From positions 1-64,000 of the forward strand of contig JAMWCD010000005.1 in NCBI GenBank assembly GCA_023818965.1: a DNA stretch of 64,000 nt, written 5' to 3'. Below are positions 1-64,000 of the stretch, piece by piece. This stretch comes from Candidatus Omnitrophota bacterium. Lineage in GTDB: Bacteria; Ratteibacteria; UBA8468; B48-G9; DTJG01. The notes beneath the pieces were generated by a model, which had not been told where the DNA came from, ran no database searches, and worked only from the letters and a program-made list of their open reading frames with translations. Position numbers and translations under genes: made by a program. The stretch's first letter is position 1. Every line of letters begins with the position of its first letter.

Positions 1-7
1 TATCTTT

Positions 8-50
8 CCCATCGGCTACCTCCTTTTTAAAAACTATGATAGCCGATGGG
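8..50. repeat. Perfect 11-bp inverted repeat (cccatcggcta / tagccgatggg) with about 21-nt loop
   Basis: cccatcggcta at 8-18 and its reverse complement at 40-50. Confidence 0.7.
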
Positions 51-54
51 ATTA

Positions 55-122
55 CGACATTCTATCTTTTAAATCAATGGCGACATTTTATCTTTTAAAT
101 ATACGACATTCTATCTTTTAAA
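55..122. repeat. Three iterated copies of cgacatt(c/t)tatcttttaaa
   Basis: Copies at 55-73, 81-99 and 104-122; copies 1 and 3 identical, copy 2 has one substitution. Confidence 0.85.
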
Positions 123-170
123 CAACAGGAATGCCTGTTCAAGAGAAATGATGTTATGTCTTTTACCTTT

Positions 171-2585
171 TTATTTTTTAGGTGACCACAAAAATCCTCT
201 TCTGTACAGACCACCAATTTCAGAATTGTTCCAGATTCTGATTGCGATAAGATTTTTTTCTCCAAATTTTACATATTTTGTTATATCTAAGTCAAAATCA
301 TGTCCACCCATCCACCATATTGCATGATTTTTATGTCCTGCATATTCTCCGTTAATCCATACCCACGCTTCATTAATTGCACCGCCGCAATAAAAATGTA
401 TGAGATTACCTTTCCATTTTTCTGGAATATTCACCCAGAATCTGTACCAGCCATAACCATCATAATCATGACCAGCAGAATCTTCTGGAATGTCCTGTTG
501 ATCCCAGAGATAGAATGTATTTTTTGTTTCCCAGTTTTTATCGTCAAATTCCGGAAGATACCATTGTTTAATCACTCCTTCATTGTATTTATCCCTGGTA
601 AATCTACTTTCTAAAGGGACAGGAGCAGTCATTATTCCTGATTCACCCTGTGTCATCTGTTCAAGTTTTGCCAGTCGTATTTCCCTTCCCTTTGTATAGC
701 ATTCCCAGGTGTTTGTTAATGCTCCTTTTCCGACAAGGAATTCAGAAATCTGATAAAGTTTTGCCTGCGCATCAAGCATTCGGGACGCTGATTCCTTTGC
801 TTTTTTATAATCGAGATTTTTTTCTGCTTCGTGCATCTGTGTCCATGCTTCGAAGTTTTGAACAATTAATTCAAAAATTCTGAATCTTTCTTTTTGTTCA
901 AGTGTCATGGGACACTGTTTTGCCTGCTCGTAGTACTTATGTATGGAATTTGCAAAGTCAACTGTGTAAACATGATTTAAGAGCCAGTCCTCATGTACGT
1001 GGCAGGTTGCTTTTAACAGTTGCTTTTCGCATGCATCCCACCATGCCTGGACATATGGACCTGCCTGAGGTCCAAAGAAATTTTCGTAGAAGTCCTTTTT
1101 TATTGCTTCAATATCAGCATTGACATCCCACATAAGTTTTGCTGCTGTGTAATAACTAATCCAGGTTGCCATCATTGTATTGCTTCCCTGCCTTCCGAAT
1201 CCTTTCAGTCCTATTTGTTTATATATACGGGCATTGATTGCAAAGTTTGCAACATCCCTTTCAGGTACAAATCCACTGACAAGTAATCCAGGGGTATAAT
1301 CATATAGCCAGACATGCGGAGTTAGTTTGAGCCATTGTTTGAGGATACACATCATTTCTGTTCTTCTCCAGCAAGTTTGGTCATTGTTTGGATGCAGAAC
1401 ACAACAACTGATCGGAGCATACATTACTACCATATTTGGTCTCAGTTTTACTCCCTGTGGTGGCATTTCTCTTAATGCGTACGCTGATACTGCGACCCAT
1501 TTATCAGGAAAGGTGTCAGCAAGTTTCACTGCAAAGGAAAAAACTTCTTCGCTTTGCATTCTTTCATGAATGTAGTTTGGATAATTGAAATTCTGACTCT
1601 GTGCAAGGCACGTTTCACAATAGCAATAGGGCACACCATCAGGGGGTGAGATTCCAATGCCCAGGTCACTGACATTCGGGAATTTTCTTTTTCCTTCAAA
1701 TGCCTCTCTGACATTTTTTATATACTCCTGTTGCATCTGTTGATTTGACAGGCACAACATTGTAAAAGAAGGATAACTTTTTGGTGTTACATTTCTTTTT
1801 CCTGTTTTATCCATAGCATAAAATTCGGGATGTGTTTCTGCGTATTCCTTTGGTGGTAAAGGCCATGCAAGATAACCATCTCCCGGCACTGGATAAAGCT
1901 GCTGACCGCCTGTATGATCACAGCTGAATCCAACCTTTTTACCCCATTGTGCATATATTTTTCTGTTTTCAGAAGAAAGACCCCATCTTCCATCAAGCCA
2001 TATACCGCGCATGGCAAAATCTGGTTTTGCTTCAATATCAATGATTGGCGAAGAAATGATTTTTGTTTGAGGAACAATTTCTCCCCATTCTCCAGGGAAA
2101 TACCAGCGACAGCCGATTTTCTCAAGAAAGGCATATGCAGCATAAATTGTTCCTTGATAAGGTCCATCTTCATTTCCTGCAATGAAAATGTTATTACCGA
2201 CTGTTTTTATGACATAACCCTCTTCCTCATAAATATCAGGCCTGATGCCTGGATTAAATCCTTGCGGGATCTTTATTTTATTTTTTTTGGCTGCCCGTGT
2301 GTGACCAACATAAATTTTTGTAATAATACTGTCAGGAATTTTTTCATTTTCTGAGATAATCTGTAATTCTACCTGAGACATTTTTTTGATGTAATTCTGT
2401 ATTTCTTTTGCTGCTTCAAGTACTTTTTCATTTTTTGTACTGTCATCAGGAATAATAATCACTGCTACTGGTCCTGATTCATTCACAATTGGAATATTCC
2501 CTGGTTTTGTTTTGTCTTTGATCGTGCCTTCTGAAATAGAGATAACCAGTAGAATCCCTAACAACAATTTCAATAAATCATTCAT
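171..2585 (-). CDS. DUF4838-type (alpha-glucuronidase-like) secreted protein with C-terminal sugar-binding-like domain
   Basis: 804-aa ORF, N-terminal signal-like segment; motifs resemble the 28711-31125 protein (GNEDGPYQGTIYAAYAFLEKIGCRWYFPGEWGE; EAWVWINGEYAGH). Confidence 0.75.
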   Translation of the reverse strand: MNDLLKLLLGILLVISISEGTIKDKTKPGNIPIVNESGPVAVIIIPDDSTKNEKVLEAAKEIQNYIKKMSQVELQIISENEKIPDSIITKIYVGHTRAAKKNKIKIPQGFNPGIRPDIYEEEGYVIKTVGNNIFIAGNEDGPYQGTIYAAYAFLEKIGCRWYFPGEWGEIVPQTKIISSPIIDIEAKPDFAMRGIWLDGRWGLSSENRKIYAQWGKKVGFSCDHTGGQQLYPVPGDGYLAWPLPPKEYAETHPEFYAMDKTGKRNVTPKSYPSFTMLCLSNQQMQQEYIKNVREAFEGKRKFPNVSDLGIGISPPDGVPYCYCETCLAQSQNFNYPNYIHERMQSEEVFSFAVKLADTFPDKWVAVSAYALREMPPQGVKLRPNMVVMYAPISCCVLHPNNDQTCWRRTEMMCILKQWLKLTPHVWLYDYTPGLLVSGFVPERDVANFAINARIYKQIGLKGFGRQGSNTMMATWISYYTAAKLMWDVNADIEAIKKDFYENFFGPQAGPYVQAWWDACEKQLLKATCHVHEDWLLNHVYTVDFANSIHKYYEQAKQCPMTLEQKERFRIFELIVQNFEAWTQMHEAEKNLDYKKAKESASRMLDAQAKLYQISEFLVGKGALTNTWECYTKGREIRLAKLEQMTQGESGIMTAPVPLESRFTRDKYNEGVIKQWYLPEFDDKNWETKNTFYLWDQQDIPEDSAGHDYDGYGWYRFWVNIPEKWKGNLIHFYCGGAINEAWVWINGEYAGHKNHAIWWMGGHDFDLDITKYVKFGEKNLIAIRIWNNSEIGGLYRRGFLWSPKK

Positions 2586-2606
2586 TGTTCCCCCCAGTTT
2601 ACATTT

Positions 2607-3575
2607 TTAAATTGATTCCCCGGTTGCAAGGTATATACCTGATGCGTGCTGACCAACTTTACTTTCTCTTTTTTCTCGCTCATGCTGAGAATAATAACTG
2701 ATATAAATCTTACCATTGTCAATGATTGAACCACAGTAGGATGTGTCTCCACCACTTGGTAAAATCCTTACGGGTTTCAAAATCATATTTGTTGTATCAA
2801 GTTCAAGTATAGCAGTTTTTGGTTGATATTCAGTTTCATTCCTGATATAGGAAAAAATTTTTCCATCCTTTCTTAAAAAGACCCTTCCTGCACAATAAAT
2901 TTTGCCTGAAAACTTGAAAATATGAGGCCCTCTCACGATTAAATTCATTGTGTATTTTTCCCATTTTGTGAAAGGATATTCTGAAATTGCAATCACAGGG
3001 CTCAGGCAATTTTCTCTTCTGACAAAGGCATAACAGATATTGTTTTCGAAAAGTAAATCTGCTTCATTTGCATAATCATCCTCTACAATCTGCGATACAA
3101 CTTCAAATTTTTCTCCATCTTCTGATCTCAACAGAACTGTTCCGTATCCATCAATACTTCTCTGATATGCAGTGGCATAAAGAACTTTTTTGTAATTTCT
3201 AATTTTCCAGAAACACAGATTGTGGGATTCAATTTCAACAGGTGTTGTAAAATTTTCTCCATCTTCTGAATATGAAATATAGACCTTGAAAAATTGCCTG
3301 TGTTCTTCGGGTTTATTTGAGCAGGCGAAGAAGAGTACTCCGAGTTTTCCCTGAAACTGAAACAATTTTGGGTCTCTACTATCAGGTAGTGCAGGAAATG
3401 TTTGAACAAGATTCCAGTTTTCAAGATTGTTTGACTTGATTACGTATATTTCTCCATTTCCTGTCACAGCATGCGCCATTGCGTGTCTGAAAGTAATGAA
3501 GAAATTACCCTTGTATTTTGAAATGTCTGTAAAAGCATTATGGTATCCATCCCACCAGACACATCTTACTTCCAT
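2607..3575 (-). CDS. Sialidase/beta-propeller-like exo-glycosidase family protein
   Basis: 322-aa ORF with repeated blade-like segments (YISYSEDGENF, LLRSEDGEKFEVV, DSRDPKLFQFQGKL). Confidence 0.5.
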   Translation of the reverse strand: MEVRCVWWDGYHNAFTDISKYKGNFFITFRHAMAHAVTGNGEIYVIKSNNLENWNLVQTFPALPDSRDPKLFQFQGKLGVLFFACSNKPEEHRQFFKVYISYSEDGENFTTPVEIESHNLCFWKIRNYKKVLYATAYQRSIDGYGTVLLRSEDGEKFEVVSQIVEDDYANEADLLFENNICYAFVRRENCLSPVIAISEYPFTKWEKYTMNLIVRGPHIFKFSGKIYCAGRVFLRKDGKIFSYIRNETEYQPKTAILELDTTNMILKPVRILPSGGDTSYCGSIIDNGKIYISYYSQHEREKRESKVGQHASGIYLATGESI

Positions 3576-3606
3576 TTTTTCTCCTTGTTTGGAATAAGTT
3601 TAGCAT

Positions 3607-4500
3607 TTAAATAAGATTTTTCAATCCCTGTTGTTTTGCCATTTCAATTGCTTCGTAATATTCAATGTGTGTAATTGGTCTGTTCATTTTTTCAGGTAGA
3701 TTACCATATGGTCTGAATTGGGACATAATATTGATTGCAACATCGGGTGAAATTTCATTTTTTAAAAAAGCAAAAATTTCTTTACTGCCAGCAAGATTTT
3801 CTGGAAGAACAAGATGTCTGACCAGAAGCCCTCTTTTTGCAATGCCATTTTCAATTTGAATATTTCCAACCTGCGCAAACATTTCTCTGACTGCCTCCTT
3901 GCACCTTTCAAAATAGTCAGGAGCACTTGAGAGCACTTTCGCAGTCTCGCTGTTTGAGTATTTGATGTCAGGCATATAAATATCAACGATTCCATCAAGG
4001 ATTTTAATCACTTCAACATTTTCATAACCACCACAATTCCATACAATTGGCAGTTCCAAACCTTTTTCAGAAGCAATTTTTATTGCCCTGACAAGATGGA
4101 AAGTATAATGGGTAGGAGTGACAAGGTTAATATTGTGACATAATCTTTTTTGAAGATACAACATAATGTCAGCACATTGTTCAACTGTAACTTTTTCTCC
4201 AACCCCATTAAGTGAAATGTCGTAATTCTGGCAGAAAATACATCTGAGATTGCACCATGTCATAAATATTGTACCTGAACCGTAAGTGCCAACAAGAATA
4301 TCTTCCTCACCAAAATGTGCGCCATAACTTGAAATATAGAGATTATGATCAGCACGGCAGAATCCTTTTTCTCCTTTTAATCTATTGACCTTGCAATGTC
4401 TCGGGCATAATGTGCAACAGGTTATGATTTTTTCAAGTTGATTAATCTTTTTTTCAAACTCTTTCTCGGAAAGTTTTTTATATGCAGGAATGAATTTCAT
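3607..4500 (-). CDS. Radical SAM protein, pyruvate formate-lyase activating enzyme-like
   Basis: CxxxCxxC motif in TWCNLRCIFCQNYDIS; N-terminal Cys motif CTLCPRHCKVNRLKGEKGFCRA. Confidence 0.8.
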   Translation of the reverse strand: MKFIPAYKKLSEKEFEKKINQLEKIITCCTLCPRHCKVNRLKGEKGFCRADHNLYISSYGAHFGEEDILVGTYGSGTIFMTWCNLRCIFCQNYDISLNGVGEKVTVEQCADIMLYLQKRLCHNINLVTPTHYTFHLVRAIKIASEKGLELPIVWNCGGYENVEVIKILDGIVDIYMPDIKYSNSETAKVLSSAPDYFERCKEAVREMFAQVGNIQIENGIAKRGLLVRHLVLPENLAGSKEIFAFLKNEISPDVAINIMSQFRPYGNLPEKMNRPITHIEYYEAIEMAKQQGLKNLI

Positions 4501-4511
4501 CTCAATTAAAA

Positions 4512-5621
4512 TTAAAAATTAACAAGGACAATGTCGTTGATATCAAGGGGTAATGAAAATTTAATTTTATAACCATTCCTGTCAGGTGTTAGAACAAAAT
4601 TGAGATTTCCTTTTTCACAGGAGAAAACATGTTTTACTTTTTTCCCAACATTCATTTCAACATTTAAATCGTTTATGGGTTTGTATGTGAAGTTTGCAAG
4701 AACAAGAGCACTTCCTTTATCAGCATCATAAATGCCTGCTTCGACCACGGGCTGAGAAATTTCAACAAGTTTCTCTGCCTTTTTAATAATCTCTCCAAGC
4801 ACCCATTGCCTGTTTTCATCCTTCCATTTTTCCTTGAGTTCATTGAATACAAATTTCGCCTCTTTTGCATAGGCAATACCAGGACAACTTCCAATAAATT
4901 CGGCTTTGCCCCTTCCATAAATATTGATGACCCCCGCAGGAGTACCATTGGTAAAGGTTGCGAATACCTTTGCTGTTGTTGGTTTGAAGGTGACTTTCAC
5001 ACCAATTGCTCCAAGATTGCTGGTGTAAACTGGATTGCCTCGTACAGATGAGATAATATCAATGTAGTTAATATCATTCAGTGCTCCTCTCACATGCCAT
5101 TTTCCCTGTTGTATCATTACATCAGGATGTGGTTTTATGCCAAAAACCTCAGCAAGTCCAGGAATATCTTCATTAAATTGATTTTTTATTCCAGCCCCAC
5201 ATGTTCCCCTGATATAGCCCCCATTTCTTACCCAATTTTTTATTTCTTCTATTGCCTTTTCGTGGATGCATGGGTCAGTTACATAAAGAACAGAATATTT
5301 TTTTAGTTTTCCAGCAATTACATCTTCTTCTGTTATCATATCAACGAGATAATGCTGATGGACAAGTGCAAAATAGGTCATTCTTCTTTCAAGCATATGA
5401 ATGTATCCATATGGTTGCCATAAATCAGAAGAAATACTGTAGAGTAAAGCAACCTTTGTTGGTCGCAGTTTTCCCTCAGCAATGATGTTTTCTGCTATTG
5501 ATAACTGTCGTGTCATTTTTGCAATTCCATCGTATTCGCCTTTCAGGTCTGACCAGTAATTTTCTGTACTTGTTGCAGTGGGACCATAGGTCCAGTAAAA
5601 AAATGTTTTGCCCCCTGACAC
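4512..5621 (-). CDS. C-terminal half of a beta-galactosidase-like protein (trimerisation-like domain), separated from 5543-7078 by a frameshift
   Basis: ORF starts at GTG inside the preceding ORF; adding one T to the T7 run joins them as ...GAKHFFYWTYGPTATSTENYW.... Confidence 0.6.
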   Translation of the reverse strand: MSGGKTFFYWTYGPTATSTENYWSDLKGEYDGIAKMTRQLSIAENIIAEGKLRPTKVALLYSISSDLWQPYGYIHMLERRMTYFALVHQHYLVDMITEEDVIAGKLKKYSVLYVTDPCIHEKAIEEIKNWVRNGGYIRGTCGAGIKNQFNEDIPGLAEVFGIKPHPDVMIQQGKWHVRGALNDINYIDIISSVRGNPVYTSNLGAIGVKVTFKPTTAKVFATFTNGTPAGVINIYGRGKAEFIGSCPGIAYAKEAKFVFNELKEKWKDENRQWVLGEIIKKAEKLVEISQPVVEAGIYDADKGSALVLANFTYKPINDLNVEMNVGKKVKHVFSCEKGNLNFVLTPDRNGYKIKFSLPLDINDIVLVNF

Positions 5622-7078
5622 AATGCTGATGAAGTTTTCAATCTTAAATTAATTTCATCACTTGGGGTGATCCATGCAATCACTGGCATAGTTCCGTCAC
5701 TGCCACTTCTGAAAATGGATGCCTGAAATCCCATTAATTGAAAACCTTCCCATGTCCAGTTTGGTCCATACATGTATTGAAGTCCCATCCAGTCCTCAAT
5801 GCCAGCAATATCAACAACTTTTTCTCTTGCCATTGCGAACCAGTCACAGGCAAGAGGAGTTGAACCCCATGCGGGATTTGGTCCCATTCCCATTCCGAGC
5901 CCGGTACCTGCAAAGTATGGATGGTCTGCTACAAGGGTTGAAGTATAAACATTTCCAAAATATTTGTGTACTGCCTCTGTAAGCCATTTAAATTTTTGAT
6001 TTGTTGAAATCTGTCTGAAACGACAGGTGTAATAAAAGATTCTATTTGCAAATTTTCCATTTTGTTCCTGTCTTTCCTTTAATTGCCTGGGTGATTCAAT
6101 AGGAACAACATCTTCAATTTTCTTAACTCCAAAAAATTCTGGTTTTATTTTCTGCGTTTTTAAATAATCGTGAAAGTTTCTCAGCGCTACAGGATTGTTT
6201 TTAATTTCAGGACAGGTTACTTCATCAGAGAAATTAAAAATTGTCCCTAGTTCAAGTTTTATACCTGACCTTACATAATTTGAATATGTTTTTTGAACCT
6301 GTGTTTCTGCGTCATCTTTCGAAACATCGGGTCCAAAATTTGCCCACATATGTCCTGGAACTCTGAAATTAAATTTTTCCTTCACTTCTTTCATCTGGTT
6401 TCCCACTGTGTTGAAACCAAGAAGCCACAGCACTTCACCTTCTTTCAGATTCAGTTCTTCTCTCTGGGGCGCCCAGAAAGATGTTTGAATAATGAGTTTT
6501 TCAGGGCTGTTATGTTTTCCTCCAGTTGCCTGACGAGCCCATAACAGATGCCTTTCTGTCATCTGGCCTGCAGTTTCTAAAAATTCTGCATCTTTTTCAA
6601 TATTTTTTGAAACAAGGAAACTTGTCAAGCTTCCTCTGTATGATTCCTGGAATCTTTTTACAATTGATTTTTCATCAGGTCTTGTTGCGATTTCTATAAT
6701 GACTGATCTGAATTCATACGGTTTTTCTGTAATAAAGTCAGCAGTGATATTTGGAAATTCAGCAACCCCACCAGAACGATTTAATCTTCCATGAAGAAGA
6801 TTTCCTGCATGTTTTTTCAGGTCAAACCAGCTGGTATAATCATCTGCTTTTACCCAGAATTCAGGATTCTGAAGTGCATTGCCAGGGATGTATGCGACTG
6901 GAATATACCAGTTTGGAATATGGACATATCCACCGAGTTTAACAAAATACCTTGTATTTTTCGGTTCAACCATCTTGAATCTTACATAAATGGACTCAGT
7001 GGTTTCAGCGTAAAGCCCCATACACAAAACCAAAAAAAGTAAGAATAAATATTTAACTCTCATTTGAGTAAAATTCAA
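5543..7078 (-). CDS. N-terminal half of a secreted glycoside hydrolase-like protein; frame lost at T7 run 5597-5603
   Basis: Signal peptide (MRVKYLFLLFLVLCMGLYAET, likely start 7063); the C-terminal ~20 aa after the T7 run look like out-of-frame read-through. Confidence 0.6.
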   Translation of the reverse strand: MNFTQMRVKYLFLLFLVLCMGLYAETTESIYVRFKMVEPKNTRYFVKLGGYVHIPNWYIPVAYIPGNALQNPEFWVKADDYTSWFDLKKHAGNLLHGRLNRSGGVAEFPNITADFITEKPYEFRSVIIEIATRPDEKSIVKRFQESYRGSLTSFLVSKNIEKDAEFLETAGQMTERHLLWARQATGGKHNSPEKLIIQTSFWAPQREELNLKEGEVLWLLGFNTVGNQMKEVKEKFNFRVPGHMWANFGPDVSKDDAETQVQKTYSNYVRSGIKLELGTIFNFSDEVTCPEIKNNPVALRNFHDYLKTQKIKPEFFGVKKIEDVVPIESPRQLKERQEQNGKFANRIFYYTCRFRQISTNQKFKWLTEAVHKYFGNVYTSTLVADHPYFAGTGLGMGMGPNPAWGSTPLACDWFAMAREKVVDIAGIEDWMGLQYMYGPNWTWEGFQLMGFQASIFRSGSDGTMPVIAWITPSDEINLRLKTSSALCQGAKHFFTGPMVPLQQVQKITGQT

Positions 7079-8897
7079 TCACTGAACGTGAATATCTTAT
7101 CATATAATCAACATTGATAAAATCGTCAAGGTCAAATCTATTGTTTTCAAAAAATTCAATGATTTGTCTTTCCTTGTTTATCATTTCTTGCATGTTTCCT
7201 TTTTTCAAAGCAATCCAGGATTGTTTCCCAACAATTACATATTCAAGCCACAGAATATATCGCCGGGCAATTGTGTCGGGTAAACAGTTGAAAATTGATT
7301 TTGCTGTTTCAATAGTGTCTCTGGGAATTTCAACATCCTTGTCCAGATATGATGAAATTGTTTTCAAAATATTTTTCAATACTTCTGCCCTTTCTCCTGC
7401 GATCGCCCTGTAATATTCATTAATGATTTTATCAACAGATAATGTTTTTTCCCAGAAGAGAGACGATAGATAAGCATAGAATCTGGCATCTGGCCAGAAC
7501 CCGGGGTAGGGTGGAGAGCAATCATAAAAAACTTTCATTCCTGAATTGATAAATTTCTTTATTTCATCTTCAACAAGACCAGGTTCAGGATGATAGAGAT
7601 ACCTTGACCTGTCTGATTTCTCTGTCTGATCATGAAAAACGAGTTGATAGTAAGAAAAAACCCCGAACCTTGAACCAATATCTTTTAGAAATTCCAGCCA
7701 TTGTTTCAGCAAAATACCGTATTCCCTGTCGTCTGACGGGTTAATAGGGTCGGGTTCAGGATAATGTATGCCAAGAGTTAAGCATGATTTTTCAAAGCCC
7801 TCTTCAAAAAGATTATGATGGTAATGTCGTAAATAGGGGCAGAAAAGCGTATAAGTATTATTAGAGAAGGGAAGATGATTTTTAGGAAGGTTGAACATGT
7901 TTGAATAGCACAATAGTTCAATCGGAAAAAACCTGCCAAGTTTTTCTGATATTTCAATCGCAAGGGTATACAACATCTCATAGGGTGATTGTTTTCTGCA
8001 ATTATCACACTGGCACCAGTTATTAATTCCATCATGTGGCCAGAGTGAAAAAATGGACATTTCAGGATGAAGGTTGATAAAATTAACAATGGAATTAACA
8101 AGAAATTCTCTTAATCTGGGATTTGTAAAACATGGCTGTATATGTGATTTCCATCTTTTTTTGATGTCTGGAGAACCCACTATTTCAGTGATTACCCTTT
8201 TTCCTTCCCGCAGACCAAAAAATTCAGGACACTGGTCAAATAATTGTTCCGGGACAAAGAAATCAACAGCATGACATCCGATGGCAAGCTTTATCCCGTA
8301 TGTTCTGCAGAGATTGATGAATCTTTCCTTTCCGGGATAGTTTTCCCATTTAATCGCATTGATATCAAGGAGATTCCATCCATTTCTTACCATCCATTTT
8401 AAAAAACTCTCATTGAAATGATGACTGTCCATAGATGGTGAAAATTCAAATCCACGAAATGCTACAAGGGGCTTATGTAATAATTCCAGATTGTTTGATA
8501 CCTTTGCGAAGGCAATATCAAATGGTGATATTCCATACCATCTGATGCCTGTAATATTTTTTATCATCTGATAAAAGCCATATATTGCGCCAATTTCACC
8601 ATTACCTATCACCCAGATTTGATTATTGTGTTTGATAATTTGACTCGTTTGAGAATTAATTTCCCTTTCGCATAGCAGGTCAAAATTTTCAGGTTCTCTT
8701 TCTTTCTCTGGTTGGTTGATAACGATCTTTTCTCGTACTTTTTCAGGTATATCAACGTCGTTTGACAGAGCAATAACAACGATGTCTTCTTCAGGGACAA
8801 AAACCTTGTTTTTCCTGCAGAGATATAGAATATCAGCCAGTTCTTTGTTAAGAAAAATTTTTCTTTCGTCTGACAGATTTGAATATTTAATAATCAT
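7053..8897 (-). CDS. DUF4838-type protein
   Basis: 614-aa ORF; GNGEIGAIYGFYQMIKNITGIRWYGISPFD and CQCDNCRKQ segments resemble the other two DUF4838-type proteins in the window. Confidence 0.65.
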   Translation of the reverse strand: MIIKYSNLSDERKIFLNKELADILYLCRKNKVFVPEEDIVVIALSNDVDIPEKVREKIVINQPEKEREPENFDLLCEREINSQTSQIIKHNNQIWVIGNGEIGAIYGFYQMIKNITGIRWYGISPFDIAFAKVSNNLELLHKPLVAFRGFEFSPSMDSHHFNESFLKWMVRNGWNLLDINAIKWENYPGKERFINLCRTYGIKLAIGCHAVDFFVPEQLFDQCPEFFGLREGKRVITEIVGSPDIKKRWKSHIQPCFTNPRLREFLVNSIVNFINLHPEMSIFSLWPHDGINNWCQCDNCRKQSPYEMLYTLAIEISEKLGRFFPIELLCYSNMFNLPKNHLPFSNNTYTLFCPYLRHYHHNLFEEGFEKSCLTLGIHYPEPDPINPSDDREYGILLKQWLEFLKDIGSRFGVFSYYQLVFHDQTEKSDRSRYLYHPEPGLVEDEIKKFINSGMKVFYDCSPPYPGFWPDARFYAYLSSLFWEKTLSVDKIINEYYRAIAGERAEVLKNILKTISSYLDKDVEIPRDTIETAKSIFNCLPDTIARRYILWLEYVIVGKQSWIALKKGNMQEMINKERQIIEFFENNRFDLDDFINVDYMIRYSRSVIEFYSNES

Positions 8898-9034
8898 TTT
8901 TTTTAACTGGGTTATAATATCTTGTGGCTTATAATTATGTTATCAGAAATCAGGTGGTTGTTCAAACGAATTTCAGGAGTATAAACAGAGTTAAAAAATT
9001 ATCGTCAAATTGATAAAGGCAGAAGGGTGGATTG

Positions 9035-11365
9035 ATGAGAAAAATATGTTCGTCTGTCATTGCTTTTGGTCTGGTAATATTGCTTGCTGAAATTTCATCC
9101 AGTCAGGAAGCAAAAATATCCTTGAGAGATGTTATTGGTGCATTCGGAAAGAATGAATTTGATAGAACCATTGAACTTTGTGATAAGGCAATCAAGCAGG
9201 GTGCGACAGAACCTGAATTTTATTATTATCTTGGTTCTGCATATGCAAAGATTCAAAAAAATAATGAAGCAATTCAATCCCTGAGAACATTTCTTTCAAA
9301 AGCAGATTATACGAAAAATGCATGGTTGTTGAGGTCTTCCTTTCAAACAATAATATCAATCCATCGGACAAACAATGATTATCCCGCAGTCATTGAAGAT
9401 GGAAACCTTTTTCTCAGAAATTTAAAAGAAGGAAAGGATACTGGACAACTTGAAACATTTGCCAAAAATCTTATGTTTGAGACATTAAGGGATCTGGGTA
9501 ATCAAAAATATAACGAAAAGGACTACAAACAGGCGAGTAACATTTATAAAATGGCAATCCAATTTAGACCTGATGACCTGGTGTTACTTGAGAAAATCGC
9601 AATCTGCTATAAAAATCTCAATGAGCAAGAAACTGCTGCTGAATACTATTTGATGGCTGCAATGAAATGGAAGGCGTGGTCAAGCAAAATGGTTTCCTTA
9701 CTTTCAATGCTGGAACTTATATGGGAGAAAGATAAATTTGATGAGTTCGCAAAAAAAGCAGAGGCAGATGAAATTTCAAAAAATGTAATTATTGCAGCAG
9801 GAATGATAAAGAAGAAAAACTATAAAGATGCATTTTCAATTCTCAACAATATTGAAAAAAATGCAGGATCAAATGGTAGTATTTCTTACAGAATTGCAAA
9901 TGCCCTTTATTCAAAAATGAACTCTGATCCATACTTAATTTACCATTTTATGGCTGTTTTTCCTGAATATAATTTTTCATCATGTATTGATATGCTGATG
10001 AATTCAGGCAGGATGGATCCTGAAAAAGCGAGAATCATCAGGGATGAAATTTTTCCACGACTTGCTCAATTGATAGAAGAAAAAAAGGATTCTTCATCAA
10101 TCCGCAATATATACATAAAAATAGTGGATTTAAAATTTATTGGTATTCCTGAAAATAGAGAAACTGCAGAGGGAAAGATTAAAATGCTAAGGGAATTCAG
10201 AGAAAAATATCCTGATGACCCGTCTGTTCCTGAAATTATCAGAAAGGAAGCATCTCTTTATGTTGATATTCTATCTGATTATCAGAAGGGAAAGGAACTT
10301 TATGGAATTCTGGTAAAAAAATTTGACAAAAAAGATGCAATTCCACAGCTTGTAAAATGCCTGATAAATCTTGGTGAATTTGATGATGTCTATGGTCTCA
10401 TCAAGGATTTTCTGTCAGAAAAGAATGTTTCTGAACATTCGAAATTCCAGGCAGGCCAATTCCTCGTTCAAGCAAACTTTTTTGATGAAGGAATTAAAGT
10501 TTTGAAAGAGATTGATGCAATGACAAAAAATAAGTGGTTGAAACAGCAGATTAAAGATATATTGAAAGATTTTCGCCAGTATTTGAAAGATGATATTCCT
10601 GTTGATACAGAAAGCAAATTTATTGTTTTAAATGTTAAAAGTGAGAAATACTATTTTACAAATTTTGTATCAATCACAGCCGATTCACCGGTATTGTTTC
10701 AGGAGAGAGAAAGGTTAGAAATCATATCTTTTTCACAGAAAAGGCAGTATATTTTTTGTAATGTTACAGGCAAATCAAGCGAGGAGATTTCTTTAACAGA
10801 GCCATACACAATGATTTTTAAATGTCCTGATTGCTATACGGTATCATTGAAAAGTAAAATTCCATTCAGTCCTGACAGGTGGAGGAAATCAGAAGGAATT
10901 TCTTTGATCTATCCATGGAAGGATATAAGGACTGAAAGTATCAAGGTAATAAGAAGTTATAATGTTGAAGGAAACTATGGCGTCTCAACAATTGATTTTG
11001 AAAAATTAGAACCAGGAACAAAAATTGAAGTTGTTTTTTCAACGAGGGCAGGAAAATTCAGTGGTGCCACACCAGAATCGTCTGAAGCAGGACCTGGTGG
11101 AGCAATGGTTTTTTATCCACAAAATGATAAATTTCAAATCATTATAAAATTTGAACCTGTTCCTGAATTGCTTGCCTATTATCCGAAAGTGAGAATTTCG
11201 AAAGAGGTGTCATCAGAGAAAATTTTGAATACGACTGTTGATGAATTTTCCCTCAAAGGGATTAACGCTGAATTCCATATTGATTTTGATTCTCAATTGA
11301 AAATATATTCCATTTCAACGCGACAGGAAATATTGTATGAAATTGATGAAAAGATTGATATTTAG
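9035..11365 (+). CDS. Secreted TPR-repeat protein
   Basis: Signal peptide then TPR-like repeats (EFYYYLGSAYAKIQKNNEAIQSLRTFL; DYKQASNIYKMAIQFRPDDLVLLEKIAICYKNL). Confidence 0.7.
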   Translation: MRKICSSVIAFGLVILLAEISSSQEAKISLRDVIGAFGKNEFDRTIELCDKAIKQGATEPEFYYYLGSAYAKIQKNNEAIQSLRTFLSKADYTKNAWLLRSSFQTIISIHRTNNDYPAVIEDGNLFLRNLKEGKDTGQLETFAKNLMFETLRDLGNQKYNEKDYKQASNIYKMAIQFRPDDLVLLEKIAICYKNLNEQETAAEYYLMAAMKWKAWSSKMVSLLSMLELIWEKDKFDEFAKKAEADEISKNVIIAAGMIKKKNYKDAFSILNNIEKNAGSNGSISYRIANALYSKMNSDPYLIYHFMAVFPEYNFSSCIDMLMNSGRMDPEKARIIRDEIFPRLAQLIEEKKDSSSIRNIYIKIVDLKFIGIPENRETAEGKIKMLREFREKYPDDPSVPEIIRKEASLYVDILSDYQKGKELYGILVKKFDKKDAIPQLVKCLINLGEFDDVYGLIKDFLSEKNVSEHSKFQAGQFLVQANFFDEGIKVLKEIDAMTKNKWLKQQIKDILKDFRQYLKDDIPVDTESKFIVLNVKSEKYYFTNFVSITADSPVLFQERERLEIISFSQKRQYIFCNVTGKSSEEISLTEPYTMIFKCPDCYTVSLKSKIPFSPDRWRKSEGISLIYPWKDIRTESIKVIRSYNVEGNYGVSTIDFEKLEPGTKIEVVFSTRAGKFSGATPESSEAGPGGAMVFYPQNDKFQIIIKFEPVPELLAYYPKVRISKEVSSEKILNTTVDEFSLKGINAEFHIDFDSQLKIYSISTRQEILYEIDEKIDI

Positions 11366-13613
11366 TTTTTTCCTGATTTTCTTGAGTCATTTTTTAAGCG
11401 CAGATGTGTTGTTTGATTTTGAAAATGGTTTGCAGGACTGGACAAGTGCTTATGACTCACAGAATATCAGCACGTCAAGCAATTTTGTTTCAAGTGGTGC
11501 TTATTCCCTTTCTCTTGGTGTTAAGAATGAAAGGGAATCGTGGATTAAAGTTGAAGGGGATTTTGACTGGCTGAAATACGATAACATTTCGTTTGATATT
11601 TATGTTCCATCAAAAGCAAAAAATTATGTTTCATTGATATGCTATGTGAAGGATAAAAACTGGACATGGTTTCAGACAGACCTTTTTCAGGTAAAACTGA
11701 ATGAAAGGCAGAGATTTTCCATAGATATTTCAGATACAAGTTCTATGTGGCAGCCGATGACTGGTTCTGTCTGCTGGGACGGCTATACAAAAAGAAACAT
11801 TCGTGAATTCGGTATAAAGATTTTTTACTATCTTCCGTTTTCAGGAACAGTTTACATTGATAATATTCAGGCAATGGCTGAACCAGAAGAAAGAAAGATT
11901 TTTCTTTTTAATTTCAATACAAACGCAGAAACCATTTTTCAATATGATAAATTTGAAGTAACTTTTGAGTTACCATTAATTCTTGATAATCCTTTTGACC
12001 CTGAAGAAATTGATATTTCAGGGATATTTCATTCACCTTCAGGGAAAACAATTTCTGTTCCAGGATTTTTTTACAGGGATTATATCAGGTGTCTTGAGGA
12101 GGATGGAGAACAATTGTATCCATATGGAAAGCATCAGTGGTGCATTAGATTTGCACCAGAGGAAACAGGAAATTACTCATATGAAATTGTTATCAATTTT
12201 AAGGGTAAGACATACAGATTTGATTGTGGAACATTCAACTGTATTAAAGGCAATAATCCTGGTTTTATAAGGTGGGACAAACAGGATTCATTTTGTCTTT
12301 CATTTTCCAATGGAAAATTTTTCTATCCAATCGGACATGTATTGCGTTCTCCTGATGATGTAAGACAACCATACAATTATGAATTCACTCCTGATAAGGG
12401 AAAAGGTACATTTGCATATGATGAATATTTTAAGAAAATGAAGGACAATCTTGAAAACTACATAAGAATGTGGATGGGAGCATGGTGGGTTGGAATTGAA
12501 TGGACACCTGCATATGCACAGCATTATGAGGGTATTGGCAGATATAGTTTGGAAAATTCATGGAAACTTGATTATGTTCTAGACATCGCAAGAGAAAATG
12601 GAATTTATATTGTTCTTACATTGATTAATCATGGTCAGTTCAGTATTAGACCTGACGCAGAATGGTGGGACAATCCCTACAATATTATCAATGGCGGATT
12701 TTTAAACTCGCCTGATGAATTTTTCTACAGCAGGGAAGCCGAGAAGTTTTTCTTAAAAAGATTGAGGTACATTGTTGCGAGATGGGGATATTCAACGCAA
12801 ATTGCATTCTGGGAATTATGGAATGAAGTTGACCTCACAGGATATTATGATTCTCAAAATGTAAGGTTGTGGCATGAACATATTATTCCACTGTTGAGGG
12901 AGATTGATCCGTGGAAACATCCAGTTACCAGTCACATCTGTAGACCCCAGGCAGACCCGATGGTATGGATTGCAAAAGGACTTGAAACACTTGTCAGCAA
13001 TGCATATAGTTCAACAGTTGTTGACACAATGAGGGAATATTATTTCAAAAGAAAACCATTTAATAAGCCGATGCAGATACACGAATTTGGTGTAGGAAGA
13101 AATGGGAAAGAACTTGAAAACAATCTTCATGCCGGCATATGGACATCTTCCTTATCTCCGATGCTCGGCACAGCACTGTTCTGGTGGTGGCCATTTATAG
13201 ATAAAAAGGATCTTTATTTTCATTACAGGGCACTTGCCAGATTTCTTGATGGCATTGATAGAAGAGGAAAAAATTTTCAGTTGTCAACTGCAAGGGTAGT
13301 TGATTCATCCGGAAACAAATCATTGCGTGCTGGAGTCACAGGCATTCAAAACACAACTTCGGCATATCTCTGGGTTTATGATTCCGCAATTTTTAATTCA
13401 AGAAATCCAGAAGAAAAGACAGAACCTATTACTGGAGCAAAGATTGTTGTTGAATTTCTTGAGCAGGGCAACTATAAAATAGAATTCTGGGATACTTACA
13501 GGGGTGAAAAATTTTTGAATTTTGAAAAACAATTTTCTGAAGGTGATAATGAAATTCAATTACCTGATTTCATTAAGGACATTGCCATTAAAATTGAGAA
13601 AAAACATGACTAA
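11337..13613 (+). CDS. DUF5060-type glycoside hydrolase (GH5-like barrel)
   Basis: Signal peptide; CBM-like N-terminus; GNYSYEI DUF5060-like region; WELWNEVDLTGYY and MQIHEFGVG catalytic-Glu-like motifs. Confidence 0.7.
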   Translation: MKLMKRLIFSFFLIFLSHFLSADVLFDFENGLQDWTSAYDSQNISTSSNFVSSGAYSLSLGVKNERESWIKVEGDFDWLKYDNISFDIYVPSKAKNYVSLICYVKDKNWTWFQTDLFQVKLNERQRFSIDISDTSSMWQPMTGSVCWDGYTKRNIREFGIKIFYYLPFSGTVYIDNIQAMAEPEERKIFLFNFNTNAETIFQYDKFEVTFELPLILDNPFDPEEIDISGIFHSPSGKTISVPGFFYRDYIRCLEEDGEQLYPYGKHQWCIRFAPEETGNYSYEIVINFKGKTYRFDCGTFNCIKGNNPGFIRWDKQDSFCLSFSNGKFFYPIGHVLRSPDDVRQPYNYEFTPDKGKGTFAYDEYFKKMKDNLENYIRMWMGAWWVGIEWTPAYAQHYEGIGRYSLENSWKLDYVLDIARENGIYIVLTLINHGQFSIRPDAEWWDNPYNIINGGFLNSPDEFFYSREAEKFFLKRLRYIVARWGYSTQIAFWELWNEVDLTGYYDSQNVRLWHEHIIPLLREIDPWKHPVTSHICRPQADPMVWIAKGLETLVSNAYSSTVVDTMREYYFKRKPFNKPMQIHEFGVGRNGKELENNLHAGIWTSSLSPMLGTALFWWWPFIDKKDLYFHYRALARFLDGIDRRGKNFQLSTARVVDSSGNKSLRAGVTGIQNTTSAYLWVYDSAIFNSRNPEEKTEPITGAKIVVEFLEQGNYKIEFWDTYRGEKFLNFEKQFSEGDNEIQLPDFIKDIAIKIEKKHD

Positions 13614-15642
13614 AAAGATTTTCATATTTTGGGGATTTATTTATTTATCTGGTGCTAATGCGTTTGGTTATCAATTTCAGGCAAAGGTTGAAATTGTTGA
13701 AAAGAAACTTAAAGATTTTCAAACAGTTGCAAAAGCACAACTACCTTTTCCTGAGAATGGTTACATCTATGTAACGGATGTCAATGGTTTAAAAGTACCA
13801 TCCATTGCAAAACGACCTACTGATGGAAGTGAAAGGACAAGTGTTTATTTTAAGACAAATGAAAACAATGTTTACTATGTTTACTATCTTTCGGAAGAGA
13901 GAAAGCAGGATACATCAATTTTTGAAATACCTGATGGCAGGGTGATTATTGATGATTACATAAATCCATCTGCAAGAACTTCAGGATTCTGGTTCTGGAC
14001 ATCAAATCCTGTATTAAGTGGAAGATTTTCCCATACAGGAAGAAGTATGCAAAACATTAACTCTCATTATACAGCCATCATTCCTTCATTGAAGACAAAA
14101 TCAGGCGATATCCTTTTTCAGTATGTTTTTATCGATAAAACTGGTGATACTAATGAAATTATGCTTGAAATTCAATCTCAAAAGAGAAAATCATATTATT
14201 TTTCATGGGGTTCTGACATAATAAAATGGAAAAACATTAATAAGATTCAAATGGGGAATCTACCTGAAAAGGGTAAGTGGGCATGTCTTGTGGTACCTGT
14301 TGATAAAATGGGTAAGGATGTTGAAATTACAGGAGTTGGCTTCTATCATGCAGGTGGAAGGGTGTGGTGGGATTACACTTGTGTAGGAAATCCAGCACTT
14401 GAAACGAAAGTACTTTCATGGAAAAAGGAAGGGAAAAATATTAGTGCATTTTTTGAAACAGAAAAATTTGGTCCTTTTGAATTTTCAAAAAACAATTTTA
14501 ATTTACTTTTTCTTAATGCTGATGCATCATTGAATGCTGATTCGTTTGAATGGGTTATTGGAGAAAAAAAATACTCAGGAAACCCGATTCTAGAACAATT
14601 TGATGAAAAGACCACATCTGTCCCAGTAAAACTCATTTGTAAAAATTCAAAACAGAAAAATTCAGACACCTTTTCAGAAACAATTATATTTCAAAAAGGA
14701 AAACCAGAAGAAGTAAATCTCTTTTTAAGGATTCTTCCACATAAAAACCTTATAAATACGGGTGAACAATTTTATATTCCTGTTCGTGTTGGGTCATTGA
14801 TGTCAACGCCTGTTCCGGTTGAATTTTCAATTGATGGAAGGAAGGAGTTTTTAGTCGTGTTACCGGGAAAGGAAAATTCAAAAATCATAAACCTGTTTTT
14901 TAATCCAGTGAAACCTGAAGTTCATGATATTTCAATGAAAATGGCAGATATATTAATTGAACAGAAAAAAGTTGTTTTTCTTAATGTTGATGAAATTGGT
15001 GAAAAAAATCTTGATGGTCCATACTTAAAATCAGAGCAGGGTGATAGGATTGTTGGAATTATACCTGACTACAAGCTTTCAAATAATGTTTTTACTGAAA
15101 CAGAAGTAAGACATTTTACGGTTATTGGGGATGTTCCTGATGATTTCATTGACTTATTGAAAAGCAAATTACAGAAGTCAGTTGAATGGCTGAAATACCC
15201 GGAAAAGCCAGCATATCATGTTTTATTAAATCCTTTATGGCTTAAGGAAACCATGAAAGAAAAAAATCTTGATACTGTGATTTTCTTTCCTTCTCTTAAA
15301 AGTTTGCTAAGGAGGACACCTGTTGATGAGTATGTTGCATCACTTGACGCATCAATATGGTTTTTGAGTAAGAAGACAGCAAACATTGTGTGCGTTACAC
15401 CTTTTCCTTCTGCTCCAGACCCGAATATTTTTAAGATTTATGCTGATGCAACAAAACAACTTTGTAAGAAAAGGAATGTTCCATGTCTTGACCTTTATGA
15501 TGTTTTCATGGTATTACCTGATTGGGAAAAACTTTTTCTTTATCGTGAAGGAATTTATAAAAATTTTCCTTCGCAACAGGGTATCCAGATTCTAATTGAA
15601 GCCATTGAGAAAGTTTTATCAAAGAATACAAAGGCAATGTAA
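13606..15642 (+). CDS. Secreted hypothetical protein
   Basis: ORF given from 13522, but the signal peptide MTKKIFIFWGFIYLSGANAFG begins at ATG 13606, just before the stop of the upstream gene. Confidence 0.55.
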   Translation: MTKKIFIFWGFIYLSGANAFGYQFQAKVEIVEKKLKDFQTVAKAQLPFPENGYIYVTDVNGLKVPSIAKRPTDGSERTSVYFKTNENNVYYVYYLSEERKQDTSIFEIPDGRVIIDDYINPSARTSGFWFWTSNPVLSGRFSHTGRSMQNINSHYTAIIPSLKTKSGDILFQYVFIDKTGDTNEIMLEIQSQKRKSYYFSWGSDIIKWKNINKIQMGNLPEKGKWACLVVPVDKMGKDVEITGVGFYHAGGRVWWDYTCVGNPALETKVLSWKKEGKNISAFFETEKFGPFEFSKNNFNLLFLNADASLNADSFEWVIGEKKYSGNPILEQFDEKTTSVPVKLICKNSKQKNSDTFSETIIFQKGKPEEVNLFLRILPHKNLINTGEQFYIPVRVGSLMSTPVPVEFSIDGRKEFLVVLPGKENSKIINLFFNPVKPEVHDISMKMADILIEQKKVVFLNVDEIGEKNLDGPYLKSEQGDRIVGIIPDYKLSNNVFTETEVRHFTVIGDVPDDFIDLLKSKLQKSVEWLKYPEKPAYHVLLNPLWLKETMKEKNLDTVIFFPSLKSLLRRTPVDEYVASLDASIWFLSKKTANIVCVTPFPSAPDPNIFKIYADATKQLCKKRNVPCLDLYDVFMVLPDWEKLFLYREGIYKNFPSQQGIQILIEAIEKVLSKNTKAM

Positions 15643-15679
15643 TCTCCGTCCCATCGCGGGGGCGGGAAAGGGGTTGAAG

Positions 15680-16756
15680 ATGACTATTGGTGTATTAAAG
15701 GAAATCAAAACAGAAGAATACAGGGTCGGGATGATTCCACAAATAGTAAAAGAACTTGTAAATGATGGGCATATTGTTTTGATTGAAAAAAATGCAGGTG
15801 AAGGTGCAGGTTTTTCAAACAAGGATTATACTGATGCTGGAGCCATGATTGTTGAAAAAGAAGAAATTTTTGATTCTGCCAGATTGATTGTGAAGGTGAA
15901 AGAACCACAGATGTCTGAAATAGAACTACTAAAACCAGGTCAGATTATATTTACGTTTTTCCATTTTGCTTCAAATCCAGTAATGACGAAGGCGTTGATT
16001 GAAAAAGGTGTCACCTGTATTGCGTATGAACTTATTGAAGAAAATGGTACAAGACCGATACTCAAGCCAATGAGTGAAATTGCAGGAAAATTGAGTATTC
16101 AGCAGGGTATGAAATATCTTGAAAAAGAATACGGTGGAAAAGGAATATTGTTGATGGGTACTGAAAATGTGAAACCAGGTAGTGTCGTAGTGTTTGGGGG
16201 CGGAGTTGTAGGAAGTGCTGCCTGTTCAGTGGCTTTCAATCTTGGTGCAAAGGTTACAATCATTGAAAAGGATCCTGAAAAAAGGGAAAAACTGAAAAGG
16301 CAATTTTCAGGTAGTATCGTACTTGATTCAACAAATGAGAACATTATAGATAGTTGTAAAATTGCAGATATTATTGTTGGTGCTGTTTTAATTCCTGGTC
16401 ACAGACCTCCGACCCTTTTAAAAAGGTCTGACCTGAACGAACTTGAGAAAGGAACAGTACTTGTTGATGTTTCCATTGATGAAGGTGGTGTCTTTGAATC
16501 AAGCAAGCCAACAAATCACAAAAACCCGGTTTTTCTTGAGTCAGGTATTGTTCATTACTGCGTACCAAATATGCCAGGAATTGTTCCAAAGACAGCAACA
16601 ATTGCTTTGAATCTGGCGACATCTTCATATTTAAGATTAATTGCCAGTTGCGGTGAATCTGCTATTGAAAAAAGTCAGGCAATTAGAGCAGGTTGTGCAA
16701 TTTTATGCGGGGATATTGTTCATCCTGCCATCAGAGAGATTATTAAAATGTCCTGA
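15680..16756 (+). CDS. ald: Alanine dehydrogenase
   Basis: MTIGVLKEIKTEEYRVGMIPQ...; VVFGGGVVGSAACSVAFNLGAKVTIIE Rossmann motif; NMPGIVPKTATIALN. Start ATG 15680 preferred over 15596. Confidence 0.92.
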   Translation: MTIGVLKEIKTEEYRVGMIPQIVKELVNDGHIVLIEKNAGEGAGFSNKDYTDAGAMIVEKEEIFDSARLIVKVKEPQMSEIELLKPGQIIFTFFHFASNPVMTKALIEKGVTCIAYELIEENGTRPILKPMSEIAGKLSIQQGMKYLEKEYGGKGILLMGTENVKPGSVVVFGGGVVGSAACSVAFNLGAKVTIIEKDPEKREKLKRQFSGSIVLDSTNENIIDSCKIADIIVGAVLIPGHRPPTLLKRSDLNELEKGTVLVDVSIDEGGVFESSKPTNHKNPVFLESGIVHYCVPNMPGIVPKTATIALNLATSSYLRLIASCGESAIEKSQAIRAGCAILCGDIVHPAIREIIKMS

Positions 16757-18113
16757 GGATTTTTCTGAATGTATCAATAACGAAATCAATACTGTTTTTT
16801 GTTGCCACAAGAGCGAATTTTGTTAGCAATGTTGAATGACCTTCATAATAAGCATGTACCCTTGCCCAGATTCCTTTTTCAAGACATTTTTTATGGAAGG
16901 CAAGTGCGATTTCCTGATTTTTCAGTTTAATTCCTGAAAGCATTCCTTTCCCCTGAATGGATACAATCAATTCTGGAAATTCCTGTGCAAGACAATGTAA
17001 TTTTTTTTCATAGTAGTTCCCAAGTTCCTCAATTTTATTCAGATTTTTTTCAATCAGTTCAAGACAGCAGAGAGCCATAAACGCTGGTAATGGAGCATTA
17101 CCATTCGTGCTGATTGCATCATATTGTTTGAGAGAATCAAGTTTTCTTTTGTAAACAATAGCAGAAAGTGGATGGAAACCAGCAGTGAGCCCTTTGCCCA
17201 GAATTAAAATGTCAGGTGTAATGTCAAACTGCTTATACATAAAAATCTCAGGATACCAGCAACATGTCTGGATTTCATCAACAATCATCAAAGCATCAAC
17301 TGATTCAGTTAACCTTCTTGCTTCCTGAACAAAGTTCTTTTTAAGGAGAATCGCTTCCCTGTTCATCATCACAGGTTCAAAAAAGAATGCACAAATATTT
17401 TCTTTGTGTGTTTTAAATATTTTATGAAGTCCTTCTATATCATTTGGTTCAACCATCTCAAATATAAGATTATCCGAAAAAATCCAGTCCCACATTTTTC
17501 TCAATCGTTGCATTATGAAATCTGTTCCATGGTAATTGCCATTGATGGAAACAAAGACAATTTTTTTTCTGTTTGGTTTATTGTTTCTGAAATAATTCAG
17601 TGCAATCTTCATTGCTGTTGAACATGCCACAGAGCCAGTTGCAATTCCAAGAAGAACCGTATTAAGGGATGAGTTACTGTCCTGTAATGTTTCAAGTTTT
17701 GTACCAGGGTTACAAATCTGAACAAGTTTTTCTGAAAGTTTTTTAACAAAAAAACCAGGAATATTGCTGTGGCAATCCCATGGAATACCAAGTTTGAGTG
17801 CCTGGTTGAGATTTTTCATTAAGACAGGATGATTATAACCCCATGTCATCTGATAATGTCCGGCAGTGGTATCAAGAAATAGTTTTCTTCCTTCAGTAAT
17901 GTAAAAAATCCCTTTTCCAGCAAGGAAATCATCCTTATCAGATGCAACAACATATGATTTCTGAAACCATTTTTTTGTAGTATGTGGTGGCAAAGGGATA
18001 CTGGTAATGATTCTTCCAACTGACTCGAGCAGTTGTTTTTCTGTTTTCTTCTCAAAGAATTGGTTAGCGTGTGTAATGCTTCTGAAAATTTTCTTTTCTA
18101 ATATGGATGACAT
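16743..18113 (-). CDS. Class III pyridoxal-phosphate aminotransferase
   Basis: ALMIVDEIQTCCWYPE and DILILGKGLTAGFHPLSAIVY (PLP lysine motif). Start placed at ATG 18113. Confidence 0.85.
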   Translation of the reverse strand: MSSILEKKIFRSITHANQFFEKKTEKQLLESVGRIITSIPLPPHTTKKWFQKSYVVASDKDDFLAGKGIFYITEGRKLFLDTTAGHYQMTWGYNHPVLMKNLNQALKLGIPWDCHSNIPGFFVKKLSEKLVQICNPGTKLETLQDSNSSLNTVLLGIATGSVACSTAMKIALNYFRNNKPNRKKIVFVSINGNYHGTDFIMQRLRKMWDWIFSDNLIFEMVEPNDIEGLHKIFKTHKENICAFFFEPVMMNREAILLKKNFVQEARRLTESVDALMIVDEIQTCCWYPEIFMYKQFDITPDILILGKGLTAGFHPLSAIVYKRKLDSLKQYDAISTNGNAPLPAFMALCCLELIEKNLNKIEELGNYYEKKLHCLAQEFPELIVSIQGKGMLSGIKLKNQEIALAFHKKCLEKGIWARVHAYYEGHSTLLTKFALVATKNSIDFVIDTFRKILRTF

Positions 18114-18123
18114 TTGATTTCTC

Positions 18124-19227
18124 CTATAATTGAACTGTTTTTCCAGTTCTTGCTGATTCATAACCTGCCTCAATAATTTTCTGCACAATTAATCCATCTT
18201 CAAATGAAGGACTTGCTGGTTTATCATTCACTATTGAATAAAGGAATGAATGAAGACATGCAATATGACTGCGTATCCAGCCGATGCTGAATTTTGGAAG
18301 CGGAATTCCTGTGGCATCCGGATACCTTTGAACTGTTTCAATTTTTTTGTATCCCCTTAAACCGCCAATAGGTGAATCAGGATCTCTCATATCATATGCC
18401 AGCAGCCAGTTTGGCTCCATTGAATTAAAAGCCAGTGCTCCTTCTGAGCCATAGATTTCAAATCTTACTTCATCATTTGTTCCTGTTGCCATCTTGGATG
18501 CTTCAAGAATTCCAGCAGAACCTGAGACAGTTTCAACATTCAGTATTGCAATGTCATCTGTTCGTTTATCAGGGGATGTATAGTTTTTTGTTTTTGCATA
18601 AATTGATGAAAAATCACCTACAAGGTATCTGGCAAGGTCTATGATGTGAGAACCAAGGTCAACAAGAACACCGCCTCCAACTTTTTCAAATTCTGCCTTC
18701 CAGCTGTATGCTTTTTTTGATTGCTTTACGCACGAGGAATGCAAATAAAGGAATCTGAAAAAATTTATTTTCCCGAGGAAACCCTCCTCAATTAATTGCT
18801 TAGCCCTCATGATAGCAGGGAAAAATCTTAACTGAAAGACAATCTGACATTTAACACCAGAATTTTTTGCAAGAAAAGTTAATTCCTCTGCCTGTTTGGA
18901 ATTTAATGCCAGTGGTTTATCACAATAGATATGTTTTCCTTCATTCAAGGCATGCTTTACAAGTTCATAATGCAGATGATTTGGGAGACAGCAATTGATA
19001 ATGTGGATATCCTTTCGTTTGATTAATTCTGTGTAGTGGTCTGTTGCAAACTGGAATCCTGCCTGAGCAATCGCTTTTTCTCTTGTTTGAATGGATTGTG
19101 CACAGACACCAACAAGATTTATTTTTGCAGGTATATCGTCGTAATAAAATGGGATTGCCCTGTAAGCAAATGCATGAACCTTGCCGATAAATCCATAACC
19201 TGCAATTCCAACGCCGTATTCTTTCAT
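18124..19227 (-). CDS. Gfo/Idh/MocA family oxidoreductase
   Basis: GIAGYGFIGKVHAFAYRAIP N-terminus; KHIYCDKPLALNSKQAEEL motif. Confidence 0.9.
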   Translation of the reverse strand: MKEYGVGIAGYGFIGKVHAFAYRAIPFYYDDIPAKINLVGVCAQSIQTREKAIAQAGFQFATDHYTELIKRKDIHIINCCLPNHLHYELVKHALNEGKHIYCDKPLALNSKQAEELTFLAKNSGVKCQIVFQLRFFPAIMRAKQLIEEGFLGKINFFRFLYLHSSCVKQSKKAYSWKAEFEKVGGGVLVDLGSHIIDLARYLVGDFSSIYAKTKNYTSPDKRTDDIAILNVETVSGSAGILEASKMATGTNDEVRFEIYGSEGALAFNSMEPNWLLAYDMRDPDSPIGGLRGYKKIETVQRYPDATGIPLPKFSIGWIRSHIACLHSFLYSIVNDKPASPSFEDGLIVQKIIEAGYESARTGKTVQL

Positions 19228-19251
19228 GATGAAATTATTGTATCACAAATC

Positions 19252-21306
19252 CTATTTCACGGCATGAAGTATAAGGAATAAAGGAGCAAAAACCAGTGTT
19301 AATGTTGAAAGAAGTTTTACAACAACATGCAATGATGGTCCTGCAGTATCCTTGAATGGATCTCCAACCGTATCTCCAACAACTGCTGCCTTGTGAGCAA
19401 ATGAACCTTTTCCTCCGTAGGCACCTGCTTCAATGAATTTTTTTGCATTGTCCCATGCACCACCACCATTATTAAGAACAAGAGCAAGGATTACCCCGGC
19501 AATTGTTCCTACCATTAATGTTGCTCCGACTGCCTCTGGACCAAGAAAAACTCCGACAAGGAGTGGAACAATGACAACCGTTAAGCCAGGTAAAACCATT
19601 TCTTTCAGTGCTCCACGAGTACAGATATCGACTGCCTGGGCGTAATCAGGTTTTTCAGTTCCCTGAAGAATTCCTGGTTTTTCTTTAAATTGTTTACGGA
19701 CATTATTGATGATGTAATAGGCGGCATTTCCAACTGCCCTGATTGCAAAGGCAGAGAAAACAAATACAAGCACTGCTCCAAACATCGCACCGATAAAAAC
19801 AACAGGTTTCGCTAAATCAACTGATTTGATATGAACATCTGTCAGATAAGCAGAGAAAAGTAGAAATGCTGCCAGTGCAGCAGAGCCAACAGCATATCCC
19901 TTTGTCAATGCCTTTGTAGTATTTCCTATGGCGTCCAATCGATCTGTTCGTTTTCTTATATTTTCACTTGCTCCTGACATTTCAACAATTCCTCCGGCAT
20001 TATCAGTAATTGGTCCAAATGTGTCCATGGCAAGAATGTAAGCGCAGGTTGAAAGCATACCCATTGTTGCAACTGCAGTACCATAAAGACCTCCATCAGG
20101 AAGTCCTGTGGCTTTACCGAGATAGTAAGCAAGTAAAAGTGCTATTGAAATTACAATAACAGGTATTCCTGTGCATTCAAGTGCAACAGAAAAACCTGCG
20201 ATAATATTTGTTGCAGGACCTGTTTCAGATGCGCGTGCGATGGATTTTACAGGTCTATACCGATATTCAGTGTAGTATTGTGTAATTGAGACAAAGGCAT
20301 AACTGGTTAAAATTCCTATCAGTCCTGCAAGGAAGAAAAAAGTATGATATTCTGTTAAAAGGAGTTTTGTTGAAAGCCAGAAACCAATTGTTGCGAGTAT
20401 TGTTGTTACAAAATACCCACGATTCAATCCCTTTATCGGGTCTTCTTCTTCCTTTATTCGTACACTCATAATACCTATGATTGATGCAATAAGTCCAAAT
20501 GCACGTGCAACAAGTGGAAACATAATTCCATAAAGACCAAACACTGGATACAGTGCAATGCCAAGAATCATTGCTCCAATGTTTTCTGCTGCAGTGGATT
20601 CAAACAGGTCTGCTCCACGACCTGCGCAATCGCCAACATTATCTCCGACAAGGTCAGCAATAACAGCAGGATTTCTCGGATCATCTTCTGGAATACCTGC
20701 TTCAACTTTTCCAACAAGGTCTGCTCCAACATCGGCTGCCTTTGTATAAATTCCACCACCAAGCTGGGCAAAGAGTGCAACAAATGACGCACCAAAACCA
20801 AACCCAACAATAAGAAGCGGAACTTCAAGTGGATTTGCTGTTCCACCATAAAGCAAAAATATTCCTGCAACACCAAGAAGTGAGAGTGCTACAACAAGAA
20901 TTCCTGAAACTGCTCCACCTCTAAGTGCAGTGACAAGTGCTTCATTCATACTTCTTCCAGCAGCAGACGCAGCACGGGAGTTTGACCTTACTGAAATATA
21001 CATTCCCACATATCCTGAGATGGATGAACACATAGCACCGAGTATGAATGCAATTGATGTGTGCCATCCATAAGTAATTTTTCCACTAAAGGCATAGATG
21101 AGAAAAATGATCAGGGCAAGTGTGATTGATAAAACAGCGATTGTTGTATACTGTCTTTTGAGGAATGCTCCAGCACCTTCTTTAATGGCATTGGCAATTT
21201 CCTGCATTTTTTCATTTCCTGCGTCTTTTCTCAAGATGTCAAGGGCGAACAAAAAAGCAATAGCAATACTACCTAAACTGACCAGCATCACAAGATTAAA
21301 ATACAT
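19252..21306 (-). CDS. hppA: Membrane-bound proton-translocating pyrophosphatase (predicted K+-independent)
   Basis: EGAGAFLKRQYTTIAVL, DVGADLVGKVEAGIPEDDPRNPAVIADLVGDNVGDCAGRGADLFES, GNTTKALTKGYAVGSAAL, GDTVGDPFKDTAGPSLH. Confidence 0.95.
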   Translation of the reverse strand: MYFNLVMLVSLGSIAIAFLFALDILRKDAGNEKMQEIANAIKEGAGAFLKRQYTTIAVLSITLALIIFLIYAFSGKITYGWHTSIAFILGAMCSSISGYVGMYISVRSNSRAASAAGRSMNEALVTALRGGAVSGILVVALSLLGVAGIFLLYGGTANPLEVPLLIVGFGFGASFVALFAQLGGGIYTKAADVGADLVGKVEAGIPEDDPRNPAVIADLVGDNVGDCAGRGADLFESTAAENIGAMILGIALYPVFGLYGIMFPLVARAFGLIASIIGIMSVRIKEEEDPIKGLNRGYFVTTILATIGFWLSTKLLLTEYHTFFFLAGLIGILTSYAFVSITQYYTEYRYRPVKSIARASETGPATNIIAGFSVALECTGIPVIVISIALLLAYYLGKATGLPDGGLYGTAVATMGMLSTCAYILAMDTFGPITDNAGGIVEMSGASENIRKRTDRLDAIGNTTKALTKGYAVGSAALAAFLLFSAYLTDVHIKSVDLAKPVVFIGAMFGAVLVFVFSAFAIRAVGNAAYYIINNVRKQFKEKPGILQGTEKPDYAQAVDICTRGALKEMVLPGLTVVIVPLLVGVFLGPEAVGATLMVGTIAGVILALVLNNGGGAWDNAKKFIEAGAYGGKGSFAHKAAVVGDTVGDPFKDTAGPSLHVVVKLLSTLTLVFAPLFLILHAVK

Positions 21307-21391
21307 ATTTCCCCCTTTTTGATTTTTGAAACTTGAAATTGGCAATTATTTTAACACTGTTTGAAAATTTTTCAAGTGCACAAATTCAAAG

Positions 21392-21412
21392 ATGTTTTTT
21401 TCCGAAAAACAT
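21392..21412. other. Short perfect hairpin (atgttttt/aaaaacat) between divergent genes
   Basis: 8-bp stem, 5-nt loop upstream of the 21442 gene. Confidence 0.4.
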
Positions 21413-21441
21413 GATATTATAAGAGATACAGGGGGATAATT

Positions 21442-24400
21442 ATGGGTAAATTATTATCGAAGAGTTCTTTGATTTTTCTTTTTTCATTCTTTTGTTATGC
21501 AGGAAGCATTTCAATATCTTACAGAGGGCTTGATAATGTGCATTTAAATTTTTCTGACCGGGAATCAACTGATTCAACAATAGTCCTTACTGTAGAACCA
21601 GGTGGTGAAGCACTTTATTCAAAAAAACTTCCTCCTGGAGGAGGAACAATTGAAGAGAACTTTCATCATACGGGTTTATCAAAGGGGACTTACACATACA
21701 AATTATATGCTGATTCAGAATTAAGGGCAACAGAACAAGTTACAATAGATGGAACAATTGGAGGGACACTGCTTTTTGATGAGACGATAAATGATGCTGC
21801 TATTGTTGCGGGAAATGTTATTGTTCCAGCAGGCAGGTCGCTCACAGTTAATGGAAATCTTACTGCTCTATCGGGTTTCAATCTTATTGATTGTTATGGG
21901 GTTGTATCTTTTTCTGAAGGAATTTCTATCAATGGAATTGGTGTTTATTTATACAACAATCCTGTTAGTATTAAAAATATTAAAGGACTTTCTGGTCTTG
22001 ACTGGCTTCGTTTATATTCTGGCGCATCTGGTTCTTCTATTGAAAACTGTGAAGGTTTTGATCTGATAGTCGGAAACAATACTTCTGCATCAGTGAAAAG
22101 GTCACTTGTTGGTATTAATATTGACGGTGATAATGCATCAATATCAGTAATGGATTCAACAGTATCCCTTGTTTTCTTTCAGGAGGATTTATCAAAGACG
22201 AACATTGACCTGAAAGATAGTACGATACTTCTTTGTGAAGAGATTGATAATGCTAAAAATTTCAATGCCTCAAATTGCTTATGGAGATATCCATTAGATG
22301 TGATAGGTGGGCAACCAGTATTTGAGAACTGTGAATTTGTTTACCAGGTTACTTTCAGAGGAAGAAACGAGGCGATGTTTACCAATTGTGTTTTTGGGGA
22401 TATGGTTCAGTTCAATGATTGGGGTGCTGGAACTAATCCGAAATGGTCTGATAGTTCTTCTATGCAACCAAATTTTTCTGGTTGTAGTTTTGTTGGTAGA
22501 ATTGGTCCTGTTTTTCCTTATATGAATCCTTCTGGAAAGGTGAATTTAGGTTCAAATAATTACTTTGGAGATAAAAACCCTGATTTTGAATGGTTTTCAC
22601 TAAACGCTGGTTTTCCTCTTGAACCGCAGGCAGGATGGTTTCTTCATAGGGGTGTTCCTGTAAATAAGAATCATTTTGAGTTAAGTAACTGGGTTAATTC
22701 AGGAACTCAAATGAAAAATCAAAAAACTCTTCCTTCTATCTGGTTGAATGATTATGTGGTTGGACAAAACTGTCTTCCCTATGCAAAATTTTCCAATCCT
22801 ACAAGGAATTATGTTCTTTTGAAAGGACAGGAAACACTTGTTTCTCTTGATGTAGCAACAAACTATGAAAGTATTTCAGGAGTAAAATTTACAGCAATTT
22901 TTGATGGTCAGGAGATACTGCCTGAAAATCCAGGTGTTGTTTTACACAGGGATATCTCAAAGTATGCAAAGGATGTATTTTATGGAAACACGACAGTCAA
23001 TTTCATTTTACCACCAACAGATAAAGATAACGTAGAACTTAAGATAATGATGGACACAACAAATATAAATGGATTCGATGAAGCACAGGGAAAGGGCGAA
23101 AGAATTATTTTAGATACGTTTCTACAATTTAAAGATTCCTATGGAAGGCAGTTAAATATTGTTGTTCAACCTGTTCAGTTGTTTATAACTGGATATACGA
23201 CAAAAATGCCAAATGCTACAGCAGTGGTAAACTCACTAAAGAAACTTATTCCTGCAATGTTGCCAATTTCACAGGATGACTTGCATATAATATCAGCACC
23301 AGTGACGACATTTTATGGTGGAATACTTTCAATGTTCAGTACAACTGCATTATTAAATAGAATAGCCAACTATCTTGCCACAGCACAGGGATTTATAAAT
23401 ACAACTGCCTCAATTGGTGACTGGGTAAGTGGAAAAGAGACAGCGAGGGTTGATTTTGTTGTTGCTGTACTACCCAATGGAGTGCTTGGACAGGGAGTCA
23501 CAGGAGCAAATTTAAGTTTGAGAAGAGGGGTAGTATTTGTAGATGAGAATTATCCAGATGCTGCCTTACATGAAATGGGTCATGGAATTGGTTTATATAC
23601 AGGAACAGAACAATATGACCAGTTTCCGCCCACAGGACTGCCAGTTGAAGGATTAACTGCATTTATCAATGAGCCATCAGCATCAAATTCTATAAATGGT
23701 TTCAGAAACAGGTTTTTACATTTTCCAAGAAAAGAGCATTCCTGGTATGAAGATAAATTCTGGTTTGACATTATGGGTTCAGGAAATTTAAGCTGGCCTA
23801 TCTGGACAACATTTTCTGCCTTCAGAAATTATTTTCAATCATATCTTGGTGTTAAGACAAAATCAATCCAGTACAGTTATTCAAAAGTTCCGTCAGGTTA
23901 TAGGAGAATTTTTATATCAGCAGAAACAGAAAAAACATCTTATGCTGGTTATGGTTATAAGATTGTGCAGGGAACTATAAAGAGTTTTGATATTACTGAT
24001 TTTGCCACAGGTAAGATAGATGTTCCTGTTTTTTGGGATGATGATAATTGCGCAAGCAATGATTATAAAATTGTTTGCTATGATGAATATGGAACGATAA
24101 TTCACTGGAAGTTATTTACAGTTGTAACTCCCTATCCATCGTATACTGGTTATGTGAACTGGCCAGAAGAAAGTAGCTGGTATGGAACATTTGATATACC
24201 AGAAAACACAAAAAAATTCAAGATTTATACAAGGAATGATGAAAACATTTTTGAAGTAAATTCTACTGATTATGAAGGAATAAAAATAAGTTCACCAGTG
24301 CAAGGGGTAGCATTAACAGATAGTGTAGAAATTTCATGGATGGCAAGTCAGACAAAGTCATCACAGGAACTGAATTATATTGTAATGGCAAGTAATGATG

Positions 24401-25686
24401 GAGGGAATACCTGGTTTCCCATAAGTATCCCTACAGAGCAATCAAAAATAACAATACCAACAGATTTTCTTCACTCATCAAATAACATAATTTTCAAGGT
24501 AATAGGAAGTAATGGACTTGGAAATGTTTCAGATGAGGTAAGCGGATTAAAAATAGAAAACAGGAAGCCAAAGGCAATAATAAAGATGCCGAAAGATGGA
24601 TGGATAGGAGAGAAAGGTACAAAATGGGAATTAAAGGGATATGGAGAGGATATAGAGGATGGAATAATCGCAAGTGGTATATGGACATCTTCAATAGATG
24701 GTAGAATAAACACAGATACAGATGTAATATTAAGCCCAGGAAAACACACATTGACATTTGAGGTAGAGGATAGTGGTGGATTAAAAGATAGTGCAAGTAT
24801 AGAAATGGAGGTAAAGGAGATTGAGCAAGTAGATTTAGGGATAAGAGAAGGAGATTTAAGTGTTATTATAGAAGGCAAAGACCCATTAAATACATCACCA
24901 GTACAATGGTTAAAGAAAGATGGAACACACAGGGTAATTTTAAGAATACAAAACACAGGCACAGACACAATTTTCACCTGTTCACTTTACATTACAGAGC
25001 CAGGACAGTTAGAAAGGTTGCTGGGAAGTAAAAATTTTGTGGCAGAACCATTTGAAGAGGAAGTAATAAGCGAGACATTTATAGCAGGAAGGGAAGGACA
25101 ATACCAGATAAGGGGAGAGATTACAAACATAGTGCCAGAAGATACAAATTCAGGTAATAACCAGAGAATATGGGTATATCAAACAAAGCCGAAATTACCA
25201 GTAATAGGAATAAGTCCTGAAACAGTTGATTTTGGAAGTGCCAGGAGTAAGAAACAGGGATATATTTTGATACGGAATTATGGAGATGCGAATTTACAGA
25301 TTACAAATTTGGCTCTGACAGGAGCAAATGCTGGTGAATTTTCTTTTGATGATAGTATTTTACAGCAACAGGTTTTGCCTGATAATAATATTTTTGTTTC
25401 AGTTTATTTCAATCCAGCATCAACAGGTACAAAAAATGCTATTTTAAACATCAGTTCAAATGACAGTACAAACTCTGCTATTTCAGTGAATTTGACAGGG
25501 ATATGCAATGGTTTACTTGGAGATATCAATGGAGGTGGAGTAGATATTTCTGATGTTATATTGTGTTTGAGAATGGCGATAGGCATAGACCCAGTGGATA
25601 TTGAATCAGCAGATATGAATGATGATGGGGTTATTGACATCAGTGATGTGATTTTGATATTAAGGAAGGCAATAGGTTTAGATTGA
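21442..25686 (+). CDS. Large secreted zincin-like multidomain protein with CARDB-like, choice-of-anchor-D-like and C-terminal dockerin-like domains
   Basis: 1414 aa; HEMGHGIGLY at codons 23569-23583 onward; ISPETVDFGSARSKKQGYILIRNYGDANLQI; duplicated DxNxDGxxDISDVIL(C/I)LR.AIG motifs at C-terminus. Confidence 0.8.
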   Translation: MGKLLSKSSLIFLFSFFCYAGSISISYRGLDNVHLNFSDRESTDSTIVLTVEPGGEALYSKKLPPGGGTIEENFHHTGLSKGTYTYKLYADSELRATEQVTIDGTIGGTLLFDETINDAAIVAGNVIVPAGRSLTVNGNLTALSGFNLIDCYGVVSFSEGISINGIGVYLYNNPVSIKNIKGLSGLDWLRLYSGASGSSIENCEGFDLIVGNNTSASVKRSLVGINIDGDNASISVMDSTVSLVFFQEDLSKTNIDLKDSTILLCEEIDNAKNFNASNCLWRYPLDVIGGQPVFENCEFVYQVTFRGRNEAMFTNCVFGDMVQFNDWGAGTNPKWSDSSSMQPNFSGCSFVGRIGPVFPYMNPSGKVNLGSNNYFGDKNPDFEWFSLNAGFPLEPQAGWFLHRGVPVNKNHFELSNWVNSGTQMKNQKTLPSIWLNDYVVGQNCLPYAKFSNPTRNYVLLKGQETLVSLDVATNYESISGVKFTAIFDGQEILPENPGVVLHRDISKYAKDVFYGNTTVNFILPPTDKDNVELKIMMDTTNINGFDEAQGKGERIILDTFLQFKDSYGRQLNIVVQPVQLFITGYTTKMPNATAVVNSLKKLIPAMLPISQDDLHIISAPVTTFYGGILSMFSTTALLNRIANYLATAQGFINTTASIGDWVSGKETARVDFVVAVLPNGVLGQGVTGANLSLRRGVVFVDENYPDAALHEMGHGIGLYTGTEQYDQFPPTGLPVEGLTAFINEPSASNSINGFRNRFLHFPRKEHSWYEDKFWFDIMGSGNLSWPIWTTFSAFRNYFQSYLGVKTKSIQYSYSKVPSGYRRIFISAETEKTSYAGYGYKIVQGTIKSFDITDFATGKIDVPVFWDDDNCASNDYKIVCYDEYGTIIHWKLFTVVTPYPSYTGYVNWPEESSWYGTFDIPENTKKFKIYTRNDENIFEVNSTDYEGIKISSPVQGVALTDSVEISWMASQTKSSQELNYIVMASNDGGNTWFPISIPTEQSKITIPTDFLHSSNNIIFKVIGSNGLGNVSDEVSGLKIENRKPKAIIKMPKDGWIGEKGTKWELKGYGEDIEDGIIASGIWTSSIDGRINTDTDVILSPGKHTLTFEVEDSGGLKDSASIEMEVKEIEQVDLGIREGDLSVIIEGKDPLNTSPVQWLKKDGTHRVILRIQNTGTDTIFTCSLYITEPGQLERLLGSKNFVAEPFEEEVISETFIAGREGQYQIRGEITNIVPEDTNSGNNQRIWVYQTKPKLPVIGISPETVDFGSARSKKQGYILIRNYGDANLQITNLALTGANAGEFSFDDSILQQQVLPDNNIFVSVYFNPASTGTKNAILNISSNDSTNSAISVNLTGICNGLLGDINGGGVDISDVILCLRMAIGIDPVDIESADMNDDGVIDISDVILILRKAIGLD

Positions 25687-25809
25687 AATGTGTTGATTAC
25701 AAGAATTCATTGTTTTTCTCATCTTATTCTGCATATTAATGCTTCATAAAAACCCGACACTTTCCAATTAACGAAATTTTGAGATTTGCAATTGCAGGGG
25801 TTATAATTA

Positions 25810-25853
25810 TTTATCTCAATTGCAATGACAAATTTATCTCGATTGCAATGACA
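25810..25853. repeat. Two tandem copies of tttatctc(a/g)attgcaatgaca, period 23 bp
   Basis: Copies at 25810-25830 and 25833-25853 with one mismatch. Confidence 0.8.
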
Positions 25854-25862
25854 GGAATGAAT

Positions 25863-28415
25863 ATGATAAAAATGAAGCAAAAAGAAATACCTGATTTTGA
25901 TTATTCTGGCTTGTCGCAGGAGGAAATTCTCAAGATACTCAATACCTCAATCAAGGGTCTTGATACAGAAGAAGCAGAAAAACGGCTTGCAGAATTTGGT
26001 TACAATGAACTTTACAGAAAAAAAAGACATTCCATAATTTTTGAAATCTTTTCAAAATTTTTAAATCCACTTGTTATTGTCCTTATTGTTATTGCGATTT
26101 TTTCGATTGTTTTCGGCGAAATAACAAGCGCAGTTCTTGTTATTTTGATGGCTATCGGAAGTGTGGCACTTTCTTTTTTCCAGGAACATCGGGCAGGAAT
26201 AGAAGCAGAGAAATTGAGCGAAATGGTGCGACCAACAGCAACTGTTTACAGAAATGGCGTGAAAAAGGAAATACCGATAAAAGAAATTGTTGTTGGTGAT
26301 ATTGTGTATCTTTCAGCAGGTGATATGGTACCTGCTGACTTAAGAATTATTTCCTGCAAGGACCTGTTCGTCAACCAGGCTTCACTAACAGGAGAATCTT
26401 TCCCTGTTGAGAAAATAGCAGGACCTGTTCAGACCAAAAGCAGGTACCCAGCAGATTTATTAAATATTGCGTTTATGGGTTCAAGTGTTGTTAGTGGTAC
26501 TGGGCTTGGTGTTGTGATAAAAACTGGCTTAAGAACTCAGTTTGGGCTTGTCTCCCGAAAATTATCATCAATTTCAGAGGAGACGAGTTTTGACAGGGGT
26601 GTACGTTCTTTCACCTGGCTTATGATAAGATTTATGCTTGTTCTGGTAGTTGTAATATTTGTTATTAATGTTGTTACCAAAGGAGATATTTTACAGTCGT
26701 TTCTTTTTGCTCTTGCTGTTTCAGTGGGTCTTACTCCTGAAATGCTTCCAATGCTTGTGGCTGTTAATCTTTCAAAGGGCGCTATTGCAATGAGCAAAAA
26801 GGATGTCATTGTGAAACGACTCAGTTCAATTCAGAATTTTGGTGCAATGGATGTTCTTTGTACTGATAAAACAGGTACCCTGACAATTGATGAAATTATC
26901 CTTGAAATTTACTGCAATGTAGCAAGGGAAGAGAGCGAAGAAGTGCTGCAGTTTGCTTACATTAACAGTTATTATCAAACAGGTTTGAAAAATGTTCTCG
27001 ACAGGGCAGTGTTGAAATATAAAGAATTGACAATATACCAGTATAAAAAAATTGATGAAATCCCCTTTGATTTTTCAAGAAAAATGATGTCAGTTGTTGT
27101 TGAAATGGATGGCAGACATCGCCTTATTACCAAGGGTGCACCAGAGGAAGTTTTCAAAAGATGCCTGAAGTATGAACTTGATGATGAAATTTTTGACATT
27201 GAACCACTTATACTTGCTGATTTGAAACTTGAATATGAACATTTGAGTGCTCAGGGATTTAGGGTGCTTGCGATTGCATACCGGGATTTTGATATTCCAA
27301 AGGAATCGTATTCAAAAAATGATGAAAATGAAATGATTCTTAAGGGTTATGTGGCTTTTCTTGACCCGCCGAAGCCAACCGCAAAGGAAACAATACAGGC
27401 ACTGAGAAATCGTGGTATTGAACTGAAAGTACTTACAGGAGATAATGAACTTGTTACACGTCATATATGCAATGAGGTTGGTCTTGATGTTAGGAATATG
27501 TTGACAGGAGAACAGATTGAGAATATGAGTGAACAACAATTGGTTGAAGCAGTAAAAAATGTTACTGTTTTTTCTCGTCTTTCACCACTTCAAAAGGAAC
27601 AAATTATCAGGGCATTACACAAAAACAATCATACTGTTGGCTATCTTGGTGATGGTATCAATGATGCTCTTGCTTTAAAGGCAGCCGACGTCGGAATTTC
27701 AGTTGATAATGCGGCTGATATTGCAAAGGAATCTGCTGATATCATTTTGCTTCAAAAAAGTTTGACAGTTCTTGAGGATGGAGTTGTTGAGGGTCGTAAA
27801 ACATTTGGCAATATCTTAAAGTATATTAAAATGGGTTCAAGTTCAAACTTTGGAAACATGTTCAGTATGACAGGAGCAAGTATTTTTTTACCTTTCCTTC
27901 CGATGCTGCCCATTCAAATTCTGTTAAACAACTTTTTGTATGATTTATCGCAGGTTGCAATACCCTCAGACGATGTTGACGAAGAATATCTTCAAAAAGC
28001 AAGACCATGGAACATTGGATACATAAAAAGATTTATGATTGTTATGGGACCAGTAAGTTCTGTTTTTGATTTCATTACATTCGGTGTTTTATGGTTTATT
28101 TTCCATGCTTCAGAGTCATTTTTTCATACTGGCTGGTTTCTTGAGTCCCTTTTAACTCAGACACTGGTGATTCATGTTATTCGGACTGGAAAAATTCCAT
28201 TTGTTGAAAGTAAGCCAAGTCCTTTTCTCATTTTTACTTCAATTTACATTGTTACTGTAGGACTTTTTATTCCATTTACTCCACTTGGAGCACGTTTTGG
28301 CTTTGTGATACCACCGGCTCTGTATTTTCTTGCGCTGTTTATCATTGTTTTTAGTTATCTGTTCTGTGTGCAACTTGTGAAGCAATGGTTTATAAAAAAA
28401 TATGGTTATGAGTGA
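25863..28415 (+). CDS. mgtA: P-type ATPase, magnesium-translocating (MgtA-like, P3B)
   Basis: LCTDKTGTLTIDEI, MLTGDN-type motif (VLTGDNELVTRHI), GDGINDALALKAADVGISV; C-terminus NNFLYDLSQVAIPSDDVDEEYLQKARPWNI typical of MgtA. Start ATG 25863 preferred over TTG 25779. Confidence 0.88.
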   Translation: MIKMKQKEIPDFDYSGLSQEEILKILNTSIKGLDTEEAEKRLAEFGYNELYRKKRHSIIFEIFSKFLNPLVIVLIVIAIFSIVFGEITSAVLVILMAIGSVALSFFQEHRAGIEAEKLSEMVRPTATVYRNGVKKEIPIKEIVVGDIVYLSAGDMVPADLRIISCKDLFVNQASLTGESFPVEKIAGPVQTKSRYPADLLNIAFMGSSVVSGTGLGVVIKTGLRTQFGLVSRKLSSISEETSFDRGVRSFTWLMIRFMLVLVVVIFVINVVTKGDILQSFLFALAVSVGLTPEMLPMLVAVNLSKGAIAMSKKDVIVKRLSSIQNFGAMDVLCTDKTGTLTIDEIILEIYCNVAREESEEVLQFAYINSYYQTGLKNVLDRAVLKYKELTIYQYKKIDEIPFDFSRKMMSVVVEMDGRHRLITKGAPEEVFKRCLKYELDDEIFDIEPLILADLKLEYEHLSAQGFRVLAIAYRDFDIPKESYSKNDENEMILKGYVAFLDPPKPTAKETIQALRNRGIELKVLTGDNELVTRHICNEVGLDVRNMLTGEQIENMSEQQLVEAVKNVTVFSRLSPLQKEQIIRALHKNNHTVGYLGDGINDALALKAADVGISVDNAADIAKESADIILLQKSLTVLEDGVVEGRKTFGNILKYIKMGSSSNFGNMFSMTGASIFLPFLPMLPIQILLNNFLYDLSQVAIPSDDVDEEYLQKARPWNIGYIKRFMIVMGPVSSVFDFITFGVLWFIFHASESFFHTGWFLESLLTQTLVIHVIRTGKIPFVESKPSPFLIFTSIYIVTVGLFIPFTPLGARFGFVIPPALYFLALFIIVFSYLFCVQLVKQWFIKKYGYE

Positions 28416-28710
28416 AAAAGCCATCAGGGTGAAATTTTTGAATTCTAAACCTGTAATCTCTTTAAATGTCCAGATCTCTGGAAAGTCCAGAAAAAATTGA
28501 TCAAGAAGAAACTTCCTCATTGGGTTATTTTTATCTACATCTTTTTCCTGTGTAGAAGCGACGAAATTATGGGCAAGTGGGAGTTTCTATCAAGCAGCGA
28601 ATAAGAGAAATTAAGAGTTGTAAGATTAAAAAATTTGTGGTTTAATCTGTGTAATCATTATTTGAAAATCTGCATGATAAGAAACACTGAACATTAAACA
28701 GGGAGGCAAA

Positions 28711-31125
28711 ATGAAATTGTTCATGGGTCTGGCAATGGTTATTTTTATTTCTGGCTTTGTTTCTGCCTATGGATTTACAGTTGTAAAAGACGGAAAACCA
28801 GTGGCAAAAGTTGTTATCAGTAAGGCAGCATTTGATTCAACGCCAGGTTCATTATCAAGATATGCAAAATTAAAGCCCGAAGAGAAAATTAAGTTTGCAG
28901 CACTGGATTTGCAAAAATACATTGAAAAGATGTCAGGAGCAAAGATTGAAATTGTTTCAGATGATGTGGATGTTACTGGTAACATCATCTGTGTGGGTAA
29001 AAGTAATTTTACAAAGAATATCAAGGATCTTAATATTCCGTCAGGTCTTACAGTGGAAAGAAATGAAGAAGGGTACACAATCTTCTGCAGGAATAATGTT
29101 CTTGTTCTTGCTGGTAATGACCAGGGACCTTATTTTGGGACATATTACGCTGTTGCTGAATTTCTTAAAATGCTTGGTGTTAGATGGTTTATGCCTGGTG
29201 AATTTGGAGAACTTGTTCCAGTAAAAAATAATATTGAAATTGGACAGATGAATTTTACTGATAGGCCTGCATTCAGGGTTCGTTCCTGGTGGTGCAATGA
29301 ACCAGCAGATATGGCAGATCAGCATGCGTTATGGAAAATTCGCAATAAAATGACAATTTATGATAGGGATATAATTTGTATCCCCGGAGACAGTTGGTTA
29401 AGAAGATATCTTCCTGACCCAAAGTTAAAAGACACAAGACCTGAGTTATTTGGCAGAAACTTTGATGGAACTGTTAACCCGTATATGGCAAATCTGACAA
29501 ATCCTGAAACAATAAAAATTGTTGCTGATAAGGTCATACAGGAATTTAAGAAATCAGAAGAAAAAGGTGAAAGAATAAATTCAATTGGTTTTGCTCCTGA
29601 TGATGGTCTCCCAATGGACCACAGTCCAGAAACAATGAAATTGAATCAGGGCTTTTATGATGTTTTTGGGAGAGAAGGAGTTCCAACAGAACTTTCAATC
29701 AGTGAGGAATGGTTCAATTTTGTTAACAAGGTCACAGAGGAAGTTGTAAAAGTGTATCCTGATGCAATTATCACAACAAATGGATATGCAAACAGATCAT
29801 TACCACCAGAAGGAATAAAACTTCATCCAAATCTTGGTGTGATGGCTGCCTTTATCTGGGCTGACACATTAAAACCAGTGACAAGTCCAAAATCATGGCA
29901 GGGACAGGTAATGGGTGCTCAATTGAAACGATGGTGTCAGTTATGTAAACGGGTGTTCCTTTATGAATATAATCTGACAATGCTGGTGTCAGGTCTTACA
30001 CCTGTTCCACAGGTGAGAAAAACTGCGATCAATTATTCTCTTTTCAAGAAATGGGGGCTCATAGGTTTTATTAATGAGACGAAATTGCCATTTTTTGAGG
30101 AAGGCATTGTAACAAGATATATCAGGGCGCAATTGATGTGGAATCCAGATGCTGATCTCAACACACTGCTTGATGATTTTTATAAAAAATGGTATGGTCC
30201 TGCAGCAAAGCCAGCAGAAAATTTCTGGAATGCCATAGAAGAATGCCTTTTAGAAACACCACTGCTCGGGCATGAAGACAGAATTCTTCCTTTCGTTTAT
30301 ACAGGTCAACTCATTGATAATCTTGAAAGATATGTTTCTGAGGCAGAAAAACTTGCGAATACAGAAGTAATAAAAACCCATGTTCTTGTTGATCGTCTTA
30401 CTCTTGAGCATCTTAAGGCATATATGGCAATGAAGGATGCTGAATTTAATGCAAAATGGTCAGAAGCAGCAAAATTTACAGATAAAATGATTGAATGCAG
30501 ATTGGCTCTTAACAAAATCAGTCCTTTTCTTGCAATGCCACCTTCCCTGGCAGGAAGAGAAAGATACTATTCAGGTGACCATTATTTTGGAGTATTAAAA
30601 CGGAAAGCATTCTATCAAAAACTTGATGGTTTGACAAATGGCGAAACTGGAATTCTTGTGGCACTTGCTCCGAAGGAAGTAAAATTTTCCATTGATCAGT
30701 CAGGACTTGGTAAACATTTTCAGTGGTATTTACCTGATTTTGATAGAAGCAAATGGAGAACAATTGATACTACAAAACCATTTTACATTCAGGGATATCT
30801 GTCTTCAGATGGTATGCCATACACTGGAAAAATGTGGTATGTTTTTGATCTTGATGTACCTGCGAAATTTTCAGGAAAACCAATAAAATTATATGCTCCT
30901 TTTGTAACCTGTGAAGCATGGGTCTGGGTTAATGGTGAATATGCAGGTCATAGAAAATATCTTGAAGCATACATCAGTCCAGCAGAGATTGATATGGATA
31001 TTACACCTTTCATTAAATATGGCAAAAGGAATACAATTGCCGTCTGGGTAAGTACGGGTTTGAGTCCTGCACAGGCAACAGATGGTTTTCTTGGAAGATT
31101 GTTTTTGTATTCACCAGTTAAATGA
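28711..31125 (+). CDS. DUF4838-type secreted protein
   Basis: 804 aa; signal peptide; ALDLQKYIEKMSGAKIEIVSDD, GPYFGTYYAVAEFLKMLGVRWFMPGEFGELVP; EAWVWVNGEYAGHRKY. Confidence 0.75.
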   Translation: MKLFMGLAMVIFISGFVSAYGFTVVKDGKPVAKVVISKAAFDSTPGSLSRYAKLKPEEKIKFAALDLQKYIEKMSGAKIEIVSDDVDVTGNIICVGKSNFTKNIKDLNIPSGLTVERNEEGYTIFCRNNVLVLAGNDQGPYFGTYYAVAEFLKMLGVRWFMPGEFGELVPVKNNIEIGQMNFTDRPAFRVRSWWCNEPADMADQHALWKIRNKMTIYDRDIICIPGDSWLRRYLPDPKLKDTRPELFGRNFDGTVNPYMANLTNPETIKIVADKVIQEFKKSEEKGERINSIGFAPDDGLPMDHSPETMKLNQGFYDVFGREGVPTELSISEEWFNFVNKVTEEVVKVYPDAIITTNGYANRSLPPEGIKLHPNLGVMAAFIWADTLKPVTSPKSWQGQVMGAQLKRWCQLCKRVFLYEYNLTMLVSGLTPVPQVRKTAINYSLFKKWGLIGFINETKLPFFEEGIVTRYIRAQLMWNPDADLNTLLDDFYKKWYGPAAKPAENFWNAIEECLLETPLLGHEDRILPFVYTGQLIDNLERYVSEAEKLANTEVIKTHVLVDRLTLEHLKAYMAMKDAEFNAKWSEAAKFTDKMIECRLALNKISPFLAMPPSLAGRERYYSGDHYFGVLKRKAFYQKLDGLTNGETGILVALAPKEVKFSIDQSGLGKHFQWYLPDFDRSKWRTIDTTKPFYIQGYLSSDGMPYTGKMWYVFDLDVPAKFSGKPIKLYAPFVTCEAWVWVNGEYAGHRKYLEAYISPAEIDMDITPFIKYGKRNTIAVWVSTGLSPAQATDGFLGRLFLYSPVK

Positions 31126-32231
31126 ACATGATGACGCCGAGAGAGCGGTTAATAAGGGTTTTCAAAAGACAGGATATTGACAGAATGCCAGTCAGATTAT
31201 GGGGAGTAGACCCACTTTTTCCTGTAAGAAGTGATTGGAAGGTTCTTTATGAATTAACCGAAAAATATGATCTCGAGATTATCAGATCATGGGGTCCTTC
31301 AAAAGATGAGTGGCCTAAAAATAATTTTGAACAGGTAAATAGCGAAAAAATCATTGAAGGAAAAAACATTAAGGAAATTACCACAACAATTTTCACTCCA
31401 GAAGGTCCTATCACACAAATTTTCCATCAACCGATTTCAGGTGCTCCTGGTTATGTGAGAAAGCATTTTATTGAAAGTGTGGAAGATGCAAAAAGATGGC
31501 TCTCACTTCCTGATATTGAACTTCCCTGTGTTGATTCGTATTTTGATCTTGAAAGAAAAACTGGTTCCCGTGCCATGTTAATGATTGGTATTGATGAAGC
31601 AATGTATATGGTTCAGCGGATGATGGGTTCTGAAATTTTTGGTTTCTGGTTATATGATGAAAGAGAATTGTTGAAGCAGATGATAGATAAGGCATACAGG
31701 CAAATTGAAAAACTTGTAAAACATTATCTTTCAAAAGGAATTGGAGATGCATACGGATGGGTAGGACCAGAACTTTGCATACCACCACTTGCTTCTGTGA
31801 GTGATTTTTATGAATTTGTTGTTGCTTATGACAAAAAAATTATAGACATTGTTCACGATAGTGGAAAATTGACCTGGATTCATTGCCATGGTGACATGAA
31901 ACCGGTTCTTCAGGGATTTATTGACATGGGTCTTGATTGCCTGAATCCCATTGAGCCACCACCTGTGGGTAAAATTACCCTAGCTGAAGCAAAAAAAATA
32001 TGCAATCGGAAACTCTGTCTCGATGGTGGAGTTGAAGATGGCGCTTTTTATACACTAAAACCTGAACAGATGCGAAATCTGGTGATTGAGGTAATTGAGC
32101 AGGGAAAACCAGGGGGATGTTTTATCTTATGCCCGACCTCGTCTCCGAATACAGCAGCAGTTTTGCCTGAGAACGTGATTGAGAATTACAGGATATTTGT
32201 AGAAACAGCAGTTGACCTTCGGATGTATTAA
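31122..32231 (+). CDS. Uroporphyrinogen decarboxylase/MtaA-like family protein
   Basis: MTPRERLIRVFKRQDIDRMPVRLWG; WIHCHGDMKPVLQGFIDMGLDCLNPIEPP; GGCFILCPTSSP. ATGA overlap with the upstream gene. Confidence 0.75.
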   Translation: MNMMTPRERLIRVFKRQDIDRMPVRLWGVDPLFPVRSDWKVLYELTEKYDLEIIRSWGPSKDEWPKNNFEQVNSEKIIEGKNIKEITTTIFTPEGPITQIFHQPISGAPGYVRKHFIESVEDAKRWLSLPDIELPCVDSYFDLERKTGSRAMLMIGIDEAMYMVQRMMGSEIFGFWLYDERELLKQMIDKAYRQIEKLVKHYLSKGIGDAYGWVGPELCIPPLASVSDFYEFVVAYDKKIIDIVHDSGKLTWIHCHGDMKPVLQGFIDMGLDCLNPIEPPPVGKITLAEAKKICNRKLCLDGGVEDGAFYTLKPEQMRNLVIEVIEQGKPGGCFILCPTSSPNTAAVLPENVIENYRIFVETAVDLRMY

Positions 32232-32246
32232 AAAAGTAGCACAGGT

Positions 32247-33722
32247 TTGACAGAAAATTTGATGTATTGTAAAGTAATATCCCGTATGGAATCTTCTTTT
32301 TTTGCTCTCGGGACAATTTTTGTGCCGGTACTTGGTTGTATCACAATTCCTGTTGCTGCCCTTTTATCAAAAGGGTTCAGGAATCTGTGGGCGATGGTTC
32401 TTGCTACCATTACTTTTATTCTTCCTGTTTTCCTTATTCCAGCAGTACTTCAAAGTCCTTCGGGCGAAATCGTTTATAGATATCCATCAATTCTAAACCT
32501 TGAGTTCATTCTTCTTATTGATGGATTCTCAATCTTTGTTTCACTTGTTTCTTCCTTCATAGGGGCTCTCATAGTCCTTTATTCAATTGACTATGTTTCT
32601 CATAATGAGTTTCAGACAGAATATTATACGATGGTAATACTTTTTATTGGTTCTATGATGGGGCTGGTGTTTTCAGGGAATCTTATTTATATGTATCTTT
32701 TCTGGGAAATTGCCGCAATTTGCTCGTGGAGATTGATTGGATTTTATCGTGTTCCTTCCCATATCATCAAGGCAGATAAAGCGTTTCTTATTACATTCTT
32801 TGGTGCAGTGGTAATGCTTTTTGGTTTCATACAGATTTATGGTTCAACTCATACATTTGATATGACTGCAATGAGAACAGTTCCAGTATCATCTCTTGCT
32901 GTTTTTCTAATTCTTATTGGAATGTTTTCAAAATCAGCAACATTTCCTTTGCATACATGGCTTCCTGATGCTGGTGTTGCTCCATCAACAGTAACATCCC
33001 TTCTTCATGCAGCTGTGCTGGTAAAAATTGGTGTTTATGCTTTTGCTCGACTTTTCTGTTATACATTTAAAATCCCTGTTGAATGGAACATTGCAATTCC
33101 TGTTCTTGTTATGTTTTCAAGTATGGTTTCAGCAGGTGCAGCAATGGTTGAGAATGATATAAAAAGAATCCTTGCGCTTTCTACTGTGAGTCAAATCGGT
33201 TATATTTTCCTTGGTTTCTGGACAAAAACACTTACTGGAGTTGCTGGTGGAGCACTTTTTATTCTCATGCACGGTCTTGCAAAGGCAGGACTATTTCTTT
33301 GTGCAGGGATTATTGAGCATGGAACTGGGAAAAGAGATATCAGGGAACTTGGTGGACTGTTTACCAGTATGCCATTTACTGCAATAAGTTTTCTTGCGTG
33401 TATTCTTTCAGTTATTGGAGTTCCACCTTTTGGTGGGTTTTTTTCAAAATTTATGATGATTTCAGGAACAGTTGAAGCAGGTAGAACAGGAGTTGCCTCA
33501 ATGGGTTTGTTTGTTGCAGTGATGACAGCAATATACCTTTTCAGATTGTTTCATGCTGTTTTCTTTGGCGAAAAGAAAACAGATGGTCATGAAGGTACAT
33601 CCTTAATGGTAGGAATTGTTTTTGTTCTTGCTTTTTTATCACTTCTTGCAGGAATTTTTATCAGTATTCCTGGTAGTTTTGCCGAGGCGTCAGCATTTCA
33701 TCTACTGGAGAAATTCAAATGA
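32247..33722 (+). CDS. Proton-conducting antiporter-like membrane subunit (NuoM/NuoL/MrpD family)
   Basis: FWEIAAICSWRLIGFY, PLHTWLPDAGVAPSTVTSLLHAAVLVKIGVYAFAR, IKRILALSTVSQIGYIFLG. Confidence 0.9.
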   Translation: MTENLMYCKVISRMESSFFALGTIFVPVLGCITIPVAALLSKGFRNLWAMVLATITFILPVFLIPAVLQSPSGEIVYRYPSILNLEFILLIDGFSIFVSLVSSFIGALIVLYSIDYVSHNEFQTEYYTMVILFIGSMMGLVFSGNLIYMYLFWEIAAICSWRLIGFYRVPSHIIKADKAFLITFFGAVVMLFGFIQIYGSTHTFDMTAMRTVPVSSLAVFLILIGMFSKSATFPLHTWLPDAGVAPSTVTSLLHAAVLVKIGVYAFARLFCYTFKIPVEWNIAIPVLVMFSSMVSAGAAMVENDIKRILALSTVSQIGYIFLGFWTKTLTGVAGGALFILMHGLAKAGLFLCAGIIEHGTGKRDIRELGGLFTSMPFTAISFLACILSVIGVPPFGGFFSKFMMISGTVEAGRTGVASMGLFVAVMTAIYLFRLFHAVFFGEKKTDGHEGTSLMVGIVFVLAFLSLLAGIFISIPGSFAEASAFHLLEKFK

Positions 33723-35563
33723 GTAATGATTCAATTTTGCTACTTCCGATCATTTTGCCTGTTGTTTCAGGTATCATTTGTTTCTGTATTCCAGAGAGAT
33801 TTTTTAAGTTGAGAAATTTTCTTGCACTATTGAGTAATTTTGTATTGATACTAATCATATCAGGTCTCTGGCACTCAAAAACCATTTATTATGTTTCTGA
33901 CTGGTTTATGTCAACTGCAATTTTTTCTTTGAAAGCAGATGGATTCAGTAAATTTATCCTTCTGTGGATTTCAATTTTTAGTTTTCTTATCACGTTGTAT
34001 GCCTGGTCAAAAATGACAGGTTTAAAATCCCGTCAGTTCATTACATATCTTTTAATCACCTGTGGATTTGCGTGTGGTGCAGTATTAGCAAATACATTGC
34101 TTGTTCTACTATTTTTCTGGGAAGCACTTCTTGTTACCCTTTATCTTTTTATTGTTCTCGGGGGTGAAAATTCTTACAGGACAGCACTCAAAGCATTTGT
34201 TCTTGTTGGTTTCTGTGATTTTTGTTTTATTCTTGGTGCTGCGATTTACTGGAAAATTACTGGCTCTTTTGATTTTCCAGCAAAGCCGGTTCAGATTGAA
34301 GGACTTGCCATTTTAAGTTTTGTTATGATGATTATTGGGGTTACAGGTAAGGCAGGGGCTTTGCCTTTTCATACCTGGATTCCTGATGCTGCGATTGATG
34401 CTCCTGTGAGTTTTATGGCATTTTTACCTGGTGCTCTTGAGAAACTTATTGGTATCTATCTTCTTACAAGGGTTTGTTTTCAATTTTTCCATCTTATTCC
34501 TGGTAGTGGTTCATCAATAGGGTTGATGACGCTTGGTTCTTTAACAATTGTTATTGCAGTGAGCATGGCATTGATACAGAAGGATGTTAAACGGCTACTT
34601 TCATATCACGCAATCAGTCAGGTTGGCTATATGATTGTTGGTATTGGTACTGGAATTCCAGCAGGAATTGCTGGTGGAATTTTTCATATGCTCAACAATG
34701 CAATTTATAAATCAGCATTGTTTCTTGGAGCAGGGTCTGTGGAACATAGAACAGGTACCACTGATTTGAAATCACTTGGTGGTCTTTACAGCCAGATGCC
34801 TCTTACAGGTCTTTGCTTTGTAATATGTGCTGCAGCAATATCAGGTGTCTGGCCCTTAAATGGTTTTGTATCAAAGGAAATGATTATTCATGGTTCACTT
34901 GAAACAGGATACAAGATTTTTGCTATTGCCTGCTGGATTGGAGCGATTTTAACATTTGCTTCATTTTTGAAGGCAAGTCATGCAATGTTTTTTGGTGAGA
35001 AAAATAATAAATTTTCAAATGTGAAAGAAAATAATTTTTCAATTGTGTTTCCCATGGGGGTTCTCGCTTTACTATGCATTGGCTTTGGGCCTTTCAGCAG
35101 GATTCCTTTGAACGCAATTTCAAATTCCGTTGCGGTTGTATCAGGTCATGATTTTTCAACGCATGCTTTGAATCTGTTCAATCCTGTTTCAGGTGTAACA
35201 ATTTTGTGTCTTATTTTTGCATTTTTGCTTCACAGATACGGCTACCTTAAGAGTGGTAAAAAGGCATATCTTGCATCAGAGGTCGTACATAGATTGCCTG
35301 TTATTAATACTTTGTACAATCTTGCTGAGAGGAAAATATTTGATATTTACGAGCAGGGAATAAGATTTATCAGGGTATTTTCAATAGCACTTTATTATGG
35401 TTTTGATAGAACTGCTGATTGGTTATATGAACGGCTTGTTGTGGAATCAGGAGTTAAGGCAATAAATGCATTGCGGTCAATACACAGGGGATTTGTTTCA
35501 GGCTATGTCGCCTGGATTTTTGCAGGCATTATCATCATAATAATTTTCACCTTTGCATTTTAG
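33719..35563 (+). CDS. NuoL-like antiporter-type membrane subunit
   Basis: PFHTWIPDAAIDAPVSFMAFLPGALEKLIGIYLL; VKRLLSYHAISQVGYMIVG; long C-terminal helical extension. Confidence 0.9.
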   Translation: MSNDSILLLPIILPVVSGIICFCIPERFFKLRNFLALLSNFVLILIISGLWHSKTIYYVSDWFMSTAIFSLKADGFSKFILLWISIFSFLITLYAWSKMTGLKSRQFITYLLITCGFACGAVLANTLLVLLFFWEALLVTLYLFIVLGGENSYRTALKAFVLVGFCDFCFILGAAIYWKITGSFDFPAKPVQIEGLAILSFVMMIIGVTGKAGALPFHTWIPDAAIDAPVSFMAFLPGALEKLIGIYLLTRVCFQFFHLIPGSGSSIGLMTLGSLTIVIAVSMALIQKDVKRLLSYHAISQVGYMIVGIGTGIPAGIAGGIFHMLNNAIYKSALFLGAGSVEHRTGTTDLKSLGGLYSQMPLTGLCFVICAAAISGVWPLNGFVSKEMIIHGSLETGYKIFAIACWIGAILTFASFLKASHAMFFGEKNNKFSNVKENNFSIVFPMGVLALLCIGFGPFSRIPLNAISNSVAVVSGHDFSTHALNLFNPVSGVTILCLIFAFLLHRYGYLKSGKKAYLASEVVHRLPVINTLYNLAERKIFDIYEQGIRFIRVFSIALYYGFDRTADWLYERLVVESGVKAINALRSIHRGFVSGYVAWIFAGIIIIIIFTFAF

Positions 35564-35572
35564 GAGTGAAAA

Positions 35573-37051
35573 ATGTTTTTATTCATTTTTATTGCAGTGC
35601 CTCTTGTAGTTGCGGGATTTTTGCCCATTGCTTCAAGAGTTTCAAAGAAGTTTTTGCCTGATTTTCTTGCAAATCTATGCCTTGTTATTCTTGTTGCAGC
35701 AAGTATTACAACATTTAAACTCTGGCCTGGTGCAGGTAGTTTTTCACACAAGATTTTCTGGTTTGGTGATAGTTTGAATATATCTGTTGTTCTTGATGGA
35801 TTAAGTTTGTTAATGATTTTCATCATTTCATCCATTTCTCTTGCTGTTGGATTGTTTTCAATAGATTACATGGATAAATATGGTTCTCGTGCAATTTATT
35901 ATGCAATGTTTCTTGTGCTTGTAGCAGCAACAAATGGAATTGTTCTTACTTCAGATTTGTTTACAATGTATATTTTTATTGAAGCAGCAGGTCTTGCATC
36001 ATATGGTCTTGTTTCACTTGGAAAAACAAGGGATTCAACTGAAGGCGCATTTAAATATCTGATATTATCCGCAGTGGCTTCTTCATTTATTCTTCTTGGT
36101 ATTGCATTAATATTTCTTACCACAGGAACAACAAACATAAAAGAAATTGCATCTGTGTCACGTCTTGTTCCAAAATTGAGCGTTATTCTGTTTCTTGCTG
36201 GCTTTGGTTTGAAAAGTGGGCTTGTTCCATTTCATTTCTGGATGCCTGATGCCTACACTGGTGCACCTGCAGTGTTACCTGCTTTAAGTTCAGGTGTTTT
36301 TGTCAAGGTTGCAGGAGTTTACGCAATGAGCAGGGTATTTTTCAATGTGATTGGTTTCAGTTATAATATTTCATCCTTGCTTGTTTATCTCGGGATAATT
36401 TCTATACTGGTAGGTGCATTGCTTGCACTCGGTCAGACGCGATTAAAGAGGTTGCTTGCATATTCCTCAATCAGTCAGGTTGGCTATATTTTTCTTGGCA
36501 TAGGAACTGGAACACCACTTGGAATTATTGGGGGGCTTTTGCATCTTTTTTATCATTCAATATTTAAATCACTTTTGTTTTTGAATGCAGGTGCAGTTGA
36601 ATATGCGACACAAACAGATGAAAGTACCGAACTTGGTGGACTTGGTGCAAAAATGCCATTTACTTCAACAACAAATGTCATTGGATTACTTTCAGCAGCA
36701 GGTGTTCCACCACTTAATGGGTTCTGGAGTAAATTGATTATTGTGATTGCCCTTATTCAGATAAAAATGTATTTTTATGCATTCATCGCAATATTTGCAA
36801 GTGTTTTAACCCTTTGGTATCTACTTTTAATTCAGAGACGGGTCTTTTTTGGAAAACTCAAAGAGCAATGTGAAAATGCTGGTGAAATTCCATTCTGGAT
36901 GAATCTGTCATTGGTTGGACTTGCTCTTGCTTGTTTCTGGACAGGTGTGGTTTTTGCACCTGTGATTTTGAAATGGATTTTACCTGGAGCAAATGTCCTT
37001 GTTGAAGGAATTAGAAGTTCAATCAATACATTTATTATCGGAGGAAGTTAA
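35573..37051 (+). CDS. NuoN/MrpD-like antiporter-type membrane subunit
   Basis: PFHFWMPDAYTGAPAVLPALSSGVFVKVAGVYAM; LKRLLAYSSISQVGYIFLG. Confidence 0.9.
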   Translation: MFLFIFIAVPLVVAGFLPIASRVSKKFLPDFLANLCLVILVAASITTFKLWPGAGSFSHKIFWFGDSLNISVVLDGLSLLMIFIISSISLAVGLFSIDYMDKYGSRAIYYAMFLVLVAATNGIVLTSDLFTMYIFIEAAGLASYGLVSLGKTRDSTEGAFKYLILSAVASSFILLGIALIFLTTGTTNIKEIASVSRLVPKLSVILFLAGFGLKSGLVPFHFWMPDAYTGAPAVLPALSSGVFVKVAGVYAMSRVFFNVIGFSYNISSLLVYLGIISILVGALLALGQTRLKRLLAYSSISQVGYIFLGIGTGTPLGIIGGLLHLFYHSIFKSLLFLNAGAVEYATQTDESTELGGLGAKMPFTSTTNVIGLLSAAGVPPLNGFWSKLIIVIALIQIKMYFYAFIAIFASVLTLWYLLLIQRRVFFGKLKEQCENAGEIPFWMNLSLVGLALACFWTGVVFAPVILKWILPGANVLVEGIRSSINTFIIGGS

Positions 37052-37524
37052 TGGAACCTTTGATACTGCTGGCAGTCATGATTTTTTCAGGTCTTGCAAT
37101 ATTTTTGAAGGATTTGTTAAAGGCAGTGATATGCCTGATGATTTCCAGCATATTCCTTGGGATTATCTTTTTCAAACTTGGTGCTCCATATGCAGGTGTT
37201 TTTGAGATTTCAGTTGTTGCAGGGCTTGTCATGGTTCTTTTTATTCTCACAATTTCTCTTGTTGGTGGAGAGGATTTTGTAAAAGAACCTGCTATTCCAG
37301 TAATATTTTTTCTTATTCTTCTTGGAATTTTTTCTCTTCTTGCGGTCTTTGGTTTTAAGGTTTCTTTTATTCCCTCATCCGCAACTGGTGATAAGTTTTT
37401 AAACTTTGGGCAGGTGTTGTGGGCAGGCAGGACATTTGATATGGTAGCGCAAATCAGTGTTATATTCGCTGGTGTTTTTGTTATTCTTGCCATTGTCAGC
37501 AGAAAGGGGAAAAATGGTAAATGA
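37051..37524 (+). CDS. NuoJ-like membrane subunit
   Basis: LKAVICLMISSIFLGIIFFKLGAPYAGVFEISVVAGLVMVLFILTISLV, matching the NuoJ pattern. Confidence 0.8.
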   Translation: MEPLILLAVMIFSGLAIFLKDLLKAVICLMISSIFLGIIFFKLGAPYAGVFEISVVAGLVMVLFILTISLVGGEDFVKEPAIPVIFFLILLGIFSLLAVFGFKVSFIPSSATGDKFLNFGQVLWAGRTFDMVAQISVIFAGVFVILAIVSRKGKNGK

Positions 37525-37831
37525 ATCACTGAATCATTGTTTTATGTATGCTTACGCAGTTTTTGTTCTTATTTTTATTGGGTTTTATTGCCTTATTGCA
37601 AGAAGAAATATGGTTAGATTATTAATCGGACTTGAAATCATTTCAAAAGGGATATGTTTACTCATTATTTCTGGTTCCTATCCATCAAAGATATTAACGG
37701 CACAGGCACTTGTAATAACAGTGATAGTCATTGAAGTGTGTGTGATGGCGATTGGGCTTTCTCTTGTGATAAGGGCGTATCATCAATCGGAAAGCATTGA
37801 TATACGGGATTTTTCAAAACTAAAGGGATAA
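37514..37831 (+). CDS. NuoK-like membrane subunit
   Basis: YCLIARRNMVRLLIGLEIISKGICLLIIS; VITVIVIEVCVMAIGLSLVIRAY. Start ATG 37514 preferred. Confidence 0.85.
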   Translation: MVNESLNHCFMYAYAVFVLIFIGFYCLIARRNMVRLLIGLEIISKGICLLIISGSYPSKILTAQALVITVIVIEVCVMAIGLSLVIRAYHQSESIDIRDFSKLKG

Positions 37832-37835
37832 AAAA

Positions 37836-38216
37836 ATGGAAAGATCTGGTATTTTATTATCGGTTCCAGTCGCATTTGTCATTTTTGTGATACTGCTGGC
37901 ATGTTTTTATATTTTTGCAGGAAGGTTTTCATCGCATTTTAAGAAAAGCAAAGAAAAAGTTTCAACATATGCCTGTGGTGAGGATATTCCTGGAATTAAA
38001 TTTCAATTTGGATACCAACTATTTTTTGTGTTTGCCTTATTTTTTACAATCATGCATGTTACAGCACTTGTTATTGCCACACTTCCATCAATTTCGCCTG
38101 TTGTTTATTTTGGGATTTTTTATCTTGCAGCAATATTTCTTAGTGTATTAAGCATGGTTGTTTACAGGGATAATGATACAGGTGACAATACAACTGGAGA
38201 AGCAAATAATGATTGA
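37836..38216 (+). CDS. NuoA-like membrane subunit
   Basis: 126 aa; three TM segments; VSTYACGEDIPGIKFQFGYQLFFVFALFFTIMHV in the NuoA position. Confidence 0.75.
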   Translation: MERSGILLSVPVAFVIFVILLACFYIFAGRFSSHFKKSKEKVSTYACGEDIPGIKFQFGYQLFFVFALFFTIMHVTALVIATLPSISPVVYFGIFYLAAIFLSVLSMVVYRDNDTGDNTTGEANND

Positions 38217-38640
38217 GAAACTGACAAAATGGGCAAGATTAAAATCTCCATGGATTCTTCATCTCAATACAGGGGCGTGCAATGCCTGCGATATTGAGAT
38301 TGTTGATGCACTAACACCTCGTTTTGATGTTGAAAGGTTCGGGATATTGCTGAAGGCAACTCCAAGGCATGCTGATGTTATTGTTTGTACTGGTCCTGTA
38401 ACAAGACAGACAAAAGATAGGATTATAAGAATATACGAGCAGACACCTGACCCAAAATTTGTTGTTGCTGTTGGCGCATGTGCAATGTCAGGTTGTGTGT
38501 ACAGGGGTGCTTACAATATCATTGGGGGGATCGACCAGGTGATTCCCGTGGATATTTATGTTCCAGGATGCCCTCCAAGACCAGATGCAATTATTGATGG
38601 CATAGTGAAATTATTAAAGAAACTGGAGCAGGCAAAATGA
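38209..38640 (+). CDS. NuoB-like / group 4 [NiFe] hydrogenase small subunit
   Basis: NTGACNACDIE (CxxC, hydrogenase-like), VGACAMSGC, VPGCPPRPDAIIDGI. Start ATG 38209. Confidence 0.9.
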   Translation: MIEKLTKWARLKSPWILHLNTGACNACDIEIVDALTPRFDVERFGILLKATPRHADVIVCTGPVTRQTKDRIIRIYEQTPDPKFVVAVGACAMSGCVYRGAYNIIGGIDQVIPVDIYVPGCPPRPDAIIDGIVKLLKKLEQAK

Positions 38641-39110
38641 ACCAGCAGGAATTGATTGAAAAAATTAAGAATGAACTCGGTGATAAAATTCTTGAAATAA
38701 AAAGTCCATCAGCAAGAAGAATTTTTTTAACGACATCTACTGAAAATCTTGTTGATGTTATAAAAAAACTAAAGGATTGTTTCTCTTTTCATCATCTTTC
38801 CACAATTTCTGGAGTTGATAATTTAAAGGAATTTGAAATTCTCTATCATCTGGCAAATAACATTGCATCCCTGACAGTCAGAGTTTCTATCAGCAGGGAA
38901 AATCCTGTTGTTCCAACAATATGCAGTGTAATACCTGGTGCAATTTTGTATGAAAGAGAAATTCAGGATTTGCTCGGAATAAAGGTTGATGGTATTCCTG
39001 ACCCAAGGCGGCTGGTGCTTCCTGATGACTGGCCTGAAGGAAATTATCCATTGAGAAAGGACTGGAAATACCAACCACCTGAAGAAAAAATTCCAGGAGA
39101 GAAAAAATGA
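38637..39110 (+). CDS. NuoC-like (30 kDa) hydrogenase subunit
   Basis: PGAILYEREIQDLLGIKVDGIPDPRRLVLPDDWPEGNYPLRKDW signature. Confidence 0.92.
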   Translation: MNQQELIEKIKNELGDKILEIKSPSARRIFLTTSTENLVDVIKKLKDCFSFHHLSTISGVDNLKEFEILYHLANNIASLTVRVSISRENPVVPTICSVIPGAILYEREIQDLLGIKVDGIPDPRRLVLPDDWPEGNYPLRKDWKYQPPEEKIPGEKK

Positions 39111-40288
39111 AAAAAATTACAATACCCATTGGTCCCCAGCATCCTGCTTTAAAAGAGCCGATAAGTTTAAGAATGACGATTGAAGGTGAAGTTATTAAAG
39201 ATGCTGACATACGACTTGGATATAACCATCGGGGTATAGAGAAACTGGCTGAAAGTAAAACATATATTCAGAATATCTATCTGATGGAAAGAATCTGTGG
39301 TATTTGTTCCCATTCCCACACAACCTGTTACGTTCAGGCAGTTGAGGCACTGTGTGGACTTGAAGTCCCAAAAAGGGGTTTGTACATTAGGACCCTTGTA
39401 TCTGAACTTGAAAGGATTCACAGCCATTTGTTATGGTTAGGAGTTGCAGCGCATGAGGCAGGATTTGATTCATTGTTTATGTATACGTGGAGGGATAGAG
39501 AAGTTGTAATGGATTTACTGGAAATTATTTCTGGTAACAGGGTTCATTATGCAATCAATACAATTGGTGGCGTCAGAAGAGATATTAGTGAGCAACAGAA
39601 AGAAAAAATTCTTGAAGGAATTGAATTTTTGAGAAAAAGAACAGAATATTACACAAATCTCGGAACAACAGAACCAACCTTTGTCGCAAGAATTTCTGGT
39701 GTTGGAAAACTACCAAAGGAAAAGGCAATTGAATTGTGTGCTGTTGGACCAACATTACGAGCATCTGATGTTGCATCAGATATAAGGAAGGATGACCCAT
39801 ATGCTGTTTATGATGAAATACCGTTTGATGTGTGTACTGCTGATACATGTGATGTCCTTGGTAGGGTTGTTGTGAGAGTAAAGGAACTTATAGAGTCATA
39901 TAAAATTGTGGAATTTGTTATAAAAAATCTTCCAGCAGGTGAGATTAAAATTAAAGCACCGAGAAAGGTTCCAGAAGGAGAAACAGTAAGCAGATATGAA
40001 GCACCAAGGGGTGAAAATATTCATTATGTGAAAAGTAATGGAACAGACAAGCCAGAAAGATTGAAGGTTAGGGCACCCACCCTTGCAAATTATCCTGCAA
40101 CAATAGAAATGCTAAAAAATGGGTTTGTTGCTGATATTCCATTGATTTTTGCTGCGATTGATCCGTGTATATGCTGTGCTGAAAGGGTTGTTGAACTGAT
40201 TGATGTAAAAAGTGGCAGGTCTGATATTATGACATTTTCTGAGATAAAAAGAAAATATTTTTGCGAGAAAAAAAGGGAAACATTATGA
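39107..40288 (+). CDS. NuoD-like / group 4 [NiFe] hydrogenase large (catalytic) subunit
   Basis: ERICGICSHSHTTC (39296-39307 CGIC) and DPCICCAER (40160-40186); NiFe-site cysteines and C-terminal tail for proteolysis both retained. Confidence 0.93.
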   Translation: MKKITIPIGPQHPALKEPISLRMTIEGEVIKDADIRLGYNHRGIEKLAESKTYIQNIYLMERICGICSHSHTTCYVQAVEALCGLEVPKRGLYIRTLVSELERIHSHLLWLGVAAHEAGFDSLFMYTWRDREVVMDLLEIISGNRVHYAINTIGGVRRDISEQQKEKILEGIEFLRKRTEYYTNLGTTEPTFVARISGVGKLPKEKAIELCAVGPTLRASDVASDIRKDDPYAVYDEIPFDVCTADTCDVLGRVVVRVKELIESYKIVEFVIKNLPAGEIKIKAPRKVPEGETVSRYEAPRGENIHYVKSNGTDKPERLKVRAPTLANYPATIEMLKNGFVADIPLIFAAIDPCICCAERVVELIDVKSGRSDIMTFSEIKRKYFCEKKRETL

Positions 40289-41268
40289 GTATTTTGAAAT
40301 CATTGATTTATCTCTTGATATATCCAGGGCTTTTATTTCTTTTTGTGTATTCAACGTTTTGCGAATGGTTTGACAGGAAACTTTATGCTCGATTACAGAA
40401 TAGAGTTGGTCCTGCCTATACAGGTCGTGCTGGAATACTTCAACCTGTCGCTGATTTTTTCAAATTACTATTTAAGGAAGATATTATTCCAGAAAGAGCA
40501 GACAGGGTGATTTTTTCTTCGCTTCCTGTTGTCGGGCTTGCCATTGTGTTGACAGCAGGATTGTATCTACCATTGTGGAACATTGATGTTTCCATTCCTT
40601 CATATAATTCATTTCAGGGAGACATCATTGTTGTTCTTTATCTTTTGAGTTTACCAACACTGATATTTTTCCTTGCAGGATGGCATTCAACGAACTTTTT
40701 TTCAACACTTGGTGGAGTCAGGGTATTAACAATGTTATTCGGTTATGAAGTACCTTTGTTTCTTGCAATACTGAGCCCTGCAATTGTTGCTGATTCATGG
40801 CGACTTGCTGAAATTGCGGATTTTTATCAAAAATGTCCATTTCTTCTTCTGTTTCAGTTAACTGGCTTTTTTGTCGCTGTAATTGCACTTCAGGCAAAAC
40901 TTGAGCGAACACCATTTGATATACCGCATGCTGAAACTGAAATTGTTGGAGGTACATTTACTGAATATTCTGGGAAAAAACTGGCATTTTTCAGGTTAAT
41001 GACAGATATTGAGATGGTTGTTGGAAGTGGATTGATTGCTACTGTTTTCATGGCAGGTTTTCCAGGTAATGCTTTTGTATCTTTTGTGAATTTTATAATA
41101 AAAACTCTCATTGTAATTTCAATACTTTCACTTATCAGGGCTGCATGTTCAAGAATCAGAATTGATCAGATGGTGAATTTTTCGTGGAAATGGTTAACAC
41201 CACTTGCTGTTATGCAACTTTTCATAAGCATTCTTGTAAAAGGAGTATTCTGGAGGATATTGCAATGA
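40285..41268 (+). CDS. NuoH-like membrane subunit
   Basis: RLQNRVGPAYTGRAGILQPVADFFKLLFKEDIIP; ERTPFDIPHAETEIVGGTFTEYSGKKLAFF. Start ATG 40285. Confidence 0.93.
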   Translation: MSILKSLIYLLIYPGLLFLFVYSTFCEWFDRKLYARLQNRVGPAYTGRAGILQPVADFFKLLFKEDIIPERADRVIFSSLPVVGLAIVLTAGLYLPLWNIDVSIPSYNSFQGDIIVVLYLLSLPTLIFFLAGWHSTNFFSTLGGVRVLTMLFGYEVPLFLAILSPAIVADSWRLAEIADFYQKCPFLLLFQLTGFFVAVIALQAKLERTPFDIPHAETEIVGGTFTEYSGKKLAFFRLMTDIEMVVGSGLIATVFMAGFPGNAFVSFVNFIIKTLIVISILSLIRAACSRIRIDQMVNFSWKWLTPLAVMQLFISILVKGVFWRILQ

Positions 41269-41666
41269 AACTGAAACCTGCTGCTTTCATACCAGAATTG
41301 TTGAGACATATTTTCAAAAAACCTGCAACAGTCAGATATCCTTTTGAAAAACTTAAAGTTCCAGATGATTTCAGGGGTACACCTGTGTTGAAACCTGAAC
41401 TCTGCATTGTATGCAGGTCATGTGTAAGGGATTGTCCTGCATTTGCCATTGAAATCACGACATTATCGGAAGAAGAAAAAAAATATAAAATGACAATTCA
41501 CAATGATAGATGTATTCACTGCGCTCAATGTGTTGAGTCATGTCCGACAAAAGCACTTTTTATGGACACAGAATTTGAAATTGCCACTGATAGTAGATTG
41601 AAACTTAAGGCAGAATACATATATTCAAGGCAGAAAAAAACCGACCAGAAGTCCCAGCAAACATAA
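41265..41666 (+). CDS. NuoI-like 2x[4Fe-4S] ferredoxin subunit
   Basis: CIVCRSCVRDCP and CIHCAQCVESCP. Start ATG 41265. Confidence 0.92.
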   Translation: MKLKPAAFIPELLRHIFKKPATVRYPFEKLKVPDDFRGTPVLKPELCIVCRSCVRDCPAFAIEITTLSEEEKKYKMTIHNDRCIHCAQCVESCPTKALFMDTEFEIATDSRLKLKAEYIYSRQKKTDQKSQQT

Positions 41667-42173
41667 ATGCGTTCCTGGAAAAAAGACCTGGCTGAGAAAT
41701 TGAAAAATGCCAGGAAAATTGCAATTTTGGGCATAGGTAATCTTGATTTATGCGATGATGCAGCAGGTGCAATTGTCGCTGAAAGAATCCAGAAAATTAT
41801 TGGTGGAAAAAATAATGCTTATATTGCGGTGTTTCCCTGCTATGAGGCACCTGAAAATTTTACATCTCCTGTAAAAAAAGAAAAACCAACTCATATTGTG
41901 ATGGTAGATTCCTGTTTATCAGGAAGGAAACCTGGTTCAATTTTTTTACTAATGCCTGATGAAATAAAAAATGTGGATGTTTCTTCTCATAAATTGCCTC
42001 TATATTTGCTATCTGATTATCTAAAAAATGAGACAGGTGCTGAAATTATTATCATTGGCATTGAACCAGAATTACTATGCAAGGGAAACTTTTTAAGTAA
42101 GCCAGTTGAAAGTGCAGTGAATGAAATTTCTGATTGGTTTTCAGAATTTTTTAAAAAATCCTTTCAAGTGTAA
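41667..42173 (+). CDS. hycI: Hydrogenase maturation endopeptidase (HycI family)
   Basis: AILGIGNLDLCDDAAGAIVAERI, VMVDSCLSGRKPGSI, SSHKLPLYLLSDYL; directly downstream of the hydrogenase structural genes. Confidence 0.82.
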   Translation: MRSWKKDLAEKLKNARKIAILGIGNLDLCDDAAGAIVAERIQKIIGGKNNAYIAVFPCYEAPENFTSPVKKEKPTHIVMVDSCLSGRKPGSIFLLMPDEIKNVDVSSHKLPLYLLSDYLKNETGAEIIIIGIEPELLCKGNFLSKPVESAVNEISDWFSEFFKKSFQV

Positions 42174-42201
42174 AATAATACCATCCCATCAAGGAATCAC
42201 A

Positions 42202-42462
42202 ATGCATGAAATGAGTGTGATTGAAAACCTTATTCCTTTATTAAAAAGGATTTGTGAAGAACAAAAGGCATACAGGGTGGTTTCAGTTCAACTCAGGATC
42301 CATCCCTATAGCTGTCTTGACCAGGAGAATTTGAATTTTATGTTTTCCTGCATTGCTGAAAATGAACCACGGTTGAAAGATACAAAAATCAAAGTGGTAA
42401 GAAGCAGCGAAAATCAGGAAAGAGAATATATTGTGGATAATGTTGAACTCGAAATTGAGTAA
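42202..42462 (+). CDS. hypA: HypA-like nickel chaperone, short form lacking the CxxC...CxxC zinc domain
   Basis: MHEMSVIENLIPLLKRICEEQKAYRVVSVQLRI is HypA-like; only 86 aa, ends NQEREYIVDNVELEIE with no CxxC pair; between hycI-like and hypB. Confidence 0.8.
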   Translation: MHEMSVIENLIPLLKRICEEQKAYRVVSVQLRIHPYSCLDQENLNFMFSCIAENEPRLKDTKIKVVRSSENQEREYIVDNVELEIE

Positions 42463-42474
42463 AGGAGACCAATT

Positions 42475-43137
42475 ATGAAGATAAAAAAAATCGAAATTGG
42501 AGAAAATCTTTTTGGAAAAAATGATGAGATAGCAAGAGAAAATAGTGAATTACTGCAAAAATACAATATTCTCTCGTTGAATCTTATGGGTAGCCCTGGT
42601 TCAGGAAAGACATCAATTCTTGAATTAACAATAAGAAAACTAAAGGAAAAAAATATTACCTGTGGTGTTATTGAAGGAGATATTGCAGGAACATTTGATA
42701 GTGAAAGAATTTCTCTCCTTGAAGTCCCTGTGGTTCAAATAAATACAGGTGGAGCATGCCATCTTGAGGCAATGATGATAAAAAAGGGGATGGAACAATT
42801 GACATTGAACGAAATCAAAGTACTTTTTGTTGAAAATGTTGGGAATCTCGTTTGCCCTGCTGAATTCAAACTCGGGATTAAATATAATGTCACTGTTGCA
42901 AGTATCACAGAAGGAGAAGAAAAACCATTGAAATATCCATTGATGTATTCAGTATCACAACTGGTATTACTGAACAAGATTGATTTATTAAAGGCGATTG
43001 ATTTTGATACTGAAAAATTTTATCAGTATGCAAGGAAAACAAATCCTGATATCAAAATTATTCCTGTTTCTGGTAAAACAGGCGACAGCATAAATCAGTT
43101 TGTTGATTTTATTGAAGAGCAACTTTTAATACAATGA
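42475..43137 (+). CDS. hypB: Hydrogenase nickel incorporation GTPase HypB
   Basis: GSPGSGKTS P-loop; NTGGACHLEA; VENVGNLVCPAEFKLG; LLNKIDL. Confidence 0.95.
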   Translation: MKIKKIEIGENLFGKNDEIARENSELLQKYNILSLNLMGSPGSGKTSILELTIRKLKEKNITCGVIEGDIAGTFDSERISLLEVPVVQINTGGACHLEAMMIKKGMEQLTLNEIKVLFVENVGNLVCPAEFKLGIKYNVTVASITEGEEKPLKYPLMYSVSQLVLLNKIDLLKAIDFDTEKFYQYARKTNPDIKIIPVSGKTGDSINQFVDFIEEQLLIQ

Positions 43138-45425
43138 AAAGGGTAAAAATTTTTGTTTCAGGAATTGTACAGGGTGTTGGCTTCAGACCATATGTTTATC
43201 GACTGGCAAAAAAATACAATATTTGTGGTTTTGTAAAAAACACCATTGATGGAGTTATTATTGAAGCACAGGGACATGATACCAGTATTGAAGCATTTTC
43301 ATCATTGATTAAGGAAAAACCTCCAGCACTTGCAAAGATAAAGTTGTTTACTGTACAACCTGTTTCATTAAAAGATGAAAAGGTCTTCAGGATTGAAAAA
43401 AGTAATGGTTCAAAACAATATATGATTGAAATCCCCCCTGATTTTGCCATTTGTCCTGAATGCAGAAAGGAAATCCTTGATGAAAAAGACAGAAGATACC
43501 ACTATCCATTTACAAATTGTGTGAATTGTGGACCACGATTCACTGTGATAAAAAGATTGCCCTATGATAGAAAAAATACAACAATGAATGAGTTCAAAAT
43601 GTGTCCTGAATGCAAAGAAGAATATTTTGACCCTGAAAGTAGAAGATTTCATGCCCAGACAAATTGTTGCGAAAAATGTGGCCCGCAAATGTTTCTTGTG
43701 AATGGGGCAGGCAAAGTCATTGCTGAAAAATATTCAGCAATTGAATATGCAGGGAAATTGCTTCAGCAGGGTAGCATTGTTGCTGTTAAGGGTATTGGCG
43801 GATTTCATCTCGCCTGCAATGCATTTTCTTTACATTCTGTAAGAAAACTCCGTGAAAGGAAAAACAGGGAAGAGAAACCATTTGCTCTTATGGTCAGGAG
43901 CATTGAAACTGCAAAAAAATACTGTAAAGTCACACAGGAAGAAGAAAAATATCTTACTTCTTCATCGGCTCCAATTGTTCTTGTTGAAAAAATTGTGAAT
44001 ATTGATGCTTTTGATGTCATTGCACCAGATAACAAATACCTTGGGATTATGCTTCCTTATTCAGGAATACATGTATTGCTTTTTGAAGCAGGTTTACTTG
44101 AAATGCTTGTGATGACCAGTGGAAATATTTCAGACCAGCCAATATGTTTTGATAATGAAAGTGCATTCAGAAAACTTAATAACATTGCGGATTTCTTTTT
44201 GATGCATGATAGAGAAATTTTTTCAGGATGTGATGATTCAGTGATGAGGGTCTTGCCAGATAAAAGCCCACTGATTATAAGAAGGTCAAGAGGTTTTTCT
44301 CCAGAATCAATGAAAATTCCTTTTTTCGCAAAAAAAACAATTTTTGCCTGTGGTGGTGATATGAAAAACACATTCAGTTTTATGAAAGAACACCTGCTTT
44401 ATACAGGTCATCATATGGGGGACCTTGATGAGCCGTCAACAATAGATGCATATGTCAGGTCAGTAAAAAAATATGCAAACATTTTGAAACTTGAACCAGA
44501 AATTGTTGCTTATGACGCGCATCCTGATTATTTATCAAGCGGTCTTGCTACTTCAGACGAATTTTTTAAAAATGCAGTCAGAATACCTGTGTTTCATCAT
44601 CATGCTCACATTTGTTCCTGTATGGTTGAAAATGGCATTGTGGATGAAAAAGTCATCGGTCTTGCTTTTGACGGAACTGGATATGGTCAGGATGGTTCAT
44701 TATGGGGTAGTGAATTTTTATTGTGCGATTACAGAACATTTCAACGGCTTGCTCACTTAAGATATGTAAAACTACCAGGCGGAGAAAAAGCAATAAAAGA
44801 AATATGGAGAATTGCTTTTTCATATCTTTTTGACGCATTTGAAAATGACGCCTTCAGTATTTCAAAAAAGATACTAAAAAAAATAGACGATGGTAAAATC
44901 GAAATTTTGAAAACAATGATAGAAAAGAACCTTAACAGTCCATATTCCTGTGGGCTTGGAAGATTTTTTGATGCAGTAAGTTGCCTGTGCGGGTTGAAAA
45001 TGAACGTAAATTACGAAGGTCAAGCAGCAATTCAACTTGAATCAGCAATGAAACAAAATGCAAGTTCCAGTGGTTATGATTATGAAATTAAAAATGAGGC
45101 AGGCATTCTCATTATTGACCACAGGGAGATTATTAGTTCCATAGTAAATGATATTATCAATGGGACTGAGACAGGAGAGATTTCTTTTAAATTTCATCGA
45201 ACTGTGGTAAACTTTGTCATTCAGGTATGCAAAATTCTTAGAGAGAAAACAGGTGTTTCAAAGGTTGTTCTCTCAGGAGGTTGTTTTCAGAATATTTTCC
45301 TTTCATTACACATTAAAAATGAACTTGAAAAAAATGGGTTTGTTGTTTATGCTCATAAAACACTGCCTCCAAACGACGCCTGTATTTCGGCAGGTCAGTG
45401 TGCGGTTGCAAATTTTTTAATTTAA
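43134..45425 (+). CDS. hypF: Carbamoyltransferase HypF
   Basis: Acylphosphatase-like N-terminus (GIVQGVGFRPYVYRLAKKY), paired zinc-finger Cys motifs, YrdC-like and Kae1-like (AFDGTGYG) regions. Confidence 0.96.
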   Translation: MKRVKIFVSGIVQGVGFRPYVYRLAKKYNICGFVKNTIDGVIIEAQGHDTSIEAFSSLIKEKPPALAKIKLFTVQPVSLKDEKVFRIEKSNGSKQYMIEIPPDFAICPECRKEILDEKDRRYHYPFTNCVNCGPRFTVIKRLPYDRKNTTMNEFKMCPECKEEYFDPESRRFHAQTNCCEKCGPQMFLVNGAGKVIAEKYSAIEYAGKLLQQGSIVAVKGIGGFHLACNAFSLHSVRKLRERKNREEKPFALMVRSIETAKKYCKVTQEEEKYLTSSSAPIVLVEKIVNIDAFDVIAPDNKYLGIMLPYSGIHVLLFEAGLLEMLVMTSGNISDQPICFDNESAFRKLNNIADFFLMHDREIFSGCDDSVMRVLPDKSPLIIRRSRGFSPESMKIPFFAKKTIFACGGDMKNTFSFMKEHLLYTGHHMGDLDEPSTIDAYVRSVKKYANILKLEPEIVAYDAHPDYLSSGLATSDEFFKNAVRIPVFHHHAHICSCMVENGIVDEKVIGLAFDGTGYGQDGSLWGSEFLLCDYRTFQRLAHLRYVKLPGGEKAIKEIWRIAFSYLFDAFENDAFSISKKILKKIDDGKIEILKTMIEKNLNSPYSCGLGRFFDAVSCLCGLKMNVNYEGQAAIQLESAMKQNASSSGYDYEIKNEAGILIIDHREIISSIVNDIINGTETGEISFKFHRTVVNFVIQVCKILREKTGVSKVVLSGGCFQNIFLSLHIKNELEKNGFVVYAHKTLPPNDACISAGQCAVANFLI

Positions 45426-45437
45426 AACGGAGATTTT

Positions 45438-45662
45438 ATGTGTCTTGCAATACCAATGAAGGTAATAAGTAAAAAAGGAAATACTGCAATTGTTGACCTT
45501 GACGGCGTAAGAAGACAGATTGATATTTCTCTTGTCAGTAGAGTGAAAATTGGTGATTATGTTATTGTTCATGCTGGCTTTGCGATACAGAAATTGAAAA
45601 AGAAAGATGCAGAAGAAACTATTGCCTTACTCAAAGAGGTGAATAGTGAAATACATCGATAG
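45438..45662 (+). CDS. hypC: HypC/HybG chaperone
   Basis: MCLAIPMKVI N-terminus; GDYVIVHAGFAIQKL. Confidence 0.95.
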   Translation: MCLAIPMKVISKKGNTAIVDLDGVRRQIDISLVSRVKIGDYVIVHAGFAIQKLKKKDAEETIALLKEVNSEIHR

Positions 45663-46740
45663 TTTCAGGGATACAAATGCCATCAGGGGACTTGTTTCAA
45701 AGATTCATTCGGTGGCAGGAAAAATAGGTAAAGAAATTGTTTTGATGGAGGTTTGCGGAACGCATACCATGGCTATAGCCAGGGCAGGTTTGAGACAACT
45801 ACTACCAGAAAATGTAAAGTTAATTTCTGGACCAGGATGTCCTGTGTGCGTATCACCAAACTCATTTATTGATAAAGCCATTGCAATCAGCGAATTGAAA
45901 AATACTATTGTGACCACCTTTGGAGATATGTACAGGGTACCATCAGGCAATGGTTCACTTGAGAAACAGCATAGCAGGGGAGCAAGGATTGAGATTGTTT
46001 ATTCACCTTTTGATGCCATAGAAATCGCAAGGAGAAAACCAGAAAATAATGTTGTTTTTATTGGTGTCGGCTTTGAGACAACTGCACCTGTTATTGCAAG
46101 TGTTATTAAATACGCAAAACAGGAGAAAATAAAAAATTTCCTGGTTCTTGCGGGAAATAAAATAATTCCACCAGCAATGGAAATTCTTGTCAGTGATGTA
46201 CACCATCATCTGGATGGATTTATATGTCCAGGGCATGTGAGTGTAATTATTGGTTCAAAACCATACGAGATTTTTCCTGAAAAATACAATATTCCTTGTG
46301 TAATTTCTGGTTTTGAAGCATGTGACATACTTCAATCAATTTTATATTTACTTGAAATGATCGCAGGTATGGAAAAAATATCAGTGAAAATTCAATATAC
46401 AAGATGTGTTGACCCGGAAGGAAATATCAAAGCAAAGAAAATAATGAATGAGGTTTTTTCTGTGTGTGATAGTGAATGGAGAGGAATTGGTTTAATTAAA
46501 TCAAGCGGGCTTGCCATCAAAGATGAATACAAACAATATGATGCAGAATATATGCTTGATGTTAGTGTAAATATCAGTCATGATAGGCATGGTTGCATTT
46601 GCGGGGATGTTTTAAAAGGAATAAAAAGACCTGTTGATTGTATTTTCTTTAAAAAAGTATGTACACCGGAAAATCCTGTTGGACCATGTATGGTCTCTTC
46701 AGAAGGAACTTGTGCTGCTTATTATGCCTATGAAAAATGA
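45646..46740 (+). CDS. hypD: HypD
   Basis: MEVCGTHTMAIARAGLRQLLPENVKLISGPGCPVCV; FIGVGFETTAP; overlaps hypC. Confidence 0.96.
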   Translation: MKYIDSFRDTNAIRGLVSKIHSVAGKIGKEIVLMEVCGTHTMAIARAGLRQLLPENVKLISGPGCPVCVSPNSFIDKAIAISELKNTIVTTFGDMYRVPSGNGSLEKQHSRGARIEIVYSPFDAIEIARRKPENNVVFIGVGFETTAPVIASVIKYAKQEKIKNFLVLAGNKIIPPAMEILVSDVHHHLDGFICPGHVSVIIGSKPYEIFPEKYNIPCVISGFEACDILQSILYLLEMIAGMEKISVKIQYTRCVDPEGNIKAKKIMNEVFSVCDSEWRGIGLIKSSGLAIKDEYKQYDAEYMLDVSVNISHDRHGCICGDVLKGIKRPVDCIFFKKVCTPENPVGPCMVSSEGTCAAYYAYEK

Positions 46741-47740
46741 AACAATATTGATTTCGCACGGTGCAGGTGGAAAACAAACAAGAAAACTTATTGAGCAAAT
46801 AATTTTGAAATATTTTTCTGACAAAATTTTATTACCATTACCTGACGCCGCCACAGTTAATATCACAGGTGTAGAAATTTGTTTTACAACTGATTCCTAT
46901 GTTGTAAACCCTGTGTTTTTTCCGGGTGGCGATATTGGAAAACTGGCAATATGTGGAACAATCAATGACCTTGCTGTTTCTGGTGCAATACCGCTGTTTA
47001 TTTCCTGCGCAATGATCATTGAAGAAGGTTTCAGTTTTTTGATGTTTGAAAAAATTTTAAAATCAATGTCAAAAATTGCAAAAAAAACAGGTGTAAGGAT
47101 TGTTACTGGAGATACAAAGGTTGTTGACAGAGGTAAGGGAGATGGGATTTTTATTACAACAACTGGCATTGGTTTAAAATTTAAAAATGTGCAACTTGGG
47201 AAACAGTTTATTAAAAAAGGAGATGCAGTTATTATTGGCGGTGTACCCGGGATGCATGAACTTTCAATCATATGTGCGAGAGAAAATATCAAATTCAAAA
47301 CAGGACTGAAAAGTGATTGTGCTCCTTTACATCAAATGATTGAAGAAATTTTTGGTGTTTCAAAAAAAATTAGATTTATGAGAGATCCAACAAGGGGAGG
47401 AGTATCTGCAGTGTTAAACGAAATTGTTTCTGGTGCTGATTTTGGAATTGAAATTTATGAGGACAAAATTCCATTAACAAAGCAGGTTCGTTCACTATGT
47501 GAGATACTTGGTTTTGACATACTTAATCTTGCAAGTGAAGGAAACGTAGTAATTATTGCGGATTCGAAAGATGCAAACAGTATTGTCCGTACAATGAGAA
47601 AAAATCCAGCTGGAAAAAATGCATCAGTGATAGGATTTGTGACAGATGAATTTTGCGGGAAGGTCATATTGAAAACAAAATTTGGTTCTTCAAGATTTAT
47701 TGAGATGCCTGCTGCAGGTCAACTGCCGAGGATTTGCTGA
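46724..47740 (+). CDS. hypE: HypE
   Basis: ILISHGAGGKQTRKLI; DPTRGGVSAVLNEI; C-terminal PRIC. Start near ATG 46724 preferred over the 46634 ORF start. Confidence 0.95.
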   Translation: MPMKNETILISHGAGGKQTRKLIEQIILKYFSDKILLPLPDAATVNITGVEICFTTDSYVVNPVFFPGGDIGKLAICGTINDLAVSGAIPLFISCAMIIEEGFSFLMFEKILKSMSKIAKKTGVRIVTGDTKVVDRGKGDGIFITTTGIGLKFKNVQLGKQFIKKGDAVIIGGVPGMHELSIICARENIKFKTGLKSDCAPLHQMIEEIFGVSKKIRFMRDPTRGGVSAVLNEIVSGADFGIEIYEDKIPLTKQVRSLCEILGFDILNLASEGNVVIIADSKDANSIVRTMRKNPAGKNASVIGFVTDEFCGKVILKTKFGSSRFIEMPAAGQLPRIC

Positions 47741-47744
47741 AACT

Positions 47745-48143
47745 TTATTTTCTTGTATCAAACATTTTGAGTTTTTTTAAAATATCATCTTCTCCTGGAT
47801 GAATGCTGCGGAATTGTTCTATTTCATCCTGGTTTACAACTCTTGTTGATTTAACCCCACAAAGAACGTATGGATCACCCCTTTTTTTTGCATAATGTGA
47901 TGCCTCAGAACGTTTTTCAAATACAATCTCACCCCTTTTCATCACAGGAATATTTCTTATTTCATTTTCTGGTTGATCCATCACCACCGCATACATTGTA
48001 TAAATACCAAGTCCTGGATTTGGAATAAGCAATAATTCCTCAATTGTTTCTTCTCCAACTGTGACTCCGGTTTCAACTGCTTCTACAGGGTCAATACATA
48101 AAAAAGGTCTTGTTCTTATTCTATACCTTCTCATCGTTTCCAT
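47745..48143 (-). CDS. Hypothetical protein
   Basis: 132-aa ORF overlapping the upstream HD-protein gene; no recognised family. Confidence 0.55.
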   Translation of the reverse strand: METMRRYRIRTRPFLCIDPVEAVETGVTVGEETIEELLLIPNPGLGIYTMYAVVMDQPENEIRNIPVMKRGEIVFEKRSEASHYAKKRGDPYVLCGVKSTRVVNQDEIEQFRSIHPGEDDILKKLKMFDTRK

Positions 48144-48735
48144 GTTTCTCCTTTGTTTCAGTAGAACGAAAATAATGTGGGTCTGAAATTTTTACTCTAC
48201 CATCTTCTTTTGCTGTTGCCCATGTATCAGCGAATGTTACAATAAGTGTGAGAGGACACTCACGGTGAGCGATTGGCTTATTTTCAACGATATATTGCCC
48301 ATCATGATAAAGTATTGCCTGTGCTTCTTCATCTGTCAGGGAAATAAATTTTGAAACAATATACAAACTTCTTGCAGCGACTGACATTTCAACCTGGTTT
48401 TCATTGTAGGCATATGAAGAATCCTTTTTTATGTATCTTGGAGCATGCGGCATCCCTATCTTACCAACATCGTGAAACAGTCCAACAATTACACAACTTT
48501 CATCAGGTATTTCGGGTAAAAGTACATTTTTTAATGTCAGCATGATTTCTGCAACATTAACCGAATGAATAATAAGTCCGTGTTCAATGCTTAAATGATA
48601 TTTTGTACTTGCTGGCGCTGTTAACCAGGTTGTTTCATCTTCAAGAAACCTGATAAATCTTTCACACTCATCCTTTCTTGTTACAATTTTTGAAAGCAGT
48701 TGCCTGTATTGTTTTTCAATATCACTGTTCAACAT
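48121..48735 (-). CDS. HD-domain phosphohydrolase
   Basis: LSIEHGLIIHSVNVAEI...VGLFHDVGKIG; start ATG 48735. Confidence 0.8.
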   Translation of the reverse strand: MLNSDIEKQYRQLLSKIVTRKDECERFIRFLEDETTWLTAPASTKYHLSIEHGLIIHSVNVAEIMLTLKNVLLPEIPDESCVIVGLFHDVGKIGMPHAPRYIKKDSSYAYNENQVEMSVAARSLYIVSKFISLTDEEAQAILYHDGQYIVENKPIAHRECPLTLIVTFADTWATAKEDGRVKISDPHYFRSTETKEKHGNDEKV

Positions 48736-49744
48736 TGCCTTTCCTTTTGACCGGGAGATTTGTAAATTGAATTGTTGATGGATCATCTTCAAGTCGCATA
48801 AATGTTCCTCTTGAGTCCATAATTGTTACAGGAGCAATGGTCATTTCAAGAAAACCAATTGTCTTTGCCTTATTTGGAATATTTTTCAATATGATTTCTG
48901 CTTTTACTGTTTGATTTGACTTCATCCAGAAGTCAAAGTGTTCAAAAATTTGAGAATTTCTTATTGATTGTATTTTACCTGATTGGTCAATATATGCCTT
49001 GATACCTCCAACAATCAGTGAAGAAGGAAAATATGCATTGCCAGCATCGTCAATTGCCTTGATGTAGTCAATGGTAAGATACCTGGAATCCTGGTGAGCA
49101 TTTTTTATTTCAAGCCCCAAAACCATGGCATTATCCTGCATTTTTACGTCTTTCAAAATAAAAACAAAATCAGCGGCTTCTTTCACCTGTGGTGAAAATT
49201 CTGCGATGGCAGGCATTTGAGGAATTTCAGGTAGTTTAAAACTCATTTTTATCAGGTCATCAAGGACACTGTTTCTTGATAACAGTAAAGACGTGCCACC
49301 AATAATTTTAGCATTGTTAACATCAATCAATTTTACTGATAGGTAAATTGAGTTAGAAACTGGTTGTAAACTTCCTGTGACAATGGCTTCAGCGCCAGAA
49401 ACTGAACCAATGGATTTCGCAAGTGCTGGATCTATAATGCCAGAAGAGGAAATATTTTTTTCGTATAGCATTTTTTTCAGCAGATTCCTGTCAATTACTG
49501 TTAATTGTTTGCTGGAAAGAGATATTGAAATTTCTTCTGCAATGAACCTTCCAAGTGTATTGACATTACCTTCAAGGTCAGTAAAATCAGCAACTGCAAC
49601 GATCTTTTTCCCTGTTGCTTGAAATGATTCCGAAATGGTGCTGGCGACAGAACGTATTTCATTGATCAGTGTATCTTCAGCAAGGCATGGTTCAATACAT
49701 ACAATAACTACAGCGATCAGTGTTGTAATTGTGGTTTTTAACAT
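48722..49744 (-). CDS. FlgO/CsgG-like secreted protein
   Basis: Signal peptide; VAVADFTDLEGNVNTLGRFIAEEISISL...VIDRNLLKKML...GAEAIVTGSL. Confidence 0.65.
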   Translation of the reverse strand: MLKTTITTLIAVVIVCIEPCLAEDTLINEIRSVASTISESFQATGKKIVAVADFTDLEGNVNTLGRFIAEEISISLSSKQLTVIDRNLLKKMLYEKNISSSGIIDPALAKSIGSVSGAEAIVTGSLQPVSNSIYLSVKLIDVNNAKIIGGTSLLLSRNSVLDDLIKMSFKLPEIPQMPAIAEFSPQVKEAADFVFILKDVKMQDNAMVLGLEIKNAHQDSRYLTIDYIKAIDDAGNAYFPSSLIVGGIKAYIDQSGKIQSIRNSQIFEHFDFWMKSNQTVKAEIILKNIPNKAKTIGFLEMTIAPVTIMDSRGTFMRLEDDPSTIQFTNLPVKRKGNVEQ

Positions 49745-49761
49745 TTTTTCCCCTTTGTAAT

Positions 49762-49790
49762 ATAATAACAATGTCAACAACAAAAATCAA
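49762..49790 (-). promoter_or_regulatory. Putative sigma70-type promoter TTGATT-N17-TATTAT
   Basis: Minus-strand -35 at 49785-49790 and -10 at 49762-49767, upstream of the FlgO-like gene. Confidence 0.4.
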
Positions 49791-49791
49791 A

Positions 49792-49819
49792 TTGAGTTTT
49801 TGCTATTTTGTGGTATAAT
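49792..49819 (+). promoter_or_regulatory. Putative sigma70-type promoter TTGAGT-N16-TATAAT
   Basis: -35 at 49792-49797 and perfect -10 at 49814-49819, 47 bp before the DUF47 start codon. Confidence 0.55.
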
Positions 49820-49866
49820 TAATTACCAGCCAGAAAAATTGCTGAAAATTTTGCAGGGAGAAACAT

Positions 49867-50493
49867 ATGTTAAGAAAATTTCTGCCAAACGATTTTGATT
49901 TCTTTGAACTTTTTGAAAAACAGGTTGGATATGCTGTTGAAGCAGCAGAAACCTTCAAGAAGATTGCTGAAACGGGTACTCTCAACGAAAATTTGTATAA
50001 TAAGATTCAATCCCTTGAACACCAGGGTGATGAGATTACTCATACAATAATCAATCAACTGAACAAAACATTCATTACTCCCTTTGATAGAGAAGATATT
50101 TACAATCTTGCAAAGGAACTTGATGATGTGATTGATATGTTGAATACAATTACAAATCGCATCAGGGTATACAAAATTACAGGTGTAAATCCAACGCTTG
50201 TTGAGTTTTCATCGGTTATTCTGGATTCAGTAAAAGCAGTTCAGTCGGCTATCAAATGCATGCGTAATGTCAAACAACATGAGTCAATAATGTGTTCATG
50301 TGTTGAAATTAACCGACTTGAAAATGTTGGGGATACTATGAGAGACAGGGCACTTGGTTCATTATTTGATAATGAAAAAGACCCGATTACAATAATAAAG
50401 TGGAAAGAAATTTATACTGATGCTGAAACAATTCTTGATATTTGTGAGGATGTTGCCCATATTATAGAAACAATTCTTGTAAAACAAGCCTGA
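49867..50493 (+). CDS. DUF47/PhoU-like Pit accessory protein
   Basis: FFELFEKQVGYAVEAAETFKKIAE; QSLEHQGDEITHTIINQLNKTFITPFDREDIYNLAKELDDVID. Confidence 0.92.
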   Translation: MLRKFLPNDFDFFELFEKQVGYAVEAAETFKKIAETGTLNENLYNKIQSLEHQGDEITHTIINQLNKTFITPFDREDIYNLAKELDDVIDMLNTITNRIRVYKITGVNPTLVEFSSVILDSVKAVQSAIKCMRNVKQHESIMCSCVEINRLENVGDTMRDRALGSLFDNEKDPITIIKWKEIYTDAETILDICEDVAHIIETILVKQA

Positions 50494-50497
50494 TTTT

Positions 50498-51499
50498 ATG
50501 ACACCATCAATTTTATTTCTGGTTTTTCTTGCTTATATCTTTGATTTTCTTAATGGTTTTCATGATTCAGCCAACTCAATAGCAACCATTGTTTCCACGA
50601 GAGTTCTATCTCCTCGCTTTGCTGTTGTATGGGCTGCCTTTTTTAATTTCATCGCATTTTTATTCTTCGGTCTGCATGTTGCCAATACAATGGGAAAAGG
50701 TATTGTTGATATAAGAATCATTGACAACACAGTAATTCTTGGAACACTTGTTGGTGCATGCGCATGGAACATTATCACCTGGTATTTTGGACTTCCTACC
50801 AGTTCTTCTCATGCTTTGATTGGTGGACTTGTTGGTGCTGGTATTGCGAAGGTTGGTCCAGATGTTCTTATATGGAAGGGAATTTTTAAAACAGTAAGTT
50901 TCATTTTTATCTCGCCCACTTTAGGTCTATTGCTTGGTCTTGGTTTTGGAACTTTAGTTTACTGGCTCGCGAGGAAAAGTCATCCAACAAAAATTGACCA
51001 TGTATTTAGAAAAGGGCAGTTATTATCAGCGGCATTTTACAGTCTTGGGCATGGTGGTAATGATGCTCAAAAAACCATGGGAATTATTGCAAGTTTATTA
51101 TTTAGTTCAGGACTTCTTGGATCAGAGTTTCATATACCACTATGGATTGTTCTTTCCTGCCATGCAGCGATTGCCCTCGGAACACTTTTCGGTGGCTGGA
51201 GAATTGTAAAGACAATGGGACAGAAGGTTGTTAAACTTAAACCTGTTGATGGGTTTTGTGCAGAACTTGGAGCAGCAATTTCAATTTCCCTTTCAACGCA
51301 TCTTGGAATTCCTGTAAGTACCACACACACAATTACAGGAGCCATCATGGGTGTTGGTTCTGTGAGAAGAATTAGTGCTGTCAGGTGGGGAGTTGCGCAC
51401 AGAATTCTATGGGCATGGGTTCTAACTATACCATGCTCTGCAATAATATCAGCATTCACCTATGAACTTGCCATGCTTTGCAGGATTTTGTTTGACTAA
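50498..51499 (+). CDS. pit: Inorganic phosphate transporter (Pit family)
   Basis: FDFLNGFHDSANSIATIVSTRVLSP; GLPTSSSHALIGGLVGAG; GHGGNDAQKTMGII; GIPVSTTHTITGAIMGVG. Confidence 0.95.
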   Translation: MTPSILFLVFLAYIFDFLNGFHDSANSIATIVSTRVLSPRFAVVWAAFFNFIAFLFFGLHVANTMGKGIVDIRIIDNTVILGTLVGACAWNIITWYFGLPTSSSHALIGGLVGAGIAKVGPDVLIWKGIFKTVSFIFISPTLGLLLGLGFGTLVYWLARKSHPTKIDHVFRKGQLLSAAFYSLGHGGNDAQKTMGIIASLLFSSGLLGSEFHIPLWIVLSCHAAIALGTLFGGWRIVKTMGQKVVKLKPVDGFCAELGAAISISLSTHLGIPVSTTHTITGAIMGVGSVRRISAVRWGVAHRILWAWVLTIPCSAIISAFTYELAMLCRILFD

Positions 51500-51519
51500 A
51501 GTGCGTCCATGATCTTTCT

Positions 51520-52587
51520 TCATTTTAGTTTATTCTGTCTGTAGCATTCCTCAATGACTGCAATTTGCTGTCTGACCTGTTGTGGGGTTATTTCAAGAAC
51601 TTTTCCCTCTGTAAGCGTCTTATAAAGCATATCATAAAATCTTGCTGACATGACCATAAAGTTATTTTTCTCTTCTTCAGGAATATCCCAGTGTTCTTCA
51701 TAGAATTTTAATTTGTCCACGCAGTAAGACGGTTCTCCATTTTGATTGGAAAGTGGTGATGTTTGTAATTTTACCTTCGGTGCCTCCTGTGGCTTATAAT
51801 ATTTCCAGTCAATATGGTTTGTGCTTGCAAGAAGTCCGCCTCTACTTGCCTGGATATGATATGTGAACAGAGGATATGCACAACAGGAAGAAATTTCAAG
51901 GTCTATCAGAGGTTTCCCAGGGACTCTTAAAAGCAACTTAACAAAGTCCTCTGCATCACCACAGGTATTTACCCTGTCCATTACACATATTACATCAGGC
52001 ATTTTTTCAGTATTGAGAAGATTGAGTGCCTGGTCAAGGGGATGTGGTCCTGTGTTAAGTAAACTACCACCATAAAATTTCTTCAGTGTTTGCCAGTCCC
52101 ATCTTCTTGAGAAGCCATTAAATGCAATGCTTATTTGAATAATTCTTCCCAGTACACCTGATTTAATAATTTTTTTTATTTGCAAAAAATATGAAGCATA
52201 TCTTGATTGCTGAAATATCGCAAGAACCTTTTTACTTTTTTCTGCTGTTTCTATCAACATATCCACTTCTTTTACTTTTCTTGCCAGTGGTTTATCACAA
52301 AGAACATTGAACCCTGCTTTCAAAAAAATTTTTGTTACAGGTACATGGAAATGACTTGGTAGTGCATTGACTATCAGGTCAATATTATTTCTTTTACTCC
52401 TCAGCAACTCTTTATAATCAACGTAAGCATCGCACTGATATCTTTTTATTGCCCGCATCCTGCGTTCTTCCAGGGGATCGCATACAGCAACAATTTTATA
52501 CTTATCCTTTGCTGTATTGAGATATTCAGCATGTATATCTTTTCCACTTCTTCCTTGCCCCAAAATCGCTACATTTACTATTTTCAT
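51520..52587 (-). CDS. Gfo/Idh/MocA family oxidoreductase
   Basis: NVAILGQGRSGKDIHAEYLN; FNVLCDKPLARKVKEVD. Confidence 0.9.
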   Translation of the reverse strand: MKIVNVAILGQGRSGKDIHAEYLNTAKDKYKIVAVCDPLEERRMRAIKRYQCDAYVDYKELLRSKRNNIDLIVNALPSHFHVPVTKIFLKAGFNVLCDKPLARKVKEVDMLIETAEKSKKVLAIFQQSRYASYFLQIKKIIKSGVLGRIIQISIAFNGFSRRWDWQTLKKFYGGSLLNTGPHPLDQALNLLNTEKMPDVICVMDRVNTCGDAEDFVKLLLRVPGKPLIDLEISSCCAYPLFTYHIQASRGGLLASTNHIDWKYYKPQEAPKVKLQTSPLSNQNGEPSYCVDKLKFYEEHWDIPEEEKNNFMVMSARFYDMLYKTLTEGKVLEITPQQVRQQIAVIEECYRQNKLK

Positions 52588-52713
52588 AATGTCTCCCTGT
52601 TGAATTTGCGATTATTATAACATTTTCCCAAACTTTTGTGTTTTTATAAAGTGGTGTTTTTTCGGTTTTTCTCTTTACAATTTTGAAAATTTCTTGTAAA
52701 CTTTAATTATCAC

Positions 52714-52785
52714 GGACCCGTAGCTCAAGGGCAGAGCAGCGGACTCATAATCCGTTGGTTGCTGGTTCGAATCCGGCCGGGTCCA
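52714..52785 (+). tRNA. tRNA with CAU anticodon (Met or Ile2)
   Basis: Cloverleaf by eye: acceptor GGACCCG/CGGGTCC, D-stem GCTC/GAGC, anticodon loop CTCATAA, T-arm GCTGG-TTCGAAT-CCGGC, discriminator A; no encoded CCA. Confidence 0.93.
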
Positions 52786-52944
52786 TTTTTTTCCATCCAG
52801 CCGATGGAGCGGGACGGTATATATCACAAAAAAAAGTCGTAGGAAAAAAGAGAAAAATTTGTAAAATTATACAGATGGGCTGGATCCGTAAAGGAAAGAT
52901 ACAGATATCGGATTAAAAAAGGATTGACAAAAGAGAGGGATGGT

Positions 52945-53304
52945 ATGGGAAATTGTTTTCTGTACGTAGTGCTTGGTTTATTCGCAGGTATGGCAAGTGG
53001 ACTTATTGGAATTGGAGGAGGTATTATTGTCGTTCCCTGCCTTGTCTATTTCCTTGGCTTTTCTCAACACATGGCACAGGGAACTACACTGGCAATGATG
53101 GTACCACCTATAGGATTGCTCGCAGCATTGACCTATTATAGGCGAGGATATGTTAATCTCCCTGTTGCAGGACTCCTGTGTTTAGGGTTTGTGTTAGGTG
53201 GCTATTTTGGTGCGAAACTTGCTACTGGTTTTTCTGAAGAGGCCCTGCGGAAGGTTTTTGGAGTTTGTCTTTTGCTTGTTGCTCTTTATATGATAATTAA
53301 ATAA
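52945..53304 (+). CDS. Half-size TauE/SafE-type membrane protein
   Basis: GLFAGMASGLIGIGGGIIVVPCLVYFLGFSQHMAQGTTLA; about 119 aa, one repeat only. Confidence 0.8.
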   Translation: MGNCFLYVVLGLFAGMASGLIGIGGGIIVVPCLVYFLGFSQHMAQGTTLAMMVPPIGLLAALTYYRRGYVNLPVAGLLCLGFVLGGYFGAKLATGFSEEALRKVFGVCLLLVALYMIIK

Positions 53305-53330
53305 TTCCCAGAAATTATTCCGCCGCGATT

Positions 53331-53351
53331 ATCCCGCCGAGGGAGCGGGAT
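53331..53351. repeat. GC-rich hairpin (atcccgc-cgaggga-gcgggat)
   Basis: Perfect 7-bp stem in an AT-rich background between two same-strand genes. Confidence 0.55.
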
Positions 53352-53372
53352 TGGAGTATTCGGTGTTAGATT

Positions 53373-54944
53373 ATGAAAAAGATGATTTTTTTAATTTTTG
53401 TTTCGGCAGTATTGGTATTTTCAGCAAATCCACAGTCGGCTGATGATTATTTTCGGGTTATGGGAGAAATTTACTTCAGGTTTCCTGTTTATCCGCAGAT
53501 TGATTTGAATAAGGTTTCAAAAATTGTTTCTATATCAAAAATCAGCAATGACTATGTTTATGCTTATGCCAGTGAAAAGGAATTCAATGAATTTTTGAAA
53601 ACAAATATTTCTTTTGAAATTCTCCAGCATCCTGGTTATCTGGTTAATATTGACCCTGCATTGAGATTTTCAAAGCAACTACTGAGCAGTTACCCATCAT
53701 ATCCTGATTATATTGAAATGATGAATAATTTTCACCAGCAATATCCTGATATATGCAGTTTATATGAAATTGGATCAACCACTAATGGAAGGAAAATACT
53801 TGCTGTGAAAATAACTGGTTTAACTGATACATTTTTTAAACCAAAGGTTTTCTTAACTTCTACAATACATGGCAATGAACCAGCAGGTTATATGATGATG
53901 CTTTATTTGATTGAGGATCTACTTTCAGGTTATGGCAAAAATAACAATATTACTGAAATTGTTGACAGATGTGAAATCTGGATTAATCCCCTTGCAAATC
54001 CTGATGGCACATACTGGGCAGGTGATGATACTGTTTTTGGAGCAAGAAGGTATAATGCAAATAATGTTGATTTGAACAGAAATTTTCCTGATCCCCAGGA
54101 AGGAATGCATCCTGATGGAAATGAGTGGCAGTTAGAGACAATTGCAATGATGAATTTTGCTGATTTGATGAAGCCGTGTCTATCAGCCAATTTTCATTCA
54201 GGGACAGAAGTTGTTAATTATCCATGGGATACATGGGAGAGATTGCATCCTGATAATGACTGGTTTGTATACATCAGCAGGAAATATGCAGATACTGTTC
54301 ATTTGAATAGCCCTGAAGATTATATGAACAATTTTAACAATGGCATTACAAATGGCTATTCCTGGTACAGAATTACAGGGGGAAGACAGGATTATATGAA
54401 TTATTTTCAATATTGCAGGGAAATTACAATTGAATTAAGTGATGACTTTTTCCCGTCTAACCCTTATGTTTACTGGACTTATAACAGGGATGCATTAATT
54501 GGTTTCATTTATCAATCCCTGACAGGAATCTGTGGAAGAGTTTTCTGTCAGGAAGGAGAAGTAGTTTGTGCAAAGGTTGAAATACCCGGGCATGATTATG
54601 ATAATTCTTTTGTTTTTTCAGATGGTAATTCAGGGAAATTTTTCAGATTACTTTTACCTGAAATTTACAATTTGAAATTTTCTGCACCATATCATTATCC
54701 TTTGCTTTTAGAAAATGTCAATGTTGAGTCAGGAATCCTTACAAATGTTTCTGTTATGCTTGAGCATGCAGAAAAAGGAGACCCATCGGCTGATAGAGTC
54801 ATTGATATTGAGGATGTAATTCTATGTTTAAAAATGGCAATAGGACTTGTCCCGGAAGACCTCAAAAGTTGCGACATAAATGGAGATACTATGATTGATA
54901 TTACTGATGTGATACTGATTTTAAGAAAGGCAATAGGATTATAA
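53373..54944 (+). CDS. Secreted M14-family zinc carboxypeptidase with C-terminal dockerin-like domain
   Basis: STIHGNEPAGYMMM (HxxE), NPLANPDGTYWAGDD, NNVDLNRNFPDP, NFHSGTEVVNYPWD, EITIELSDDF; duplicated DVIL(C/I)L(K/R).AIG at C-terminus. Confidence 0.9.
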   Translation: MKKMIFLIFVSAVLVFSANPQSADDYFRVMGEIYFRFPVYPQIDLNKVSKIVSISKISNDYVYAYASEKEFNEFLKTNISFEILQHPGYLVNIDPALRFSKQLLSSYPSYPDYIEMMNNFHQQYPDICSLYEIGSTTNGRKILAVKITGLTDTFFKPKVFLTSTIHGNEPAGYMMMLYLIEDLLSGYGKNNNITEIVDRCEIWINPLANPDGTYWAGDDTVFGARRYNANNVDLNRNFPDPQEGMHPDGNEWQLETIAMMNFADLMKPCLSANFHSGTEVVNYPWDTWERLHPDNDWFVYISRKYADTVHLNSPEDYMNNFNNGITNGYSWYRITGGRQDYMNYFQYCREITIELSDDFFPSNPYVYWTYNRDALIGFIYQSLTGICGRVFCQEGEVVCAKVEIPGHDYDNSFVFSDGNSGKFFRLLLPEIYNLKFSAPYHYPLLLENVNVESGILTNVSVMLEHAEKGDPSADRVIDIEDVILCLKMAIGLVPEDLKSCDINGDTMIDITDVILILRKAIGL

Positions 54945-54946
54945 AA

Positions 54947-56704
54947 CTACTCACAATAAAAGGCATAGATGCGTGATTGTTTTCCACCATATGTTTTTTG
55001 AAGAACAAATTTTATTTCTTCAATCTCCTGTTTGATTTCGTATCTCAACAATCGCTGATAATTATTCTCTACCTTTATGACTGTATTCCATTTTCCATTT
55101 TTTCTTGTTTCAATCCTGAATTCTTTCGGCATTGTTTCAGGAGGGCTGCTTAACTGGTCGTCTTTCTGATGGTGGCTCATTGCAATGAGTTTATCAAGAC
55201 CACTATCAACAATTAAAGTGATTTTATTGATAAAGGTTTTTTCCTTGAATCTGTATGATATCCAGTCAGTTTCATTACACTGCCAGCAGTGCAAATTATC
55301 TCCAACAGGTCTATTGATGCCATCCCTCACTGGTTCAGGATTTCCATTTGATGATGAAAGAATGGCTTTTAATGTAAGGTCATTCATTTTTTGTTTTACC
55401 CATGGAATATAGGCATCATCATAAAGAAGTGTTTGCTGTAAAAGTTCAATGTGGCTGGAAACATTTTCTGGTAAAATATTTTTCTTAATTGCAATGGCTC
55501 CTGCTGTGCCGACTGCCTGTCCCATGCTACAGCATGTTCCCATTACCCTTGTTGAACTCATCGCAATATGTGTACAACTTGCATTTCTGCCTGCGAACAT
55601 TAAATTCTTTATATTCTTTGAAACAAAACAACGATAGGGAATTCCATATGGCGATGGTGCAGGGTAGAATGTTGTTGAAGGAGAATTTGTTTTGACTGAG
55701 AAAAATCCCGCAGGATGATGTTCATCCATTGGCCATCCACCATATGCAACAATGTCCTCAAATCTTCCTTCTGATTGTATATCATTCTGGGTGAGAATGT
55801 GTTTGCCAACAAATCTTCTGCTTTCCCTTTTCGCAGGTAAAAACTGAATCCATTCAAGTGCCCAGTTTTCTGCCTTTTTCCTCTCAGGACAATGGTTTTT
55901 TATATGGTCCCACACACCAAGAACAATCTTTATCAGTTCATCCCTTAATTTTTCAGTATCATATATTGAATGATATTGACCCCCAAGTTCAATCCACCAG
56001 TATCCCATTTCAAACCATGAATGGCCTGTTCTTCCATATGGTATTTCCTCACATTTTTCAAATTTATAGGCATAAGAAGGTGGAATAAATTTTTGAGGGG
56101 TATCATATTGTCTCGCCATAAATAAACATGTCATTCCCATTGTGCAACTATCTGCCTTTTCAGGAGCAAAGGACTCATTAAATTCATATTTTGATTCTCT
56201 ACCCATTCTAAATTCTGCACCAGTAAGTGGAGCAAGAATTCCATCTCCAGAGCAATCAACAAAGATTTTTGCTTTTACCTTGAAAATTGTTTGACTTGTT
56301 GTCTGCCACCCTGAAACAGAAATTATGTAATCATCCTGCATTTCAGCATCAAAACACGAGCAGTTTAAAAGTAAATTGATACCTGGTTGATAATGGACTT
56401 TTTCATATAAGATTAAATCCCAGATTGAATAAACCTTATTCGGATTTCTATATAAATTTTCAAGCTGCAATTCTTCTAAGATACCTGTCTCCCTCATGTT
56501 TTTTATGCGATTGTGCCTGTCAGCACCGCAAATATGCACACGGCATTCACTCGAAGAATTCCCACCAAGCACAGGTCTATCATGCATTAGTACAACCTTA
56601 CTTCCATTCCTCGCAGCACTGATTGCTGCACATACACCAGTTAATCCACCACCAATAATACAGATATCTGTTTCAAGATTTTCTGTTCTTAGATTTTTTT
56701 TCAT
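54947..56704 (-). CDS. FAD-dependent oxidoreductase
   Basis: TDICIIGGGLTGVCAAISAARNGSKVVLMHDRPVLGGNSSSE; KAKIFVDCSGDGILAPLTGAEFRMGRE; NLMFAGRNASCTHIAMSSTRVMGTC. Confidence 0.88.
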   Translation of the reverse strand: MKKNLRTENLETDICIIGGGLTGVCAAISAARNGSKVVLMHDRPVLGGNSSSECRVHICGADRHNRIKNMRETGILEELQLENLYRNPNKVYSIWDLILYEKVHYQPGINLLLNCSCFDAEMQDDYIISVSGWQTTSQTIFKVKAKIFVDCSGDGILAPLTGAEFRMGRESKYEFNESFAPEKADSCTMGMTCLFMARQYDTPQKFIPPSYAYKFEKCEEIPYGRTGHSWFEMGYWWIELGGQYHSIYDTEKLRDELIKIVLGVWDHIKNHCPERKKAENWALEWIQFLPAKRESRRFVGKHILTQNDIQSEGRFEDIVAYGGWPMDEHHPAGFFSVKTNSPSTTFYPAPSPYGIPYRCFVSKNIKNLMFAGRNASCTHIAMSSTRVMGTCCSMGQAVGTAGAIAIKKNILPENVSSHIELLQQTLLYDDAYIPWVKQKMNDLTLKAILSSSNGNPEPVRDGINRPVGDNLHCWQCNETDWISYRFKEKTFINKITLIVDSGLDKLIAMSHHQKDDQLSSPPETMPKEFRIETRKNGKWNTVIKVENNYQRLLRYEIKQEIEEIKFVLQKTYGGKQSRIYAFYCE

Positions 56705-58716
56705 TTTTCCATCTCCTTGAGTTTTTGGTTTGCCATATCTGATATCTGTGACTGTGGAAAATTTTCAATCACTTTTTCAAACATTTTCTTTGCATTTTCT
56801 CTGTCTCCTTTTTCAAGGTAAATTTCACCTTTTAAATACATTGCCCAGCCGTAATATGGATTACTACTATCGGATATTTTTTGAAATGTTTCAAGTTCTC
56901 TGAATGCTTTATCATAATCCTTTTTCATCAGATATGCCCTTGCAGTCAGTATTGACCAGTTTCCCTTTAATTTGCAAACAGGTATTTCATTTGCCCACAG
57001 TGAAAGTTTATCAATCGCAGTGGTAAAATCATTTTTTTTCAAATAAAAAAGAACCATTTGAGAATACATACCTGATTTTTTTTCAATATCTGTGTCCAAC
57101 AGTACACTTTCATAAAATTTCAAAGAATTTTTTGTATCTGCCCTGTATCTTGCTACATCACCAAGTCCTATGGTGGCAGACCTTTTTAGTTTTATATCAA
57201 CGTTATTATCTGAAATAATTGAAAGAAATTGTTGTTCTGCTTTATCAATTTCCCCTGTTTCAAGATACACCAGCCCCAGTTTTAATTTTGCCTCTGGAAG
57301 ATTTTTTTCATTGATAATTTTTTTGTAAATTTTTTCAGCATCAGGATATTTTTTTATCTGCATTGCAAGGTCACCTGCTATAAAGGCAACATTGATATGC
57401 TGTTTTTCCTCAAGGTTTCTTGTTTCAAGTTCCTTATAGCAATCAAATTCACCATCCTTTTTATCATAACTATTATAAATCCCAGCAAGTGCAAAAAGTT
57501 CTTCATCAGGCAATTGTGAAAGGTTGAATTTACCAAATTCTTCCATGTACTCATTGTATGACCTCGAATATAATGCAGAAATTCCATAATCCTGTTCTGC
57601 CTTTATCTTCATTGAAATACTGTCAGTATTTCCATCCTTATCAGTGATTTTCAGATTCACAGTATAGGGTTTTTTTAAAAAATAGGTATGCACAGGATTT
57701 TTTTCATTGCTGGTCTGACCATCGCCAAAATCCCAGTGCCACGATGCGATTTCACTTTTTCCTGTAGATGTGTCATTGAATTTGAATGTTACAAGTTCCC
57801 ATTTTTCCCTGTAAAGATAATTTATATTCTGCCAGGTAAAACTTGCACAGATACCTGAATTTACTTTTTCAATACGATTGACTTTTGCTTCATAAACAGG
57901 CAGAAAAAACTTTTCATCGATGACATTGAATTGCTTATCTTCAAACTTTTTTATTGCTGCAACTGCATAATGCCACCCAGGAAATTCAAGATGATAGTAA
58001 ACAAGCCTATGGAGTCCTGGTTCAAGTTCAACCGTACCAGAGTGCTCAGGTCTGATAAATGATTCTACCCAGTGTCTTCCTGGCCAGGAAGCAACCTTCT
58101 TATCATCAACAAAAATAAAGGATGCGCCTGTTGAAGTAGTGCCAAAAGAAATTGTTTCTTTTTTGTCAAGATAAAAATATCCTGTATAGACCCTGAGGAA
58201 ATAGCCCGATTGCGTAATTGGATTTGTGGCATCAAATATCTGTTTTCTGAATGTCGCATTGATAAAATATTTCCTCTGCATGCTTTCATCAATGATTTTT
58301 TTGCAACTCTCCCAGGAATTAACATCATCTCCTTGCAATGCATATAATTCAAGCAAAAGCCCTCTCTTTGGCTTATAATTTGATTCAACAGGCACTGCAT
58401 CTGACTTCCCGCAAAAAAAATAATATTTTTTTCCAGATGCAGGAAAACAAATTTCATAATAATTTCCTGGGCCGATTTTTGCTATAAAAAATTCAATATC
58501 CTTTCCATTTTCATCAGTGATTCTGATATCAGAACCATCGTCTTTTGCAGGACAGAAAATTTTAATAATTCCAGCATGTTCAACAGGGACACTGTCGAGT
58601 TCATCAGTTAAAATGATTTCTGCTCGATATTTGTAACCGTCAAGCCATACAGATGAAAAGGCAATCGTAGAGAAAAAGAAAAACAGAAAAGTTATCAAAA
58701 GGTTTTTATTTTTCAT
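56701..58716 (-). CDS. Secreted PA14-like/PKD/TPR multidomain protein
   Basis: PA14-like RVYTGYFYLDKKETISFGTTSTGASFIFVDDKKVASWPG; PKD ASWHWDFGDGQTSNEKNPVHTY; C-terminal TPR array. Confidence 0.7.
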   Translation of the reverse strand: MKNKNLLITFLFFFFSTIAFSSVWLDGYKYRAEIILTDELDSVPVEHAGIIKIFCPAKDDGSDIRITDENGKDIEFFIAKIGPGNYYEICFPASGKKYYFFCGKSDAVPVESNYKPKRGLLLELYALQGDDVNSWESCKKIIDESMQRKYFINATFRKQIFDATNPITQSGYFLRVYTGYFYLDKKETISFGTTSTGASFIFVDDKKVASWPGRHWVESFIRPEHSGTVELEPGLHRLVYYHLEFPGWHYAVAAIKKFEDKQFNVIDEKFFLPVYEAKVNRIEKVNSGICASFTWQNINYLYREKWELVTFKFNDTSTGKSEIASWHWDFGDGQTSNEKNPVHTYFLKKPYTVNLKITDKDGNTDSISMKIKAEQDYGISALYSRSYNEYMEEFGKFNLSQLPDEELFALAGIYNSYDKKDGEFDCYKELETRNLEEKQHINVAFIAGDLAMQIKKYPDAEKIYKKIINEKNLPEAKLKLGLVYLETGEIDKAEQQFLSIISDNNVDIKLKRSATIGLGDVARYRADTKNSLKFYESVLLDTDIEKKSGMYSQMVLFYLKKNDFTTAIDKLSLWANEIPVCKLKGNWSILTARAYLMKKDYDKAFRELETFQKISDSSNPYYGWAMYLKGEIYLEKGDRENAKKMFEKVIENFPQSQISDMANQKLKEMEK

Positions 58717-59651
58717 TTTTTTACAGGCACCATTGATATATCTGAAAACCATACCTTACCAGGACTTCCATAAACATAAAGTTTTAACCGAAACCATTTG
58801 ACATCAGGATTTTTAAAGGTGACATTTCTTACCTGTGTTTGCCATGATTGATTTGCCGGTTGATGATAGAAACATTCATTTCTTTCAATTCTTCGTTTTC
58901 TTCCTTTTACGATTCCCCATCCTTCAACAAAAATGATAATGGTTGGTCCTGATGTTTTTGTTCTCACTGTTAACACATAATCAGAAGGAGATGTAATTTC
59001 ATTGAAAACAGAATATACCCAGTATCCTTCGTTTTCAGCAGTTCGTCTATCAACGTCATACATCAGAAATTTCTGTGATGAATCCCAGTAAGCCCTATCA
59101 TCAAGTATTTTCCATCCATACGGGATTTTTCCCTCACCTTCAGAAAAATCACCATTGATAATCATATTATCATTTTTTTTTGTTCCCTTTGTCGGAAGTA
59201 CTGTGAAAAGTACTGAATTTGAACTTTTATCCATCCAGTGAAGTTTTACATCAAATGTTGCTGGAAGTTTGACAGGATAATAGTCATAAAAAAATGGTAT
59301 CTGTATTTGATAACTTTCACCTGGTTTAAGAATTACAGGTTTGTAATCAGGATTTGTTTCAGGGCTGTGCGGTTTTGGTTCAGGTGGCATATGATTTGTA
59401 AAATTTTCAATTTCAGTGCCCCTGATTTCAAGTTTGTGAAGATTTCCTATGTACATCCAGTTCTGTTCTCTTGGTTGCAGAAATTCAATGATATAACTTT
59501 CTGTGCAGGTTGAATCGTTGGTAATCGTAAGATTGAGTAATATCTGTTGTTCTTCCTGATATACCTGTTGCGGACTTTTCAGTGAAAGTTGCATTCCGAA
59601 CAAAGATGAAAGAAAACAAAACATTATATTACCTGCCAGAAATGCTTTCAT
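58713..59651 (-). CDS. Secreted hypothetical protein with CBM-like C-terminal segment
   Basis: 312 aa; NMIINGDFSEGEGKIPYGWKI pattern. Confidence 0.5.
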   Translation of the reverse strand: MKAFLAGNIMFCFLSSLFGMQLSLKSPQQVYQEEQQILLNLTITNDSTCTESYIIEFLQPREQNWMYIGNLHKLEIRGTEIENFTNHMPPEPKPHSPETNPDYKPVILKPGESYQIQIPFFYDYYPVKLPATFDVKLHWMDKSSNSVLFTVLPTKGTKKNDNMIINGDFSEGEGKIPYGWKILDDRAYWDSSQKFLMYDVDRRTAENEGYWVYSVFNEITSPSDYVLTVRTKTSGPTIIIFVEGWGIVKGRKRRIERNECFYHQPANQSWQTQVRNVTFKNPDVKWFRLKLYVYGSPGKVWFSDISMVPVKK

Positions 59652-62370
59652 AGTATTTTCTCACAATTTCTTCATATCCTGCAGGAATTTTTTCATCCCA
59701 CATACTTCCAAGTTCCTTTTTCTTTTTTTCTACTTTTTCAGAATTTTCAACCCTGACAATTGCCTGATGTGTTAAAATCTGCTGCGCCTGTTTCAGATTT
59801 GAAACTACCATCTGGTTTGTTGTCAAAAGATTGTTATACCTACCCTCTTTCAATTGAATACTGAATTGTTTCATTGAAGAAATTGCCCTCTCAAGTTGGG
59901 GATTATACACATTCAATATTTTCAGTTCTCTTTCAAGTTTTTCTGCCTTTTCAATGAGTTTTGCCTGTTTATCTGCCATTTCAGCATATTTAAAGGATAA
60001 ATCCTGTACAGGTCCTTTTAATCCCATTGGTCCCCATCCACTCATTTTGCCTCCACCTGTTGGACCAATTTGATTTTCAGGACTCGAGTCCTGGACCTGA
60101 CCTGGTTCAATGTTATCAGGCGTGAGTCGTGCAGGTGTTTGTCTACCTCCTTTTCCCTGTGCTGTTTTTTCAACCATTTCACCGTATGACCTTCCTGTTC
60201 TTCCTTCTCCACTTCTTCCACCAATTTCCTGCTGATTTGGTAATACATTGCCAGTAATGCCCTTTGCACTCATATTGCTGATTGAACCATCCATTGCCAT
60301 CCATCCTGCTCCTTTATCTAAACTATCCATCCATGAACTTGTGATATCTTCAATTTCTTCTGTCATATCTTCTACCTGTTCTATCAAGTCGCCAATAATG
60401 TCTTCAAGTTCTGATGGTAATTCTGCTTCTGGCGCTGTAGTTGGTTTTGATGGTTCTTGATGATCCCATTTGATTGAATCAGGTGCCTCAGCAAGCCACC
60501 TTTCAAGATTTGCAACAAGTTCTTTTGCAAGTTCAAGACCCATCTGTGATTCCTGTATCGGGATGGTTACTGGTTTACCTCTTGTGATAGCATCTGATGC
60601 TGCCTGAAGGTGTGATATCATTTCAACAAATTCATCAGCAAGAGTGAATTTTCCCTGGGTCTGTTGCGCAAGTTTATTGAGGTCATTCACCAGTTTCTGA
60701 AACATTTCAGCCCATTTTTTTTCCTGTTCAGCAATATTCTGTAATTCTGATGAATCAGCGGCATTTCGTATTTTTCCAAGTTTTTTTGCTGCCTCAACAA
60801 CCTTTTTTTGTTCTTCAATGAATTTTTCAAGAAGTTTTTTTGCCTGTTCCATCTGTTGCTGTTGTTTCTGATCCTGTTGTGAATTTTTTCTTGATGCGAT
60901 GTCTTTTGGGGCTGCGCCAGGAGAATAAACGAAGTAAACAGAAGAACGACCTGTGTTTCCATCAGGTGAATAATCAGTACATTCAGCATAATAGGCGATT
61001 TTTGGATATCCTGAAGGTATCTTCAAAGAAGCATTTACTGTCATTTCTCTATTTTTGTTGCCTGAGATTTGATAAAAGACCCTGTCACTACTTGAAATTT
61101 CTCCTTCTCCAGTATGGATTTTCAATCGCACTGAATTGATACCAAAATCATCTGAAATCTTTAGTTTCAAAGGTATTACTGTGTTTGCGCCTGATACAAT
61201 ATCTTTGCCGGGTGAAATGAATTCACAGAATGGAATCTGATCAAAAATTAGATTGATTTTTTCTTTTGGACTGGAAAGTGTTTTCTTCAGTATCGGGTCA
61301 TAATAGACAATCTGATAAAATGTTGCATCGTTAACAGTAAACTTGAATGACTTCACCTTTGAAATTCCTCTGTTGACTATTGATTCACCTGTCCCAAAAA
61401 CAAACATTGTGTTTCCTGCAGGGTTGGTGAAGAAAAACTCCGCTGTAACCTTTGTCCCTTTGAGTGCACTGATTTCTGAAAAATCTTTTTCTATTGTTTT
61501 TGTTCCAAGTCCGGTATACGAAGGATACTCAAAAGTAAGTTTCATTTTTTTAATCAGTGTTTTATCCATTACCTTTACCTGATACCAGAAAGTCCTTTTG
61601 TTGTTCGCTGTAATTCTGTAAGAGAAATTTGAGACAACCTCAGGAAAAGTATATACAAAACTATCGCCTTCTTGAGTCATAATCTCTTTTTTGCTTGTTT
61701 TGTTTTTTATTTCAATTGTTGGTATCCCTGGATTTTTTAATTTTGCTCGTATGACAAGTGGGGAGCCCCTTTCAATGGAGCAATTTCCTGGTTCAACAAT
61801 GATATCTGATGCAAATTTACCAGGCAAAAGAATTCTTAAAAAAACATTTTTCCCTGAATCAGGGGCTATTGCAAATGAAATAGCAAAGATAGCAAAAAGA
61901 GATAATGCAATGATATAAATTTTTCTTGTTTTTCTTCTGTCAAAAAGGTTTTCTATACCGAAATTTGAAAGTGCACTGATGGTTTTTTCCTGAAGGATAC
62001 GAATAAAAATTTCAGGGTATTTTTCTGTTTTCCTGCTCAATTGAACTGAATTTATCAAAAGATTGTTAAGTGATGGAAGTTTTTTCTCTATTTTCAATGC
62101 AATGAAATCAGGAGAAATTTCTGAATACTTCCAGAAAATATACCAGATGCGAACCACAAGTGAGACCATAAGAAACAGGATAAAGTATCTGTAAAAACTG
62201 GTATAAAGAGCAGTAAATGGAAGCAATTTATCAAGTATTACCACCACAGCAAAAACAAATAAAATCGCAGACAGGAAAATTAGAATACTTTCCCTGACCT
62301 TGATATTTTTTTCAACATTCTTATAACCTGCAAGATACCCGTAAATATAATCAATGATTTTTCCGTCCAT
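59629..62370 (-). CDS. DUF4175-like membrane protein with coiled-coil Gln/Lys-rich region
   Basis: 913 aa; N-terminal TM helices, repeated Ig-like segments, long coiled coil (QQDQKQQQQMEQAKKLLEKFIEEQKKVVEAAKKL). Confidence 0.55.
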   Translation of the reverse strand: MDGKIIDYIYGYLAGYKNVEKNIKVRESILIFLSAILFVFAVVVILDKLLPFTALYTSFYRYFILFLMVSLVVRIWYIFWKYSEISPDFIALKIEKKLPSLNNLLINSVQLSRKTEKYPEIFIRILQEKTISALSNFGIENLFDRRKTRKIYIIALSLFAIFAISFAIAPDSGKNVFLRILLPGKFASDIIVEPGNCSIERGSPLVIRAKLKNPGIPTIEIKNKTSKKEIMTQEGDSFVYTFPEVVSNFSYRITANNKRTFWYQVKVMDKTLIKKMKLTFEYPSYTGLGTKTIEKDFSEISALKGTKVTAEFFFTNPAGNTMFVFGTGESIVNRGISKVKSFKFTVNDATFYQIVYYDPILKKTLSSPKEKINLIFDQIPFCEFISPGKDIVSGANTVIPLKLKISDDFGINSVRLKIHTGEGEISSSDRVFYQISGNKNREMTVNASLKIPSGYPKIAYYAECTDYSPDGNTGRSSVYFVYSPGAAPKDIASRKNSQQDQKQQQQMEQAKKLLEKFIEEQKKVVEAAKKLGKIRNAADSSELQNIAEQEKKWAEMFQKLVNDLNKLAQQTQGKFTLADEFVEMISHLQAASDAITRGKPVTIPIQESQMGLELAKELVANLERWLAEAPDSIKWDHQEPSKPTTAPEAELPSELEDIIGDLIEQVEDMTEEIEDITSSWMDSLDKGAGWMAMDGSISNMSAKGITGNVLPNQQEIGGRSGEGRTGRSYGEMVEKTAQGKGGRQTPARLTPDNIEPGQVQDSSPENQIGPTGGGKMSGWGPMGLKGPVQDLSFKYAEMADKQAKLIEKAEKLERELKILNVYNPQLERAISSMKQFSIQLKEGRYNNLLTTNQMVVSNLKQAQQILTHQAIVRVENSEKVEKKKKELGSMWDEKIPAGYEEIVRKYYESISGR

Positions 62371-62410
62371 TTTTCCCTTTTTTATTAGACAGAAAAAAAC
62401 TTCTCTGTGT

Positions 62411-64000
62411 TTATAATATATTACCCTGTCTTCTTAAAAACCAGCAAATTGATAGTATCACGAAAATTAATGGTATTAGATATTTTTCTGTTTCATCTGT
62501 AACTGCCAGTTTTGCTCGTATTGTATTTTTTCTCAGGGAAAGTGTTTTTTTCAGTCCATCGGCATTCTCAACAGAAAAATACTGTCCACCAGAAATTTCT
62601 GCCAGTTTCTTTAAGTAAATGTCATCCATTCCAGGGTCTTCTGTTTCACTTCCCTGTTTTGTTACAACAATTTCCTTTTTATTGATTTTTTTATTTCCTT
62701 CAGCGCAAATGATGTATACACCCTCTTTTTCTGGAACAAATGATGCCGTGTTATTTTCAGGATTGAGGTTTAATTCAAAATTGTCAGGACCATTTACATA
62801 TGCCTTGAATGGATTGGGCTTGCCATTGAATGCAAAATTAATGTTTACTTTTTCACCTTTTGCAAAAATCCTTTTGTCCAGAATAATATCAGGCACTTGA
62901 TCTCCGATTTTCAGATAATTGTCAGGATTGCAAAGAAACCTGATAATTCTTCCCCAGAATTTTTCATAAGCAATTTTTTCATTTCCATCTGCTCCATAAT
63001 ACCATTTCCATGTGCAATCAGTGCCCACAATAACACATTTTCCTTTTGCTCTTATTGTTGCAACAAGAATTGGAGTATTTTTTTGTCCTGAATCTTCCAT
63101 CAATACAATACCTCCAGGTTTTATGCCAGTCAGCATATTGATTCTGTCAAGCAGTGGTAATGGTTGAAACGGCTCAAAAATTGAAAGATTTTTTCCTTCA
63201 TCAGTGATTTGTGGTTTAATCGGACCTGAAACAAATAAGGTTTCATTTTGCGTTGTTTTCACAGGGATTAGTTCCTTGATAGATGCCCTATTCAGACCTT
63301 TAAGAAAATTTTCTCCACCAAGGAACAAAACACCCGTGCCCTTTTTCTCTATCGTATCTGCAAGATTAGAAATATCATTGTCTGAAAATGATGAAAAATC
63401 AATATCCCCGAATATGATGATGTCAAAGTTTTCAAGAAATTTTTCATCCGCAAGGATATTTGACGGAATATTAATTGTTTTTCCACCTGTTTGTTGAAAA
63501 GTGGATTCACCAACCCGTACAAGAGAACATGTATCAAGTTTTTTGTCTGACTCAAGAAATCTTTTGAGAAATTTATACTCCCAGCGAAGTGAGCCCTCAA
63601 CATAAAGAACATGAATTACTGGTGAAATGACCCTAACAAGAAATATAAATCTGTTATTTTCAAGATTTGTTTCTCCAATGCCAGGCTGAACTGAGACCTC
63701 ATAAATGTAATCACCTGGTGAAAGTGAAGGAACTTCAAAATCAACACTGACGAAATTTGATGTCATTTCAATATTTTTTCCCTGAATTAATTTTCCATTT
63801 TCTTTTAATGAGACAGCAATTTTTTCGTTATCAAATCCTTTCTGGCTGATTACTGGACTGATTTTTAATGTTTCTCCTTCATACAGGGGAGAGTTAGTTA
63901 TAACGGTTGATACTGCAAGGTCCTTTGCGTGTGCCTGACCAATTCCAATAGTATACACAGGCAGAGTTAAGTTGTTTTTCAAATCCTGCCAGGAGACAAA
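62411..64000 (-). CDS. VWA/glutamine-amidotransferase-like membrane protein, truncated at window edge
   Basis: Frame stays open to 64000 (…FVSWQDLKNNLTLPVYTIGIGQ); LPVYTIGIG looks like the end of a VWA domain; C-terminal TM helix. The listed TTG start at 63982 is probably internal. Confidence 0.6.
   Translation of the reverse strand, partial: FVSWQDLKNNLTLPVYTIGIGQAHAKDLAVSTVITNSPLYEGETLKISPVISQKGFDNEKIAVSLKENGKLIQGKNIEMTSNFVSVDFEVPSLSPGDYIYEVSVQPGIGETNLENNRFIFLVRVISPVIHVLYVEGSLRWEYKFLKRFLESDKKLDTCSLVRVGESTFQQTGGKTINIPSNILADEKFLENFDIIIFGDIDFSSFSDNDISNLADTIEKKGTGVLFLGGENFLKGLNRASIKELIPVKTTQNETLFVSGPIKPQITDEGKNLSIFEPFQPLPLLDRINMLTGIKPGGIVLMEDSGQKNTPILVATIRAKGKCVIVGTDCTWKWYYGADGNEKIAYEKFWGRIIRFLCNPDNYLKIGDQVPDIILDKRIFAKGEKVNINFAFNGKPNPFKAYVNGPDNFELNLNPENNTASFVPEKEGVYIICAEGNKKINKKEIVVTKQGSETEDPGMDDIYLKKLAEISGGQYFSVENADGLKKTLSLRKNTIRAKLAVTDETEKYLIPLIFVILSICWFLRRQGNIL

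Follow-up and report, generated by a model that had tools for sequence, protein, structure and literature searches.

The window, a 64,000-nucleotide stretch of DNA, carries eleven contiguous open reading frames (ORFs) on its plus strand between positions 32247 and 41666, in the order antiporter (three genes)-J-K-A-B-C-D-H-I, with hycI immediately 3′ of the I gene and the full hyp set (hypA/B/F/C/D/E) after hycI (Table 1). The ORF listing of the window contains every subunit gene that the initial annotation had read on this strand, and all eleven Nuo-type subunit types are present without E, F, and G, as it had proposed. The ATGA-type overlaps described for the operon are exact at LM1/LM2, B/C, C/D, D/H, and H/I; at the remaining junctions, neighbouring genes overlap slightly or are separated by no more than 9 nt. 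The starts of K and B were corrected to 37514 and 38209, and for the first antiporter ATG 32286 is a possible start instead of TTG 32247. Ten of the eleven subunits scored above the curated Pfam cut-offs (Proton_antipo_M three times, Oxidored_q3, q2, and q6, Complex1_30kDa, Complex1_49kDa plus NiFeSe_Hases, NADHdh, and Fer4 for I), with A alone below at first.

Table 1. Genes and sequence features of the hydrogenase locus and the adjoining maturation genes.
Feature	Position	Strand	Evidence
LM1, antiporter-like subunit 1, 491 aa	32247..33722	+	PF00361, E 2e-62
LM2, antiporter-like subunit 2, 614 aa	33719..35563	+	PF00361
N3, antiporter-like subunit 3, 492 aa	35573..37051	+	PF00361, E 5e-68
J, NuoJ-like subunit, 157 aa	37051..37524	+	PF00499, 35.0 bits vs cut-off 33.2
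K, NuoK-like subunit, 105 aa	37514..37831	+	PF00420, E 3e-23
A, NuoA/ND3 homologue (judged from profiles), 126 aa	37836..38216	+	PF00507 sub-threshold; orthologue profiles
B, NuoB/MbhJ-like small subunit	38209..38640	+	PF01058
C, NuoC-like subunit, 157 aa	38637..39110	+	PF00329, E 2e-32
D, NuoD/MbhL-like catalytic subunit, 393 aa	39107..40288	+	PF00346 and PF00374
L1 motif CGIC in D, first Ni-ligand pair	39296..39307	+	L1 pattern match
L2 motif DPCICCAER in D, second Ni-ligand pair	40160..40186	+	Relaxed L2 pattern match
D C-terminal extension, predicted to be removed by HycI	40187..40285	+	HycE/MbhL alignment
H, NuoH-like membrane anchor, 327 aa	40285..41268	+	PF00146, E 7e-84
I, NuoI-like 2x[4Fe-4S] ferredoxin subunit, 133 aa	41265..41666	+	Fer4_7, E 1e-12
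hycI, large-subunit maturation protease	41667..42173	+	PF01750
hypA-like, without the zinc-site CxxC pairs	42202..42462	+	PF01155, 1-66/112
hypB	42475..43137	+	PF02492
hypF	43134..45425	+	PF22521, PF07503, PF17788, PF00708
hypC	45438..45662	+	PF01455
hypD	45646..46740	+	PF01924, E 3e-146
hypE, C-terminal PRIC present	46724..47740	+	AIRS and AIRS_C

Active site and maturation

Both cysteine motifs of D lie exactly where the initial annotation had placed them, and the CxxC proximal-cluster motif that it had noted in B is CNAC at 38278–38289. The first motif, read as CGICSHSH, matches the L1 pattern C[GS][ILV]C[AGNS]xxH. The second fits the L2 pattern [DE][PL]Cx[AGST]Cx[DE][RL] at both ligands and flanks when the [AGST] position is relaxed, this residue being Cys in D and likewise in the Mrp-linked enzymes. 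All four Ni ligands of D are kept in every examined member of the NuoA-bearing clade defined below, and the hydrogenase-type CxxC of B is found in 25/25 members. The best PDB matches for D and B are MbhL (E = 2e-91) and MbhJ (E = 1e-51), both from 6cfw, and D matches HycE better than it matches complex I. Large and small subunits homologous to NuoD and NuoB, together with a NuoH-like anchor and an antiporter, place the enzyme in group 4. The original assignment as a group 4 [NiFe] hydrogenase is thus borne out by the Ni-binding CxxC pairs of D, the CxxC of B, and the hycI and hyp genes. HycE aligns with D across the region of its C-terminal extension, and the MbhL chain in 6cfw stops at the corresponding R; we predict that this extension is removed by HycI.

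Subunit A, the membrane arm, and core phylogeny

NuoA is usually regarded as specific to complex I. Against Oxidored_q4, A scored 19.2 bits (cut-off 23.3); it is, however, the sole PF00507 match in the whole genome, and PF00507 is matched by 11 of the 13 members of its orthologue set. Profiles of these orthologues retrieved only NuoA/ND3 from the PDB, in 22/22 matches and, in a second search, in 23/23 (best E = 1.6e-4). AlphaFold2 modelling of A gave poor results (pLDDT 65 and 75, pTM ∼0.42), and Foldseek searches with the models ranked ND3/NuoA chains top with E above 1; we place no weight on either. An A gene lies beside 38 D genes of the NuoA-bearing clade, and the 33 other group 4 D genes have none next to them. 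Judged from its profile matches, A, the one doubtful call, is a genuine homologue of NuoA/ND3. The A call withstood HMM tests, as did those of J and K, which match PF00499 and PF00420 above cut-off; J also exceeds the cut-off for MbhD (29.0 vs 27.2), and K keeps two membrane glutamates.

The three antiporters had been taken for NuoL/M/N homologues. In our trees, LM1, LM2, and N3 instead group with the antiporters of Mrp-linked hydrogenases (support of 100 for LM2 and 96–99 for N3), to which they are orthologous, while the long C-terminus of LM2 matches the whole NuoL profile (TIGR01974, aligned over 6–629 of 630). Of the complex-I-like membrane arm, the A, J, and K types therefore stand but the antiporters do not, and their placement makes the arm a mosaic. 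It also casts doubt on the complex-I orthology of J and K, which may not be complex-I orthologues either; their trees are poorly resolved, the sequences being too short. H groups with complex I NuoH (99/98).

Several phyla share the conserved eleven-gene cluster, to which two further NuoA-bearing types from Chloroflexota are related. D matches occur in 27 of 297 genomes of one phylum, 51 of 396 of one Chloroflexota class, and 9 of 10 of another phylum. A sequence search of genome contigs with D alone returned 8 loci, and a plasmid search returned 4a enzymes, one 7-subunit Azospirillum hydrogenase, and complex I. Searches of the open-licence literature did not turn up any account of the bacterial clade, and this bacterial NuoA-bearing hydrogenase family is apparently undescribed.

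We built concatenated trees from the five core subunits B, C, D, H, and I; these trees are unrooted, and the one archaeal group 4 enzyme sampled is MbhL, in the D tree. The window type and the two Chloroflexota types form one clade in the five-subunit tree (100/99), and this NuoA-bearing clade adjoins complex I, with the other sampled group 4 hydrogenases on the far side (100/97), as is a cluster in Mbh gene order (L097). With H omitted, the clade still falls with complex I (97/88). Single-gene support is weak for B (83/86) and D (88/62) and strong for H. Joining the clade with the Mrp-linked hydrogenases was rejected (p = 0.015), also with 4a added (p = 0.035), although nesting with Mrp-linked enzymes and 4a was not rejected in a smaller sample (p = 0.118). 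The proposed phylogenetic check of B and D, extended to these five subunits, places the enzyme beside complex I, and among the bacteria sampled D does not fall inside any well-described group with identical gene content. Of the hydrogenases compared here, this bacterial family lies nearest to complex I.

Proposed mechanism and bearing on complex I

We consider it probable, with good confidence, that the locus encodes an eleven-subunit, membrane-bound, energy-converting group 4 [NiFe] hydrogenase that passes electrons from ferredoxin to H2 with ion translocation, with a core and NuoA that fall in a clade beside complex I and antiporters of the Mrp type. The data establish which subunits it has, its cysteine ligands and maturation genes, how the cluster is conserved, and where it falls in the trees. 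A ferredoxin link and ion pumping are most likely, and we infer the ferredoxin partner, H2-evolving direction, ion, and stoichiometry. Reduced ferredoxin would give electrons to the two [4Fe-4S] clusters of subunit I, from which they would pass through the proximal [4Fe-4S] cluster of B before reaching the NiFe site in D and reducing protons to H2 there. The NuoH/A/J/K unit would couple this redox step to the three antiporter-like subunits, which would move H+ or Na+ across the membrane. Hyp proteins would assemble the active site and HycI would trim D; the enzyme could possibly also run in reverse, with H2 driving ferredoxin reduction. On general energetic grounds, the energy released from ferredoxin to H2 covers ∼1–2 ions per H2, which excludes full use of every pump site. 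Three antiporters on so small a redox span bear on the relation between pump number and stoichiometry.

The origin of complex I from hydrogenases is a long-standing question, for which this enzyme is useful. Tentatively, the NuoA-bearing clade may be a stem lineage of complex I that survives today, one whose NuoA/H core and, in Chloroflexota type C, NuoM/N-type antiporters would predate Ni loss and the gain of quinone reduction, the window type having later exchanged antiporters with Mrp-linked hydrogenases. With this clade, NuoA gain, Ni loss, and the gain of quinone reduction could be ordered by phylogeny and tested biochemically; cultivable hosts probably exist, given the wide spread of D matches.

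Alternative readings and comparison with known systems

The enzyme is not categorically new, since Hfo, an archaeal Fpo-like 11-subunit [NiFe] hydrogenase of Bathyarchaeia, Ca. Methanomethylicus, and Pyrodictium, has already been published (Loh et al. 2021, PMC7886697) and comprises an identical set of subunits. Hfo shares the eleven Nuo/Fpo-type subunits, the intact L1/L2 cysteines that ligate [NiFe], the lack of NuoEFG/FpoFO, and the same evolutionary argument toward complex I (PMC7886697), so our enzyme may be a bacterial branch of Hfo, and thus a new member rather than a variant, although we regard this as somewhat less than probable: Hfo, compared here by description only, is archaeal and described with Fpo/Nuo gene order, whereas the window places its antiporters first and these are of the Mrp-hydrogenase type.

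An unlikely reading is a chimera, in which an Mrp-linked-type hydrogenase would have acquired its NuoA and NuoH later, from complex I, and would have little bearing on the transition. The three antiporters indeed follow Mrp-linked hydrogenases, and the strongest complex-I signal comes from H; the core, however, stays with complex I when H is removed, and the Chloroflexota types carry complex-I-type antiporters (NuoM/N-type in type C), which fits better with the window type having swapped its antiporters.

It is very improbable that the enzyme is an ordinary Mrp-linked group 4g hydrogenase such as occurs in relatives and in the same genus, a HydDB subgroup characterized as a loose one whose function is unknown (PMC5037454). 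These group 4g-like enzymes (the same-genus paralogue; e.g., L045, L043) share orthologous antiporters, intact [NiFe] ligands, nearby maturation genes, and 43–49% identity in D. Their gene order is, in contrast, H-B-C-D-Mrp-I, and they have Glu where D of the window type has Lys at position 38 (Nqo4 numbering). None of the other 33 group 4 loci that we checked carries NuoA, the eleven-gene operon has no leftover ORFs for Mrp small subunits, the core forms a separate clade whose grouping with Mrp-linked enzymes was rejected, and both enzymes occur as long matches in 5 of the 8 genomes from the genus.

We give almost no credence to a ferredoxin:quinone oxidoreductase with residual cysteines, that is, an 11-subunit complex I without E/F/G. 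Complex I and the 11-subunit NDH-1 do share the eleven subunit types, NuoA and NuoH included, and an adjacent core in trees, but they have lost the Ni ligands and have CC in NuoB, the quinone residues H38 and Y87, and different antiporters, whereas our enzyme retains all four Ni ligands, the CxxC of B, and dedicated hycI/hyp genes. In D, Nqo4 H38 is Lys in 25/25 members and Y87 is Gly. Neither a UbiA-family gene (14/14 in controls) nor the futalosine-pathway gene PF02621 was found in the 8 genomes of the genus. We rejected the quinone-reductase reading on these residues and missing genes, which together with the CxxC motifs of D and B identify a [NiFe] hydrogenase. Assignment to Ehr, the hydrogenase-related complex, was rejected because the Ni ligands are kept, not lost.

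As a [NiFe] hydrogenase, the enzyme resembles Pyrococcus furiosus Mbh (group 4d), its closest PDB match in D and B and likewise ferredoxin-linked; Mbh has an Mrp Na+/H+ module and lacks NuoA. Formate hydrogenlyase/Hyf (4a, PDB 7z0s) is also a [NiFe] enzyme with HycI-type C-terminal processing, but differs in its fused C and D subunits, its formate dehydrogenase module, and its lack of NuoA.

Subunit identity and gene content

The eleven hydrogenase genes, in the order three antiporters-J-K-A-B-C-D-H-I (letters denoting Nuo homologues), belong to a 1.38 Mb host bin that is 65% complete. All of the subunits named in the initial annotation except A pass curated Pfam cut-offs, and CGIC and DPCICCAER, the two Ni-ligand motifs of the large subunit D, lie exactly where it had located them. 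Subunit A scores 19 bits against PF00507 (cut-off 23.3), and its structure predictions were too poor to contribute. Its assignment as NuoA is nevertheless upheld: A is the sole PF00507 match in the host genome, 11 of 13 members of its orthologue set match the family, and two orthologue profiles searched against the whole PDB retrieved only NuoA/ND3 chains (22/22 matches, and 23/23 with a best E of 1.6e-4). A neighbours 38 group 4 D genes, every one within the clade formed by the window type and Chloroflexota types B and C, and was next to none of a further 33 group 4 D genes. Two loci of the clade lack A, both on contigs that end before its position.

Features of the window
Feature	Position	Strand	Evidence or remark
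DUF4838 glycoside-hydrolase-like protein	171-2585		
DUF4838 glycoside-hydrolase-like protein	7053-8897		
Membrane pyrophosphatase	19252-21345	-	H_PPase, E 5e-260; further ion pump in the same region
Secreted-looking protein	21442-25686		
DUF4838 glycoside-hydrolase-like protein	28711-31125		
Eleven contiguous hydrogenase genes	32247-41666	+	ORFs, Pfam
hycI, hypA, hypB, hypF, hypC, hypD, hypE, in that order	to 47740	+	After the hydrogenase genes
HypA-like protein	42202-42462		
Secreted-looking protein	53373-54944		

The HypA-like protein is short and lacks the paired CxxC motifs that normally make up the zinc site of HypA, although a nickel hydrogenase is present; the same form (about 86-90 aa) is typical of this lineage and occurs at L033-L035, L037, L038, L041, L043, L044, L047 and L048. 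Elsewhere, three DUF4838 genes within 31 kb suggest polysaccharide use by the host. One of the two secreted-looking proteins is an M14 zinc carboxypeptidase. Both terminate in duplicated calcium-binding repeats that resemble dockerins, with no Pfam dockerin match in either at E 0.001.

Core phylogeny and antiporter origin

In a tree of B+C+D+H+I, the window type and types B and C form a single clade (100/99, UFBoot/SH-aLRT), the remaining sampled group 4 hydrogenases (Ech-like, Coo-like, Mbh-like, Mrp-linked and 4a, assigned by gene order) lie on the opposite side (100/97), and complex I joins beside the NuoA-bearing clade. The split persisted without long branches (100/99) and, in a smaller sample, in single-gene trees of B (83/86), D (88/62) and H (99/98). 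Constraining the clade with Mrp-linked enzymes was rejected (p 0.015), as was constraining it with Mrp-linked and 4a enzymes (p 0.035), the latter without rejection in the smaller sample (p 0.118). Because the trees are unrooted, they speak for a position adjacent to complex I and make no statement about ancestry. In the D tree, two homologues without Ni cysteines (L056 in G047, L119 in G032; Ehr-like, with other gene orders) attach on the same side as complex I.

The antiporters had been read as L/M/N-like, but in antiporter trees those of the window do not pair with NuoL, NuoM and NuoN; antiporters 1-3 instead pair one-to-one with those of Mrp-linked hydrogenases (support 100, 100 and 99). 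Since these pairings differ from the core placement, the window enzyme is, on tree evidence, a mosaic of a complex-I-adjacent core including NuoA and an antiporter row common to Mrp-linked hydrogenases. Alternatively, the window type may have gained NuoA and NuoH late; the core split without H stands at 97/88. Exchange of the antiporter module is the simplest reading of the mosaic.

Distribution and related types

Within the host genus and family, the window gene order is shared by L034-L037, L041, L042 and L044. Beyond these it recurs in L039, from an 'Acidobacteria' bin, in L046, from a relative at class level, and in L079-L081 and L172-L175, which belong to other phyla. Counted by D matches, with gene order read in fetched loci only, this hydrogenase type occurs in 9/10 genomes of one phylum, 3/40 of another and 27/297 of the phylum of 'Acidobacteria' bin RA.bin134. 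Five of the eight host-genus genomes also encode a second, Mrp-linked group 4 hydrogenase (H-B-C-D-Mrp-I; D identity 44-46% to the window type), and two family-level relatives (L100, L101) additionally encode canonical complex I.

With a Promineifilum contig (L040, Chloroflexota) as the starting point, we found relatives in 51 of the 396 genomes that represent its class; the NuoA-bearing [NiFe] loci there are of two types (L152-L160, L166-L170 and L161-L165, L171). Type B has the order J-K-L-N-A-B-C-D-H-I-hycI, with two antiporters, and type C J-J-K-L-M-N-A-B-C-D-H-I. One antiporter groups with NuoN in both types (93) and one with NuoM in type C (99). Type C D stops directly at the second Ni-ligand motif (DLCxACADR), so a protease step is not expected; this ending and the NuoM/N-like antiporters suggest that type C may be nearest to complex I.

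Electron acceptor, energetics and known systems

Both cysteine pairs are kept in D, B carries CxxC where complex I has CC, and Pyrococcus Mbh is the best match of both. D is extended at its C-terminus, with the HycI gene adjacent. The quinone residues His38 and Tyr87 (Nqo4 numbering) are Lys and Gly in 25/25 clade members, and the host genus has neither UbiA-family proteins (0/8 genomes; controls 14/14 positive) nor PF02621 proteins. The cysteine ligands, the replaced residues and these absences together point to H+ rather than quinone as the electron acceptor. From subunit I and characterised relatives, we infer ferredoxin as the partner; full-length RnfC occurs in 4/8 host-genus genomes.

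Electrons would most likely pass from ferredoxin through I and B to NiFe in D, yielding H2, while H, A, J and K would couple this step to the three antiporter units, which retain the TM5 glutamate and membrane lysines. On general energetic grounds the ferredoxin-to-H2 span pays for about 1-2 ions per H2, which is too little for each of the four transport sites to carry an ion in every turnover when the gradient is normal. The pump sites may be used only in part, or the enzyme may run in reverse, H2 reducing ferredoxin, as proposed for the archaeal enzyme Hfo.

The open-licence literature searched yielded no account of this bacterial clade, of its gene orders or of its mosaic antiporters. The general kind of enzyme is already known: Loh, Herve and Brune (2021, PMC7886697) reported Hfo, an 11-subunit Fpo-like [NiFe] hydrogenase of Bathyarchaeia that has relatives among other archaea, and a cultivated Bathyarchaeia member has a similar cluster (PMC10477458). 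Hfo was assigned to HydDB group 4g, which is described as loosely defined and without a known function (PMC5037454), and the authors of the Hfo study reached the same evolutionary conclusion as is drawn here (PMC7886697).
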